This document shows, one piece after another, positions 1-64,000 of a DNA stretch of 64,000 nt. Where the stretch lies: NCBI GenBank assembly GCA_950295325.1, contig OX485806.1:4650001-4714000 (forward strand), given 5' to 3'. The notes below the pieces were generated by a model that worked only from the letters and a program-made list of their open reading frames with translations, was not told where the DNA came from and ran no database searches. Every line of letters begins with the position of its first letter. Position 1 is the first letter of the stretch. The DNA is from Polytrichum commune. Its lineage: Eukaryota > Streptophyta > Polytrichopsida > Polytrichales > Polytrichaceae. Both the position numbers and the translations under genes were made by a program.

Positions 1-109
1 TAACATTTCACTCTTTTTATATTTTTGTGAAGTAACATGCTACTTCAAAGTGCATCAACTAACGTTTCAAGGGTCTAAGACTAAATGTGGGCACCCTTTT
101 GGGCTCATA
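1..109. repeat. End of an LTR of the TGTGAG family (cut by window edge)
   Basis: Reverse complement of the first ~109 bases of the solo LTR that starts at 770, with about one mismatch over the stretch plus a changed terminal base (CATA instead of CACA at 106-109). The rest of this copy lies left of the window, so its type (solo or full) cannot be judged. Together with the copy at 770 it forms an inverted repeat around 660 bp of LINE sequence. Confidence 0.75.
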
Positions 110-113
110 ATGA

Positions 114-764
114 ACATAACAAAATATTTACAAATACTGTAGACATAGCCAACGAAATCCACAAACAACAATCCATTAGCAATAGACCCACAGTACCAAC
201 ATGCTATCACCAACCAGAACACACACCATACTGTACATGTGGTATAAGACAATACCCCTAGCATGACCTAGATGGATTCGTCATTGACAAGAGAGGAATC
301 CCACAAACCCCAATACATGAATACTTCGACAGAGAAACATATGACACCTGCCTTAAAAATCTAGCAAACAACAAAACACCAGGCCCCGATAAAATTCCCA
401 ATATAATTATAAAGAATATGCCCGAAAGCTTCCACAAACTACTCTTCCTATTTTTCTCCCATTGTTACAAACAAAAACAAATTCCAACATCATGGAAAAT
501 AAGTTTAACAATACTATTATATAAAAAAGAAGATCCTTCAAAATTATCAAACCATAGACCAATTGCACTCGCAAACACAATATACAAATTCTTTACAAGT
601 ACCCTAACATTCATATTATCAGCATATGGGGAAAAAAACACCAAATCCTACACGACAACCAAGAAGGATTCAAAGCAGAAAGAAGCACGTCCAGACAACT
701 CCAACTCCTCATAGCAGCTCTAGAAGATGCTAGATTCACAAACCAAGACATATACTTATTATAT
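114..764 (+). pseudogene. LINE reverse transcriptase, N-terminal part
   Basis: Translated sequence shows the start of a non-LTR reverse transcriptase: a KTPGPDKIP motif (near 375-405), then IPTSWK, then NHRPIALANTIYK (fingers domain), and finally LLYID leading into motif A. The reading frame shifts near an A-run at about 630-640 (GEKN...), after which the correct frame (QEGFKAERSTSRQL) continues to 764, so the copy is dead. The upstream endonuclease/ORF1 part is missing because an LTR copy ends at 109. The ORF resumes after the solo LTR at 2729. This is a mobile-element gene, not a host gene. Confidence 0.8.
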
Positions 765-972
765 ATTGATGTGAGCCCAAAAGGGTGCCCACATTTAGTC
801 TTAGACCCCTGAAACGTTAGTTGATGCACTTTGAAGTAGCATGTTACTTCACAAAAATATAAAAAGAGTGAAATGTTAGTCTTAGAAGTACCATGTTGTA
901 AGAGGCTAGGATGTGAGTTGTTATTGTGTTTTTACCTTCGGAAGGATTTGAGTGAATGAGGATAGGTAAGGA

Positions 973-1915
973 GAACTTGGATTGAATAGTTAGTGAGTAG
1001 GCTAGTACAAATGGATGGAGACAACCAAAGTGACTCAAGAGGCAAGTGCATTCGAATTGGGATGAATGGAGGATCACATGGAGCGCACAAGTGGACCACC
1101 TCATCATGGCCACTTAATGGGGAAGGCCCAAGGAAGAACGCAAGGTGGAGGATAAGCAAATTCTCAAAGCACCAATCAAATCACGAGTTAAGCATCGTGG
1201 TTTGAATTAAGTGGTGAGCGACGATTTGGGAAAGTAAGGGGAGAAAGTTATGGCGGCGGAAAGCGAAGGAGGCTAAGTTTGGGTTGAAGCATCCCAAGTT
1301 TGGTAAAGTGTGGTAGGTAGAAAGCCAAGGCTAGTTAAATGTTCGAATTAGGATCCTTGTTGATCATTTGAGGGAGGAAGGCTTAGAAGATAGGATTGGC
1401 GCCTACTAAGTAGGAGGAAATCTCAAGGGCTTATCGTGAATTAGAAGCAGAACTTGGATTGAGTAGTTAGTGAGTAGGCTAGTACAAATGGATGGAGACA
1501 ACCAAAGTGACTCAAGAGGCAAGTGCATTCGAATTGGGATGAATGGAGGATCACATGGAGCGCACAAGTGGACCACCTCATCATGGCCACTTAATGGGGA
1601 AGGCCCAAGGAAGAATGCAAGGTGGAGGATAAGCAAATTCTCAAAGCACCAATCAAATCACGAGTTAAGCATCGTGGTTTGAATTAAGTGGTGAGCGACG
1701 ATTTGGAAAAGTAAGGGGAGAAAGTTATGGCGGCGGAAAGCGAAGGAGGCTAAGTTTGGGTTGAAGCATCCCAAGTTTGGTAAAGTGTGGTAGGTAGAAA
1801 GCCAAGGCTAGTTAAATGTTCGAATTAGGATCCTTGTTGATCATTTGAGGGAGGAAGGCTTAGAAGATAGGATTGGCGCCTACTAAGTAGGAGGAAATCT
1901 CAAGGGCTTATCGTG
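973..1915. repeat. Tandem duplication of ~477 bp inside the solo LTR
   Basis: The segment starting gaacttggattga at 973 recurs at 1450 almost base for base, including the same fortuitous 70-codon ORF, to about 1915. It explains why this LTR copy is longer than the nested copy at 40396-51670 (about 1.73 kb once the CACTA insertion is removed). Confidence 0.85.
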
Positions 1916-2464
1916 AGCCTTGAGGGTGCTCACCCCCTCAAGCTTACTATATAATCCCTTATTCTTCCCTCACTCATCCTCTCTTTCCTTTGTGCTCCAA
2001 GGCACCCCACGAGTTATAAGTGTGGGTGTGGGAAGCCATATTGGAGCACATGTGTGTGCTTAGTTTTTAGTTTGAGAGCCAAGGCTTGTTAGCCTTGAAG
2101 AGGGCTTGACCTCTTGGTAGAATTAGTGTTGACGTGAAGGATTTTAAAGTTAATTCATGATTCCAATTTGTGGTACTTTAAGTTCATGTTTTGAATACAC
2201 GTGGTTGCAAGTTCCATGTTTAAGAGTTGAGCACTTGATGTTGTGATGAGTGCAAAAATATACTTGTGTGGATTAGTTAGTCTTAGTGAAGTTAGGAAAT
2301 TCTCTCTCCCCCTCTCCTCTCTAGGATTTTAGGATTTTAGGATTAGAGAAGAATTGTGTGATTAGAAAGGGGTTGTTAGTAGAATTAGGGAAATTAGGTA
2401 GGAAGATTAGTTAAGGGCTTGAATAATTAGTGAGGTAGTTGGGGATTACAACTACAAAGTTGTG

Positions 2465-2595
2465 GGTTCATGAAGGAGCTGGGTTTGTTTAGTTAGAAAG
2501 TAAAGAGCTGGATTTATGAAGGAGCTGGGTTTGTTTAGTTAGAAGCTAAGAAGCTGGGTTTATGAAGGAGCTGGGTTTATGAAGGAGCTAGTTAA
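2465..2595. repeat. Short tandem repeat, GAAGGAGCTGGGTTT units
   Basis: Four or so imperfect copies of tgaaggagctgggttt(gtttagttagaa). The corresponding region of the other LTR copy (50545-50910, opposite orientation) is an expanded array of related AGCTGCTGGGCAGCAAAGGAGCTGG-like units, so this is a fast-evolving part of the LTR. Confidence 0.6.
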
Positions 2596-2728
2596 ATCCA
2601 AGACCACTTGAAGGGTGAACCTTGCACTATGGACTCATCCAAGTCCAAATCCAATACCGCGGAGGAATGTGAGCCCAAACCCACTACTCGGACTACGGAC
2701 GCTTAAGGGTGGGGGGTTTGGCCTCACA

Positions 2729-3128
2729 ATTGACTTCAAAAATGCCTTCGGGTTCCTCGACCACGCAAGGTTGTTAGCAATAACAAAAGACTTAGGATAC
2801 CCAGAAGATGCGGTGACACTAATAGGAAACATTTATTCAAACTCCAATACCATATTCACCAGTGAACACTTCGGAAAAACAAAACCTATACCAATACAAA
2901 GAGGCACAATATAAGGCGACACACTCAACCCATACCTCTTCCTAATATTCCTAGAACCTCTACTAAGATGGCTACAAAGAGGAAAGAATGGATACACATT
3001 TGGTACGTCCAAACTAACTAACAATCAGCTCAGCAGCATACGCAGACGATCTGGCCGCTATCACAAACAATCTTCAATCAATACAAATATAACTAAGCAA
3101 ACTAGACAAATACTGTGATTGGGCCGGA
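2729..3128 (+). pseudogene. LINE reverse transcriptase, catalytic core
   Basis: Continues the LINE after the solo LTR. Motif A is IDFKNAF (2729-2750). The conserved RGT-Q-GDTL motif is present but its Gln codon is TAA at about 2911-2913, a CAA to TAA change. The catalytic YADD lies at 3039-3050 in another frame (one-base shift upstream of it). The core is therefore recognisable but inactivated by at least one stop and one frameshift. Confidence 0.8.
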
Positions 3129-4094
3129 ATGGATTTAGGAGTGCCAAAATGTGCCATCACAGAGTGCCCAAATAAATCAAAAATAAAACCAAAAACATTC
3201 AAAGCTAAAATCCAAGCCCAAAACATCAACTACATGAACCAACAATTACCAATCCTACACCAAAACGAACCCTACGTCTACTTAGGCATACAACTAGTAC
3301 CGTCACTAAAATGGAAGCTCCAAACACACATCACGTTAGCCAAAATAATAAACCAATGCAAAGAATTAACAAAATGCCCAGCTACAATCAAACAAAAAAT
3401 AAGCATGGTGGATACCGTCATCAGAGCTGGTATAGCCTACAGCTTCTACGCAGTCTCATACTCATTACCAATCATTAAAAAATTAGACAAAAAAATAATT
3501 GGTATCCAAAAAATAATATGTGGTCTTCCCAAATGTACAACAAACATAATAACCCAACTACCACATGAACTATTTGGACTAGAAGCATTCTCATTAAAAA
3601 ACGCTTGCCTAAGATGTATCAGCGACCAACTTGGAAATGCATTAAACGACCCCGGAAGATTAGGAACAATATACAAAGGACTCATACAACACATACTAGC
3701 CAAACACGGAGGGGCAGAGGACCTACAAATAATCAAATACCAAGACTGTATAAGATCACCTACAACACGAGCGTTATTCCTAATGAAAAAAGAAGGAGGA
3801 GCTCACCTCAAAAGCATTGAAACAAACTTTCAACTCCACACAACGGAACTAGAACATGAATGGAGAACACAAGCTACAACCGAACTTCCACAACTAAACC
3901 CAGAGCTATCCATAAAACTACTACATAAACTCTTAACCCACAACATACATAAAGTAAAACACATCTCCCTCCCCAATGGTACAAATTTAATGTCACCAAA
4001 AGACTTCCAAATATATTATAAAACACCAACAAAACTCGAAAAAACTGCACTACATATAGCGGAACAATTTTTTGGCCAACTAAGTTACAACTAA
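3129..4094 (+). pseudogene. LINE reverse transcriptase, thumb and linker
   Basis: A 321-codon open frame that continues the polymerase just after YADD (CDWAGMDLGVPKC is the usual post-catalytic segment, then YLGIQL). It is an internal piece of the LINE ORF2, with no independent start: the ATG at 3129 is an internal Met. The frame closes with TAA at 4092 and the homologous reading continues shifted through 4094-4607. Codon use is very A-rich, like the rest of the LINE and unlike the GC-rich host-type genes at 22-28 kb. Confidence 0.75.
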
Positions 4095-4606
4095 AACTGC
4101 CCAAACCCATGTGACAGGCACCCACAAGCCCGTACACTAAAAGCAAGATACATATCAGAAAATAGTGAACTAACATCCAGCATGCAAGAAAATACATTAC
4201 ACCTACCACTACCACAACAACCCAACCCACCCCCAACATAAAAAATAACCCACTCAGATTTTTCATCCACAGTATACTGGAACACAAATCAAACGAAACC
4301 AAAGATAAGTATAAAATAACAAAAAAATTCAACATATACCTATGCCAATGGTCACTACAAAACAACACCACATACAACAAATGGCTACCACAATGCGAAT
4401 TCTTCCCACTAAACCAACCCCCAGTAATCGAACACAACATCAAATTACTAAAAGAATACTACACAAGACAACAATACAACTACTATAAAAATATCGTACA
4501 AATACACCTAGCCCCCTTACAAACCAAGATCCAATATTTATACCATCACCTACGATAATACCATACACACAAATATCAGTAATAGAATGTAACCCAGAAA
4601 AAGATA

Positions 4607-7003
4607 TTGCCACTACAGAAAAACACCATACACACACAAAACGAATTAACATATATATACGAAGACACCGGACGACACCTCATTACCATCCCAACTACAA
4701 GACTAAAATGGCTCTGGCAACAATACAATAAAGATAAATACAACACACACGGCTTAGTACCTCCCCCACAATCATTTGAAACAGAAGTAGTATGGCTCTA
4801 CCAAAGATATAACTCTAAAAAACGAAAACAAAACCCACTAAAAACATCACAACACACTCTCCCAGAAAATCTCCTTGACTCCATCACCAGAACATTCAAC
4901 ATCACACACTCATATTTTTCCTCACCAATAACATGTTCTACACATATCACTAAATTCTACTCTCCATTTGCAAGAGACAAAATCTTTGGATCACTAGGTA
5001 CCGCCTTCCAATATAAATGGAACGGAATTGGGTATGCACACCCACATAATGAAGAAACAACCCAACAAGCAATAAACTGGGCAAGATTAGCAGCTAAAAC
5101 CGACTCAAACAACATCACAATATTAGTTATACCGGACATTAACTGGTACCAAAACTACTCACCACACACCGGACCATACCCGGACACACACGTGTTAGCC
5201 CATTTCAATGCAGACACCATTATATACGACGAACCTACAACCCCACAAAACATAAGCAAACCTCGAATAGAACCATTAGCAATACACATCTTCTGTATCC
5301 ACCACCAAAACATCAACATTGGCACACCCGACCAAATAAATACAATTAAAACAGTAATCGAAAACCTACAAATAGCACAATACCACATCCAAAAGACCCC
5401 ACCCACACCTCGCAATATTCTAGTAAACAAAAACGCCAAATGGAATAAAGTATTGTACCCACCCCATATCAACCCACCAACTACAAACACACCACCGTTA
5501 CCAAACTTCGAAAAAAACACGATATTAAAATTTCCGCCACAATACAGCTACTACACAGACGGATCGTTTATCCCACCCACACAAGCAAACGACAGACATT
5601 GGAAGAAAGAAAAAGCTGGCTATGGAATTTACAACCCAACAAAAGCATAAATACGTATATCAAAAAGACTGTCTGGCCTACAAACCAGCTGTAGGGCCGA
5701 GCTAATGGCCATACACAAAACACTTAGATTAATTACTACCAAATACATAAATGAACCAGCACACATATTCACAGACTGCCTCAACTGTCTATATGTACTT
5801 AACACACAAATAAAATACCCTACCCACCATAACAACCATGCTGACAAAACTATATTAACATCTATGGTAGAAATGCTAAAAACCCGAATACAACCCATTA
5901 CGATATATAAAGTAAAAGTACACATGAACATTGATGGAAATGAGCAAGCAGACCAATTAGCAAAACAAGGCGCCAAAAAGAGATACAGATTCGCTGCCAA
6001 ATCATACGAATTTGCACATACCACACCATACTACTTCCAAAAAGACACATGGCCGGGACCAAACAAACGACCGGACAAAGGCCCTATCAGATGCCTCGAA
6101 ACATATATAACTAAACATGACCGAGTTAACAACCTAAAAACTATGTCAAAACAATTCCCTAACATTAGCAAATGGACAATGAACCCTGACATAGACAATG
6201 AAATATCTAATAATTTCTGGTATAACCCTGTTATACAAGACTCACAAAAGACATGTATACTAAAATTCCGAACTGGACAATACATGGGAAATGCTAGAAA
6301 ACAACTATTTTTTGGCATAGAAAGATTCCCATCCATCACATGCCCAATATGTAACTCCTCTGATGTAGATACATGGCTACATGTACTATTAAAATGTAAT
6401 CAACACCATATACATGCCCTAAGAACCAAAAGGCATAACAAAGCAGTATGGGAACTAAGAAAACTAATCCTATCATCACAAAAATCAAGATGCTACATCC
6501 TTATGAATGCAGGGACATTCGACAACAACCCACAAGAGAATACAGTCCCCACATGGCTCCTACCATGTACATGTGAACAACAAAGATGCCACTGCAACGC
6601 ACGATTTAAACCCGACCTCCTATGCATCAAAGAACTCCCACACCAAAGCACCCCACCACCAAACCCAACATACAACCTCACGGTACAATTTATTGAATTC
6701 ACATATACAAATGACAGATTCCCACAAGATACAATAGACAACAAAATTCAAAAATACCAAGCACTAATTAATGACATCACCCAACAAGGCTGGAAAGTAG
6801 ACCCACTTATAGTCATCTCGGCTGGAGCTAGAGGAACCACACACACCCCGTCAATGAAACAACTAGAACAAACATTCAAACTACCTCAAAATTCTATAAA
6901 CCATACATTCAAAGAAATAAACACCATTGGCATACAACATGCCAGTTCAATCCTTCTACATAAAAGACGTATTGAAAATAACCAAGCAATACCAGTAGAA
7001 TAA
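4607..7003 (+). pseudogene. LINE C-terminal region with RNase H domain
   Basis: One reading frame interrupted by a single TAA at 5648-5650. Before the stop is the first RNase H strand, with YYTDGSF (catalytic Asp). After it come CRAELMAI (Glu), HIFTDCLN (Asp) and VHMNIDGNEQADQLA (terminal Asp), so all four acidic RNase H residues are visible. The tail holds Cys/His-rich stretches (CPICNSSDVDTWLHVLLKC at about 6340-6400; CTCEQQRCHC at about 6568-6600) that may bind nucleic acid. RNase H C-terminal to the polymerase is known from several plant and algal LINE groups. The element is dead in this copy but only lightly damaged here. Confidence 0.8.
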
Positions 7004-7110
7004 TGAATAAATAAACAAACAAATAAAACAACAAAGATAAGAAGGAAAATATATATATATATATATAATTTTAATTTAAAAAAATATTTAAAAAATCAAT
7101 CAACAAGATA
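7004..7110 (+). other. LINE 3' end: adenine-rich tail and (TA)n
   Basis: Directly after the ORF stop comes an A-rich tail built of aataaacaaacaaataaaa, then a (TA)9-like stretch at about 7050-7068, as expected for the 3' end of a LINE and the sequence next to it. Confidence 0.55.
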
Positions 7111-7139
7111 ATCTTTTATTGAACAATATTAACACCAAT

Positions 7140-7340
7140 AGCTCAGGAAGACGGGTAGGAGCCGGCTGGTTGGTACAATTTTCCTGCCGTTAAAATCACC
7201 AGTAGCATCAAGTCATGTATAACACACTAAACGCTCAGACGGACTCAACGGGAGTCGAACCTGGACCGCCTACATGTAGTTAAACATCCTCCCTCAACCA
7301 ACCAAGGAAACATGACTTGGCGACCACCAAACACAACAAA
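7140..7340 (-). other. Possible tRNA-derived SINE head (Pol III boxes)
   Basis: On the minus strand there is a box-A-like TGGTTGAGGGAGG (about 7290-7305) followed ~35 bases later by a canonical box B, GGTTCGACTCC (about 7252-7262). The body then runs toward the LINE tail at lower coordinates. The spacing fits a tRNA gene or tRNA-derived SINE, but no complete cloverleaf with acceptor stem can be drawn by eye, so a full tRNA gene is not called. Confidence 0.35.
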
Positions 7341-7568
7341 TTACAACTTATACTACAACACTACAGCAACCACGTGCTAAACAACTAAGGAGGGTTACCT
7401 TTATTGTTGTTTTCCGGTTACTACAGTGTCCATCCCCGGAAGGGGAGAATAGTACTGTCCAAATTTCCCCTTGTCTGGTAGGCATTGGGTCTTTTGACAA
7501 TATGAACGGACACTTTATTCACGCCGGTCCCTTTAAATAGGGACCGGAGTTTCTATCTATCTTCTATC

Positions 7569-7757
7569 TACAACAAAGGATGTGACCTTACAAGCCCTAT
7601 TGGCTTATAAAGGGTCATGCTCCTTCTACCCAACCTTTGGTACTCAAAGGGTTGATCCGTGTCAATAGACACGTACTTGTATTCTGTACATGTATACTTA
7701 ACTGTGTATGTATACGTATTGTATTCTGTAGCCTGAATGTTACACTACATTTCTACA
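7569..7757 (-). repeat. Copia 3' LTR, conserved U3 part only
   Basis: Matches 12069-12257 (exact offset 4500) with a few differences. Beyond 7569 the two LTRs lose similarity except for a weak ccctttaaatag / ccctttatatag resemblance. Either the end was replaced by recombination or template switching, or a deletion joined it to unrelated DNA. Confidence 0.75.
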
Positions 7758-8122
7758 CTCCCCCTGTACTCTTCTTTTGTACTTGTAACTCCTAATTTTA
7801 GTTTACATAACTCGTGTTTAAGTCGAGGTAAACTTTTCGTAAGGAAATCCGCATATTGTACTTCGGTATTGCAATATTTGATTTCCACTTCTCCGCTAAG
7901 TACTTTTTCTCGTACGAAATGATGTTGAATTTCCACATGTTTCGTTCTTGCGTGGAATTTAGGGTTTTGGGTTAGTGCGATGCAACTTTGGTTGTCGCAA
8001 AATATAGTAGTTGGTTTGGTTTGGTTAAATCCAATATCTTTGCATAGTTGTTGAAGCCATAGAGCTTCTTTAGTCGCATTTGTTGATGCCATGTATTCCG
8101 CCTCCGTACTCGAAAGGGCCAC
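7745..8122 (-). pseudogene. Copia RNase H domain
   Basis: The frame reads ALSSTEAEYMA (catalytic Glu), FCDNQSCIAL (Asp) and KHVEIQHHFVRE (His), then the terminal ADFLTKSLP motif typical of copia polyprotein ends. A short break at about 8122-8144 separates it from the reverse transcriptase part, whose last piece holds CDADWAGD, the first catalytic Asp of RNase H. Confidence 0.85.
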
Positions 8123-8143
8123 TGTTGGTTGTTTCTTACTATG

Positions 8144-8780
8144 TCAACATATGGCCCTTTTTCCTAGTAAGAAGCAATATCCGGTTGTCGACTTACGGCC
8201 GTCCACGTCACCCGCCCAATCGGCGTCACAATATCCAACCACTTGGGTGCCTTCTCCATTAGTGCTTGGACCATAGTGTATTCCATGAGTGGAAGTACCA
8301 TGTAGGTACCTCATAATCCTCTTGACGACACTCCAATGCTTGACACCTGGGTCTTCTAGATATTGGCTTACGGTTCCAACCGTAAAGGCAATATCCGGCC
8401 GGGTACAAATCATGGTGTATACCAAACATCCCACTACACTTCGGTATGGAATTTTGGCCATGATTTCTTTTTCTTCGAGTGTTTTGGGACACATGTCTCT
8501 TGATAGTTTTACATTGGCCTCCATGGGTGTCATTGAAGGTTTACAATTTTGCATATGAAACCTCTCAAGTATATTTTCTATATACTTTTGTTGACTTAAA
8601 TGAATAGTTTTATTTTCTCTATCGCGTATGACTTGTAAACCTAGGCAATAGTGCACTTCACCAAAATCTTTCATCTCAAATTGTTGAGATAAGACCTTTT
8701 TAGTGTGCTTCAACAAATTTATATTGTTACTAAATAGAATGGCATCGTCTACATATAAAGCTAATATGACATATGATTCT
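8144..8780 (-). pseudogene. Copia reverse transcriptase, C-terminal half
   Basis: Contains the catalytic LYVDDAI (about 8735-8755) just upstream of the open frame start. The open frame then gives MKDFGEVHYCLGLQV, YIENILERF and the RPDIAF block, ending with GYCDADWAGD. All are standard copia signatures. A disrupted stretch at 8780-8913 separates it from the N-terminal half. Confidence 0.85.
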
Positions 8781-8912
8781 CCCTCCCTCTTTATGTAGAC
8801 GTTGCTATCGGCATGACTTTGAATAAATTTTTGAACTTGGGTAAGAGAGGAATTGATCTTTTTGTGCCATGCCCGTTGAGCTTGTTACGTTTAAGACCAT
8901 ATAACCCTTTAC

Positions 8913-9685
8913 CTATAAACATACAAGATGTTCACACCCCTCAACGACATACCCTTCCGGTTGGTCCATAAAGATAATTTCTATCACATCGCCATTAAGG
9001 AAGGCCGTTATGACATCCATTTGATGGATTTCTAAATTGAGGATGGCTGCTATAGCAAAAAGGATATGGAGAGTAGTAATTTTGACTACGGGTGAAAAAG
9101 TGTCATGGTAGTCTACCCCTTTAATTTGAGAATAACCTTTTGCTACAAGTCTAGCCTTATAGCGGTCGATTTCGCCATTTGCTTTATATTTGATTTTGAA
9201 GACCCACTTACAACCAACCGTTTTACGGCCGGGAGGTAATTGAGTAAGGGTCAATGTTTTGTTTTTGAGTAATGCTTGATACTTGGCATGATGGCATCCA
9301 TGGCCTTTTTCCATTCATGTGCATTAGGACCACTTAATGCCTCTTTGATGGTTTGAGGTTCCGTACCTTGAGTAAGATGTAATTCTTCGGTGAAGTCCAA
9401 AGAGTCAACCAATCTTTGAGATGGACGCCGTTCTCTTGTGGATCGGCGTAATGATGAGGTGGATGGTTGAGGATCATTGTGCGGAACCTCTTCGGGATCA
9501 GAAAAATCCGTTTCGGAATTGTAATATTCCGAAGAATCGGAATCCGAGTCTTGAATTACAATGGGTGCTTGAGGAGGGGCAACTCCTATGTTAGGAGCAT
9601 TTTGTTGTAGTTGGCCATGTTGGGGGTTTTGGCCACCTTGCGTTTGAGTTTGGTCTTCATCCAACAATGAAGGTTGTATTTCCAT
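8913..9685 (-). pseudogene. Copia integrase-RT linker and reverse transcriptase, N-terminal half
   Basis: Two overlapping open frames (8913-9314 and 9251-9685) together give the acidic/serine-rich linker, the LRRSTRERRPSQR block that precedes copia RT, and RT motifs GCKWVFKIKY, RYKARLVAKGY and QMDVITAFLNGD (motif A, with the catalytic Asp in QMDV). A frameshift lies in the overlap near 9260-9310, at the EWKKAMDAI region. Confidence 0.85.
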
Positions 9686-9800
9686 GAATGTATCATTTGC
9701 TGGTGGTGTTGCACCTTCTTGATCTTGGGTGTCTTCATTAAAGGCTACATTACGACTAATGATGATGGACTTTGTGTTAGGGTTGTATAAACGATATTCC

Positions 9801-9992
9801 TTAAGGATGCATCTCTAAGGTTTTTGAGTCTAGTTTCTTTCTCTTTTCCTTTGGGATATGAGAATATGCTTTACTCCCAAAAACTTGTATGTGGGCTACG
9901 CTCTGTTTTCTACCCGACCATACTTCTTCCGGGGTTTTATTTGTAAGGGCGGAGGTAAGTAATCTATTTTGTAGGTATACGGCCGTAGACAC
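9801..9992 (-). pseudogene. Copia integrase C-terminal fragment
   Basis: Reads STAVYLQNRLLTSAL, KTPEEVWSG and HIQVFGSKAYSHIPKEKR, the conserved stretch after the copia integrase catalytic core. It is separated from the core (10029-10391) by a small frame break and from the linker by another. Confidence 0.8.
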
Positions 9993-10028
9993 GGCTTCGG
10001 CCCAAAATATATTGGGTAATTTAGCACT

Positions 10029-10391
10029 TCATAACATACTACGCACACGTTCCATTATGGTACGATTCTTACGCTCCGCTACACCGTTTTGTTCGGGGGT
10101 ATAAGGGACGGTCGTTTGGTGCACTATGCCACTATCTAAACAAAATTGTTTAAATGCCTTAGACATGTACTCCCCACCATTATCGGTCCTCAGCATTTTT
10201 ATTTGTTTTCCCGTTTGTAGTTCCACCATTATTTTGTAAGCCTTAAAAGCCTCTAAAACTTCCCCTTTAGTCTTTAAAAATGTGACCACACATTTTTGGG
10301 AGAAATCATCTATAAATGTCACAAAATATTTTGCACCCCCATGTGAAAATGTTTGAATGGGACCACATATGTCGGAGTGAACTATTTCCAA
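10029..10391 (-). pseudogene. Copia integrase catalytic core
   Basis: Shows the D,D-35-E residues: IVHSDICGP (first Asp), LRTDNGGEY (second Asp) and PEQNGVAERKN (Glu). The N-terminal zinc-binding part is in the preceding frame (10404-11843); a stop/shift at about 10391-10404 separates them. Confidence 0.85.
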
Positions 10392-10403
10392 TAGTTTTGT
10401 AGC

Positions 10404-11843
10404 TCACCGCCCTCCCCATTTAGGAAATTTCTTACGACTTTGTTTTCCCTCTAAACAACTAGTACATAAAGGAATTTCAAAATTTGGGGATTTAATGTGA
10501 AGCCCGTGGACCAATCCGTCTTCGTACATTCTTTTTAGCTTGTGTAAACTAGGGTGACCCATCCTTCGGTGCCATAATTCTACATTGGTAGAATTTTGGT
10601 TGCTTACGACATGGGACAAGCTATAATTGTGGGTATGGGAGGTCCCTAGTTCATATAAATTACCTACCCTTCTTCCCGAGGTAATTAATGTTTTACCCCC
10701 TTGATCCTTTATAAGGCATGAGTCCGTTGTGAACTCTACTCGGTAACTCGCATCCGTAACTTTACTAACGGAAATTAGACTCTTTTTAAGAGCCGGTATA
10801 TGTAGGACATTCTCAATTGTCCTAGCTTCTCCACTATCTAGAGTGATCATGACAGTCCCTCGTCCTTCGATATCATGACACGAGTTGTCCCCCAAGTAAA
10901 CTTTATCCTTTGTTAAGTTTTTGGTGTAGGACACAAACCACTTGAAGTGTGGCGTCATGTGTTGAGTTGCTCCGGAATCGAGGTACCACTTATCACTTGA
11001 TGTGTCTTCAACCGCCAAGGCCACCGTAAATAATTTAGTGTTTAAAACACTATTGGCTTGGTGACCGGATTTTGCTTTTTCCTCTTGAAGGCGAATCCTA
11101 CAATCTTTGATGTGGTGGTTGGCCTTGCCACAATGAAAACAATTTCCCTTCTTTTTTAAATGAAGGGTTTTGTTAGTAGTCTCAAATTTCCTCTTCGGAA
11201 ATTTTAAATTTCCCTTAAATGGTTTTTTGTGAGAGTATAATGCTTGAGGTTTATCCTCAATATCTCTCCCTTTGGATTTTCTCCTTATTTCCTCTTGTAA
11301 CAAGAGGCTTGTAACACCTTCTAGTGTTAAATTGGGTTGACCACTTATGGAAACTACTAATCCTTCATAGGATTCGGGCAAAGAGCTCAAAAGAACAATG
11401 GCACTATCATTATCACTTATATTAGTTCCCGTACTTGCTATATTATCAATTAGAGTACGGAATGTGTTTATATGATTTGCCATAGTATCTTCCTCCGACA
11501 TTTTTAATGTATACAATTGCTTATTGTAGTACATTATTGTTTGAGCATGAGAAATTTCGTATATATTCTTTAGTGTATCCCAAACTTCTTTTGATGTTTT
11601 GCATTTATTAACGTGTGAAAGTTGAGCATCTTTCAAAGCAAGTAAGATGTTTGCTCTCGCCTTGCTATCCTTCTTATCCCATGTTGGTTGATTTGTTGGA
11701 GTCGTTGGCCGTACTTCCGAGCCGTCCGCATGTCCAAACAAATCTTTGTCCAACAACACCATCTCCATCCGAATTTTCCATGTATGAAAATTCACGCCAT
11801 CAAATTGGTTGATTTGGCGCACATCCATTGATGAGGACGCCAT
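10404..11843 (-). pseudogene. Copia gag, protease and integrase zinc domain
   Basis: A 479-residue open frame starting ATG at 11843 (MASSSMDV). It contains the gag DUF4219/UBN2-like region (FDGVNFHTWKIRME near the start), a CCHC zinc knuckle CFHCGKANHHIKDC (around residue 235), the aspartic protease WYLDSGATQHM (around residue 285) and the HHCC integrase N-terminus (ELWHRRMGHPSLHKL ... CTSCLEGKQ). This is the longest intact piece of the element. The ATG lies ~85 bases inside the primer-binding site, as expected. Confidence 0.9.
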
Positions 11844-11928
11844 GGTGTTCTACCTTTGTAGTATGGGATAGAAGATTTTTACGAGAGCATTACAAACTTG
11901 CAATAATCATGCTTTCCTTTCATGATTA

Positions 11929-11941
11929 CGCTCTGATACCA
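11929..11941 (-). promoter_or_regulatory. Copia primer-binding site, tRNA-Met-i
   Basis: The minus strand reads TGGTATCAGAGCG, directly next to the inner end (CA) of the 5' LTR. This is complementary to the 3' end of plant initiator methionine tRNA. Confidence 0.9.
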
Positions 11942-12257
11942 TGTTGAATCCTAGTATCTACACATGCCAAGATGTAATTAAGGAAGACTTAACTACCTAG
12001 GTACACTTGGAGAATGTAAGCTTTCAATGGAATGAATTTATTACTTGAGAAACGATCCCTTTATATAGTACAACAAAGGATGTGACCTTACAAGCCCTAT
12101 TGGCTTATAAAGGGTCGTGCTCCTTCTACCCAACCTTTGGTACTCGAAGGGTTGATCCGTGTCAATAGACACGTACTTGTATTCTGTACATGTATACTTA
12201 ACTGTGTATGTATACGTATTGTATTCTATATCCTGAATGTTACACTACATTTCTACA
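11942..12257 (-). repeat. Copia 5' LTR
   Basis: Bounded by TG (minus-strand TGTAGAAATG at 12257) and CA (minus-strand ...GATTCAACA at 11942), 316 bp, with the primer-binding site immediately inside. The outer flank begins catca at 12258, then short ACACGTTAC-type repeats. Confidence 0.85.
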
Positions 12258-13690
12258 CATCACTAGTTACACGTTACACGTTACACTAGTTACACGTTAC
12301 CTTAGTTACTAACTACAAGAAGCTTCTAGAAACTACTGCATGAGCGAAAGATTCTTCTTGTAAGTAGCCAGCTGAGGCTGCGACTACTAAGTAATTTTGA
12401 AATCCGTGATCGAGTGGTTTCTAGTAAAGTATCTCGGAGATAGTTGATGTGTGTGGAATACTGAAGTTGTAAATGCAAGATCAGTTGCAAGAAACGTGTG
12501 TATGTGAGTAGATTGCTTGTCTGCGTTGAAACGCGTTGCTGGGGAACCTGACAATGTTGTGTGTCATCAAATGTTTACAATCAAGAAGTAGTGCTCGTGT
12601 TATATTTTATGTAAAGAAGTTGTTTAGACTGTATTTCCTATATGTTGCAGTGTAGATGGTCTTTAACTAAATTTAAAAATTGAAAGTTTTTATTTCTTTG
12701 TGTTACTGATCTTGGCTTACATGTACCTTTCAAAGAATGGGAACAGAGAAAAAACATGAACTTTGAATCTCAATAGCTAAATACATGGCAATTAAATCAT
12801 AAACCGATATCTTGAATAGCATACTGCGAATTACCATACATGGACATCAAGAGATTAGGTACTTCTGTTCCTTGTTGACGAGGCCATCTCATATATAAGT
12901 TGTTTGACTCTTGAAGTCACCAAGAAGGCCAGCAGAGAGCTTTGCTACCTCCAAGAACCACTCTGATTTGATGTCCAAGAATACGTTGTCATCTTCTGGC
13001 CCTGTCAATGAATACATAGCTTTCACCAAGTCTTTGTAAGCAGACACATCCATGCCCAAAGTTCTTATCGTCTTCCAGATGCTTCTTGTAGGGTAAAGGC
13101 CTCTAAATGATTTCGACGCAAAAATCCCTATAACCTTGTTAGACATTCGGTCATGACTGTATGTACATTGGATAATAAAGTGTATAATACACTAGTTTGT
13201 AATCTAAGTTGAAGACTTGTCACGTAAGAGATGTGCTTCTTACATACAGTTGTGACTCTTGAAGAGGGCTCTTCTTGAGTACAAGCATACATTGAAGATT
13301 TGTACCATTATTTTTTAACATGAAACACTATATTCGTTAATCGGAGACTTTTGAAAGTCTCAAAATAAAATATGCCCATAGTTTGGGATGCCAATATTGT
13401 GGGCATATGGAATGTTGGGAACATCAAGAACATGACAATTTAAAAATTCGCACGTAAAGAATATTCCTAATACTAAAAATAGAAAATTGCAATTATAATG
13501 AAAACGTGAACTCCATGTGGAAAATAACAAGCGAATATAAAAAACAAATGGTTTATGTCATTATAGAGTTTGGGGTGCGCATCCCATAAGTAAGGTTCTT
13601 ATGGTTTTGGATGGCACATCCCAAACGTATACCACAATGGAGTGTGACAAGTCTACTAAGTCTATTAAAAACCAAGACTACTAAGTACTA
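12258..13690. other. Intergenic stretch, no confident gene
   Basis: Opens with short ctagttacacgttac repeats (12262-12310). A small minus-strand frame at 12889-13146 (85 codons, MSNKVIGIFASKSF...) is not recognised and has no supporting context; it could be a worn exon. The rest is AT-rich and featureless apart from the inverted repeat listed separately. Confidence 0.4.
13569..13631. repeat. Imperfect inverted repeat (hairpin)
   Basis: gtttggggtgcgcatccca...ataag pairs with cttat...ggatggcacatcccaaac across a short loop, about 22 bp per arm with a small bulge. It lies ~100 bases downstream of the stop of the minus-strand DUF7869-like gene, so it could be a transposon end or a chance hairpin. 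Confidence 0.4.
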
Positions 13691-13728
13691 ATGTTTTTTC
13701 CCGCCGTTAACTTTCACCTATGTTATGT

Positions 13729-16700
13729 TTACCCATCTCCATCTTCCGCTTCATATCCATTCTCGGCGTCATTTTCCGCAGCTGCAATACGTGCCAAGTT
13801 GTCTTTGGCAAAATGTATATGTTTTTGGGGGATGGTCATTGCTTCTGTGTTGGAACCTTTGCGCGGCTTCCAAGCACAAAGTATAGTATCCGTGTTTATC
13901 CAAACCGGTGTGTACGCTGAGTCCACTGTCCACTTAAAATTCTTTTTGGTGTCCCAACCTAAATAAGTGCGGAGCACGTTGTGGTCTTTAGTGTTTGGAC
14001 GACAATATTCCACCTCAATTTGACGAAAGTTGGGGCTAGTTCGAACAAAATTGGGTGAAGACAATGCTTTTACCAACCAAATTGGCTTGGGATGCTCCTC
14101 ATCCCCAGCTCGTACGAGGACCAAATACCCTTCATGGCAATCAACACCTACACGAAACGACGGTGCCGGTCGATTGCGGGCAGGGCCAACGTAATGCTCG
14201 TCCATTGCGAACTCTTCACGAACGTCTCCATTGCTGAAAAACATAGTATCGGACTCGACAACCGTCAAACGACTTTGTGGCCAAAATCCTTGTGTCAAAG
14301 TCGTACGGGTGTCGCCACCAAGTGTCATCAAGGCTGAGCGAATGCGATCCCAATACGCGATCAACGGTTCATGGGTATCTCTAACACGTCTTGTGATGTC
14401 CTCCTCGCACAACTCTTTCCAATATTCAATGAATCCGGATATGCCTTTGATGATTTCCGGCCCATTCCTCATGGGTTCGGGTTTGCAAGGCTTTGGTTCC
14501 CCATCCGGGACCAAACATTTCCCATCATTGTCTTGACGCCATACGAGTATACCATCATCCGGGCCCCAATTAGGAGATGTGCACAAAAGCTTGAATTGCA
14601 TGGCCGGGAGACCATCGTCCCTCATATAAAATCGGAATTGTTGTGCTTTGGTATGCCCCACCAAACGGTCCCCTCCCTTCAACATGTATGGCTTGATGAA
14701 GGCCTTGAAATTTGGTACTTCTTCAATCAAGTGCGGAATTACTGGCATATGGTCCAAATCCATATACGATTTCATAAGAAGAGGTATGGTTGGAAAATCT
14801 TCTTCATGCAACTTCATGCTCCACCGTCCGAATGATGCATCAATGTCGTCGTGTGTATGTCCCACCATCAAGAAAGACACAAACACCTCCTTGAAGATTC
14901 CTTTCGCCACGAGCAATGACCAAAAACAAAATACGTATCGACATTTGTTGTCCTTCGCACAATTATCAAGTTGAACGTGGAGAGTTGGAGGCAATGGTTT
15001 TGCACAAATGGGCTCTCCGGGTGGTTCTGGCAATGACGACATACAAACCTCCTTCCCCAAAAGCACTGCCTCATAAAGGGATGTGGTTCCACAACCATCA
15101 AAAAGTGCACGGGAAGAATGTACCGGTGGCTTCTCAAGATCGCGCAACAGTTTTGCAAATGAACCCACCGTGTGGTTAGCATCCCCAGGGTAAAAATCCA
15201 AACCATAATGGGCATACTTTACGTCCCCATGGCCGTGGGCAATCATACCTGGAAAAAACAAACGATGCGTGACCAAAATAATCAAATAACCACTAAACGG
15301 ATGTATGGAGTTGGACATTTGCCAAACACACCCAAGAAAATTGGATAGACTTTAAACACGTAGTTGTGATTTCATACAAACCTGTGACAGCTACGGGCAA
15401 CTTGAAGAGACCATCCGTGGCCTTTATTTTGCGTGCATAACAAGGGCATGCGGTTTTGGCGTGGTCCATTTTATCATGGATGACTGTTAGAACCTCTGTG
15501 GGCCTCATTATGGATAGAGCACGATTCTTATAGTAATCTTGACGGTGTGCCTCTTGATTGTTGACATGTTCAATATATTTTTCTGGTGTCTGGAATGAGA
15601 TTCAGTGCCTATGGGGTGGGCGTCTCGAAGACCTTTGTATTTTTCACACGTCGTACATCTAGCGAACTTGTCCCCGGGTCTTTTCAGAATGTATTCCGCA
15701 AACTGCTGGTTTTTAATCACACTCAACTTGGACAAAGAAATGGGCCCACATCCCGCTATGCGACCCACTTCATTGATGTCCGTTAAGATGTTCTTCCATT
15801 TTGTGCCCGTGGGCAACACCATTTGAACAACCTTCTCCCCTGACGACAATGTCCTCGTCTTGTGGGGCATTGCATCGGCCAATGGCACTATGATGGTGGA
15901 TAGTGTCGCGGACGCTTGCAGTGTAGCCTCCCTAGGTTTCTTTGTGCCCGAGTTGCCATGAAATCGAGAGCGGCGACCCAACGATGAATATTTTCGAAAC
16001 CTATAAAAGTCAGCCTTGGAGACGGCGTGGATGGTATACCACGCTGTACAACACACATCAACATTCTCAAGTGTCACCACCTTATGCCCATGGGTATCAA
16101 GGTGCAAATTTCTGTGGACCTCGAGTTTCTTAGCCGACCTCATACGAAAATCCGCAAGCCACATCTCTTGACGCAGAGATCTAATTTTCTCCCGCGGGAA
16201 AAATTGGCAACATTTCCTCGCGCAACAATCCTTGCCGGACACTAGACGGATAGATTCGTCCCCCAAAAGCCGATCCCGTCGACGCTCCTTATCTCCGCGA
16301 GGCACACGGTTTGAATCATATCTACGGAGGCCTTTGCGAGGACGTGTTGTGGCCAACAAAGCTAATTGTGTTTGCTTATGCCGCCGCTCATGATCCCACA
16401 AACTCACTTCCTCATGTAGAACTCGACGAAGCGGCCATCGACGCAAGGAAAATCTCCATGTCACCGGGAACTCTACCGGAAGCAAAGAGTTCAAGATGCA
16501 CACGCCAACATCATCGAGACCTAGGGCGTTGGCATCGACACAATCACGGGGATTGGAGTTTCTACATATACCATCTGCCACCGGGACACCAACCTCGTTG
16601 AGTAGAACGACATCAAGGCCAACCCATTGCTCCCTCCCGAAACCGGCACACAACGGAATGTCATCGTGGTCATCTCCGGAACGCAGAGATTGTTCGTGGA

Positions 16701-16857
16701 CTTCCAAAGATTCATGGGAGGATGTATCCACAAACACCCCCCTCACGTTTGGCACACCATTACTATCTGCCGACGGGGAAGACAGTTCACATTCAGCATC
16801 GGATGACGATGCATACGTCGACAACTCCAATGAACTATCACCCACATGCAACGCCAT
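13729..16857 (-). pseudogene. DUF7869-like transposase, copy 1 (one frameshift)
   Basis: Two coding blocks: 16857-15382 and 15248-13729, joined by a clean GT-AG intron (donor ACAG/GTTTGT, acceptor TTTTCCAG, 15249-15381). The protein (~1000 residues) has an acidic N-terminus, Cys-rich CCQFFPREK, a CTTCEKYKGLRDAH zinc-like motif, then an RNase H-like core with GHGDVKYAHYGLDFYPGD, VQLDNCAKDNK and VGHTHDDIDASFGRW. These Asp-rich blocks look like the catalytic residues of a DDE-type recombinase; I recall this family as DUF7869, and assign the function by resemblance only. A one-base loss in the A-run near 15585 shifts the frame (compare copy 2, which reads through). Start chosen at MALHVGDSS because copy 2 also begins with a short acidic N-terminus; the frame is open up to 17034. 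No terminal repeats are evident. Confidence 0.7.
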
Positions 16858-17074
16858 ACAGCCTATACCAACCACCAGGACATGATCAACCCAACCACCA
16901 CCGCAATGCATACAAGAGAGGATAGAATATATGTGGAGATAAATGGCCCAAAATTGACAAACAAATTTTGGTGCACCATTGGAGAACCTCACGCACAAAG
17001 ACGAACGCGCGTCCCAAAAAAACGTTTTAAGCATACGTCTAGGTTGTTCACTAATGTAAACAATACATGGACAA

Positions 17075-17340
17075 AGAGGAGAACACTCGTTAGTCGTCCA
17101 GGAGGGCCCTGCTGTTCGGACCAGCGCCTGTCCACATACAACCGACGACGAAATCAGAAATCCGAGAACGCCACATGCATTTACGAACGCGCGTTCGTGA
17201 CCTCAGTAACTTCTCCATGTACATCCGGCGGCCTTCGAGATCCCTCAAATGAGAGCACCCTGAGGAATATCGGTTTTGTAGGTCAAAGTACCATGTTGAC
17301 TTAGGAACCTGCGCGATATACTATCACAAGAGAACACTTG
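17075..17340 (+). pseudogene. Locus C: relict of the exon 3 end and intron 3 of the A/B gene family
   Basis: 17095-17330 aligns by eye with 26435-26690 of locus A: GAGGAGGGacCTGCTGcTCGGtCCAGCGCC (split by differences), a 22-bp palindrome, the ...GAGAGC/CCCT...CGG block, then TTTTGTAGG and cTTAGGAA...GATA-GACTATCAC. Reading frame is lost. No upstream exon 1-2 sequence is seen, as the DUF7869-like gene abuts it. It represents a third, truncated family copy whose intron 3 has since been expanded into the palindrome array. Confidence 0.65.
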
Positions 17341-18254
17341 TCCATACGCACAAAATTAGCAAATCTGCAGATGATGCCTGAATCAACTCCAACAATATTT
17401 TGAACACTGAGCACCTCCATATTGTGAATTTGATTATGTTGACTTTTGCGTACCTACCCATTTACGAACGGACGTTCGTAAATGGGTGCGACCCCGTGTT
17501 CACATCCTTCACGGACGAGCGATGAGCATATTTTTCTTGCTATTCTGTGTTCGTAAATTACTGCCATACTGATGTGCATGAATGAAGATGTGTTGCTGGA
17601 TGCGTAGACAATAATGACATGTATTTACGAACGAACGTTCGTAAATTCCCGACCATCAGGTAACAATAGATACGGGTCAAATAAGTATGTATGATCCTCG
17701 AAGGCATATTTACGAACGCACGTTCGTAAATGACTGTCATGGATTAAGTGCATGTGACTAACCATATGAGTACCTCAATCCAGAACATGCTCTCATGTGG
17801 GATTTACGAACGCACGTTCGTAAATTACCGACCAACAGGTACCAATAGACAAGGGTCAAATATGTATGTATGAAACTCGAAGGCATATTTACGAACGCAC
17901 GTTCGTAAATAAATGCCATGGATGATGTGCATGTGACTATCCATGAGTAGCTCAATCCAAAACATGATCTCCTGTGGGATTTACGAACGCACGTTCGTAA
18001 ATTACCGACCATCAGGTACCAATAGATAAGGGTCAAATATGTCTGCATGGTCCTCGAAGGCATATTTACGAACGCACGTTCGTAAATAACTGAGATGGAT
18101 TACGTGCATGTGACTATCCATATGAGTAGCCCAATCCAGAACATGCTCTCATGTGGAATTTACGAACGCGCGTTCGTAAATCCTTGCCATGTCCAGGTCC
18201 GAATCGTTTGTCTAAACCTGAAGCTCTTCATCTTTACGAACGTGCGTTCGTAAA
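17180..18254. repeat. Palindrome array (10 sites, arm TTTACGAACG)
   Basis: Ten 22-bp palindromes, each TTTACGAACG, two variable bases, CGTTCGTAAA: starts at about 17180, 17461, 17624, 17709, 17803, 17888, 17980, 18065, 18159 and 18233. From 17620 on they alternate in a ~178-bp higher-order unit (spacings 85 and 92-94), one spacer containing taccgaccatcaggtacc and the other atggattacgtgcatgtgac. The first site carries TGA at its end. The array has the locus A sequence type, not the B type. Confidence 0.9.
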
Positions 18255-18259
18255 GTTCC

Positions 18260-18781
18260 GGTATTTACGGCGGTATATGCGGTAGGTACAGCCTGTACTG
18301 TACCTGGGTGGTGTAGGGTTGGCGCACACGAAATGGCTTGAGCGCGTTCGGTGAGGTCTGTAGAGCGCACACTTGCATGTGCCGCTGAAAAGAGCTTTGT
18401 TGTGGGGGGAAGAGCTTTAAGTACTTCACCCCGCTGGTTCAAAATCCCTTGGATGCTCTTTAAAAAGCAGATTCCCGCCGCCTTCTTTGACCTAACAATC
18501 TCCCATTCCATCCATGCGGAATTATATAAATAGCATTGTCATGTATGGAACATGCCTTGCATGCACGCCAACATATTGAAAATATATAAATCGGTTGCAC
18601 ACCTTAGTTGTGACCAAGGTCTCATCGAAATATATGTATATACGTATATATATATATATACACATAATGTCTAAATATGGAGATGGTTAACATTGAATAT
18701 TTAATGATTTGCGACTAAGGTATGAAGTCCAAGTTAATTGACAATTGATGCCTAATAAAGTTATGAATGTCGAAGTCATAG

Positions 18782-18820
<39 letters not shown>

Positions 18821-20455
18821 CAATGAGGTCAGAGTGGCTAAGAAACATGTTGCGGACGCCCCTAAAATTATAGGTATCATATGTTTCACATCAAAAAATG
18901 ACCGTAATATGGTCACCAAGTGCATGAATACAACTAAAAAATCGGGTTAATCCATAATGGCTTGCACTAGGGTAGATTGAGGACACTATGAACTAATTAT
19001 ACCTAATAATATATGTAAGTTAGGTCTTCTTTCAAATGGTATCTAGGTGTGAAAATAAGGAATTAAAATGGCATGAGTAGGAAGGATTAATCAATTTGTA
19101 ATGCTGCATAGTATGATAGCGTAATGATCATTGAGACTTGAAACCATACTAGCTACCGTAACGTTGAATCATAGTTACAATTATTATGTGTTTGACGTCC
19201 TATTGGAAATTGAATTTTCGTCCACTTGTTGTAAGGGTACGGATACACATTGGTTAAATGTTTATTAGATCATTGGTGATATTTATAGTGGAATGCATTG
19301 TTCGATTGTTAGTTTAAGTTGCCACATGATTAAATGAGTTGAGGTCCTATTGGAAATAGACTTTTAGGGTTTGGGGAAATGCACTATTAATTTGGAATGG
19401 TGCATACAATAGTATGTACTTACAATTAATATATGTTTTGCATCCTATGAGAAGGATGTGCATCATCATAGCTTAAAGTGTTGATATAAATTGAAGTCTT
19501 AAGACATGCATGTTATTATAATAAGATCGTGGATTGTGTGATGAAATTTCACTCAGAACTATTAAGGTGAAAGTGGGAATATTTGAAATTTCACTTATCA
19601 CTTAAACCAAAGTTTTATCTCAAATCTATTAATTTGGAATGTGAAATTGACAATTGCCATCATTATCAATTATTATAGTTGTTATGAACGGAATTAAGCA
19701 TTCTCCATCCAACCAACATTGGTAGACCAATTTGACCTGCCCTCAGAAAACAACATGGCCACATATAAGAAAGGTTGGTAAGATAAAAAGATGCAGGGAT
19801 GTAGGGTTTAGGGTTTGCGGTTAGGGTTTAGGGTAAGGGTTTGGGGGTAGGGTTTAGGGGTTTAGGGTTTGTGAAAGTTGTGTATGTGGTATTTGGGTTT
19901 AGGTTTTAGATTGTTACTAGGATACATTACACACACAAACAATATTGACTCCTCAAAAACCCTTGTAATTGCATTAACTTCATTCATCGCAAGCTCGTAG
20001 TTGATGCTAGCAAAATAGTTGACCACTCCAGAAATGCATTAGTTCAAGCTAACACCTAATATTAGAACTTGAATTGACATCCTATCGTATAGCAACTCTG
20101 CGCAATCTCATATTATTATGAATTCTTTTTTGCATGTAATATTTATTTGAGGAACCATCGAATTAATTGAAAGATATCTAGCTCTTACATAAACTATATT
20201 TTAAAACACCAGATATATATCTTTGGGGGTGGATTCTACATTGACAACCTAGGGAGTGACATGCATTGTTTATTACGAATTAACTGAGCATATTTTCCTA
20301 AAATATGTTTACAAGGAATCCAAATGTAGAGGTACTAAGGAAATAAAACGAGTAAAATTCATGTATTTGAACTAAGCTTGTCAAGTTAATGCCTTAAACG
20401 CGTCCATTACATATAAATATGTCAAAGCATGAGAATAACATGAAGGGTTCCAATA
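18260..20455. other. AT-rich intergenic DNA with microsatellites
   Basis: No coding region is supported. It holds (TA)n-type runs at 18640-18662 and 18782-18800, a CA run at 18808-18822, and otherwise unique AT-rich sequence. The 18330-18535 stretch has a GC-richer patch with no homology I can see to the A/B genes. Confidence 0.5.
19798..19872 (+). repeat. Degenerate telomere-like (TTTAGGG)n tract
   Basis: About ten TTTAGGG-type units with interruptions (gggtttagggtttgcggttagggtttagggt...). This is the plant telomere motif, here interstitial. Confidence 0.8.
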
Positions 20456-20457
20456 TA

Positions 20458-20545
20458 CAACCATCTCCCATCTCCCATCGCATCCCATCCCATCCCATCC
20501 CTTCCCATCACCTCCCATACCATCCCATCCCATCTCTCTCCCAAC
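20458..20545. repeat. Simple repeat (CCCAT)n
   Basis: Imperfect CCCAT/CCCATCT units just upstream of the proposed locus A promoter. Confidence 0.8.
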
Positions 20546-20563
20546 CCTAGCCAGTGGAGTTGT

Positions 20564-20573
20564 GCCACGTGGC
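20564..20573. promoter_or_regulatory. G-box GCCACGTGGC upstream of locus A
   Basis: Perfect 10-bp palindromic G-box, the core bound by plant bZIP and bHLH factors. The identical decamer occurs upstream of locus B at 30026-30035, at a comparable position before the repetitive leader. It is followed by a pyrimidine-rich stretch (20598-20640) that suits a transcription start. Confidence 0.55.
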
Positions 20574-20715
20574 AGGTGCTGGGAAACCCTAGCGGCGCAC
20601 CTACCTCCCCGCGCCCCTTCCTCTTCTCCTCATTTGTCATTTCGAGGAGAGGAGGAGCGGAGCGTTTAGAGAGCGAAGCTCTTGCTTTTTTTAGTCTTGA
20701 AGTTTTAAATTAGTT

Positions 20716-21015
20716 TTGTTGCAAGTTTTGAGAGATTTCAGATTGAGAGCTTGTGTGAAAGCTTTTGAGTTTGTGAAAGCTTTCATTGTGAAAGCTTGTG
20801 AGTTTGTGAAAGCTTTCAGTGTGAGAGTTTGTGAGTTTCAAAAGCTTGAGAGCTTGAGTAGGAAAGCTTCAGAGTTTCGGATTGAGAGCTTGAGGGTGAT
20901 CTTTAGAAGCTTGAGAGTTTAAGGAAGCTTCAGAGTTGAAGCTTGAGAGTTTAAGGAAGCTTCAGAAGTGAAGCTTGAGAGTTTAGGGAAGCTTGAGAGT
21001 TTAGGGTTTGCTTAA
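20716..21015 (+). repeat. Locus A leader: repeats of GAAAGCTT/GAGAGCTTGAG
   Basis: Some twenty imperfect units of 12-20 bases (gagagcttgtgtgaaagctt..., gaagcttgagagttt...). The stretch encodes a 68-codon upstream ORF at 20716-20922, probably without function. The locus B leader is also repetitive but built of unrelated GCTTT units, so the repeats arose after duplication. Confidence 0.65.
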
Positions 21016-21519
21016 GAGTTCAGAAGCTTGAGAGCTACAAGGTTGTGAGTTTTGTGTACATAGGAGTATACTAGGGTTTGTATATAAGCTGTGAAGGCTT
21101 GAGGTCTGCATTAGAGAGTTATCTGAGTGTGCATTTGAAAGGCAATTGAGTGTGCAGTTGTGAGGATTTCTGGGATTTTCAGAAAGAGAAGAAGCAGGGA
21201 TTGCAGTGTGCAGCATTTCAATGTAATTTGTTATCCTTTCCAACTCCTCTCACATTCTGAAAATGTTGCTTCTTGAATTCAATTTCTTTTGTTACATGCA
21301 ATGTGAACTATCACTCTTTTCTTCATGTTTCATTCTGCATCTCATTCTGCATCTCAATTGCTTTATGATTGAAGAATTGCATCATTCTGACCAAAATTTT
21401 GCAGGCACGGCTGCAAGCAGAGTAGCTAATAAGTGAGTTATATACATATACATATATATATGTATTCGTATATACACGAATACATATATGTACGGACAGG
21501 GGATCCCAAAACCATCACA

Positions 21520-22151
21520 TATACGAACGCTCGTTCGTAAATGGACATACACTGCATACCCACCTCCATTTACGAACGCTCGTTCGTAAATGGACATACA
21601 CTGCATACCGAACCTCCATTTACGAACGTGCGTTCGTAAATACGCACTCCACGTTCTTTGAAATGATCTATATTTACGAACGCACGTTCGTAAATATACT
21701 CAAAATATCACTCAGAAGGAACCTTAACTTAAATATGAACCTCTATGAATATCTAAAGAACAAATACAATTTTGCGAACACCAATAAGACAAATCACATG
21801 TACTTACGAAAGATAAATCAACCAAATATCCGAAAAGATAGACCAAATGGACATACTTACGAACGCACGTTCGTAAATGAATCCAAACCTATAAAACCTA
21901 TATCTTTTACGAACGATCGTTCGTAAAAATAACCAAATATATTACAAACACATTCATGACGAGTAGTCTCTTTGATCTTCATATCTTTTACGAACGCTCG
22001 TTCGTAAACTCAATACTAAAAATTTATATGATCTTGCAACCCCTCATTTACGAGCGAACGTTCGTAAATATAATTACATCAATTGCAAAGACGCATTAAC
22101 ACTGCGTAGTCTGTGGGATATGCATGTCACTTACGAACGTTCGTTCGTAAA
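21520..22151. repeat. Locus A palindrome cluster in the leader intron (9 sites)
   Basis: Nine 22-bp palindromes with arm TTTACGAACG (minor changes) begin at about 21520, 21569, 21619, 21673, 21856, 21906, 21987, 22047 and 22130. The two-base centre varies (CT, TG, CA, AT, AA, TT), while the arms are nearly constant. Spacing is irregular (50-183), so this is not a simple tandem array. The last one ends 29 bases before the ATG, within the presumed leader intron whose acceptor ctgttgcag ends at 22179. Confidence 0.9.
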
Positions 22152-22179
22152 GTCACTAATTGTTTATATTCTGTTGCAG

Positions 22180-23475
22180 ATGGCAAGATCAAGCAGAAGC
22201 GCCATTGAGATGTTCGCGGTGAAGGTCGATGGCCTCCCAGAGTCGGTGTTAGACGATAACGGCAACGACAACTATGTCCCCAAGGAAGACTTCATGGGGG
22301 AGTGGACGGCACTGCCAGAGAAGATCGGGGACGGCCTCTTCTGCATGCGCTTCACCTACGAGCTGGAGACAAGACCGGACCAGCCCGAACAGTGGGTTCA
22401 AATGAAGACGTGGGAGATAGAGTCCATAGAGGCCCAGGGGGAGTATGTAATTCTGGACATGAAGAACAAGAAGGATCATATCAACCTCTTGTTGCATTTT
22501 CAGAAAAATACCTTCTCCTACCAATACGCCACCAATAACGTAGCGGAAGATGCCAAGCACTTCGACCTGGACGGCCTCTTCTCCAAATATGCGTTGAGCC
22601 CATACTGGACTGCAAGGAAATTGACCGCCCTTGCATTGAACATCTCCAAATACAACAGTGTGGTCACTGAGGCAAACAAGAAGAAGAAGAGCCCCAGGAA
22701 ACCATCCACATCAGGGGCAGGAGGATCTAGAAGTGCACCCAGGCCTGTGCCTTCCGCTAGCAGGGCGACGGAGGGCCCCAGTAGACACTCCACGCCATCG
22801 AAGAGGACAAGGGAGGAGATGGAGAAATCGGGAGTAACGGAGACCGCAGAGGTGACCTCGCCTGTCGTAATGCCCACCCCCTTGAAAAAGGGTGAGAACC
22901 CTGACGCTGTGAAGGCCACGAGGATCCTTCGAGACTTCAACAACTACTCGAAGGATTGCTGGCCCATGGGACGCCACTTCACATTCAACGTGGACTGCTT
23001 CAAGTGCGAGATGTCCCCCAACAAATGGGTGGTTCGCTCTCGCGAAAGCGGTGGTGTGAAGTGGCAGATAAATAATCTAATGAACAACGTCAAGTGGGAC
23101 AGGCAGACCGTCTGCGTCATGCCGAAGGGGCTGACATCCCGTCCGACGGAGAAGGACTGGCCACGGATCCAGAATGGAGAGTTCTGGATCATAGACGGCC
23201 AACACAGCTTGGAGGCGTCCCAAATAATTCTCAAGGACGACAACTTCCAGCATGAGCTGAAGGAGGACTTGCGCTACTGGAAGGCGTTCTTGGTGTGGTC
23301 GGACGATTGGGACAAGCTGCGGAAGATATCCACCTTCCTCAACTCCGGCAACAAAATCAAGGCCTTCGAGGCGTCGTGGGCAGCCAACATAGTGGCTGCA
23401 AGGGACGTCTGGGTCGCCCACGGGTGCCCCCCTAAAGAAAGGGAGAACGCGAAGACGCCGTCTCCACAATGGAAG
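22180..23475 (+). CDS. Locus A exon 1: N-terminal domain and ParB/DGQHR-like segment
   Basis: 432 codons. Residues ~20-165 form a folded domain shared with locus B (WTALPEKIGDGLFCMRF, QGEYVILDM). Residues ~168-235 are a low-complexity basic/serine linker. Residues ~250-430 hold WPMGRHFTF, NLMNNVKWDRQTVCV and GEFWIIDGQHSLEAS (around 333-346). The last resembles the ParB/DGQHR nuclease-fold signature (I-x-DGxHR-x-EA), though the usual Arg after His is Ser in both paralogues. The block KIKAFEASWAANIV is the most strongly conserved part. The donor AAG/GTGAGT lies five bases before a palindrome. Confidence 0.8.
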
Positions 23476-26400
23476 GTGAGTTTACGAACGAACGTTCGTA
23501 AATATCTTTGACATTCAAAATTTCAAGTTCTTTGACATTCAAACTTACGAACGTGCGTTCGTATTTTGTGCGTTACTGATGTTTTTCTTGCTGCAGGCAT
23601 TCTGCGACGCGATGGTGGACAAGTTCTCCTCCATCGACATGAAGTCTACAACAACCAAGTCTGTCCTGGAGCTCAAGGGTGAGCTCCGCCTCATCTGTTG
23701 CAACAGGGACACTTGGGAGTTGTGGACACAATTTTTTGATGCGCACAGCTCGGGCGATCTGGTCAACCCCGACACCGAGGAGAAGTACAACGCGGAGAAG
23801 ACCGGGGAGGCCCCTCCACTACTGAGGGAGTTCTTCAGGTCCCTTCAAGGGTTAACAGAGTCCGAGTTGCAGAGGTGCGCGGTGCATCTTCTTGGGAACA
23901 CTGTGGGAAGAACCATCCCATACCCGAAGATATTTTTGAAGAGGCCAAGACACAAGCCCGGCACGTATTCCATCAAGGAATGGTGCGAACACCGCAAGCT
24001 GAAGACTGCTGCAATGAGGGAGTTGAGCGCCCTAATACCAGAGTACGCACTCATCCTAGCCGACGGGGACATTAATTGGGCCAGCTGGAAGATGTTCAAG
24101 GTCGACTACAACATCTCCGGACCCTCAATGCGTTGTCTTGTCAAGGAGCACGCCTCCATTTTGAAGCAGAAGGGGAACAAGAGGACAAAGAAAACCGAGA
24201 CGGATCCCCAGGAGGTGGAGCAATACAGAAGCTTTTTGACGCGGAAGAGGTTGGCCACATTCGAAGGAGTGGCCAGATTTTATCTGTTGACAAAAGGAGT
24301 GGAGAGGGTGACATTTTCCAAGTGGGACCGGACCATGAGCAGGGCCGAGGTGAGGGAGGATCGACGGGGGTGCCCATTTGCCCTGATCGATTTCAGGGGG
24401 ATCCCCGGTGCGTCGAGGCAGGGGGGGAAGGACATACCTTTCTATGACCCCTTCATGGCCAAGTTCAAGGAGCACAAGTCTCCGGACATGACGGAGCCTC
24501 ACGTTTGGCTGTGGATAGTCGAGCAGGAGAAGCTCTCTGCTGTAGTCGACCTGTACGAGAAGTCGATCAAATTTGAGTACAGCATCTTCCACAGCACTTA
24601 CGTGCCCGCCAAGACGGAAGGGATCGTGGCCATCAACGAGGCCAGGGGGAACAAACAGGTGGGGGCGGTCAGCCTCGTCTTCTTGACGTACAACGCGCTG
24701 CGGAATGGGCGAGCCCCTGTCAAGGCGAACACTACGTTCAAGAAGATCTACAGCATCCCCCATCCCCCTCCCAAGGATCTGCTGCAGGAGACCTTGTACA
24801 CTGTCTTCCCGGCGATGGAACTCAGGTTGGAGTTCTACGTCTCCGTTTTGCAGAGCGTGGCAATAAGCGGAGAGACCGTGTACAACGTTTGTGGCGGCAG
24901 CAAGTTCATGTACGCTGCGATGGTAAGCTCTCCAACTAATATTTACGAACGCTCGTTCGTAAAGTTCACCTCAACTTGTCTTGGGTTTGATGACATTGTT
25001 TCTCGTCGTTGATGTTTACGAACGCACGTTCGTATTTTCTAACGTATTTGCTTGAATCTCAGATGCTGGGGCTGGTCGTCAACAGCTTCATTGAAGCCAT
25101 CGACGAGGAGGACTTCCACGTGCACAGGGCGAAGGCCTCCACGATGGACCTGGAGGACATGTCCCTCCCGAGGACGGACATCAACATGCCCGTCGACGAA
25201 GGCATGCCCGCCATGGAGACGGACGACGACGAGCCCGCGCCCTCCTACAACGTCGAGGCGATCCTCCGATCCTTGGACGTCACTCCTCTCCGCATTTTGG
25301 CGCCGTCGGGAAATCCATCCGACGTGCAAGGGACTCCGGGTGGATACACGGGGTCGTCGGCGGGGACAACCCAAGATGTCCTCCCCGCGAGAACGTCTGG
25401 AGCGGAGGCATTCGGCACTCCCGGGGGATGCTCGACATCCGTGTCGCCCAGGCCGATCGTGGTTCCCAAGATGGAGAACCTCGACCTTCTGGACCAACGG
25501 TCCCGACCGACGTTGGACCAGTACCGCAACACGAGGCGGAGGATGAAGAAGACCCCCTACGTGGAGCTGCCTCCGGGGGCAATCATCGAGGTCTCCGATG
25601 AGGACGAGGGCGACATGGAGATCATGGTCGAGCTGGGGGTAGACTTTGACAAAAACAAGAGGGTCAAAGAGGAGGCGTTGTCCGTCGCCGAGCTTAACGC
25701 CAAGCTCGAGCAAAAGATGAAGGAGGACATGGCGAAGGCGGCAGAGGAGAATGCCAAGAAAATGTTCGCAATTCAGGAGGAGCTGAGGCAGTCGAACGAG
25801 AAGACGGACGCCATCCTCGCCATGCTCCAGCGTATGCAGAGCTTCTCGGCGCCCCCCCAGCCGGCCTACCCCTTCACTGGAGGATACCCCTCCCAATCCC
25901 CTCCACCGGGCATGTTCACCGGAGGGCCTTCCCGCCAGCAGGCGCCCCACCCCACGCCTGTTGGCACTCCTCCGCCACCAGAGGTTCCCTCGACCACCTC
26001 CCACGATGCTGTGGCGGCGGCCATCCAGGAGGACGAGGATTTACGAACGCGCGTTCGTGAATCTTCAGGTCCTCCAGTCCTCACCCCTCCCCCTTCAAGG
26101 GTAGGACTGCCCTCATACACCGATGCATCGTCTTTCACCGTCGTCCCCAGGGTAGTAGACAGACATGGCGATGACTCTGCGCGACACACTGACATGGTCA
26201 TTGTGGAGGACACGCAGGGGAGCCCCAATGACGCACCAGGGGTGCATGGGATGGACGTGGAAGAAACCCATGCGGCGTGGATGGAGGATGTCAGGATGGA
26301 CGCGCTCGACCTGGGCGCCGAGGAAGAAGACGCGCTGCGCATCCAGGCGACACATGCCTCTCAACCGGAGCGTGAGGCAGAGGCCATGGAGACAGAGGCG

Positions 26401-28994
26401 GCTGCAGCTGTGGAGGTTACGAACGCGCGTTCGTTAATCGTTGAGGAGGGACCTGCTGCTCGGTCCAGCGCCGCTACCCCTCCCCCCGATGACGAGGTAA
26501 CTCTCCTCTGAGAATACCATTTTTTAACGAACGCGCGTTCGTAACCTCTCTAACATCGCGATGTTTTTCTCTTCATCGACATCCAGTGGCCTTGCGAGAG
26601 CCCTCTTCAGCGGTCCCCCTTAGGGCCGAACAGTTTTGTAGGACACGGCATCATTTTGCCTTAGGAAAATGTGATAGACTATCACGTGAGAAATGTAAAT
26701 ATTCAACGGATTAATATATGAGCCTATGTTATCTGCATCGCGTTGCTTCAAATTCTCTGCCCTCGACCCCTTCTCGTATGTTGTATATGTTGATGAGATT
26801 ATGTTCATTCTTGCATACCCACCTCATTCGCGAACGCTCGTTCGTGAAAGGCTGCGACCCACTGTCCACCTCATTCGCGAACGACCGCTCGTAAATGTAC
26901 GTGTAGCCGCGCTCACGAACGAGCACTCGTAAATGATGCGCACCGCCCCCGCAGCCTTCATTCACGAACGCTCGTTCGCAAGTGTGCCCTTGAGCACATT
27001 TTCCTTGCACTCTCCTCACTTCCTCGTCTTTCCCCATAATGCACCGTCTTCATTTTCTACGCAAAATTTCATTATTGGATCATAGAATTAAACTAGTCGA
27101 GTTGTTCATCACAGGACCCCCCGGAGATTGGTCGCAACCCCTCTACCAGTGGACCTCCCACCCGGAACAAACCTTTCATCGTTTTTGACCTCAACGGGGT
27201 GTTGTGTCACACCCAACACATCCCAAGGGTCCCCACGCGTCCCTTCCGTCACCCCGACGAAAGGGACTACGACGGCGAGCTCGACACCCTCATTAACCGC
27301 AAGGCTGTCCGCGCCCGTCCCGGCTTGCGTGACTTCCTTCGCGAGGTGGTCGAGTTCGCTCACGTCATTGTGTGGAGCTCCATGGTCATGGAGAACACCG
27401 AGCCCATCGTGCACTTCTTGTTCCGCGATCTCCCGAGCCCTTGCCTCGTCCTCGGCCAAGAGGACTGCGACGAGCTGCTCGACGAGAAAGGTCAACCGGT
27501 GCCCAAGTTTGGCGGTCGGGGCGGAGGACAACAGTTCCTCAAGGTCCTCCGCTCGAGACTCTGGCGAGGCGTCCCCCGTCTGCAAGGGACGCCGCACGGG
27601 TGGTGGCCGACTCCAGAGAACACCGTCCTCATCGACGACAGCCCCACCAAGAGTGTCTTGAACCCCCCGGGCAACGTCATCTTCCCGGACACTTGGACCG
27701 GCGATAGGCAAGACACATTTTTGGTCGATAGGCTAGCCCCCTACCTTAGAAGGCTCGTGCTCCACGCCGGTAGCATCCCATTTTTTGTTAGGTCCAACCC
27801 CTTCGGCAATGCGGCGCTAAGCCCCCGCGATAATGTATTCAAGAGCATCATGAGGCTCGCCAAACTCAATAAATTGATTTGAAATGCCTCCATGTCTTTG
27901 CTTGTATCATGTGGTTCACATTTACTAATGCTTGCTTCGTTTTTGGATGTCTTTTGTTGTTGTGATTGTTGTTGTTGTTGTTCTTGCCCATAGTCTGCCC
28001 CCATATGCGACGCCCCTGTGGTCGACGGCCCTTCCCGTCCCCTCTCGCCCCCTGCCTCCCCTTCCCGCGACGTCACGGGCTTCCAAATGCCATCCCTCTA
28101 CCAGTTCTCGGCGGTCGACGCGGCCTCGGCCGTGGATTACTCCCGCGACGTCGGCATCGACGACGGCGTCGTCAACAGCCCGCCCCCACCACTTGTCGCC
28201 CGCGCCTACGCCCCATCGCCCTCCCCCCTCTCCAAGGAGAAACGGACGCTCGTTCGTTTGGGACACCTCTCGCCCTCGAGGGACGACGCCGTCGCTCGTC
28301 GCGGGCCGAGCCGGCGTCTCCGCATGGAAGGCCCCCGTTGCCACACCTCCCCCGCCGACTCCGTTCCTCCCCCCGCAACGTCCTCCGCGATCGTGGGCCC
28401 TCCACGCCTCGACTCCCCCCCGCCATCCAACATAATTGCAATAGTTCCATCGGCTCCGGATGCTCCCGTCGACGCCCCCCTCGTTCCCACCGTTCCCCGC
28501 ATGGACGTCCCCAAAGCCAAGGTGCCCTCCTCAACCCTGAACCCCTTTCTCGCTTTTGCTTTCCTTGTCTTCCGTTTGCGTGCCGTTCTCTTTACGAGCG
28601 CCCATCCCAAACCGCCCTCATTATTTTCCCCACTCCATTCCTATTCTTATCTTCCTATGACGTTGTTTCGCAGGTGGTTACCCGCTCGCTTGGTGCCCGG
28701 CCCTCCTCCACGTCCTCCTTGGATAGGCACGCCCTCAAGGCCGCATCTTCCGAGTCCGATCGTTGTCTGGCCCTCCGGAGAAGCGCAAGACGTTCCCTTT
28801 CGCAAACACCCTCGCATTCTACTTATAATACCACCTCTTACAATTCGGGAGCGCGTCCTGAAACATGCAAGAACGACACATATTCCTGTCCAGGCAACAC
28901 ACAAGGATACAGTCGTGGGCCTGAGATTTTTAGAGCCATGGAGGCCGCCAAAAAAAAGGGCTTAGCCGCAAAAAAAAATAATGGGTCGGACTAG
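22180..28994 (+). CDS. Locus A gene: ParB-like / methyltransferase-like / FCP1-type phosphatase protein
   Basis: Six coding blocks inferred from splice signals and from matching locus B: 22180-23475, 23597-24922, 25063-26496, 27115-27882, 27994-28521, 28674-28994. All joins are phase 0. The ATG sits exactly at an acceptor (GCAG/ATG), so translation starts at the first base of exon 2 of the transcript. Exons 1-4 alone give ~1607 residues. Intron 4 has lost its donor: locus B has TTG/GTATGA where A has TTG-ATTTGA, so without another splice A ends at the TGA at 27880 and exons 5-6 are left untranslated or separate. Codons are GC-rich, unlike the surrounding AT-rich DNA. I know of no named family with this domain order; the role is unknown. 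Acidic, coiled-coil and phosphatase parts suggest a nuclear regulatory protein (inference). Confidence 0.75.
23481..23565. repeat. Locus A intron 1 palindromes (2)
   Basis: Two 22-bp sites at 23481-23502 and 23544-23565. The first begins only five bases after the exon (in GTGAG/TTTACGAACG), so a hairpin there would sit on the 5' splice site. Confidence 0.9.
23597..24922 (+). CDS. Locus A exon 2: degenerate amino-methyltransferase-like domain
   Basis: 442 codons, acceptor TTGCTGCAG. The order of motifs reads like a beta-class N6-adenine/N4-cytosine methyltransferase. A hydrophobic strand ends at ALIDFRGIPG, where a DPPW/DPPY motif IV would be; then HVWLWIVEQEKLSAVVDLY, IKFEYSIFHSTYVPAK (equivalent to the strand with 'WvK'), then the LRLEFYVSVLQSV helix and GETVYNVCGGSKFMYAAM, equivalent to the SAM-binding GD-VLDPFGGSGTT motif I. 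DPPW is absent and the motif I glycine loop is changed, so catalysis is doubtful. Locus B shares every feature (FDFRAFPN; ETVYNVFGGTKFVYAAL). This is an inference from motif order, not a database match. Confidence 0.7.
24942..25036. repeat. Locus A intron 2 palindromes (2)
   Basis: Sites at 24942-24963 and 25015-25036. The first starts 19 bases after the donor GTAAGC; the second ends 26 bases before the exon 3 acceptor. Confidence 0.9.
25063..26496 (+). CDS. Locus A exon 3: acidic, coiled-coil and proline-rich linker
   Basis: 478 codons. It starts LGLVVNSFIEA, which completes the motif I helix of the methyltransferase-like domain. Then come an acidic region, a VELPPGAIIEVSDEDEGD stretch (a SUMO-interaction-like hydrophobic core followed by acids and a serine), a coiled coil (ELNAKLEQKMKEDMAKAAEE..., about exon residues 207-265) and a Pro-rich tract. 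Two locus-type palindromes lie in frame in the coding sequence: 26040-26061, read LRTRVRE, and 26416-26437, read VTNARSL. Donor GAG/GTAACT. Confidence 0.75.
26040..26061. repeat. Palindrome inside coding exon 3 (locus A, first)
   Basis: TTTACGAACG, CG, CGTTCGTGAA. The arm loses its TAA (reads TGA out of frame) but stays open in the used frame. No counterpart at this position in locus B. Confidence 0.85.
26416..26437. repeat. Palindrome inside coding exon 3 (locus A, second)
   Basis: GTTACGAACG, CG, CGTTCGTTAA near the end of exon 3, read as V-T-N-A-R-S-L. Locus B has its own palindrome type near its exon 3 end, read F-T-D-A-R-P-E in the same frame. Confidence 0.85.
26524..26982. repeat. Locus A intron 3 palindromes (1 good, 4 decaying)
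   Basis: A good site at 26524-26545, 27 bases after the donor. Then four decayed ones at about 26827, 26874, 26912 and 26961 (TTCGCGAACG, CTCACGAACG arms), spaced 38-49 bases. The decayed group matches the 17.4-kb end of the locus C array. Confidence 0.8.
27115..27882 (+). CDS. Locus A exon 4: FCP1/SCP-like HAD phosphatase domain
   Basis: 255 codons plus a TGA, acceptor CATCACAG. Motifs of the HAD superfamily in FCP1/NLI-interacting-factor form: FIVFDLNGVLC (motif I, nucleophile Asp present, the second Asp replaced by Asn), ARPGLRDFLREV, HVIVWSSM (motif II) and TVLIDDSPTKS (motif IV, DD), ending PYLRRL. FCP1-like enzymes remove phosphate from serine/threonine, classically the RNA polymerase II tail. 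Loss of the acid/base Asp in both paralogues raises doubt about activity. Ends KLNKLI-TGA, since the donor present in B is missing. Confidence 0.85.
   Translation, partial: DPPEIGRNPSTSGPPTRNKPFIVFDLNGVLCHTQHIPRVPTRPFRHPDERDYDGELDTLINRKAVRARPGLRDFLREVVEFAHVIVWSSMVMENTEPIVHFLFRDLPSPCLVLGQEDCDELLDEKGQPVPKFGGRGGGQQFLKVLRSRLWRGVPRLQGTPHGWWPTPENTVLIDDSPTKSVLNPPGNVIFPDTWTGDRQDTFLVDRLAPYLRRLVLHAGSIPFFVRSNPFGNAALSPRDNVFKSIMRLAKLNKLI
27994..28521 (+). CDS. Locus A exon 5: C-terminal region, Ser/Pro-rich
   Basis: Acceptor CCCATAG; 176 codons in phase 0. The core MPSLYQFSAVDAASAVDYS...DDGVV matches locus B nearly residue for residue, so this is a real exon and not a chance frame. The rest is Ser/Pro-rich with RRLRMEGP matching RRLCMDEP in B. 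It can join exon 4 only if an unrecognised donor is used. The donor is AAG/GTGCCC. Confidence 0.65.
28674..28994 (+). CDS. Locus A exon 6: C-terminus
   Basis: Acceptor TTTCGCAG; 106 codons and TAG. Conserved with B in SLDRHALK, ESDRCLALRRSARRS, GNTQGYSRGPEIFRAM and a Lys-rich end (possible nuclear localisation signal, inferred). Confidence 0.65.
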   Translation: MVTRSLGARPSSTSSLDRHALKAASSESDRCLALRRSARRSLSQTPSHSTYNTTSYNSGARPETCKNDTYSCPGNTQGYSRGPEIFRAMEAAKKKGLAAKKNNGSD

Positions 28995-30020
28995 TGTGAC
29001 GTCTAGAAGCGTACTAGTGGGACGGACTCCCTAAATGGGCTTAGGTGTAGAACATATTTAAGTGCTTACTTTCTATGCTATTCCAAGTTACTCAAGACAT
29101 TGATGGTATTTCCATTATAATTGTATTTCAATCCCAATTAATTCATTCAACTTCCATTCATTCTTCGCACCTTCCCTTCCATTCATAACGAGTTGTGATT
29201 TCATACGCAACTATTTTCATGTATGCCTCACATTTTTGTTCACTTCCATGCCTTTATGTATAATAATAGTAGCATACCATTATACATATGGAATTTTTAG
29301 TCGTCATTACTGGTCCAATTTTGAAAGGTGCATCCTTATATAGTCTCATAATCAACAAAAAGTCTCCAAATACCGAATATAGTGTTAGTTGAAATTTAGT
29401 GTTTGAGTTCACAGTTAAAAGTACCTTACTTTCATAGGGTTAGTGATATTTAGTGTAATTGGATGTTGCGACTGGATGATGGTGACATGTCAACTAATAC
29501 TTATATGCATATGATATTGAGCAAGAAGTGTGTATAATGGTTGTTGAGTTGGTGGATGCCGTTTTGGGAATCAATAATGCAGAAGGCTTTGATTTTAATG
29601 TTAATTTGCATTTGGTTCATTTGGATGATGTTTTTTCATGTACAATATTAAAGCGTCAACGTTATGCATCATTGTTGTCTAATTTTTTATTAGACAACTT
29701 GTTTCACTTAGGTAGGCAACACTAGACTCAGATCACTGAACTCTTATTTCAATAATTATTGAGAACGCTTGTATTTGTTTGAAGTTATACGTTATTATTT
29801 CATACAATATATATAATAATTACTTACATCCGTTGTGTGTGTTTTGAAGCTCATATTTCTTTTGTTTTTTTATTCGCTCAATAGTACGACAATTTTACAG
29901 CGTTTGTCATATTAACGAGAAGACAACATGTCGATAATACGACATTTTTTGTGATTTCCAAACGTGTCTTACTAAAGAGGGAGAGGTGTGCCACATACCT
30001 CTCCAATATGAACCTATAGG
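28995..30020. other. Spacer between loci A and B
   Basis: AT-rich, no gene supported. The tract 29335-29395 (tagtctcataatcaacaaaaagtctccaaataccgaatatagtg, in pieces) recurs at 38588-38635 downstream of locus B. So the duplicated segment extends ~350 bases past each stop codon. Confidence 0.6.
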
Positions 30021-30025
30021 GTTCA

Positions 30026-30035
30026 GCCACGTGGC
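30026..30035. promoter_or_regulatory. G-box GCCACGTGGC upstream of locus B
   Basis: Same perfect decamer as upstream of locus A. It is followed ~75 bases on by ttaagggttttagggttt (a telo-box-like AAACCCTA element on the other strand), common in plant 5' regions. Confidence 0.55.
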
Positions 30036-30239
30036 GATGGGGTGCGGGGTGGATGGGACGTTGGGAGTCGGGGCGTTTGGGGGGCTCCTCTTGAGTACTT
30101 AAGGGTTTTAGGGTTTCATTCGCCCATTTTCACCCTCTCATTTCTCCGCCTCCCCTCTCTCGCTCTCCTTCCTCACATTCTTCTCACGCTCCTCTCTTGC
30201 TTCTCTAGGGTTTGTTGTTGTCACCCTAAACCCTCTCCT

Positions 30240-31080
30240 CCCCGCGTTCCTCTTGTTGTTGGCGATTCTCTCCGCGCTCCTCTCTTCTTGCTGTTGGCGT
30301 TCCTCTTGCTCTCCTCTTGCTCTCCTCTTGCTGTTGGCGCTCCTCTTGCTGTTGGCGCTCCTCTCCTCTCCGCGCTCCTCTTGCTGGTGGCGTTGCTCCT
30401 CTTGCTGTTGGCGCTCCTGGTCACCTCACAAGGTTGTTTGTTGTTTGTGTTTGTGTTTGTTCTTGTGCTTGCTGGTTTGCTTTGCTTTGCTTTGCTTTTG
30501 CTTTGCTTTGCTTTGCTTGTGCTTTACTTTGCTTTGCTTTGCTTTGCTGATTTGCTTTGCTTTGCTTTGTTTTTCTTTGCTTTGCATTGCTTGTGCTTGC
30601 TGGTTGTGCTTGGTTGTGCTTTGTTGTGCTGGCTTGGTTGCTTGTTTGATTGCTTGCCTCTTGCATAATGACATAGGTTGCTTGTTTGATTGTGTTTTAG
30701 TTAATTTCTTGCTTTTACTTGCTTGTTTAATTGTTTGATTGCCTGCTGCTTGTGTCATTGTTTGTGCTTGCTAGCTGGTTGTGCTTGCTTGTGCTTACTT
30801 GTGATTGTTTTTTAATCTTTTGTTTATGTGCTTGCTTGTGATTGCTTTTTCTCTCTTTTGCTTGTGTGCTTGCTTGCTTACAGTTGTTTGATTTGCTTGT
30901 GCTTGCTGCTTTGCTTTGCTTTGCTTGCTGGCGTGGTTGCTTGTTTACTTGCTGGCCTCTTGCATAAGTACATAGATTGCTTGTTTGATTGTGTTTTAGT
31001 TTATTTCTTGCTTTTTTACTTGCTGGTTTGATTGTTTGATTGCTGGATTGTTTGATTGCTTCGTTTTTTTTGTTCTTTGC
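30240..31080 (+). repeat. Locus B leader: CTCCTCTTGCTGTTGGCG and GCTTT repeats
   Basis: A block of ~18-base units (ctcctcttgctgttggcg) at 30245-30420, then long runs of TTTGC/GCTTT (30475-30640) and two diverged copies of a ~300-base segment (tgcttgtttgattgtgttttagttaatttcttgc at ~30680 and again at ~30975). The long hydrophobic frames here are low-complexity artefacts of this DNA. Confidence 0.65.
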
Positions 31081-31255
31081 TGGTTTGCTTGTATTTTGCA
31101 TCATATGCATCATGAAAGATTTCTAGAACACTGCAATTGCATTATGTAGATCAATGCAATTGCATTCTGCAGATCCTTGGGAAATACAAAACCACCCTCC
31201 TGAAATTCCGGAACCCTCTCAACAAGGACCAGATTAACCAATGTAGGGCTTGAAG

Positions 31256-31779
31256 TTTACGGACGCACGTCCGTAAACTTTGACGCACCAGGTGGGTGAA
31301 GCATGCAACATATATCCAGAATTTACGGACGCGCGTCCGTAAGTTTTGGATATATTTAAAAAACAATATTATTACTAATGGACAGTATATTTTCCTAGTT
31401 TACGGACGCGCGTCCGTAAACTAGTGACATCCGAGTAAACCCCATTCCTAGTTTACGGACGCGCGTCCGTAAACTAGTGACATCCAAGTAAACACCATTC
31501 CTAGTTTCCGGACGCACGTCCGTAAATTAGTGCTAACCCCGTAAACCCAACTACTAGTTTACGGACGTGCGTTCGTAAACTAGAACTTTCTTATTAAATC
31601 TTATCTTTGTTCATAGTTGAGATTCTCATCCCCAACTACCCGTTGATAGTTTACGGACGCGCGTCCGTAAACTACATGTGAAATTTCGTATTGACATATG
31701 CAAAATCATTTCGGATAGTTCATTCTGACACTATAATTCAAAACAACCTGTGGAAAGTTTACGGACGTGCGTCCGTAAA
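31256..31779. repeat. Locus B palindrome cluster in the leader intron (8 sites)
   Basis: Eight 22-bp sites with arm TTTACGGACG and complement CGTCCGTAAA: starts at about 31256, 31322, 31399, 31452, 31505, 31558, 31650 and 31758. Four are in a ~53-base register with the shared flank ctag...ctagtgacatcc. One site (31558) has an A-type right arm (CGTTCG). The last ends 45 bases before the ATG. Confidence 0.9.
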
Positions 31780-31824
31780 CTTGACATTGATCATGATGCT
31801 AAGCATTGTTTTTTGCATTTGCAG

Positions 31825-33114
31825 ATGGCATCTACAAAAAGACCTGCAATTGACCAGGCATTTGAGTTTCTTCCGCCTCCACTTCCACCCGCCATCAAAG
31901 ATATAAGCCACAACGATCACTACAAGCCAGTCGAAGACACAGTAGACAACTGGACAGTTTACGTAGAGAAACTTGAGAATGACACATTCGTACTTAGATT
32001 TGGGTATCAAATGAATACCAAAGATATAGACGTAGATAAATGGGTTAGAGTTAAAAATTGGTCAGTAAAGTGTGCAGTGGCCCAAGGTGACTATGTCGTC
32101 ATAGATCTTGAAAAACAAGATGACAGAGTCACAATTCTTCTTCATGAGCACAGACATCCATTCCACAAGGCTGAATGCGAAAATGGCAGCCCGGATGCGG
32201 GTTGCTTCAATCTGGCAACTGAATTCCAAGACTATGCATGCAATGCACCTTGGATGGGTAAGCGGCTTGGAAGACTCCTCAACAATGTCACGAGAGTGAA
32301 TGGGGCAGTCCTGGAGTCCAGAAAGGGGAAAGGGAAGAAGAAAGTCGTTTTTGAACGACAACCGCGTGTTCCACAGACAGTCCCGGAAGGATCAAGACCG
32401 TCTCAAAGTGGAGCATCGAGAGAGAGCAGACCATCCAGTAAACGCTCCCATTCACAGATGGAGTCATCTGGACTTACCGAAGGTCCAGATGTCAGCTCCA
32501 CCCTTACTGTCGCACCACTTCTGAAGAAAGGAGAACGCCCGAACTCTGATCTATCAACAAAAATTCAACAAGAGTTCGACGAAAAAACGAAAGCCTGCTG
32601 GCCAATGGGCAGGTATTTCACATTTGACGTGGATGTTTATAAATGCCACCAGGGCACCGAGAGTATGAATACTCGGGTGCAAGAAGAGAGCGGGGTCTGG
32701 TGGCAGATGAACAACATCATGAACAACCCGAAAGCTGACCGGCAGACCATATGTGTGACCCCAAAGGATCCAATCGTGGAGGTCACAGCAGAACATTGGC
32801 CAATTATTAAGCAAGGGGAATTCTACATCGTGGACGGCCAGCATAGCGTGGAAGCGGCAAAAGCTCTCCTCGCAGACGATAATTGGAAGAGCCCTCTGAA
32901 ACCCACAATCCGATATTGGAAGGCACTTCTCGTGCATTCAGAGGACTCCAATCAGCTAATCGCCATATCAGCCTTCCTCAACCAGACAAACAAAATCAAA
33001 GCGTTTGAGGCGTCATGGGCAGCCAACATCGTGGCTGGTAGGACCTTGTGGGAGGAGCACGGCTGTCCACCAAAAGAGAGGGACAACGCAGTCGTCAAGA
33101 ATCCCAAATGGCAG
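31825..33114 (+). CDS. Locus B exon 1: N-terminal domain and ParB/DGQHR-like segment
   Basis: 430 codons. N-terminal domain: WTVYVEKLENDTFVLRF, QGDYVVIDL. Then a basic/serine linker, WPMGRYFTFDVD, NNIMNNPKADRQTICV and GEFYIVDGQHSVEAA (around residues 331-345), then KIKAFEASWAANIV and HGCPPKER as in A. The invariance of DGQHS between two otherwise diverged paralogues suggests that the motif is functional. Donor CAG/GTAATA. Confidence 0.85.
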
Positions 33115-36100
33115 GTAATATTCCCAAATGAATTTACGGACGCGCGTCCGTAAATTCTCCGTCACTCTTTCTGTGCTCTAAGTTTACGGACGCGCGTCCG
33201 TAAACTAGACTGTTCTCATTCCATTTGTTGATCTCATTTCAACAACTTATTTGTTTCTCTACTTGCAGGCATTCAGCAGTGCGATTGTGACGAAGTTCTC
33301 AAGTATTGACATGAAGCAAAGCGGCATGAAGACAGTGCACGATCTGAAGGGCGAACTGAAGCTCATCACTTCGTCGGGTAGGACCTGGGCTATCTGGATG
33401 CGCGTCTTCCATGCACACAGCAACGGAGAACTCATCAACCTTGAGACGGAGAAGAAGTACAAAGAGGACTTGAAGATTAAGGTGCCTCCAATCCTCAGAG
33501 AGTTCTTCCGTCCCCTCCAAGGGTTGCTCGATGCCGAGCTTTACAAGGCGGCAAAACACCTTCTTAAGGAGACTCCGAGAAGGACAGTGCCGTATCCAAA
33601 AATTTTCCTCAAACGACCAAGGTTTATGAAGCCTTCAACGTACCATATTAAGGAATGGTGCGAATACAGGAAGAAGAAGACGTTGGCTATGAGGGAGATA
33701 GGCAAATTGGTACCCGCCTACAACCTTACAGATGCAGATGGTGACATTGTGTGGGACAACTGGAGGGGATTGAAAATAGCATACCACATCAATGGCGTCT
33801 CAATGAAGGCATTGATGAGAGCAGCATCTCCGTTCTTGGCCCAGCGCTCAAGGAAGAACGAGAAGAAAGGTTCTATCGACGAAAGGGAGACAACTTTGTA
33901 TAAACACTTCCTCGATAGAAAGAAGAATGCCAAATTCGAGGGTGTCGCGAGGTTTTGCGCCGTGACATCACAATTGAAGTTCGGCAAGTGGGACACCCAT
34001 GCTTCGCGGGCCACTGTGAGAGATGACCCCCGGGGTTGTCTTTTTGCTATCTTTGATTTCCGTGCATTTCCAAATTCTTGGAAACAACCTCCTCCGGGGA
34101 CCCCTTTCTACGACAGCTTCCTGAAAGCTTTCAAGAGCTTTCGGTCCCCTGCACTTCTGGAGCCAAACGTGTGGCTGTGGATTGTGGACCAAGAGAGATC
34201 CGCAGCGGTCGTCGACCTATACAACTCGACGATGGATCTCGAATACAATATCTTCCACAGCACATACGTCCCCGCGAAGACGGAAGGCATCGCCGTCATC
34301 GAAGAAGCAAGGGGGGTAAAGCAGGTCGGCGCTATATGTCTCTATTTCTTGACACGGAAGTCTTCGCCAAGTGGGCGTTTGCCTATAAAGGCGAAGAGCG
34401 TGTTCAAGAAAATTTACCAGTTGCCGCCTCCACACCCCAAGGAGCTAATGGACGAGGCGATGTTCGCAATCTGCCCGGGAACCGAGCTCCGAATGGACTT
34501 TTACATAGGGGTATTGAAGGCTGTGACTGTGATGAGTGAGACAGTGTACAACGTCTTCGGGGGGACCAAATTTGTTTATGCGGCATTGGTAAGTACTTAA
34601 AAAAACTTTCATGCCTCCACCTGATGCAACTTTACGGCCGCGCGACCGTAAAATGTAACCACCTAGTTCATTTCAACTTTATGGCCGCGCGGCCGTAAAG
34701 TTATCAAACCTAACCCAGTGTGCATTTTACGGACGCACGTCCGTAAAATGCACACTGCATCATGTTTGTATGTCCATCTTCCCCGTCAATTCAATCTTGA
34801 TACCAACAATCCACTAACTTTTTTTATTTGGTGCAGATGCTTGGGTTGCAGGTTAACTCGTTTGTGGGGGCTGGCGACATGGATGAGTGCAAAGATCACA
34901 GGAAGCTTGCAGAGAAAATGGATCTCAATGACTTCTTGGATATCATTACCCCACATCCTGTTGTTCCTCTTGCCTCTAGAGAGGAGCCTTCTCATGCAGG
35001 CGGGTGGGGCAGCGATGGAGACGATGATCCAATGTCTCCAAGGGGACAGCCCTCCAGGCAGGAAGACTTGCCCGGTCTTGCTCGTCATCCAGTGGATCGC
35101 GTGGCGTATCTCCTGGGTGAAGACGACATGGATGCAGAGGAGGCGCAACCCTACGTCACTATAATTCGGGTGCCTCATAATACGCCTAGTCTATCACCCT
35201 TTGGGACTCCCACTTCTCGAGTTGGGCTTCCTTCCACTGCGGGCCCATCTCGTGCTGCAAGGCTTATGGCGGAGAGGGATGCGGACCTTGCTGCAGAAAC
35301 CGGATGCACGGCGTCCTCTGGTGGGGGAGAGCCCAGTGAGCAGGCGGCGCTCCCGCCCATGGAAGGTAGAGATATGCTAGAGTTGATATCGAGGCCCGAT
35401 ATCGACTCCTACCGTGCAAGCCGGCGGCAGAGAAACAAGACGCCTTACAACGAATACCCCGAAGGCGCCGTCTTGGAACTCTCAGATGAAGACGAGGATG
35501 AGGTGAGGCTGTACGCTTCCATCTCCGCCTTGCCTTCTGAGCCAGGCAAGGTGAAGAGAGAGCCCATGTCCGTCTCCGAGCTGGACGAGAAGATGGAGAA
35601 AAGGATGAAGGAAGAGCTTGACATGCGGCTCCGGGAGGCCAACGAAGAGCACGCCAGGAAGATGGCCGCCATCCAAGCTGAGATGGAGCAAGCTAGGTTG
35701 GAGTCTGCTCGGAGGCATGCCGACCTCATGGCTCAAAATCAACAATTCTTGGCTCAAAGCCAACAATTCATGAGCATGATGGCAAGCTTGCAGGCAAGAC
35801 CCCAGGTGGTGTATGCAGCTCCCGAGCCCACCATGTCCGTGCCCCCCGTTCTGGTGCGCCCTCCTTCTAGCAGCCACACGGTGTACATACCGGAGCACAC
35901 CTATACGGCCCCTGCGTTGGTTGTCCCGCCCCCTCCCCAGGTTGCTGCCGCTCCAGAGCCCTCCCCTCCCGCCATAGGAGACGATGAATATGTCAACATC
36001 GGCGACGCCCCCCTCGCCGATGAAGATGTACATATGCGGGGGGGCCAAGACTCCTCGCATGAGGATCAACCTTTCGTCGGCACGCAAGCGTCGCAAGCAG

Positions 36101-38303
36101 GTGGAGCCGATTTGTTGGTGGTGGAAGACACGCAGGGCGAATTTACGGACGCGCGTCCGGAACCTGGCCCCGCAACTGGGCCTGGTGAGGGAGGCACTGC
36201 CGGCGAGGAACTCACCGCTGAAGAGGTAATCAACCTTTGAGCATGCCTCCCTCTTTACGGACGCGCGTCCGTAAGTTCCCAGTCAGCCAACTTTCGTGGC
36301 GTGTGCATATTTTCGAGTTCGAATCTCGACTTCGCCCGCGGCGGCGGATCCAATTTTGCTAGTGTAGACTCAATTAATCTTAGGAGAGACCTTTAGTGAC
36401 AATGTAAATTATTCGCGAAATGTATATCACCAAACACATTAATACAATTTTTTGAACTGGATAGTTCTTCGGATACTTGTTGCCTCGCATTTCTTTGTTG
36501 CGTTTTTGCTTGCTTGTCATTTGGTTTTCCTGGGTAGTGCCATTCACCTAGGTAGTGTGTGCCATCACAGGGTCCGTCGGAGATATGTCGCAACCCCGCC
36601 GAAAGACCAAGCCAGCCCATGAGGAAAAACTTCATAATATTTGACCTCAATGGCGTGCTTTGTCAATCCACACATATCTCCAATAGTGCGTCCAAGGGTC
36701 CCTACCGTACTCCACAAGACATGGATTACGGCGGGCGCTTCGATACACTAATTAACAAGAAGGTTGTGCGCGTCCGGCCCGGCTTGAGGTGCTTCCTTCG
36801 TGAGGTCCTCGGCTTGGCCCATGTCATCATCTGGAGCTCCATGCTGATGGACAACACGAAGGCCGTCGTCAGTTTCCTTTTCCGAGAACTCGCAATGCCG
36901 TGCTTGCTTCTCGGTCAAGAACACTGCGATGACCTTTATGACCGTAGCGGCAAGATTGTACCCAAGGTCGGAGGAGGCCCCGGACCTCAATTCCTTAAGG
37001 TGCTGAGGAAGAACCTCTGGGTGGGCGTCCCGATGTTGGAGGGGGTCCCCCAAGGTTATTGGCCCACTCCGGAGAACACGCTCCTCATTGACGACAGCCC
37101 GGCGAAGAGCGTTCTCAACCCCCCGGGCAACTGCATTTTCCCGAACCCTTGGGAGGGCGATAGAAACGACAACTTCCTAGAGTTAGAATTAGGACCCTAC
37201 ATTAGAAGGCTTGCCCATCACTCCGGAAGTGTCCCGGATTTTGTCCTCTCAAATCGTATTGGCAATAGACCTCTAGGCCCAAGAGATACAGAATTTAGGA
37301 GGTTGTACGGCTTTGCTGAACTCAATAAATTGGTATGAGAACTTTGATATTTTTTGGCTCCGTACTTGGACTCTCCATGTTTATATCTAACATTTCTCTC
37401 CTTATTTTGTAAATGTATTTTTGTGCCTTAGTTGCCTCACCAAGCATCCCAAAGTCTCAGACATGGCATGTCTACATCTCAGCCGGGCCCCAGCTCCCCT
37501 TCCATTGGTGTGACCGACGTTTCAATGCCTTCACTATTTCAATTTTCGGCCGTCGATGCCGCCTCTGCCGTGGATTACTCCAAAGACTCGGGGTTCGAAG
37601 ACGGAGTTGTCGATAGCCCTCCTCCAAAGGTTGCAAAGCTCAATTACGCTCTACCCCCATCCCCATCACCCCTCCGCAATGAGAAGCACGTTCGAAACCC
37701 GCGGTCGACCAGGCGTCTTTGCATGGATGAACCCCACATTGATGTCCCGGCCTTTACGAACGTCCCGGTTGTGCTTGTGTCTACTCCCCTCGATGTCCCT
37801 GAAGATCAAACCGCCGCCCCGAAGGCCAAGGTGCCCCACTATTGGCATTCTCAAATTTTTCGTTCATGATGTCCGCGTATTAATTTAGTGCATTTCAAAT
37901 TCTTGGGTTTTTCGGACTTACATCCGTAACTTATACTAACCCACGTCGTTATATATATTTTTGGTCATTGTTTCAGACCCCAATATACATGGATGTGGGA
38001 CGTGCATCCTCCACTCCGTCATTGGATAGGCGAACACTGAAGACTGCGACTTGCGAGTCTGATCGTTGTTTGGCCCTACGAAAGAGTGCAAGACATTCGG
38101 TTTCCCAAATGCGTTCGTATTCCACTTATTCGGTAGGGGGTCGGCCAATATGGGAAAATGGCATATATTCGAGGGCTGGGAATGGGAATACACAAGGTTA
38201 CAGTCGCGGAGCCGAGATATTTAGAGCCATGGACGCCATGAAAGCAAAAGAAAAAGAAACGGCCGCAAAGGCTAATAATAGTATTTCAAAAACAAAAGAG
38301 TGA
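31825..38303 (+). CDS. Locus B gene: ParB-like / methyltransferase-like / FCP1-type phosphatase protein
   Basis: Six coding exons with canonical GT-AG borders, all phase 0: 31825-33114, 33269-34588, 34837-36225, 36571-37332, 37432-37830 and 37977-38303. They give 430+440+463+254+133+108 = 1828 residues. ATG again directly follows the acceptor (TTTGCAG/ATG), so a non-coding leader exon must exist upstream; its donor is not certain. It is the tandem paralogue of locus A (same exon borders and domain order) but less GC-rich and with no lost splice site, so B looks like the intact gene. Palindromes of the B type flank and enter it. Confidence 0.85.
33133..33204. repeat. Locus B intron 1 palindromes (2)
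   Basis: Sites at 33133-33154 and 33183-33204, both arm TTTACGGACG. The first starts 18 bases after the donor. They occupy the same place as the A-type pair in intron 1 of locus A. Confidence 0.9.
33269..34588 (+). CDS. Locus B exon 2: degenerate amino-methyltransferase-like domain
   Basis: 440 codons, acceptor CTTGCAG. Conserved with A: AKTEGIAVIEEARG, NVWLWIVDQERSAAVVDLY, LEYNIFHSTYVPAK and ETVYNVFGGTKFVYAAL. The DPPW position reads FDFRAFPN. Keeping the scaffold while both copies lack the catalytic tetrad points to a non-catalytic, perhaps nucleic-acid or SAM-binding, role (inference). Confidence 0.75.
34631..34747. repeat. Locus B intron 2 palindromes (3, two of a GGCC variant)
   Basis: 34631-34652 (TTTACGGCCG/CGACCGTAAA), 34678-34699 (TTTATGGCCG/CGGCCGTAAA) and 34726-34747 (standard TTTACGGACG type). 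The first two form a third arm type, TTTACGGCCG, each with one mismatch. Confidence 0.85.
34837..36225 (+). CDS. Locus B exon 3: acidic, coiled-coil and proline-rich linker
   Basis: 463 codons, acceptor GGTGCAG. Begins LGLQVNSFVGA, then an acidic region, YPEGAVLELSDEDEDE (SUMO-interaction-like motif at the same place as in A), a coiled coil (ELDEKMEKRMKEELDMRLREANEE...), a Pro-rich part and VVEDTQG. The in-frame B-type palindrome (36142-36163) is read F-T-D-A-R-P. Donor GAG/GTAATC. Confidence 0.8.
36142..36163. repeat. Palindrome inside coding exon 3 (locus B)
   Basis: TTTACGGACG, CG, CGTCCGGAAC: full left arm, right arm with two changes that remove the TAA. It directly follows the VEDTQG codons, where locus A has no palindrome; the A counterpart lies further downstream. 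Confidence 0.85.
36254..36275. repeat. Locus B intron 3 palindrome (1)
   Basis: Arm TTTACGGACG, starts 29 bases after the donor, matching the position of the first intron 3 palindrome in locus A (28 bases). Confidence 0.9.
36571..37332 (+). CDS. Locus B exon 4: FCP1/SCP-like HAD phosphatase domain
   Basis: 254 codons, acceptor CCATCACAG. Motifs: FIIFDLNGVLC (Asn in place of the second Asp, as in A), VRPGLRCFLREV, HVIIWSSM, TLLIDDSPAKSVLNPPGN and PYIRRL. Donor TTG/GTATGA; unspliced reading would stop two codons later, so splicing here adds 241 residues. Confidence 0.85.
37432..37830 (+). CDS. Locus B exon 5: Ser/Pro-rich region
   Basis: 133 codons, acceptor GTGCCTTAG. Conserved core MPSLFQFSAVDAASAVDYSKD...GVVDSPPP; ends APKAK before donor AAG/GTGCCC. 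No palindrome in the introns before or after, only half-site-like ttacgaacg at ~37754. Confidence 0.75.
37977..38303 (+). CDS. Locus B exon 6: C-terminus
   Basis: 108 codons and TGA, acceptor TTGTTTCAG. Conserved ESDRCLALRKSARHS and GNTQGYSRGAEIFRAM, Lys-rich end. Confidence 0.75.
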   Translation, partial: TPIYMDVGRASSTPSLDRRTLKTATCESDRCLALRKSARHSVSQMRSYSTYSVGGRPIWENGIYSRAGNGNTQGYSRGAEIFRAMDAMKAKEKETAAKANNSISKTKE

Positions 38304-39548
38304 CGCCTATTCATGGTCCAAATGTATAGGCTATATTAAAATACATATAGATGTGGATTTGTGTTTCTAGGGCTTTGGCCTAATAGTGGATATTCCACTT
38401 GCATTTTGTATTTTGACCCTCTTCAATGAATATGATATCGATTTCCTATATGCAAATGTTGTAATTGTCCCATTTCCCTATTTTTATATGTGTAATTACA
38501 TGCATTTGAGTTTCATATTTGTTTCCATATTGGGAACATAGCATATTTGTAGTGTTTTCATTCCTATAAATGTGAAAGCCACGTCCTTAAATAGTCTCAA
38601 AATTAACAAAAAGTCTCCAAATAACGAATATAGTGTTATATCTCGCACTTGCATCTAAAATTGGTTTTTCAGCCGTCTTTCATCTTCCTATGCATGACTC
38701 TCTATTAACATCTGTAATTCCGCTTGCTGGTACATAAGTTGCCAGTTGGCTCTGTAATTCCTTTCCTGTTATATATTATTGCCATTTCAATGTTCAGAGG
38801 ACTTGTTTTGATCAGAGTTTTGTCCTACACTATGGCCCTGCTTCGTGCTGAATCTCATTCTGTTCCGGTCCTCTTTCCATTAGGTGAAGACGGTCATGCT
38901 ATAGTCACTTGTGCAACTTTGAGTTTGAGGTTTCAGTATCGTGAGGTCACTATCTTTGTCGAAGAAGAAGTTTTTGACGATCATACCGGTCTAGTTTCAC
39001 ATGCAGTTCGTCAGACTAACACTATATTTGTTAAATTGAGACTTTCTCTAGTCTCAAATTAATATATGGATCAAACAACATTCCGTGTTCCGAAACTATA
39101 TTGCGAACAATCTCAAATATATTATATGTTATAATATCCCAAATCTATTATGTGTGGACATAAGCACATATGGTAGAGCACTCAACACCAACTTCATCAA
39201 CAAAAACACTTTGGGTAGAGCACTCCAAACTAGTTTCACCCAAGAAACATATAAAATGATTTCTATTATTAGCATGGTCAATAAAATATAGACATTGCAA
39301 CATACAAAGTGCATGCAATAAATGCATTTTTCTTCAATGGAAAATTTAGTCCCAAACTTAATAAAAAAATGAACTTCACAATTGTATTGAAATATAGTAA
39401 ATGGATATTCATCCAACCCCAAACAATATAGCATTCGCAAGTTCTACCCAAACTTTGCCCCAAGTTTGAGGAGCACACATATGAGTAATATATATTCGTC
39501 GAATTACTGTTTACACTATAATCATGCTAACACAATCCTACCAACTTC
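38304..39548. other. Spacer downstream of locus B
   Basis: AT-rich. It contains the shared downstream tract at 38588-38635 and a plus-strand frame at 38724-39062 (112 codons; GEDGHAIVTCATLSLRF...) that I do not recognise and cannot support. Nothing else is seen. Confidence 0.45.
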
Positions 39549-40395
39549 TCATTCAACGTGGGTTGCTTCTTCTGCGATCCGAGCAAGGTTGTCTTTTGCA
39601 AAAGTTATGTACTTTTGAGGGATGGACACTGATCCACTATGATTTTTCCGTGGTTTCCATGCTATGAATATGGAATCTGTATCTACCCAAGATGGACCGT
39701 GCTCAGAATCCACCTTCCACCGAAAGTGTTGGTTTGTATCCCAGCCTGTATAATGCCGAACAACATCTTCATTCCGTGCTGTCGGTCGGTAGTACTCTAC
39801 TTGTATTTGTCGAAAATGAGGGCTGGAAGATACAAAATTTGGATGGGACAAAGCTCTTGACACCCACACTGGCTTTGCATATGTCTCATCTCCAGGACGC
39901 AAAATGAGCATATAACCTTCATGACAATCCACTGCAATGCGGAAAGATGGTGGGGGACGTTGACTAGCAGGCCCAACGTAATGGTCGTCCATATCAAACT
40001 CCTCACGAACCTCTCCATTACTCAAAAGACTAGCCTCCGAAGCTTGTACATCGATACGAGTTTGTGGCCAAAATCCGTGCCTCAAAGTATGAGGGCTATC
40101 TTGGTGGAGGTCTGCCAAGGCCGCACGAACACGTGTCCAATAATATATCCAACTCCCATAACGATGCCAACATGATCCGCCAACATCCGCTATCTTCAAA
40201 CTCTCCCAATATTGAATGAAGCCTGATATACCTTTCAAAATATCCTCCAAATTCTTCATGGCTATTGGCTTGCAAGGCCTAGGCTCTCCATCCGGTAACA
40301 TGGTCTTCCCATCCGCATCCACGCACCGCACAAGGAGACCCTCTGGCGGGCTCCAGTCTTGTGTCGTGCACAACAACTTGTATTGCATGGCCGGG
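39549..40395 (-). pseudogene. DUF7869-like transposase, copy 2, C-terminal part
   Basis: Matches the C-terminal 280 residues of copy 1: AMQYKLLCT, GISGFIQYWE, HGFWPQTRIDV, EEFDMDDHYVGPA, DCHEGYM, QVEYYRP and KYITFAKDNLARIA. The match stops exactly at CCGGG (40391-40395), the target duplication of the inserted LTR, and resumes at 51671. The frame itself is open throughout. Confidence 0.8.
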
Positions 40396-40439
40396 TGTGA
40401 GGCCAAATCCACCATCCTTAAGCGTCCTAGTCCGGGTGA

Positions 40440-40451
40440 CACTATAAGAAA
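40440..40451 (+). repeat. CACTA left terminal inverted repeat
   Basis: CACTATAAGAAA, the conserved CACTA-superfamily end, following TSD TGA. Confidence 0.9.
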
Positions 40452-42028
40452 AAGTTGTTTTTTTGGACGTCAAAAAAAACCTGTATTCGCGTTCACTTTG
40501 ACATGGACGTTGTTGTGAATGACGTCACCTAAAATCCGTTATGTGGGACACGCAAAAAACGTGATGGAAGACATGGAAAACAAGGCCAATTTCAGCCTGT
40601 TTTTACGTGACGTCTAATAAAACATGGTCTTCCTTAACCTCCACAGAAGGACACGTGGAGAACACGTGGCCTCCACGTAAGGTTTTTTTGGGCGGGCAGT
40701 GCCACGACGGCCATTCCTGCATTTGGGCTCTTGCTGACGTGGAGTGTGACTTGGACCCGCTTTACATATGATGTGGACTGTGAGATTTGTGACGTGTGAT
40801 CTGATGTGGACATTGCCTCCGGAGGTGATTTTGCGTCCCGTGCTTGGCATGGCAGACGTCCACTGGGACACTGGAACGTCATGTGCAACATTCCGTTGGA
40901 CGTGGAAATTTCCTTTTGGGAATTTGCAGTGTTATGCATTGTTTTGGTTAACGGCCTATGTGGGAGTACATTGTCCTTTATGACATCATATTGGACACAA
41001 GATAATTTCTCCTGATTGGCCTGATGATGAATTTTCTTAGGATTGCATCCCATATGAAGGCTTGAACTTCCTGAAGTTACTATTGATGTCTATCTGGATG
41101 GCTATTACATCAACCACTTCTGAGTGGGTCATTTTTTGGGGCATTTATGTGAATCAGCTTGGACATCAGAATTTACACATGGCCATGGAATAGACATGAC
41201 GAACACAAATACCCCATATTGTAGACCATATCCATGCGAACCATAAAATGCATTGTATTCATTGCCAATACATATTGCAACCAGAAGGCAGCACCCACAC
41301 AACATTATTTAGCACCCCAAAAACTCAAAACAAATCCATGTTTGCAATGTCACTGTCTAGTTCGGCAACTCTATCCTGGAAGGCGGGGTGGAGAAGGTCC
41401 CAAATACTGCATCCAATACCGCGGCATTACCGATGACGACTCACTTTTTCTTATGTGTTTGTGGTTTCGTGGCAGTCCCCACCTGCCATAACCCAACGCC
41501 ATCTAAAAACCAACATGGCATTTGTTAGTGGAATTGATTCCGTCCGCCAACATTACCTGCAACCAACACATGAGCATGCGTTTGCGCTGGTCCTCTTGCG
41601 AGCAAACCGGAATGAACCCAAATTTCCATTCAATCACTAACTCCCTCACCTTTGCAAGAATTTGGGGAGGTTTAGGCAAACCAACCGCTTTTGGTGGTGC
41701 GAGTTTGACGATAGTCGACTTCGATGTCGATTTCACCGATGTTGTACCGTGTGCGTTTCGAACAGCACATCGAGGACGGCCTGCTGCCTCTTCCACGACT
41801 TGTGCGTCCTCCTGCCAAATCAGGCCACATTCATGCGTGAAGTCAGTGTGCTACAAGGTATGCATTCTAGATGACTTTAAACTACGTCATAGCAGACGTC
41901 CAAACTCATGTTGCATCGAACATGCACATGTCCAACAAAGCAACAAGTCCGACAACCGCACGACCACAAAGTAGCTCCCCAAAATACACAGTTTAGTTCA
42001 TAAATTAATTGCAATTCTGGGTTTGGGG

Positions 42029-43425
42029 TTATCTCACCTGCTCCGAAATGCCAACTTGTTCGGGTGCATCCACAACGCCTTCGGTCACAACGACGCCTTC
42101 CTCCAGGTCTTCCATGGGTAGCACAGGCTCCTCCTCCGGTTCGGGCTCCGCTGGGTCGACAGTGGCATTGCCATCTGTTGATTTGTTGGACTCTCCTTGG
42201 ATGATTTCCTCGACCAACACAACTATGACACTGTTAGGGGTGGTCTGGGCTTCTTGATTGTTCATGCCGACATCAGTTGCAGCATCCTTGGCAACATCAA
42301 TGGTAACGGGATCCTCAGACGGCAATGGTGCCTCCGTAACACCCATGGTGGTCAGAATCGGCGCCGGGGCGGGTTGATGCACAAGCGTTGTAGCAGCTAC
42401 CGTGGTGGATGTCAGTGCGGATGTGTCCAGCATTTGCGCCGAGGATGAAGGCTCCATCGTGTCCTCACCTGCATGGACTTGTTTCTGGCCTTGATTTTGA
42501 AGAATCTTTTGCATCATGTCCTCCATGCGTTTGTGGGACACGGCCACGCTCTCTCCAAGGCGTGTGACGGTGCCCTCCAAATCCGACACCCGAGTGCGCA
42601 CCACCTCTATCTCTCTACCATGATCGGGACGTGCTCTGCGTTTTTCCTCTTGGAGGCGTTCGTACTCCTTAGCGACCTCAGCGTCTACCTCCGCGTCATA
42701 CGGTGCCCGGTTTTTCATCATTGTCTACAAATATGGGATAATGCATTTGGATTTAGAGAAGACATCTTTCACTTGAATGAAACAAGTGCAAACTGAGGAC
42801 AAGGCCCCATACCAATCATTGCATAGGTCAGCACTTAATGACAACAAAAATGCCTTGTCAAACTACCGAATCCATCCAAGTACACGTCATACCAGACGTG
42901 CGTTGTCCCGAAGAATGTTCGACTTAACGTGTGTTGGCACAAATGGACGCCCATGACATCAACTTCTACATCTGGTGCAACATAGCTAGTCGGGATACTT
43001 ACCAGACGTGACACCACTTCCCTTTCGATGGCTTTCATCTGCGTTGTGGTGGACCCTTTCCCTTTCGAGATGGAACGCATGTGATCCGACTTCACCTGCG
43101 CGGCCTCAGTGGCGCGCATAGCCACCAATGTTTTCCAATGCTCCGGATCGACATCGGCTGGTTTACCCGTGTTGTTGTCGATGAGTTGATTTAGTCTCCA
43201 ACGCGTGTTGATAAGGACCTTTGTGATGATTGGCCGCATCCACTTCTCGCACACTTTGTCGCTTTGTCCGCACATCTGCCAGTCTGGAGGCCACACACGA
43301 ACGTCATTTTCCGCGAACCAATGCGGCATCCTCGAAACAACTCTACCCAAGAATGCCAACATTGGTGCACTAAATACCAAAAAAATTGCATGGTTTCCTT
43401 TAACCAGTTGATCATGCACCACAAT
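42029..43425 (-). pseudogene. CACTA TnpA-like protein, C-terminal exons
   Basis: Two exons on the minus strand: 43425-43003 and 42724-42029, joined by GT-AG (donor CTG/GTAAGT, acceptor TTTGTAG), phase 0. The first exon reads MPHWFAENDVRVWPPDWQMC and a WKTLVAMRATEAAQVKSDH...KGKGST block that resembles the plant Transposase_24/TnpA signature. The second has a coiled coil (AKEYERLQEEKRRARPD, RVSDLEGTVTRLGESV) and an acidic tail. The 5' end is cut by the solo LTR at 43426, which supplies the spurious MARLLRDLARVAT start. The N-terminal exons lie beyond it. Confidence 0.6.
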
Positions 43426-44397
43426 TGTCGCAACCCTTGCTAGGTCCCTTAACAATCTTGCCAATTTTCGTTTCTAGCAAAGGTTACGAGCGCTAACCCT
43501 TCGCATTCCGCCATGCTAATGGATAGCTCCTCTTACCCCGGACCAATAGTTCATAGGAGGGAACCAACCCTCCTACTTTGCTTTCGGGACTCACCCCTTA
43601 ATCGGTAACCCATTTCCCCAATGTGGACTTCCATCCATGGAAGTCCAATCCTATGTTGATCATCGCGTTGCCGGAGCAACACTACAACAACCCGAACCAT
43701 ACTAGGCAACTATGGCCTCACAATAGGCCAAAGCCCATGGAGGCCTTGCCGTTCGGCCTCGGGTGGGTGAGGCCACACCACCTCACCCATATAAGCCTCT
43801 AGGACTTCACGCGGGGCCCCTACCCCACCGTCAACCAACCTCTTGTCTCTCTACCAAGAGTTGGGGCCAAGTGGACATTTTCCCTTAGCCGCTGGGCCTA
43901 GAAGCCCCCAGCAGCTTCAGACCATCATAACTTCCTTGTATGATGTCTGATTCCAGCAACCAACCACTCCATCTTCATCTACGCTTCACGTAGATGCCGA
44001 TGGACTCCTCACTTGCCCCATTTGGGCAAGTCATGAGGACGTTATGGCTGTTTGAACCTTGGCAGTCCCGGGGGTCACTCCCAGGCACTGCTGTACCAGG
44101 GCGCTGTCCCGGGACAGCGCCCCACTCAAATGGCCATAACTCCTAGCTCACACCTCCGATTGAGGTGTTCTTGAGCATTCTAGAATCACCACGCCATGAG
44201 CTACGCATAGCTCATGGCCTTACCCTTGTGCCTCCTAGTCTCCGTGGGTGGGAGGCGTTCCCAACGCCCGGGGCCCTCACCCACACTAGGATCACTTGGG
44301 CCCTCTCACCAACAGCGCCACAAGTCCCGGGTGTCACTCCGGGGTCCCCCTTGTGCCCATGGTGTTTCGGGCACTCCTCATGGAGAGGTGCGCGACA
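43426..44397 (-). mobile_element. Solo LTR of the chromovirus family (inside the CACTA)
   Basis: 972 bp, TGTCGCAACC...GTGCGCGACA, nearly the same as the LTRs of the full element at 55397-62520. Flanked by the perfect TSD ACAAT (43421-43425 and 44398-44402). No internal sequence, hence a product of LTR-LTR recombination. Confidence 0.9.
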
Positions 44398-44521
44398 ACA
44401 ATGAGCAACTGGAGATAGAATTTATAACAACTCGAAGTCAATAGTGGATGTCGCATGTGACTTCAGCGTGTCACTGCCCATGTCACTTTGGATGCAATGT
44501 TGCACACAAAAGACGGGTAGT

Positions 44522-44728
44522 TCAATTACAATTGTCACGCAAGAGGCTGTGATTGTGCTTACCTGTGTATAGACGTTTGAATAAGCGTTTTCTGTCATGC
44601 CGTGGCTGCCCTTCCCATCCCGTGGTGGGGTCCAAGTCCTTGGCATATTTCTTTATATCGCTGCAAAGGACGGCCTTCATAGCCCCAAATGGTTGCCCTT
44701 CCGCGTCCAATTCCACGTGTTTCTTCAT
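44522..44728 (-). pseudogene. CACTA TnpA-like protein, internal exon fragment
   Basis: Reads VELDAEGQPFGAMKAVLCSDIKKYAKDLDP...WEGQPRHDRKRLFKRLYT, the usual segment ahead of the block at 43.2 kb in TnpA proteins. Ends at ACAG/GTAAGC. An acceptor TATCTCCAG near 44420 leads to the next exon but in a different phase, so the gene is probably frameshifted. Confidence 0.5.
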
Positions 44729-46527
44729 GCCCGTGCTCCCCCCTCCCTTCCGTGTAGGATGCGGCTTCGAAGTCTCAAAAGTATCATTCTCCTCACCCTC
44801 TGAGTCCGACGTGCGTGAGTGGGACGGGTATCCTCGGCTACAAAATGTGCATTTCGTGATTCAGTTCTCCCTGCCTATCTGGAACCTTTGAGAAAGTAAA
44901 CACGTGAGTTGATGTCAATCCGAACATTGGCATGTTTGTGCGGACATCCTGGTTCCATCTACTTGCACATGGCACTCATACAATGACGACATTGTAGGGT
45001 TGCAGATCCTCCTTCCCTAGACCTTTGTGAGCTTAAACACTTGAATTGACGTTAAGTATTCACATTGGCATGTATGTGCACACATCTTGGACATCCTGGG
45101 TGACACAATGTATGTTGTCGTAGAGTCGTGTGCGTCCACATAGACGTGAAGCCACAAACCTAACCAACTACGAATATTTGAAACCAGTGTGAATGACATG
45201 AACATACCATAACTAAACCCTCAGAAAACTCCCTCAGTAAACCAAACTCACAAGGTCACTCGGATGGCAGCTCAGTCACCAGGATTACAACAGCGGCTAT
45301 TACAACAAAAGGATTACGACATGCTCATAAGGATTACTGCAAGGACGCAAGTAAATGGCCTCACTCACAAGGATAACACACTACACGAAAACATGAAGGT
45401 AGCCAACTGAAAACCAAGTAAACTCTGTTGGAAGTAAGAGGAAATTGGAAATGGCGATGAGGTTGCGATGGAATCAACAGTAATCAAGTGTGGACAATTA
45501 ATATCAAGTGGAAATTGTTGGTATGTGAAGTGCCATAAAGTCTTGGCACATGGTGCCTTAGCCAACCACTTTGAATGAAATTTATGCAAGATTTTATAAT
45601 GTTGTAACTAATGTGACTAATGTGACTAATACCCCGGCTGGGTATTAGTCATATTAGGCACATCATTCTATGATCTTCTAAAATCTTATTTTATTGTATA
45701 TTAAATTGCATGCAAACCGTTCCTATGATAGACATGACACAAACCAACACAATAGCATAAATATTTGACCATTCTAACCGTTTCTCAATTTCAAGTTTAA
45801 TTTAAAGTTAAATAAACCAAAAAAATTATAACAATAAGTCCCAAAATCCAATGCCCATAAAAACTTGCAAAATTGAAACTTCTTTGATGTGGCAACTACC
45901 CCAAAAATTCGATGTGGACCATGTCGCCGAAATCCTAGGTGACGTGGACGGAAATCAACTGAAACCTCTCCACCACTGTCCGAAATAGCTAGTCCAAGCC
46001 AAGAGGTTTATTAAGTGAAACTCTTATGTACTAGTTGATTCAGCGTTATTTTTTCTTCTAGTGACATCAAGGATTACAGCACAAGAATATCGGCTCATGC
46101 CCAAGGATTACTACGAGGATTACAACACGGCGCAATCAGCTGAGACTAAAAACCCACAACAAGACTCCCACGAAATGCCGGAATTGTGCATGTGCTGGGT
46201 CACGTGGCTTCACGATTATGATGCGGAGTTTCAGGCCGCTCTATACTGTGCGCCTAGGGAGCTTGTCTCCCACATGGAACCTCTCACTTTGTCAACGCAA
46301 CGTGTGCAGCACAACATCTCCATACGGGCCTATTGCAAAAGCAGACGCCCTCACTAAACCCTCACAATGTGTCACATCCGGGTGGATATCAACTCGGACA
46401 TCCAAATGTCCGAGATGACATCTTCAGTAACAGGGTCGGAGCAGAGGTCGACTCCGATGCGGGAAGATCGATGGAGTCTGCGACTTTAAATTATCCTTGC
46501 AACCCACAAGTAGAGTGCGGCACAAAC

Positions 46528-46914
46528 CTAAGGAGACCAGGAAAGGGTATGAGGTGTGCAAAAGGGTGATACATACCTCCATGATTGCTCCTTCTCCGAC
46601 GCACCTCCGCTGTGCTCTCCAACCGGGATCGCCTCATCCTCGGAAGAAGTAAATTCGATCACCCTGGTGCGCTTTGGTGGTGGTGATGCTCGCTTTGGCA
46701 AACCCCTGCCTCTCGAACTTTGCGCAATCCTTTTGTCCTCCCTTGCCTTGGACCTTTGCTCTCCTGCCGGACGCCTATGTTGGCGCAGTGCGGCAACATC
46801 CACCTCCAACTCCGGCGTTGTTGTTGGGGACGTCGCCTTACGCTTCCCCGCCCGATCCCTAGGCCTCACCATCTTCGGAGGCGGCTGCAAACACCCGAGC
46901 GTCGAAGCAAACAC
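46528..46914 (-). pseudogene. CACTA TnpA-like protein, basic N-terminus
   Basis: The frame includes MVRPRDRAGKRKATSP, RGRGLPKRASPPPKRTR and an acidic/Ser stretch, then a donor-like GTATCA. It resembles the basic, low-complexity N-terminus of TnpA-type proteins by position and composition only. Confidence 0.4.
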
Positions 46915-47153
46915 CAGGACAGAGAGTGAGGACAGAGGGTGTATTGAGTGCGAGGGCGGCTGTGCCTATGGCCATTCGTTGCCCTATAGGCACATAGGGA
47001 CCCTATGGCTGCTTGAAACCTATAGCCGAGGACAAACACGTGGAGGTCCGGCTGCACAGGCTGCATGGCCGAGCAGCCTCGGCAGTGCGGAGGCGACCAA
47101 ATTTTGAATCCGGAGAGACAAAATTCGGCAGCCTGCGTGGGGCAACATCTGAA

Positions 47154-47567
47154 TCAATCGAATTGCAATGGAAGACTCACCTCATTTGCAGTTGGGTTGT
47201 TCTTGTTGGTTGCATTAGTAGACGGAGGCGAGTCATTTTCAATCCCCAGCAGGTGCAACAAGCGGGAGCTGCGGCGGCAGTGAGGTCCCTGGGTTTTAAC
47301 AACTGTACTATGTTTAGTGGAAGGCATCGTCTCCCCGCATTGCAATACAAAATTTGAGAGCACTGCAGCGGCCTCGGAGTCATCCACATCCACCTTGCGC
47401 GGTTGTTTTGATGTCTCTGCAAAATGGACAACCCTAGCCCGCATTCGTGTTGCACGTGACACTGCCATGCTGCTAAGTGTTGCGCTTGCAATGTGCGCAC
47501 GAAGGTTGACGACAAGCTTTAGGGTTTGGAGAATAGCGGCAACCCTTTCCCAACTCTTTTGGGACAT
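47154..47567 (-). CDS. Unrecognised 137-residue ORF inside the CACTA
   Basis: Open frame, ATG at 47567, starting MSQKSWERVAAILQTL. Family unknown. Basic, with no membrane segment. It lies between the TnpA-type N-terminus and the TnpD remnant on the other strand, so it could be another TnpA exon or a captured host fragment; it may equally be a chance frame. Confidence 0.3.
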   Translation of the reverse strand: MSQKSWERVAAILQTLKLVVNLRAHIASATLSSMAVSRATRMRARVVHFAETSKQPRKVDVDDSEAAAVLSNFVLQCGETMPSTKHSTVVKTQGPHCRRSSRLLHLLGIENDSPPSTNATNKNNPTANEVSLPLQFD

Positions 47568-48477
47568 TGACTATGATGTTTACTCTGTGGGACACGTGGG
47601 TAATGGTAATTCACATCCCTTTTTACTTCCGTGTCAGAACCCACTGTTTGCGTAGATGTCATTTTTGACATCCAATGTGTCATGTGCATATCATGCGCAG
47701 TGTCTTCGTATGGGAATGGAAGTGGCGTACCTGGAACGTGCTACCCAATCCGCCAGCTGTGCCACCCACATGCCAAGTGTAGATGTGCAAATTTCATTCA
47801 ATGCACATTACCATGCAACACACTTCCAAATTCGCTATTCACCTCAAACGTTTGTAGAGTGTGCCGCAGATTGGGGAATGGTGATGTGCAACATCCATGA
47901 TTGCCCCATACATATACATTTATTGAATGCTCTATTGTGTTAGTGTGGGCATCTTCATTTGCTTGTCCAAGAAGATGACACCTTGGACAGGATCACGTCC
48001 AAAACGACACATATGTGGACATCCATGAGGACATGTAGGGAATTGCCGCTCATGTTTTTGTTGCAATTTGAAAGAGGTACAGTGGTCCCTGGAAGATTTT
48101 GGTTGCAGTTGACAAGGGTGACAACATGTGTAGGCCGAGGCTATTTTACGACTCATGCATTAATGGAACATGACGTGAAAAAGAATTATGCGATTTGTTG
48201 CAGCTTTTGAAATGGTGGGCATGTGAGGACCTCTCTGTGGTCATCTTTGCGAACAACATCGCCAAGTGACCGATTGGAACATGACGTCAGCTGGACGCCG
48301 TGTTGCGACCATCCGTTTCACGGAAGATGGACGCACACTACGTCACATGCCTCTCGGGGACATAATTTTGCACACGGAGTTGCGAGTGGCCACTTTCGTG
48401 TTCGTAGTGCTGAAGGTGGCCGCGTCACACGTGATTCGTGTGTGGTGGCATCTTTCACGTGACAAATACCATGGGGT

Positions 48478-48978
48478 TTGCGAAATGGGCGACCTATAGA
48501 GACAACCGAGGACTATGTGGGGTACATCGAAGAGATTCTGGAGTTGGACTACCGAAATCATTGCACGACCGTGTTAGTGTGCGATTGGGTTCGTCCAAGC
48601 CAGGATCCTCGTCATCCAAACATTGAAAGGGACCGGTATGGTTTCACTATGGCAAACTTCAACCGCATGGATGGCACGGTGCATTCAAACTCTTTTGCAT
48701 TTCCTTTGCACTGTCAACAAGTCTTCCTCTCCAATGATCCAACGAGGCCGGGTTGGAAGATTGTATGTCGAACGGAAGTCAGGGGTAGACGTGGGCAACT
48801 ACAAATCAACCAATGCATGCCAAACATAATTGACGTGGGCCACGATGGTGACTTCTTGGGTTTACAACCACGGGTGGAAGATGTAGAGCCAATCAGAGAG
48901 CCCGCCGATGACGACGGTGTGTACATCCCAGCAGGACTAGATGATCGCGGCCAAGAAGACCACGAAGACACACAGTAA
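48478..48978 (+). pseudogene. CACTA TnpD transposase, C-terminal (DUF4216-like) remnant
   Basis: 166 codons. YVGYIEEILELDYRNHCTTV, VCDWV, DRYGFTMANFNRM, CQQVFLSNDP and GWKIVCRTEVRG follow the DUF4216 pattern found at the C-terminus of plant TnpD (Transposase_21) proteins. The transposase catalytic part upstream (47.6-48.48 kb) is reduced to broken frames, so the element cannot mobilise itself. Confidence 0.65.
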
Positions 48979-49966
48979 CATGGCCTTCTCCCAAAGCACA
49001 TGCACCAACGTCACAACGCATATGGCATGCAATACAGCCAAGAGTCTCACAACACATGGCATGCAGGGTGGGAGCGGAGTGTCAAAGTTGATGTCTACAC
49101 TTGCATTTGCAAAAACGTCCTCTGTGACATGTGCAATAAGAGGACCACAGGGATGTGGAGTGTTCCGGGCATTATTTGTTTTCCAATAGTTAGATTTTGA
49201 TTTCCTCGCTGGGATGCGACCACGACATCGTGGATGAGAGCAACAAAGGTGTCAAGCAAGTATATTCCAATTGGAAAGAGCAATAAAGATCCATATTTTG
49301 CAATGGATGATGTTGTGTTCATGTCTTTGAATTTAAATTACAAGCCTGAAGTTCATCTGTCTTTAAATCTGGAAATAGCTTATGAAAGTTGTTGCAAGGC
49401 AATATGTATTTTGTCTTTTATTGCAATCCCAACATGTATATTTTATGCTAAAGAAAGAAAGAAGACGGATCCCTCAAAAATCTTTACTTTTTTAGACATA
49501 TATGGTAAACATGTCAACGCAATTTTGGAAAATATCATGCATGGAATTAACCATATTCAAGCAGTCCCAACCCGTTATGTGGAATTTCCCAAATTATTTG
49601 GGATGGAATTCGGTTTTTATAGCTCCCCGCAAGTAGCTGCCCATTCATGCTTTTTTTTTTCCCCCGGGCAGTTTTTCGAGTCTGCCCACCGCAACCAACG
49701 TGACTGTGCATGCAAAGAAAATGACACCCGGTGATGACGTGGCCTTCTCGTTTTCTAAACACGTCAGCGGTGAACGTCAACACGTTTAACAAAACATCTA
49801 AAAGAATACACCCATCCTTACTAACATCTCCATGTCGAGGGAAAAAATCTCTCATGTTTCCCGCAACATCCTTCAAAATTTAGACTACTGCCTGCGTTAA
49901 CGGCCGAACATAATGACGTCTATGAAAACAAGACGCGTTTCCGTAAAACGACCCCAAAAACGCGGG

Positions 49967-49978
49967 TTTCTTATAGTG
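49967..49978 (-). repeat. CACTA right terminal inverted repeat
   Basis: Complement of CACTATAAGAAA, followed by TSD TGA at 49979-49981. Confidence 0.9.
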
Positions 49979-50544
49979 TGATGACTTTGAGAATCACATT
50001 TATCTATTACAACGTTGAACCATGTGCAAGGAAATTTTCATGTTCAATTGAACACGTCTTGTCCCACTCATTGTACTTTATTAATGTTAGCCTCTTGGCT
50101 TGTGCTAGAGTTGGCCTTCTCAAGAGTCCACCCCGCGGCTTTAGCCACACATGCCCTTAAGGACATTCCCCTTGCTCGTTTAACCTTCACTTCCTTTTTC
50201 TTGTCATTGCAAGAGTCTTCCACATTCTCCATTAATAATGCAAGTGAGTAATTTTGAACGATAGGTGCAAGTGTTAAAAAAACACTTTACTCTATAGTCA
50301 ATGTCACATTCAATCACATGAGGCTTCCACACACCTTGTCAATCCTATTAAGCTTAAATACTTGTCTAAGAACTACTTTAGTCTACGATGGGTCTAACAC
50401 CCTATTGGATGGTTTAGTAGCCTTCTCTACACCACCTTAATATTACTTGCTAACCTACCAACCATCTAATTAAACATTGGTACGATCCCGCCTCATTACC
50501 AGCGGTCCCTTGGTTACCACGGGTCCCAATAGCTTAATCTCACA

Positions 50545-50910
50545 CCAGTCAGCCCTTTTGCTGCCCGCAGCTAACCTCGTCCAGCTCCTTTGCTGCCCAG
50601 CAGCTAATCTCTGATTCAGAACCTTTGCTGCCCGCAGCTAACCTCGTCCAGCTCCTTTGCTGCCCAGCAGCTAATCTTTGATTCAGAACCTTCGCTGCCC
50701 GCATCTAACCTCGTCCAGCTCCTTTGCTGCCCAGCAGCTAATCTCTGATCCAGAACCTTTGCTACCCAGCAGATACCCTCGTCCAGCTCCTTTGCTGCCA
50801 AGCAGCTAATCTCTGATTCAGAACCTTTGCCACCCAGCAGATACCCTCGTCCAGCTACTTTGCTGCCCAACAGCTAATCTCTGATTCAGAACCTTTGCTG
50901 CCCGCAGCTA
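50545..50910. repeat. Tandem repeat in solo LTR (CCTTTGCTGCCCAGCAGCTAA)
   Basis: About ten alternating half-units (tttgctgcccagcagctaatctctgattcagaac and ctttgctgcccgcagctaacctcgtccagctc, cut into pieces), period ~62 bases for the pair. Each carries a small AGCTGCTGGGCAGC-like palindrome. Confidence 0.8.
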
Positions 50911-51670
50911 ATCTTCCCCCAATCCTAGTGACTCTATAGTGAATCGAGCTACTAACTACCCTTAATGCAACCCCTCTAGTCCGGTAATCAAAGAGTCCTT
51001 TCAAATATTTTCCTCTTTTTCTTTGTTTGTTTCTTTTCTTTTCTTTGCTCTTAATTCATGAACTCTAATACACTACTTTCACTAACTACCCCCTAAGCAA
51101 TACATGCAATCTTAAGCCCTAAGAGCTCACTCACTTGGGAGGGCTTGAAGGAGAGAGCTTAACTAATTAACTTCACTAAAACTAATGTCACACACACGTG
51201 GCTCAAGCTCTTAAGAGCTTGCTCCCTTGAGAGCGCCTGATGGAGAGAGTTTCAAATGAGAGAAAGAACACCTTAAGTAGCAAAGAGGGAGAAAGGGAGA
51301 GAGAGGTGAGGATAGGGTGGGAGGATTAGCACCTCCAATCACAATCCCTTAACCTTCACCTTCAAAGTAGGGACTAATCCCCTTCCACCAAGCTTCATTC
51401 TTCCTAAACTACCAAGGTGGATCCAAAAGTGGGCATTTAACCCGCGGAGCTCACCTTGCCTCACCTTACCCTTTACTCACATAATCAAGGCATCTTCTTA
51501 TTGAAATCAAACCTTGAAATAACTACACAACACATTCTAATGCCTAAACTTAAATCCAAACCACACTTCACTCTTTTTATGGTTTATGAATAATCATAAC
51601 ACATCAAAGTCAAACTAAAATTGGTTTCGAAGAGTTAATCACCACATGTGGGCACCATTTTGGGCTCACA

Positions 51671-53741
51671 CCGGGATACCATCGTCACGCATGTAGAACC
51701 GGAATTGTTGTGCCTTCGTATGGCCAATCAATCGATGAGCTCCACTTCGAATATAAGGTTCTATAAATGCCTTGAAGTCTGGCACCTCCTCAATCATATG
51801 GGGGATGACGGGAACGTTCTCCAAATCCATGTACGACTTCATCGATAACGGGATTGTAGGAAAATCCTCCTCCCGCAACTTCATGCTCCACCGTCCAAAA
51901 GATGCATCAATATCGTCGTGCGTGTGGCCTACCAATAGGAAGGACACAAAAACCTCCTTGAAAATGCCTTTCGCAACCAACAACGACCAATATGCAAATA
52001 CATATCTACTTTTATTGTCCTTGGCACAATTGTCCAATTGGACACGCAAAGTGGGGGGCAACTTCTTGGCTATCACAGGTTCACTGGGTGGTTCGGGCAA
52101 CGAATGCAAGCATACATCTTTTCCATCCATCACTGCTTCATATAAAGGTGTTGAACCCGTGTTTTCAAATAACAATCCTGAAGAATAGGCTAGCGGTTTC
52201 TCTAAATCACGCAAAAGCCTTGCAAATGACCCTATCATGTGGTTTGAATCTGCTGGATACAAATCAAGAGCATAATGGGCAAACTTGACATCACCGTGTC
52301 CATGTGCAATCATTCCTACAATGCCAACCCAAAGTGATTAGTATCTATGTATGTCTAAATCGTTTTGAATGAATCAATGTTCTCAAGTACATCACAAAAT
52401 AAAATACAACAATATTTAGGGTATGTCATAACATTGTTTTGAAGATCACCTGTAACCGATACAGACAACTTAAAAAACCCATCCGTGGCCTTGATTCGTT
52501 TTGCAAAACATGGGGAGGCTGTCTTGGCATGGTCCATTTTGTCATGGATGACCGTAAGAACTTCCAAGGGCCTGGAGATGGACAACGCTCTATTTGTGTA
52601 GTAATCATTACGGTGTGCCTCTTGCATGTTTACGTGCTTGAAATAGTTCAATTGATGCACCGCAAACGACTCGGTACCCATCGTGTGTGCATCCCGAAGG
52701 CGTTTCAACTTCTCGCAATTACAGCACCTTGCAAATTTGTCCCCTTGTCTTTTTGTAATGTATTCGCTGAAGTTTGCTTTCTTGATTGCACTCAATTTTG
52801 ACGATGAAATTGGCTCCAACCCAATCTTCTCGCCAACTGTATTTACATCCAACAATATGTCTTTCCATTTTGTGCGTGTGGGAAGAACTTTCTCCACAAC
52901 CTTTTCACCAGTTGTGAGTGTGTGTGTTTTGTGCGGCATTGCATCGGCAAGTGGGACAATGATGGTTGCTAGAGTGGCCGTTGCTTGCCTTGTTGCTTCC
53001 CTAGGTTTCTTTAAACCCACGTTCCCATGGTGACGGGACCGGCGGCCTTCCTTGGCATAAGCAGCTTGTCTATAAAAGTCCGCTTTCGACACACCATGAA
53101 TGGTGTACCATGCCTTGCAACACACGTCTATGCTCTCAATGGTGATGACCTTGCGACCCGCCCCATTCACATGTATCGCCCTATGCACATCAAGTTTTTT
53201 GGTGGATCTTAGATGGAAATCACCAAGCCACATTTCTTCGCGGATGGCCAACAATTTATCCCGGGGAAACAATTGGCAACAACGATGCACACAACAATCC
53301 TTTGTGGCAACTTCTCTAATGGACTCCTCCCCGAGCAACCTTTGACGTTTACAATCAGTTGCAGACGGAGCAGGACGTGCCAATGTATCGTACTTTCTTT
53401 GACCCTTGCGTGGCCGCATGTTTGATTGCTGCTCTTTTTGGATTTGCAAGTGTCGTTGCTCATGTTCACACAAACTAACTCCATCAATCGTGACATTCCT
53501 CAATGGCCACCTCCGGAGGGAGAACCTATGAGTGGGATCCACCTCGGAATGAACGAGCGACTCCAATATGACAACCCCAACGTCCTCGGTGCCAAGCGGG
53601 TTTTCATCAATGCAATCTTGTGGATGGGTGTTGCGACAAATCCCCTCCATCACAACAACTCCACTGTCATTAAGAAGTACCACCTCCAAATTCACCCATG
53701 AAGCCCTGGAGAGTCCCGTACATTCAGCAATGGGACATTGC
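51671..53741 (-). pseudogene. DUF7869-like transposase, copy 2, central part
   Basis: Exon 53741-52450, intron 52449-52316 (donor ACAG/GTGATC, acceptor CCTACA-side TTGTAG/GAATG), exon 52315-51676. It carries the Cys-rich CCQLFPRDK, CCNCEKLKRLRDAH, DFYRQAAY, then GHGDVKFAHYALDLYPAD, VQLDNCAKDNK and VGHTHDDIDASFGRW. No frameshift at the position broken in copy 1. The 3' side stops at the CCGGG duplication of the LTR; the 5' side stops at the ATTGC duplication of another LTR. With the two insertions removed, the gene would be open from start to stop. Confidence 0.8.
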
Positions 53742-54713
53742 TGTCGCGCACCTCTCCATGAGGAGTGCCCGAAACACCATGGGCACAGAGGGGACCCCGG
53801 AGTGACACCCGGGACTTGTGGCGCTGTTGGTGAGAGGGCCCAAGTGATCCTAGTGTGGGTGAGGGCCCCGGGCGTTGGGAACGCCTCCCACCCACGGAGA
53901 CTAGGAGGCACAAGGGTAAGGCCATGAGCTATGCGTAGCTCATGGCGTGCTGATTCTAGAATGCTCAAGAACACCTCAATCTGACGTGTGAGCTAGGAGT
54001 TATGGCCATTTGCGTGGGGCGCTGTCCCGGGACAGCGCCCTGGTACAGCAGTGCCTGGGAGTGATTCCCGGGACTGCCAAGGTTCAAACAGGCATAACTT
54101 CCTCAAGACTTGCCCGAATGGGGCAAGTGAGCAGTCCATCGGCATCTACGTGAAGCGTAGATGAAGATAGAGTGGTTGGTTCTTATGATCAGACATCATA
54201 CAAGGAAGTTATGATGGTCTGAAGCTGCTGGGGGGTTCTAGGCCCAGCAGCTAAAGGAGAATGTCCACTTGGCCCCAACTCTTGGTAGAGAGACAAGAGG
54301 TTGGTTGACGGTGGGGTAGGGGCCCCGCGTAGAGTCCTAGAGGCTTATATGGGTGAGGTGGTGTGGCCTCACCCACCCGAGGCCGAACGGCACGGCCTCC
54401 ATGGGCATTGGCCCATTGTGAGGCCATAGTTGCCTAGTATGGTTCGGGTTGTTGTAGTGGTGCTCCGGCAACGCGATGATCAACATAGGATTGGACTTCC
54501 ATGGATGGAAGTCCACATTGGGGAAATGGGTTACCGATTAAGGGGTGAGTCCCGAAAGCAAAGTAGGAGGGTTGGTTCCCTCCTATGAACTATTGGTCCG
54601 GGGTAAGAGGAGCTATCCATTAGCATGGCGGAATGCGAAGGGTTAGCGCTCGTAACCTTTGCTAGAAACGAAAATTGGCAAGATTATTAAGGGATCTAGC
54701 AAGGGTTGCGACA
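53742..54713 (+). mobile_element. Solo LTR of the chromovirus family in DUF7869-like copy 2
   Basis: 972 bp in the orientation opposite to that at 43426, TGTCGCGCAC...GGTTGCGACA, TSD ATTGC at 53737-53741 and 54714-54718. It splits the 5' coding region of the transposase; the run-on frame through it (up to 53974) is artefactual. Confidence 0.9.
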
Positions 54714-54718
54714 ATTGC

Positions 54719-54891
54719 GGTACGGAAGGCGAAGGTAAATCCAAATGATCTTCATCTGCACTATCAGCCAAAGTATCCTCCCCGACAATGTCTATCTCAT
54801 CCTCAGATGCAGATGGCCAAGTGGCCATATCTTCAGATGACCAATTCCCTCTTTCACTAAACCCATTCATTATGCCTACACACATGAACAT
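54719..54891 (-). pseudogene. DUF7869-like transposase, copy 2, N-terminus
   Basis: Frame starting at 54891 or at the second Met (MNGFSERGNW): an acidic, Ser-rich N-terminus (SEDMATWPSASEDEID) like that of copy 1 (YASSSDAECELSSPSAD), ending at the LTR duplication. Confidence 0.6.
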
Positions 54892-55396
54892 TGAACCTCA
54901 TCAAGAAACCACAAAAATTGTAGGTTCCAATCGAATAATACAAAAACCATCTTATATAAACAATATTGCAAATACTCAGTGTTCATACATGTTCATATGA
55001 CTGCTATGCCATTGGTTTTGTAAAGGTTTGGGTTGGCCAGTGGACACACTATCATTTAGAGCCCATCCACACAGTGGGTCTGGGTTTGGATCGACCTACC
55101 CAAATCTTGTGGCACGATGGGATCATGGTCATCCAGACTCCATCCAAACAGTGGGAATAAATTGGGTCGAGCGACCCAAACCTTTTCGCAAGATGAGTTC
55201 AGGCTCATAACAGAGAGCACCCACACAGTGGGGATGGATTGGGTAGACCGTCCCAAATTATGTAAGGGCAATGGGATGGGTCAAACCTAGTACATGCCCA
55301 TTGTGGGATAAGGTTTGGGTCGACCGACCCAAACCTTATAGGGCAGGAAGGGCTCAAAGTCCACCCTAGTACCTGCCTCACGTGGGGGTGGGTTTG
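54892..55396. repeat. Left flank with degenerate GGTTTGGGTCG palindromes
   Basis: After ~130 bases of unique sequence, units of ~75-85 bases carry a worn GGTTTGGGTCG/CGACCCAAACC palindrome (about 55085, 55165, 55240, 55312), the last being perfect. The array continues past the chromovirus at 62521. Confidence 0.75.
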
Positions 55397-56370
55397 TGTC
55401 GCAACCCTTGCTAGGTCCCTTAATAATCTTGCCAATTTTCAATTCTAGCAAAGGTTACGAGTCGCTAACCCTTCGCATTCCGCCATGCTAATGGATAGCT
55501 CCTCTTACCCCGGACCAATAGTTCATAGGAGGGAACCAACCCTCCTACTTTGCTTTCGGGACTCACCCCTTAATCGGTAACCCATTTCCCCAATGTGGAC
55601 TTCCATCCATGGAAGTCCAATCCTATGTTGATCATCGCGTTGCCGGAGCAACACTACAACAACCCGAACCATACTAGGCAACTATGTCCTCACAATGGGC
55701 CAATGCCCATGGAGGCCGTGCCGTTCGGCCTCGGGTGGGTGAGGCCACACCACCTCACCCATATAAGCCTCTAGGACTCTACACGGAGCCCCTACCCCAC
55801 CGCCAACCAACCTCTTGTCTCTCTACCAAGAGTTGGGGCCAAGTGGACATTTTCCCTTAGCTGCTGGGCCTAGAACCCCCCCAGCAGCTTCAGACCATCA
55901 TAACTTCCTTGTATGATGTCTGATCATAACAACCAACCACTCCATCCTCATCTACGCTTCACGTAGATGCCGATGGACTCCTTGCTTGCCCCATTCGGGC
56001 AAGGCTTGAGGAAGTTATGCCTGTTTGAACCTTGGCAGTCCCGGGAATCACTCCCAGGCACTGCTGTAGCAGGGCGCTGTCCCGGGACAGCACCCCACTC
56101 AAATGGCCATAACTCCTAGCTCACACCTCCGATTGAGGTGATCTTGAGCATTCTAGAATCACCACGCCATGAGCTACGCATAACTCATGGCCTCACCCTC
56201 ATGCCTCCTAGTCTTTGTGGGTGGGAGGCGTTCCCAACGCCCGGGGCCCTCACCCACACTAGGATCACTTGGGCCCTCTCACCAACGGCGCCACAAGTCC
56301 CGGGTGTCACTCCGGGGTCCCCCTTGTGCCCATGGTGTTTCGGGCACTCCTTATGGAGAGGTGCGCGACA
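55397..56370 (-). repeat. Chromovirus 3' LTR
   Basis: TGTCGCAACC...TGCGCGACA; bears short inner palindromes CTACGCTTCACGTAG and CTGTCCCGGGACAG. Confidence 0.9.
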
Positions 56371-57209
56371 CTCACCCCCACCAAACGGAGTCGATGCCCT
56401 CATCGACTATACTCGTAGTCGGCACACCAATTCTCAAGTTGCCATCCTCTATGGTGCCGCATTGTGTTTACCTTAGGGCGCGACCCCCACAATGCATCTT
56501 CAAATTTGGCATGGTCCCAAAGGTGTCGTTCCTAGGTGGTCCGTTAGCGACCTTGGATCTCTCATCCAAGGACCTAACCTATACTAGACCCACCTACTTT
56601 GGGACTCACTTGGGTTGCCCCTCCTTTGGGGCCTCCCCCGTTAGGCTCCACTAGCCTAACCTGACACATCTAGGCGAGACCTCAACGCTTCCACTAAGTT
56701 GTCTCGGTTGCAACTCCGAGATGGCTTTCCATTGTTAAGCCACGCCTCGATCGCACGGGGGTGATGCCAAGTCCCGCCCGACTCGGTTCCCACTTTGCTC
56801 TTTCGAGACATGGGTTCATGACTCCCATGCGCCAACTCTCGTTAGCTCGCGGGTAGCACTTTTATGAGCACGCGCCATCACCTTGTCCCCGCCCGGACAA
56901 GCCCACAACTAAGAAGTTTCTTGGTTTTATCCAAGGCCCCTCCAAGCCATGGCCCCCAATTACTCGGCTTACCCAACCTAGTTTGGCATGTCTATTCCCC
57001 CTCTTCCATTAACCAAACACAAGTACAAGACTAGGACCTCATCTCATACTTTTCTCTTTGCACCACTAAAGTTTGGACTTTATTCCCTCAAGCCAAAGAA
57101 CAAGTGCATGTTGTGGAGGAATTAACCTCGAAGCTATGTTTGCTACTAGAGTCTCTCCCCCACTAAAGGAGATTGATGTCCTCATCAATGCCTACGCTTC
57201 TTTTTATTG

Positions 57210-57430
57210 GAATGTCTAGCCTTAGTTTCTTCAAAGTGCTTCACCAATTCATTGGTGTTGACCATGTCTCTTGCCGCCACCCAAGCGGTTTCTTTCTCAT
57301 GGTATCCTCACCATTTCACCAAGTATTCCTTTGTACTTTTTCTTTCCTTTTCACTTGGGCTTCCTACACTTGAGGATGCCCTCTTACCTCATGTTCCAAA
57401 TGATGTCCACAAGGTCGGGAGGTGGCCTAA
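57210..57430 (-). pseudogene. Chromodomain remnant
   Basis: On the minus strand, RPPPDLVDIIWNMR-stop-EGILK, then EYLVKW-stop-GYHEKETAWVAARDMVNTNELVKHF. This is the C-terminal chromodomain that defines chromoviruses and directs them to chromatin. Two TGA codons (likely CGA to TGA) interrupt it. Confidence 0.7.
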
Positions 57431-57614
57431 TCACTTGCTTGTGATCGGGCCACAAGGTGTCGTCCTAAAATGACTTTCGTAATCAGACATGAAATGTCGG
57501 ATGCACTTTGATCTCCGGCGGTAATTCCAACTTATATATGTCCTTGACCACTTGTTCCACAATGGGAAACGAAGCTCCAATTTTGGACATGAACTTTGGA
57601 GTGAGGCCTTCCGG

Positions 57615-58359
57615 CTAAGTGAAGTTGTTCACATTCAACAACGCCTTTTGGCCCACCTCATTCTCCACTTCGCGTCTTCCGGCATTGACTTGCACTCCAT
57701 AGCACCTTCGGGCTTTCTCTACCAACAACTTGGTCATCTCCAAGACTTGTTCACGCTTCTTGGCCAAGTCCTCACCATCTTGGTTGAACTCTAGTGTTGA
57801 ATGTGCCCCCTCGAGAGCTAGGTTAATAGGTTGGAGCGCATCCACTCCATAAGCCACCACCAAAGACCACCCCTTGGTAGCCAAGTGCGTGGCTACATTG
57901 CAATTACACTCCGCTCGACCCACATAGTCCGCCCAATCTCCTTGGTCCGCCCCCACCAAGTTCCTCAAGTATTGCTTCAAGATTCCATTCACACGCTCCG
58001 ATTTCCCATTCATTTGGGAATGCAAGGTCGTGCTAAACCTTAGTTTCATTCCGACCTCCTTAGAGAAATGCACTTGTGAACTTTGGATCTTGATCCCACA
58101 CAATCACTCTTGGCAACCCGTGGTGCCTCAACCATCCTTTGAGAAAAGGCTATGCGGTCTCCAACTCGGTGGCGGTTCCCACAATCGGCACCATGTGTGC
58201 CAACTTGGCAAACCGCTCTACCATCAACAAGATGGCATCATACCCATGTGACTCCGGCAAACTTGTGATCAAGTCCATGCACATACCATGCCATGGCGCC
58301 AACGGGATAGGCAACGGTTGCAAGAAGCCGCCTTGCTTTTGGTAAGAGGCTCGGTTCAC
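57615..58359 (-). pseudogene. Chromovirus integrase core
   Basis: GGFLQPLPIPLAPWHGMCMDLITSLPESHGYDAIL (58359-58150; first catalytic Asp in MDLI; cut into parts by reading), then TLHSQMNGKSERVNGILKQYLRNLV (catalytic Glu region, usual SQTDGQTERVN) to 57615. A frameshift at 58103-58150 removes the usual second Asp segment. Confidence 0.75.
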
Positions 58360-58372
58360 TTGGCACTTTGAT

Positions 58373-58591
58373 TCAAGCCTTCACAAAGTGGGCTATATCT
58401 TCCTTTATGCACCGCCAATGGTACCTCTTTGACACCATTCTATGGCGGCTTTTTCTTTCTCGTCTATGGCCGGCAATAGGACTATCATATTCCTCCTTCA
58501 AAACCGATAGCCTCAACTTGCCTTGTGGCACATATACCCGACTTTGTTTGCACTTGAACAATCCGTCCACCAACTTAACCTCTTTGAGCAC
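58373..58591 (-). pseudogene. Integrase H2C2 zinc finger and RNase H end
   Basis: LVDGLFKCKQSRVYVPQGKLR, then LRLSVLKEEYDSPIAGHRRERKSRHRM and RYHWRCIKEDIAHFV, the gypsy integrase H-H-C-C domain (first His lost to Tyr in EEYDS). Confidence 0.75.
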
Positions 58592-59049
58592 CTTGCTCTT
58601 GCGAACCTCACCTAAAAGCTTTTGTGCTTTGGGGTAGTTAATTTACCCCTCCCGTATCTTGCCTCACAAGTTTCCTTTGCCGGCACACATTAGCCACAAG
58701 GTTTGGATGGTTCTCATTGCTTGGAACTCTTCCGGTCTACTTCGCGCATCCGGCACCACATTTCCACGGTCCGGTTTGTGGATCAAATCCACCTTCATAA
58801 GCGCCAAACTATCATGCCACCGCAATGACTTGGCGTTCACTTACGCTTGTATGTCAAAATACTTTTAGGACACATTGTCCATGTAGACCTTTGCTTTGTG
58901 CGACCCCATATAATGTCGCCACATCTTCAAGCAATGCACTACGGCAAAGAAGTTCTTTGTCATGAGTTGGTTGTCTTCTTTGACAACCATCGAGCTTTAT
59001 GCTCCCATATGCAATGGCCATCCATCTTACACATAATCCACCATTGGCA

Positions 59050-59880
59050 AAGGCACTCACCCCCGTATGCACCTCGAAAGGTTTGTCAAACTCCGCGAAC
59101 TTGAGCACGGGCGGCGAAGAGAACTTGGTGTTAAGCTCCCCAAAGACTCGTGACAAACATCATCCCACTCTTGGGATAGCCATTTCTTCCACAAGTCGCA
59201 CAAGGTGGGACAACCATCGAGCTTCATGCTCTCATATGCCATGGCCATCCATCTTGCCTCAACATCCGCCAATGGTAAAGTCACTCGCCCCCGTATGCAC
59301 CTCAAAAGGTTTGTCAAACTCCGCGAACTTGAGCACGGGCGGCGAAGAGAACTTGCTCTTAAGCTTCTCAAAGACTTGGTGGCAAGGCTCATCCCACTCT
59401 TGGGATAGCCATTTCTTTCACAAGTCGCACAAGGTTTGACAACCTTTAAGGTTAATGCTCCCATATGCAATGGGCATCCATCTTGGATCAACATCCGCCA
59501 ATGGTAAAGTTACTCGCCCCCGTATGCACCTCAAAAGGTTTGTCAAATTTCGCAAACTTGAGCACGGGCGGCGAAGAAAACTTGGTCTTAAGCTCCTTAA
59601 AGACTTGGTGGCAAAGCTCGTCCCACTTTTGGGATAGCCATTTCTTGCATAAGTTGGACAAGGTCGGACAACCATCGAGATTCATGCTCTTATATGCAAT
59701 GGCCATCCATTTTGCCTCAACATCCGCCAATGCTAAAGTCACTCGCCCCCGTATGCACCTCAAAAGGTTTGTCAAAGTCCGCGAACTTAAGCACGGGCGG
59801 CGAAGAGAACTTGTTTTTGAGCCCCCCAAAGGCTTGGTGACAAGGCTCATCCCACTCTTGGGATAGCCATTTTCCTCAAT
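59050..59880 (-). repeat. Fourfold 229-bp tandem duplication across RT-RNase H junction
   Basis: Key phrase ggtttgtcaaa recurs at about 59080, 59309, 59538 and 59767, each unit encoding (minus) FSSPPVLKFA-FDKPFEVHTG..., the start of the gypsy RNase H, and the segment before it. Units differ by scattered substitutions, so the duplication predates much of the decay. Confidence 0.85.
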
Positions 59881-60189
59881 AAGTTGAATAAGGTCCTAGC
59901 AACCTTAGAAAACTCTCGAATGAAGTTGTGGTACTAATTGGCTAGGCCAACAAATGACCTAAGCCCTTTTGAATCAAGGGCCAATTCTCCTTTTGGATTG
60001 CCTTGACATTCTTCATGTTCGTCCACCAACTTCATTTATCACCACATACCTCAAGAGCTCAATCTCTCGTTGAGCAAAGTGATTTTTCACTTCTTGGCGG
60101 TAATTTTTTTTTGGGCAACACATTGGTGAATACATCCTTGTATTTCACCAACATCACACCAATGTTGTTTGGGGGAGGCCCATCTTTCC
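59880..60189 (-). pseudogene. Reverse transcriptase thumb remnant
   Basis: Reads LAN-stop-YHNFIREFSKVARTLFNLL (standard GLANYYRRFI...SKIA). Most of the catalytic RT is missing between here and the protease-like frame, a large internal deletion. Confidence 0.65.
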
Positions 60190-60581
60190 TAGCCTCCCCA
60201 TACGTTCCTTGGAGTTGCTCCAATTGAACCACGACTATTATGTTTTTTTTTATTTTTTATTCGGTCCATTAAGACCAAATTCAACTTAGGTCCTCCTACC
60301 ATAGGAGTCATTGTTAATTTGAACTTCAATTCTTTGCCATTATGACACATCATAATGCACCGCAAGCACACCGGCTTGCACCTCACATCTATCATGTGAG
60401 TTTCAAAGAAGGCGGCCTTCACAATGACATGCATTTCATCTATTTCACATGATGAGAAATTTTGACAAAAATCCAATGTCCCACATTGAAAGGTTACATG
60501 CATCGCGGCCTCCTTTGTCTCATGCGATTCGCCCTTTCCAAACCGCACCTTGGTGGACTTGCCCGCTCTATCAATCGGCAA
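60189..60581 (-). pseudogene. Protease-region fragment of the chromovirus
   Basis: 131-codon frame placed where gypsy protease lies (CGTLDFCQNFSSCEIDEMHV, then MTPMVGGPKLNLVLMDRI). No clear DTGA active site is left. Confidence 0.4.
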
Positions 60582-60998
60582 GCCCCAACTCCCTTGTGAG
60601 TTTTGGGCTCAAGAAGAAATGGCTTGCCTCTTTGTCAACCCATGAGACATTTCTCCCATTCATTTGAGCCTCAAGGTACAAAAGACTTGGCCTTGGCTAA
60701 AGGCTACTAGCCTTGGCCACAATGCCATCGTCTTACATTCGGTCCTCGGCAACACCATGAGTTTGGCTTGGTCCGCAAGGCCAACTTTTAACACTCCGTC
60801 CGTGGCACAAATATGATCTAGCTTGGTACCACCAAGCCACCTTCTCACATTCCGTCCGCGGCACGAGCTAGCATGATTTGCCTTGGTATAATGGGCCAAA
60901 CTACTTGCACTCATTTCCTTGGGACCTCTTTCGGCTAAACCCACTTTGTGGTGATGTGCCGCCCAACTTCTTCTTAGGACCATCGGCTTCAATGCTCT

Positions 60999-61495
60999 TC
61001 AAATCTTTATGATTCGCACTACGTCCTCAAGAAGCTTTGGGGTCCTGAACATGGTTTTCACTACCCGCTTTTGAAACCCACCTAAAACGATGCATTTTTT
61101 AGAAAGCTCGTCCATCCTAGATGTACCATTCATTTGGGTGTGAAATTCGCACATATACACCTTAAGAGACCCCGCGTGCCTCATGTGCCCCAAGTTCATT
61201 TCAACATCACCACCTTCTAAGCATTTCGAATTGGAATTTCAATCCAACATTAATGCCCTCCAAGGTTTTGGGTGCATTCGGTATTCTAGGCCCCAAATGT
61301 TTTTTTGAGGTGTGCGGGAGCCCTTTCAAAGGACTCCACCATTTTCCTTACTGAATCCACCATCATGCCCACCATTGTCATGAGAACTAATGGTATGGTC
61401 AAATTCCATTTACACATGATCTTTGTTCCAATTTGAACCTCACAACCTTTTGGAAACCCCGGCTCACCATAATAACCCTCAGGTTTGATAGCCAT
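60999..61495 (-). pseudogene. Chromovirus gag remnants
   Basis: Two frames: 61495-61286 (first Met 52 bases inside the LTR, MAIKPEGYYGEPGF) and 61199-60999 (MRHAGSLKVYMCEFHTQMNG...FQKRVV, the retrotransposon gag pattern L-x-QxGS-V-x-Y). Confidence 0.6.
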
Positions 61496-61532
61496 GTCTC
61501 CCTCAAAGTGCTAGCTCAAATATTGGAACCCT

Positions 61533-61544
61533 GCTCTGATACCA
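61533..61544 (-). promoter_or_regulatory. Chromovirus primer-binding site, tRNA-Met-i
   Basis: Minus strand TGGTATCAGAGC, two bases inside the 5' LTR. Confidence 0.9.
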
Positions 61545-61546
61545 AG

Positions 61547-62520
61547 TGTCGCAACCCTTGCTAGGTCCCTTAATAATCTTGCCAATTTTCAATTCTAGCA
61601 AAGGTTACGAGTCGCTAACCCTTCGCATTCCGCCATGCTAATGGATAGCTCCTCTTACCCCGGACCAATAGTTCATAGGAGGGAACCAACCCTCCTACTT
61701 TGCTTTCGGGACTCACCCCTTAATCGGTAACCCATTTCCCCAATGTGGACTTCCATCCATGGAAGTCCAATCCTATGTTGATCATCGCGTTGCCGGAGCA
61801 ACACTACAACAACCCGAACCATACTAGGCAACTATGTCCTCACAATGGGCCAATGCCCATGGAGGCCGTGCCGTTCGGCCTCGGGTGGGTGAGGCCACAC
61901 CACCTCACCCATATAAGCCTCTAGGACTCTACACGGAGCCCCTACCCCACCGCCAACCAACCTCTTGTCTCTCTACCAAGAGTTGGGGCCAAGTGGACAT
62001 TTTCCCTTAGCTGCTGGGCCTAGAACCCCCCCAGCAGCTTCAGACCATCATAACTTCCTTGTATGATGTCTGATCATAACAACCAACCACTCCATCCTCA
62101 TCTACGCTTCACGTAGATGCCGATGGACTCCTTGCTTGCCCCATTCGGGCAAGGCTTGAGGAAGTTATGCCTGTTTGAACCTTGGCAGTCCCGGGAATCA
62201 CTCCCAGGCACTGCTGTAGCAGGGCGCTGTCCCGGGACAGCACCCCACTCAAATGGCCATAACTCCTAGCTCACACCTCCGATTGAGGTGATCTTGAGCA
62301 TTCTAGAATCACCACGCCATGAGCTACGCATAACTCATGGCCTCACCCTCATGCCTCCTAGTCTTTGTGGGTGGGAGGCGTTCCCAACGCCCGGGGCCCT
62401 CACCCACACTAGGATCACTTGGGCCCTCTCACCAACGGCGCCACAAGTCCCGGGTGTCACTCCGGGGTCCCCCTTGTGCCCATGGTGTTTCGGGCACTCC
62501 TTATGGAGAGGTGCGCGACA
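61547..62520 (-). repeat. Chromovirus 5' LTR
   Basis: Same sequence as 55397-56370 as far as I can compare by eye. Confidence 0.9.
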
Positions 62521-63215
62521 GTTTGGGTCGACCGACCCAAACCTTCAGGGGCAGGATGGTCTCCGTGTGCACCCTAGTACCTGCCTCATGTGAAGGTGGG
62601 TTTGGGTCGACCGACCCAAACCTTCAGGGGTAGGATGGACTCCGTGTCCACCCTAGTACCTGCCTCATGAGGGTATAGGTTTGGGTCGACCGACCCAAAC
62701 CTTGAGGGCCTGGATGGGCTCCTTGTCCACTGTAGACCCTGCCTCACGAGGGGATAGGTTTGGGTCGACCGACCCAAACCTTGAGGGCCAGGATGGGCTC
62801 CTTGTCCACTCTAGACCCTGCCTCACGAGGGGATAGGTTTGGGTCGACCGACCCAAACTTTGAGGGGCAGGATGGACTCCGTGTCCACCCTAGTACCTGC
62901 CTCATGAGAGTAAAGGTTTGGGTCGACCGACCCAAACCTTGAGGGGCAAGATGGACTCCGAGTCCACCATAGTACATGCCTCAGGAGGGTATAGGTTTGG
63001 GTCGGTCGACCCAAACCTTGAGGGCCAGGATGGGCTCCTTGTCCACTCTAGTACCTGCCTCACGAGGGGATAGGTTTGGATCAGGTTAAAACCCGCCCAC
63101 ACTAGTGGAGGGGTTTGGGTCGACCGACCCAAACCTGATCAGGGTCAGGCTGAAACCCGCCCACACTAGCGGAGGGGTTTGGGTCGACTGACCCAAACCT
63201 GATAAGAGTCACACT
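62521..63215. repeat. Minisatellite of ~79-bp units with GGTTTGGGTCG palindrome
   Basis: Nine or so units. Each starts with arm GGTTTGGGTCG, two bases, CGACCCAAACC, then a spacer ggggcaggatggactccgtg-tccaccctagtacctgcctcatgag. Palindrome starts at about 62520, 62600, 62679, 62757, 62836, 62914, 62993 (centre GT instead of AC), then wider-spaced at 63112 and 63176. The left part lies before the chromovirus. Confidence 0.9.
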
Positions 63216-64000
63216 AAAACCCTCAAAATCCGGCGGATAATGCGGCGGATAATCCGAAATGTGTTGATTTTGAGCTCATTGCAAAGTTCACGGTGGGCTT
63301 CCATGCTGTGGATAAGTGCTAATGAACGGCAGCATGCACGAACCTTGAAGTATAGCTCCGACTAAGAGTTCTTTCTACGAATTCAAGAGTGGGAGAAGAG
63401 CAAAAAAGGACAGACTTTTGGGGGGTGCGTCCCTTTATACTATCCACCTCCGTTTCTTGGACTTCCTCATTGGATGCCTTTCCCGCCTTGTTCTCCTGTA
63501 GAGGTTATTTCAAACCTCCTGACATAATTCCCCTTTTTTGTTTATAGTAGGAAATGCGCATCTTTCAATGCCCTTCTGATACCCCAGCCGTCATATGACT
63601 TAGTCTATGATATTTAATGTTTTTTTTTTTTTGTCTTGTGTGGATATGACATACGCAGTTGGGAGGAAGGGTGGCGACCACATTAATTTTTTCAAGTGTC
63701 ATGACGGTATATTTTAACAAATATTTTAACTCCATTCAATGCTTTCAAGTGTAAACCTATTTAGGTGGGGTTTGGGCCATTTGGAGGCTGCAATTATGAA
63801 AGGGTTTCAAGGCTTGAGGCCATTGTCGTGATGAATAAAATTATTTATTTGTCTCCCCTAAACCCTAAACCCTAGAACATTGCTCTATTATCTCGCATGC
63901 AAGTGTGCCAATGAGGAACGTATGTGGACGTTGTTAAAGGGATACTAACTACCAATGTCGCTTTTTAGTTCAATCTGTTAATGATATTTGAATCCATCTT
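63216..64000. other. Unassigned sequence at the right edge
   Basis: No gene, repeat family or element end is recognised. A short ccctaaaccctaaaccctag (telomere-motif) run occurs at 63856-63875, and a poly-T run at 63620-63632. Confidence 0.4.

Follow-up and report, generated by a model that had tools for sequence, protein, structure and literature searches.

Lineage-private 22-bp palindromes in large DNA transposons and a putative ParB-like protein that may recognise them

Elements A, B and C at the locus

The features of the window, by which we mean the whole 64,000-nt stretch and to which all coordinates refer, are listed in Table 1. In element A, the DUF7869 gene lies on the minus strand to the left of the long gene and is divergent from it. 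Contig C1 contains further copies of the 13.3-29.4 kb stretch: two, at 2.46 and 2.54 Mb, are 97-98% identical over 12 kb, one at 2.27 Mb is mostly 91-96% identical, with insertions, and one at 2.23 Mb is 76-90% identical. A search with exon 1 yielded, from 1089 first-look candidates, 97 scored copies with identities of 87% or more. The element ends carry CACTATATTCG, which starts with CACTA and is preceded by AA. Flanking duplications were checked in 12 copies (ten, plus the window's A and the one at C1:0.64), both ends being readable in eight; identical 4-bp duplications surround six of these, and no match was seen in the window's A (ATGA/AGTT) and in one other, with one copy that failed this check having its right flank in common with another copy. 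Because it is multicopy, has inverted ends and is surrounded by 4-bp duplications in most copies, element A is a multicopy DNA transposon. An element at C1:640864-646099 (L012, L013) has both ends, a NIF piece, a DUF7869 piece and a dense A-type array with mostly GG/CC centres; no homology to the long gene was found in it.

The initial annotation had read A and B as tandem paralogues born of a gene duplication. Positions 29386-29811, however, match the interior of a fuller B copy at 99.8%, and a B-type left half was not found within the window, so that what lies here is the right end of a multicopy transposon standing against a truncated B copy. Judged from their sequences, A and B are old relatives, with 48% protein identity over exons 1-2, a dN of 0.49 and a saturated dS of about 4.4. 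Exon 1 of B has 98 scored copies out of 1041, ranging from 71% to 100% identity. In both elements a NIF-type phosphatase exon lies downstream of the ParB-like coding exons.

The DUF7869 gene of element C survives in three pieces that are 54-78% identical to A (PF25273, E 2.4e-38 in 51669-52313). The long gene of C lies to the right of the window (L010, 4611-5936), is 35% identical to A exon 1, and has C sites in its leader and intron 1; a second C copy was located near C1:2.473-2.480 Mb. The CACTA-like insert within the DUF7869 gene (about 40440-49980) has the ends CACTATAAGAAA / TTTCTTATAGTG with TGA on both sides, as judged by eye. Near-identical LTR-like repeats of about 980 bp are found at 43418-44403, 53736-54721, 55396-56370 and 61546-62520; these hold other palindromes (GGACTTCCATCCATGGAAGTCC, GGCGCTGTCCCGGGACAGCGCC) and recur many times in other stretches that we retrieved.

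Table 1. Features of the window, with the basis of each assignment
Feature	Position	Strand	Basis
Element A, DNA transposon, inverted ends AACACTATATTCG...CGAATATAGTGTT	13324..29386		recurrence elsewhere and termini
DUF7869 gene of A (candidate transposase), at least 2 exons	13732..16854	-	Pfam PF25273, E 3.8e-40 in 13732-15318; ORFs
Diverged copy of A gene exon 3 end and intron 3, upstream of DUF7869	17087..17521	+	65% identity to 26431-26887
Array of 10 A-type palindromes, upstream of DUF7869 gene	17180..18254		site scan
9 A-type palindromes, leader intron of plus-strand A gene	21520..22151		site scan
A gene, DGQHS/putative ParB-like protein, exons 22180-23475, 23597-24922, 25063-26496 (1352 aa open)	22180..26496	+	gene model
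2 A-type palindromes, A intron 1	23481..23565		site scan
2 A-type palindromes, A intron 2	24942..25036		site scan
2 A-type palindromes in A coding exon 3 (26040, 26416)	26040..26437		site scan and gene model
5 A-type palindromes, 4 degenerate, A intron 3	26524..26982		site scan
NIF-phosphatase exon of A gene	27113..27882	+	PF03031, E 2e-13
Element B, left side truncated, right terminal repeat ends near 38637	29387..38637		termini and fuller B copy
8 B-type palindromes, leader intron (31558 an A/B hybrid)	31256..31779		site scan
B gene, DGQHS/putative ParB-like protein, exons 31825-33114, 33269-34588, 34837-36225 (1333 aa open)	31825..36225	+	gene model
2 B-type palindromes, B intron 1	33133..33204		site scan
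3 palindromes, B intron 2 (two GGCCG-like, one B-type)	34631..34747		site scan
B-type palindromes in exon 3 (36142) and intron 3 (36254)	36142..36275		site scan
NIF-phosphatase exon of B gene	36570..37338	+	PF03031, E 1.8e-13
Element C, left end 39018, extends past window, other transposons inserted	39018..64000		left terminus
DUF7869 gene of C, split by CACTA-like insert, cut near 53740 by LTR-like sequence	39549..53740	-	homology to A and Pfam
10 C-type palindromes GTTTGGGTCG-NN-CGACCCAAAC upstream of C DUF7869 gene, LTR-flanked insert between	55313..63198		site scan

Palindromes with arms private to each lineage

Each site is a 22-bp palindrome made of a 10-bp arm, two free bases and a second 10-bp arm. 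Exact copies of the A arm, TTTACGAACG, number 41 in the window, where 100 shuffles predict 0.07, and those of the B arm, TTTACGGACG, number 21 (0.05 expected from shuffles). A scan allowing up to five mismatches returned 48 rows in the window, from which three with four to five mismatches (16998, 28591 and 37909) were dropped as they are not clear palindromes. The initial annotation had reported about 20 sites at locus A and about 15 at locus B, in corresponding places and with arms differing by the same base at nearly every site, and all of this holds: the scan gives 20 (21520-26961) and 15 (31256-36254), the leader intron, introns 1, 2 and 3, and exon 3 hold sites in both gene models, and, among sites fitting the 22-bp frame with no more than two mismatches, 24 of 26 in element A, upstream array included, are AA/AA (the other two being AA/AG), while 12 of 15 in element B are GA/GA, the remainder being the A/B hybrid at 31558, one GC/GC and one GC/GT (34678 and 34631). 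Beyond that description are the ten A sites at 17180-18254 and the third palindrome, that of element C, with ten sites at 55313 and 62521-63198. In the fuller B copy, B arms are also present upstream of the DUF7869 gene. CpG dinucleotides number 126 in 30 A sites and 69 in 15 B sites, and the observed/expected CpG ratio of the noncoding flanks is 0.76 in A, equal to that of the whole window, and 0.35 in B.

A pattern covering A, B and hybrid sites, TTTACGRACGNNCGTYCGTAAA, has 4099 exact matches in 408 Mb, where simple arithmetic with equal bases predicts about 0.002 by chance, and the same pattern read backwards has none. The assembly comprises 64 contigs, and the seven labelled C1-C7 among our matches each exceed 40 Mb. 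The matches listed, the first ones of the 4099 and all on contig C1, fall in five stretches with DUF7869, long-gene or NIF homology, the element at C1:0.64 Mb being one of these, and no palindrome dispersed away from family members in the manner of a MITE or satellite was seen among them. This sample agrees with the suggestion that sites cluster at members of this family, which, being a transposon, has itself spread widely.

It had also been proposed that each member would have a private arm. Twelve exon-1 copies were surveyed across the ranking of 195 scored A and B copies, and the arms do follow the lineage of the member: A arms were found in four of four A-clade copies, and the GAC arm in intron 1 of seven of eight B-clade copies, one of which has symmetric C-to-T and G-to-A changes. 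Privacy is incomplete in the B clade, where the ATG-proximal leader site is A-type in two copies (L040, L043) and mixed AC/AA in four others (L041, L042, L044, L045), and where L046, 71% identical to B, has no clear site. Arm types amount to AAC, GAC and GTC in DNA, with GCC and others in relatives.

In several B sites (34726, 31399, 31322 and others), palindromy runs past the constant 22 bp with letters that vary between sites; across the 15 B sites, complementarity at outer pairs 11-13 is 73, 93 and 67%, and 34726 is a 38-bp palindrome. Local tandem repeats contain some of the sites: they measure 53 bp in B and 79 bp in C, and those at 17.6-18.2 kb, which have two sites apiece, about 177-179 bp. 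Both features would be expected if the palindromes were themselves very small repeats, mobile or able to copy themselves, that had invaded the element and were homogenised by gene conversion. We consider this highly improbable, however, as the flanks beyond the 22 bp are unlike between many sites, it is hard to envisage how gene conversion could act on 22 bp at dozens of places and spare the flanks, and all sites among the C1 matches listed lie in element stretches.

Conservation of the sites and arms in relatives

Site evolution was followed in 254.5 kb comprising the window and the retrieved copies, many of them near-copies. The two arms change together: 237 sites fit the A/B frame, and 222 of these have identical variable bases, two in number, in both arms, with two A/B hybrids and 13 that differ otherwise. 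Spacing is fixed as well, exact arms being 2 nt apart in 142 of 142 cases when gaps of 0-12 were scanned, with variable middle bases. The sites might instead act as RNA hairpins in transcripts, with a role in splicing, small RNAs or stability, given that most lie within predicted introns, leaders or exons, that arms of 9-10 bp would fold, and that pairing sometimes continues into the flanks, as at 34726. An invariable 2-nt spacing would nevertheless be odd for an RNA loop, and the arm sequence itself is held within a lineage beyond what pairing demands, which leaves such a role with very little probability in our estimation.

The sites are also conserved. In A-clade copies, intron 1 sites are 93-98% identical to those of the window (exon 1, 78-95%), against 45-52% for the remainder of the intron in L035-L037; in L038, a close copy, this remainder is 92% identical. 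In the C1:2.23 copy, sites and remainder stand at 93% versus 53% in intron 1 and at 91% versus 55% in intron 2. The contrast is weaker in the leader (0.64-0.78 versus 0.43-0.57). For the B-clade copies L040-L045, sites in the leader or intron 1 score 0.57-0.88 and spacers 0.33-0.47; the close copy L039 has no such contrast. As the sites in coding exon 3 (26040 and 26416 in A, 36142 in B) are read in two frames, the unit that is kept there seems to be the DNA rather than the peptide. The initial annotation had left the choice between sets that were re-seeded and homogenised and sets held to a locus-specific recogniser, and the latter fits best, given the joint change of both arms, their fixed spacing, and the retention of sites amid intron spacers that mostly are not kept.

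Public databases added 37 proteins related to A and B, and 46 more from the C query, nine of whose 55 matches were already among the 37. In many of them the reading frame continues into introns and spells the palindrome as a peptide tail, so that arms inferred from these peptides are consistent with the DNA letters rather than proof of them. Among the 37, 11 tails read as A, 8 as B and 2 as GGCCG, and 16 proteins have no tail or an ambiguous one; C relatives read as GTTTGGGTCG or near variants such as GTTTGGGCCG (P0055) and GTTTSGGGCG (P0060, P0063, P0064). Of tails extending at least 8 aa into intron 1, 31 of 52 were compatible with a palindrome, defined as at least five fixed arm bases, where 300 shuffles gave 10.6 on average and never more than 19, although the 31 include chance windows, and tails that stop inside a site are missed. 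On a protein tree of 54 sequences with read arms, seven arm states required seven changes, where shuffling gave a mean of 30 and as low a number in 0 of 200 trials; near-copies aid this clustering, and the long branches that separate the A/B half from the C half call for caution. The tree left out rows with an absent or ambiguous tail, three proteins whose arms are wholly or partly readable (P0075, P0046, P0072), and L038, which has two stops, as only open stretches above 300 aa were kept. One relative (P0001) runs through the exon 1-2 junction without an intron, which suggests splicing, or may reflect an intronless copy.

A putative self-recognising protein and comparison with known systems

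Our overall reading, which we regard as probable, is that A, B and C represent a single type of large DNA transposon in three families, and that the palindromes of each family are bound by its own ParB-like protein and mark the element as self. Each family has a DUF7869 gene, the candidate transposase, and a divergent gene for a long protein with a putatively ParB/sulfiredoxin-like exon-1 part, followed in A and B by the NIF-phosphatase exon, and its palindromes are strewn through its own leader introns, introns and even exons. A dimer of the ParB-like protein may bind the palindrome of its family, loading at many places; by analogy with known systems, the element might then be kept unsilenced, its promoters tuned, or its ends brought together for transposition. 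The private tag probably lets the protein that the element makes find its own kind only. Our analysis of exon 1 suggests the ParB/sulfiredoxin fold class, whereas no sequence homology of the long protein to bacterial ParB/Noc was detected, and its DGQHS motif is different from the GERR motif of ParB.

Few natural systems are available for the open questions of how a transposon distinguishes itself from related elements and how a DNA-binding protein switches specificity jointly with its dozens of sites. Here, a single genome offers families at graded distances, readable arms, recent copies with open frames and public relatives, and protein-site co-evolution becomes directly testable.

The recogniser could also be the DUF7869 transposase or another DNA-binding part, with the palindromes acting as sites for transposition, comparable to CACTA subterminal repeats, and the ParB-like protein having another role. 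The same private arrays do lie upstream of the DUF7869 genes and, as described for CACTA elements (En/Spm, Tgmt*), a second DNA-binding function (TnpA-like) accompanies the transposase, and an element-encoded protein, itself needed for transposition, binds private repeats, which vary by subfamily (PMC2613891). The repeats described in that source are subterminal, however, while here the ParB-like gene has sites throughout its introns and exons, well away from the ends, and we hold this alternative to be rather unlikely. The terminal CACTA is a point of likeness; the target duplication described for CACTA elements has three bases (PMC2613891), unlike the 4-bp duplication and AA-CACTA ends seen here, and the five DUF7869-gene pieces scanned gave no tnp2 match, DUF7869 being present instead.

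The initial annotation knew of no plant element with this layout, but VANDAL/VANC of Arabidopsis, whose VANC protein removes DNA methylation in a sequence-specific manner, is similar. As reported there, an element-encoded protein counteracts silencing, and each related family has private motifs, which are dense in introns and upstream of the transposase gene, occur in tandem repeats and change as sets (PMC5735166). Our elements likewise have motifs that are dense in noncoding regions and private to a family, B-clade leader exceptions aside. The VANC motifs described are 8-9 bp long (YAGTATTAY; AGTTGTCC or AGTTGTAC) and in one orientation, and VANC proteins carry DUF1985 and DUF287 (PMC5735166), unlike the 22-bp palindromes, ParB-like protein, DUF7869 and sites in exons found here. 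With Pfam hits accepted at E up to 1, neither domain was found in A exons 1-3, the A NIF exon or 31 exon-1 products.

The last comparison is with the bacterial ParB-parS and Noc-NBS systems, whose sites, parS (TGTTTCAC-GTGAAACA) and NBS (TATTTCCC-GGGAAATA), are palindromes that diverge in specificity through symmetric base changes, and whose proteins, as described, load at scattered sites and form a clamp that spreads (PMC7383237, PMC8429893). Those are bacterial chromosome systems with 16-bp sites and CTP-binding proteins; our elements resemble them in having palindromes, which the ParB-like protein may bind, and perhaps in the fold class of exon 1. We put forward, as a tentative and still doubtful extension of the self-marking reading, a eukaryotic clamp of ParB type, a dimer of which would load on parS-like palindromes, slide and coat the element, so that self-recognition shields it from silencing, with new families arising, as for ParB and Noc, by a joint switch in the specificity of protein and palindrome. 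Should the ParB-like reading be true, a bacterial device for marking chromosomes would enter plant transposon biology.
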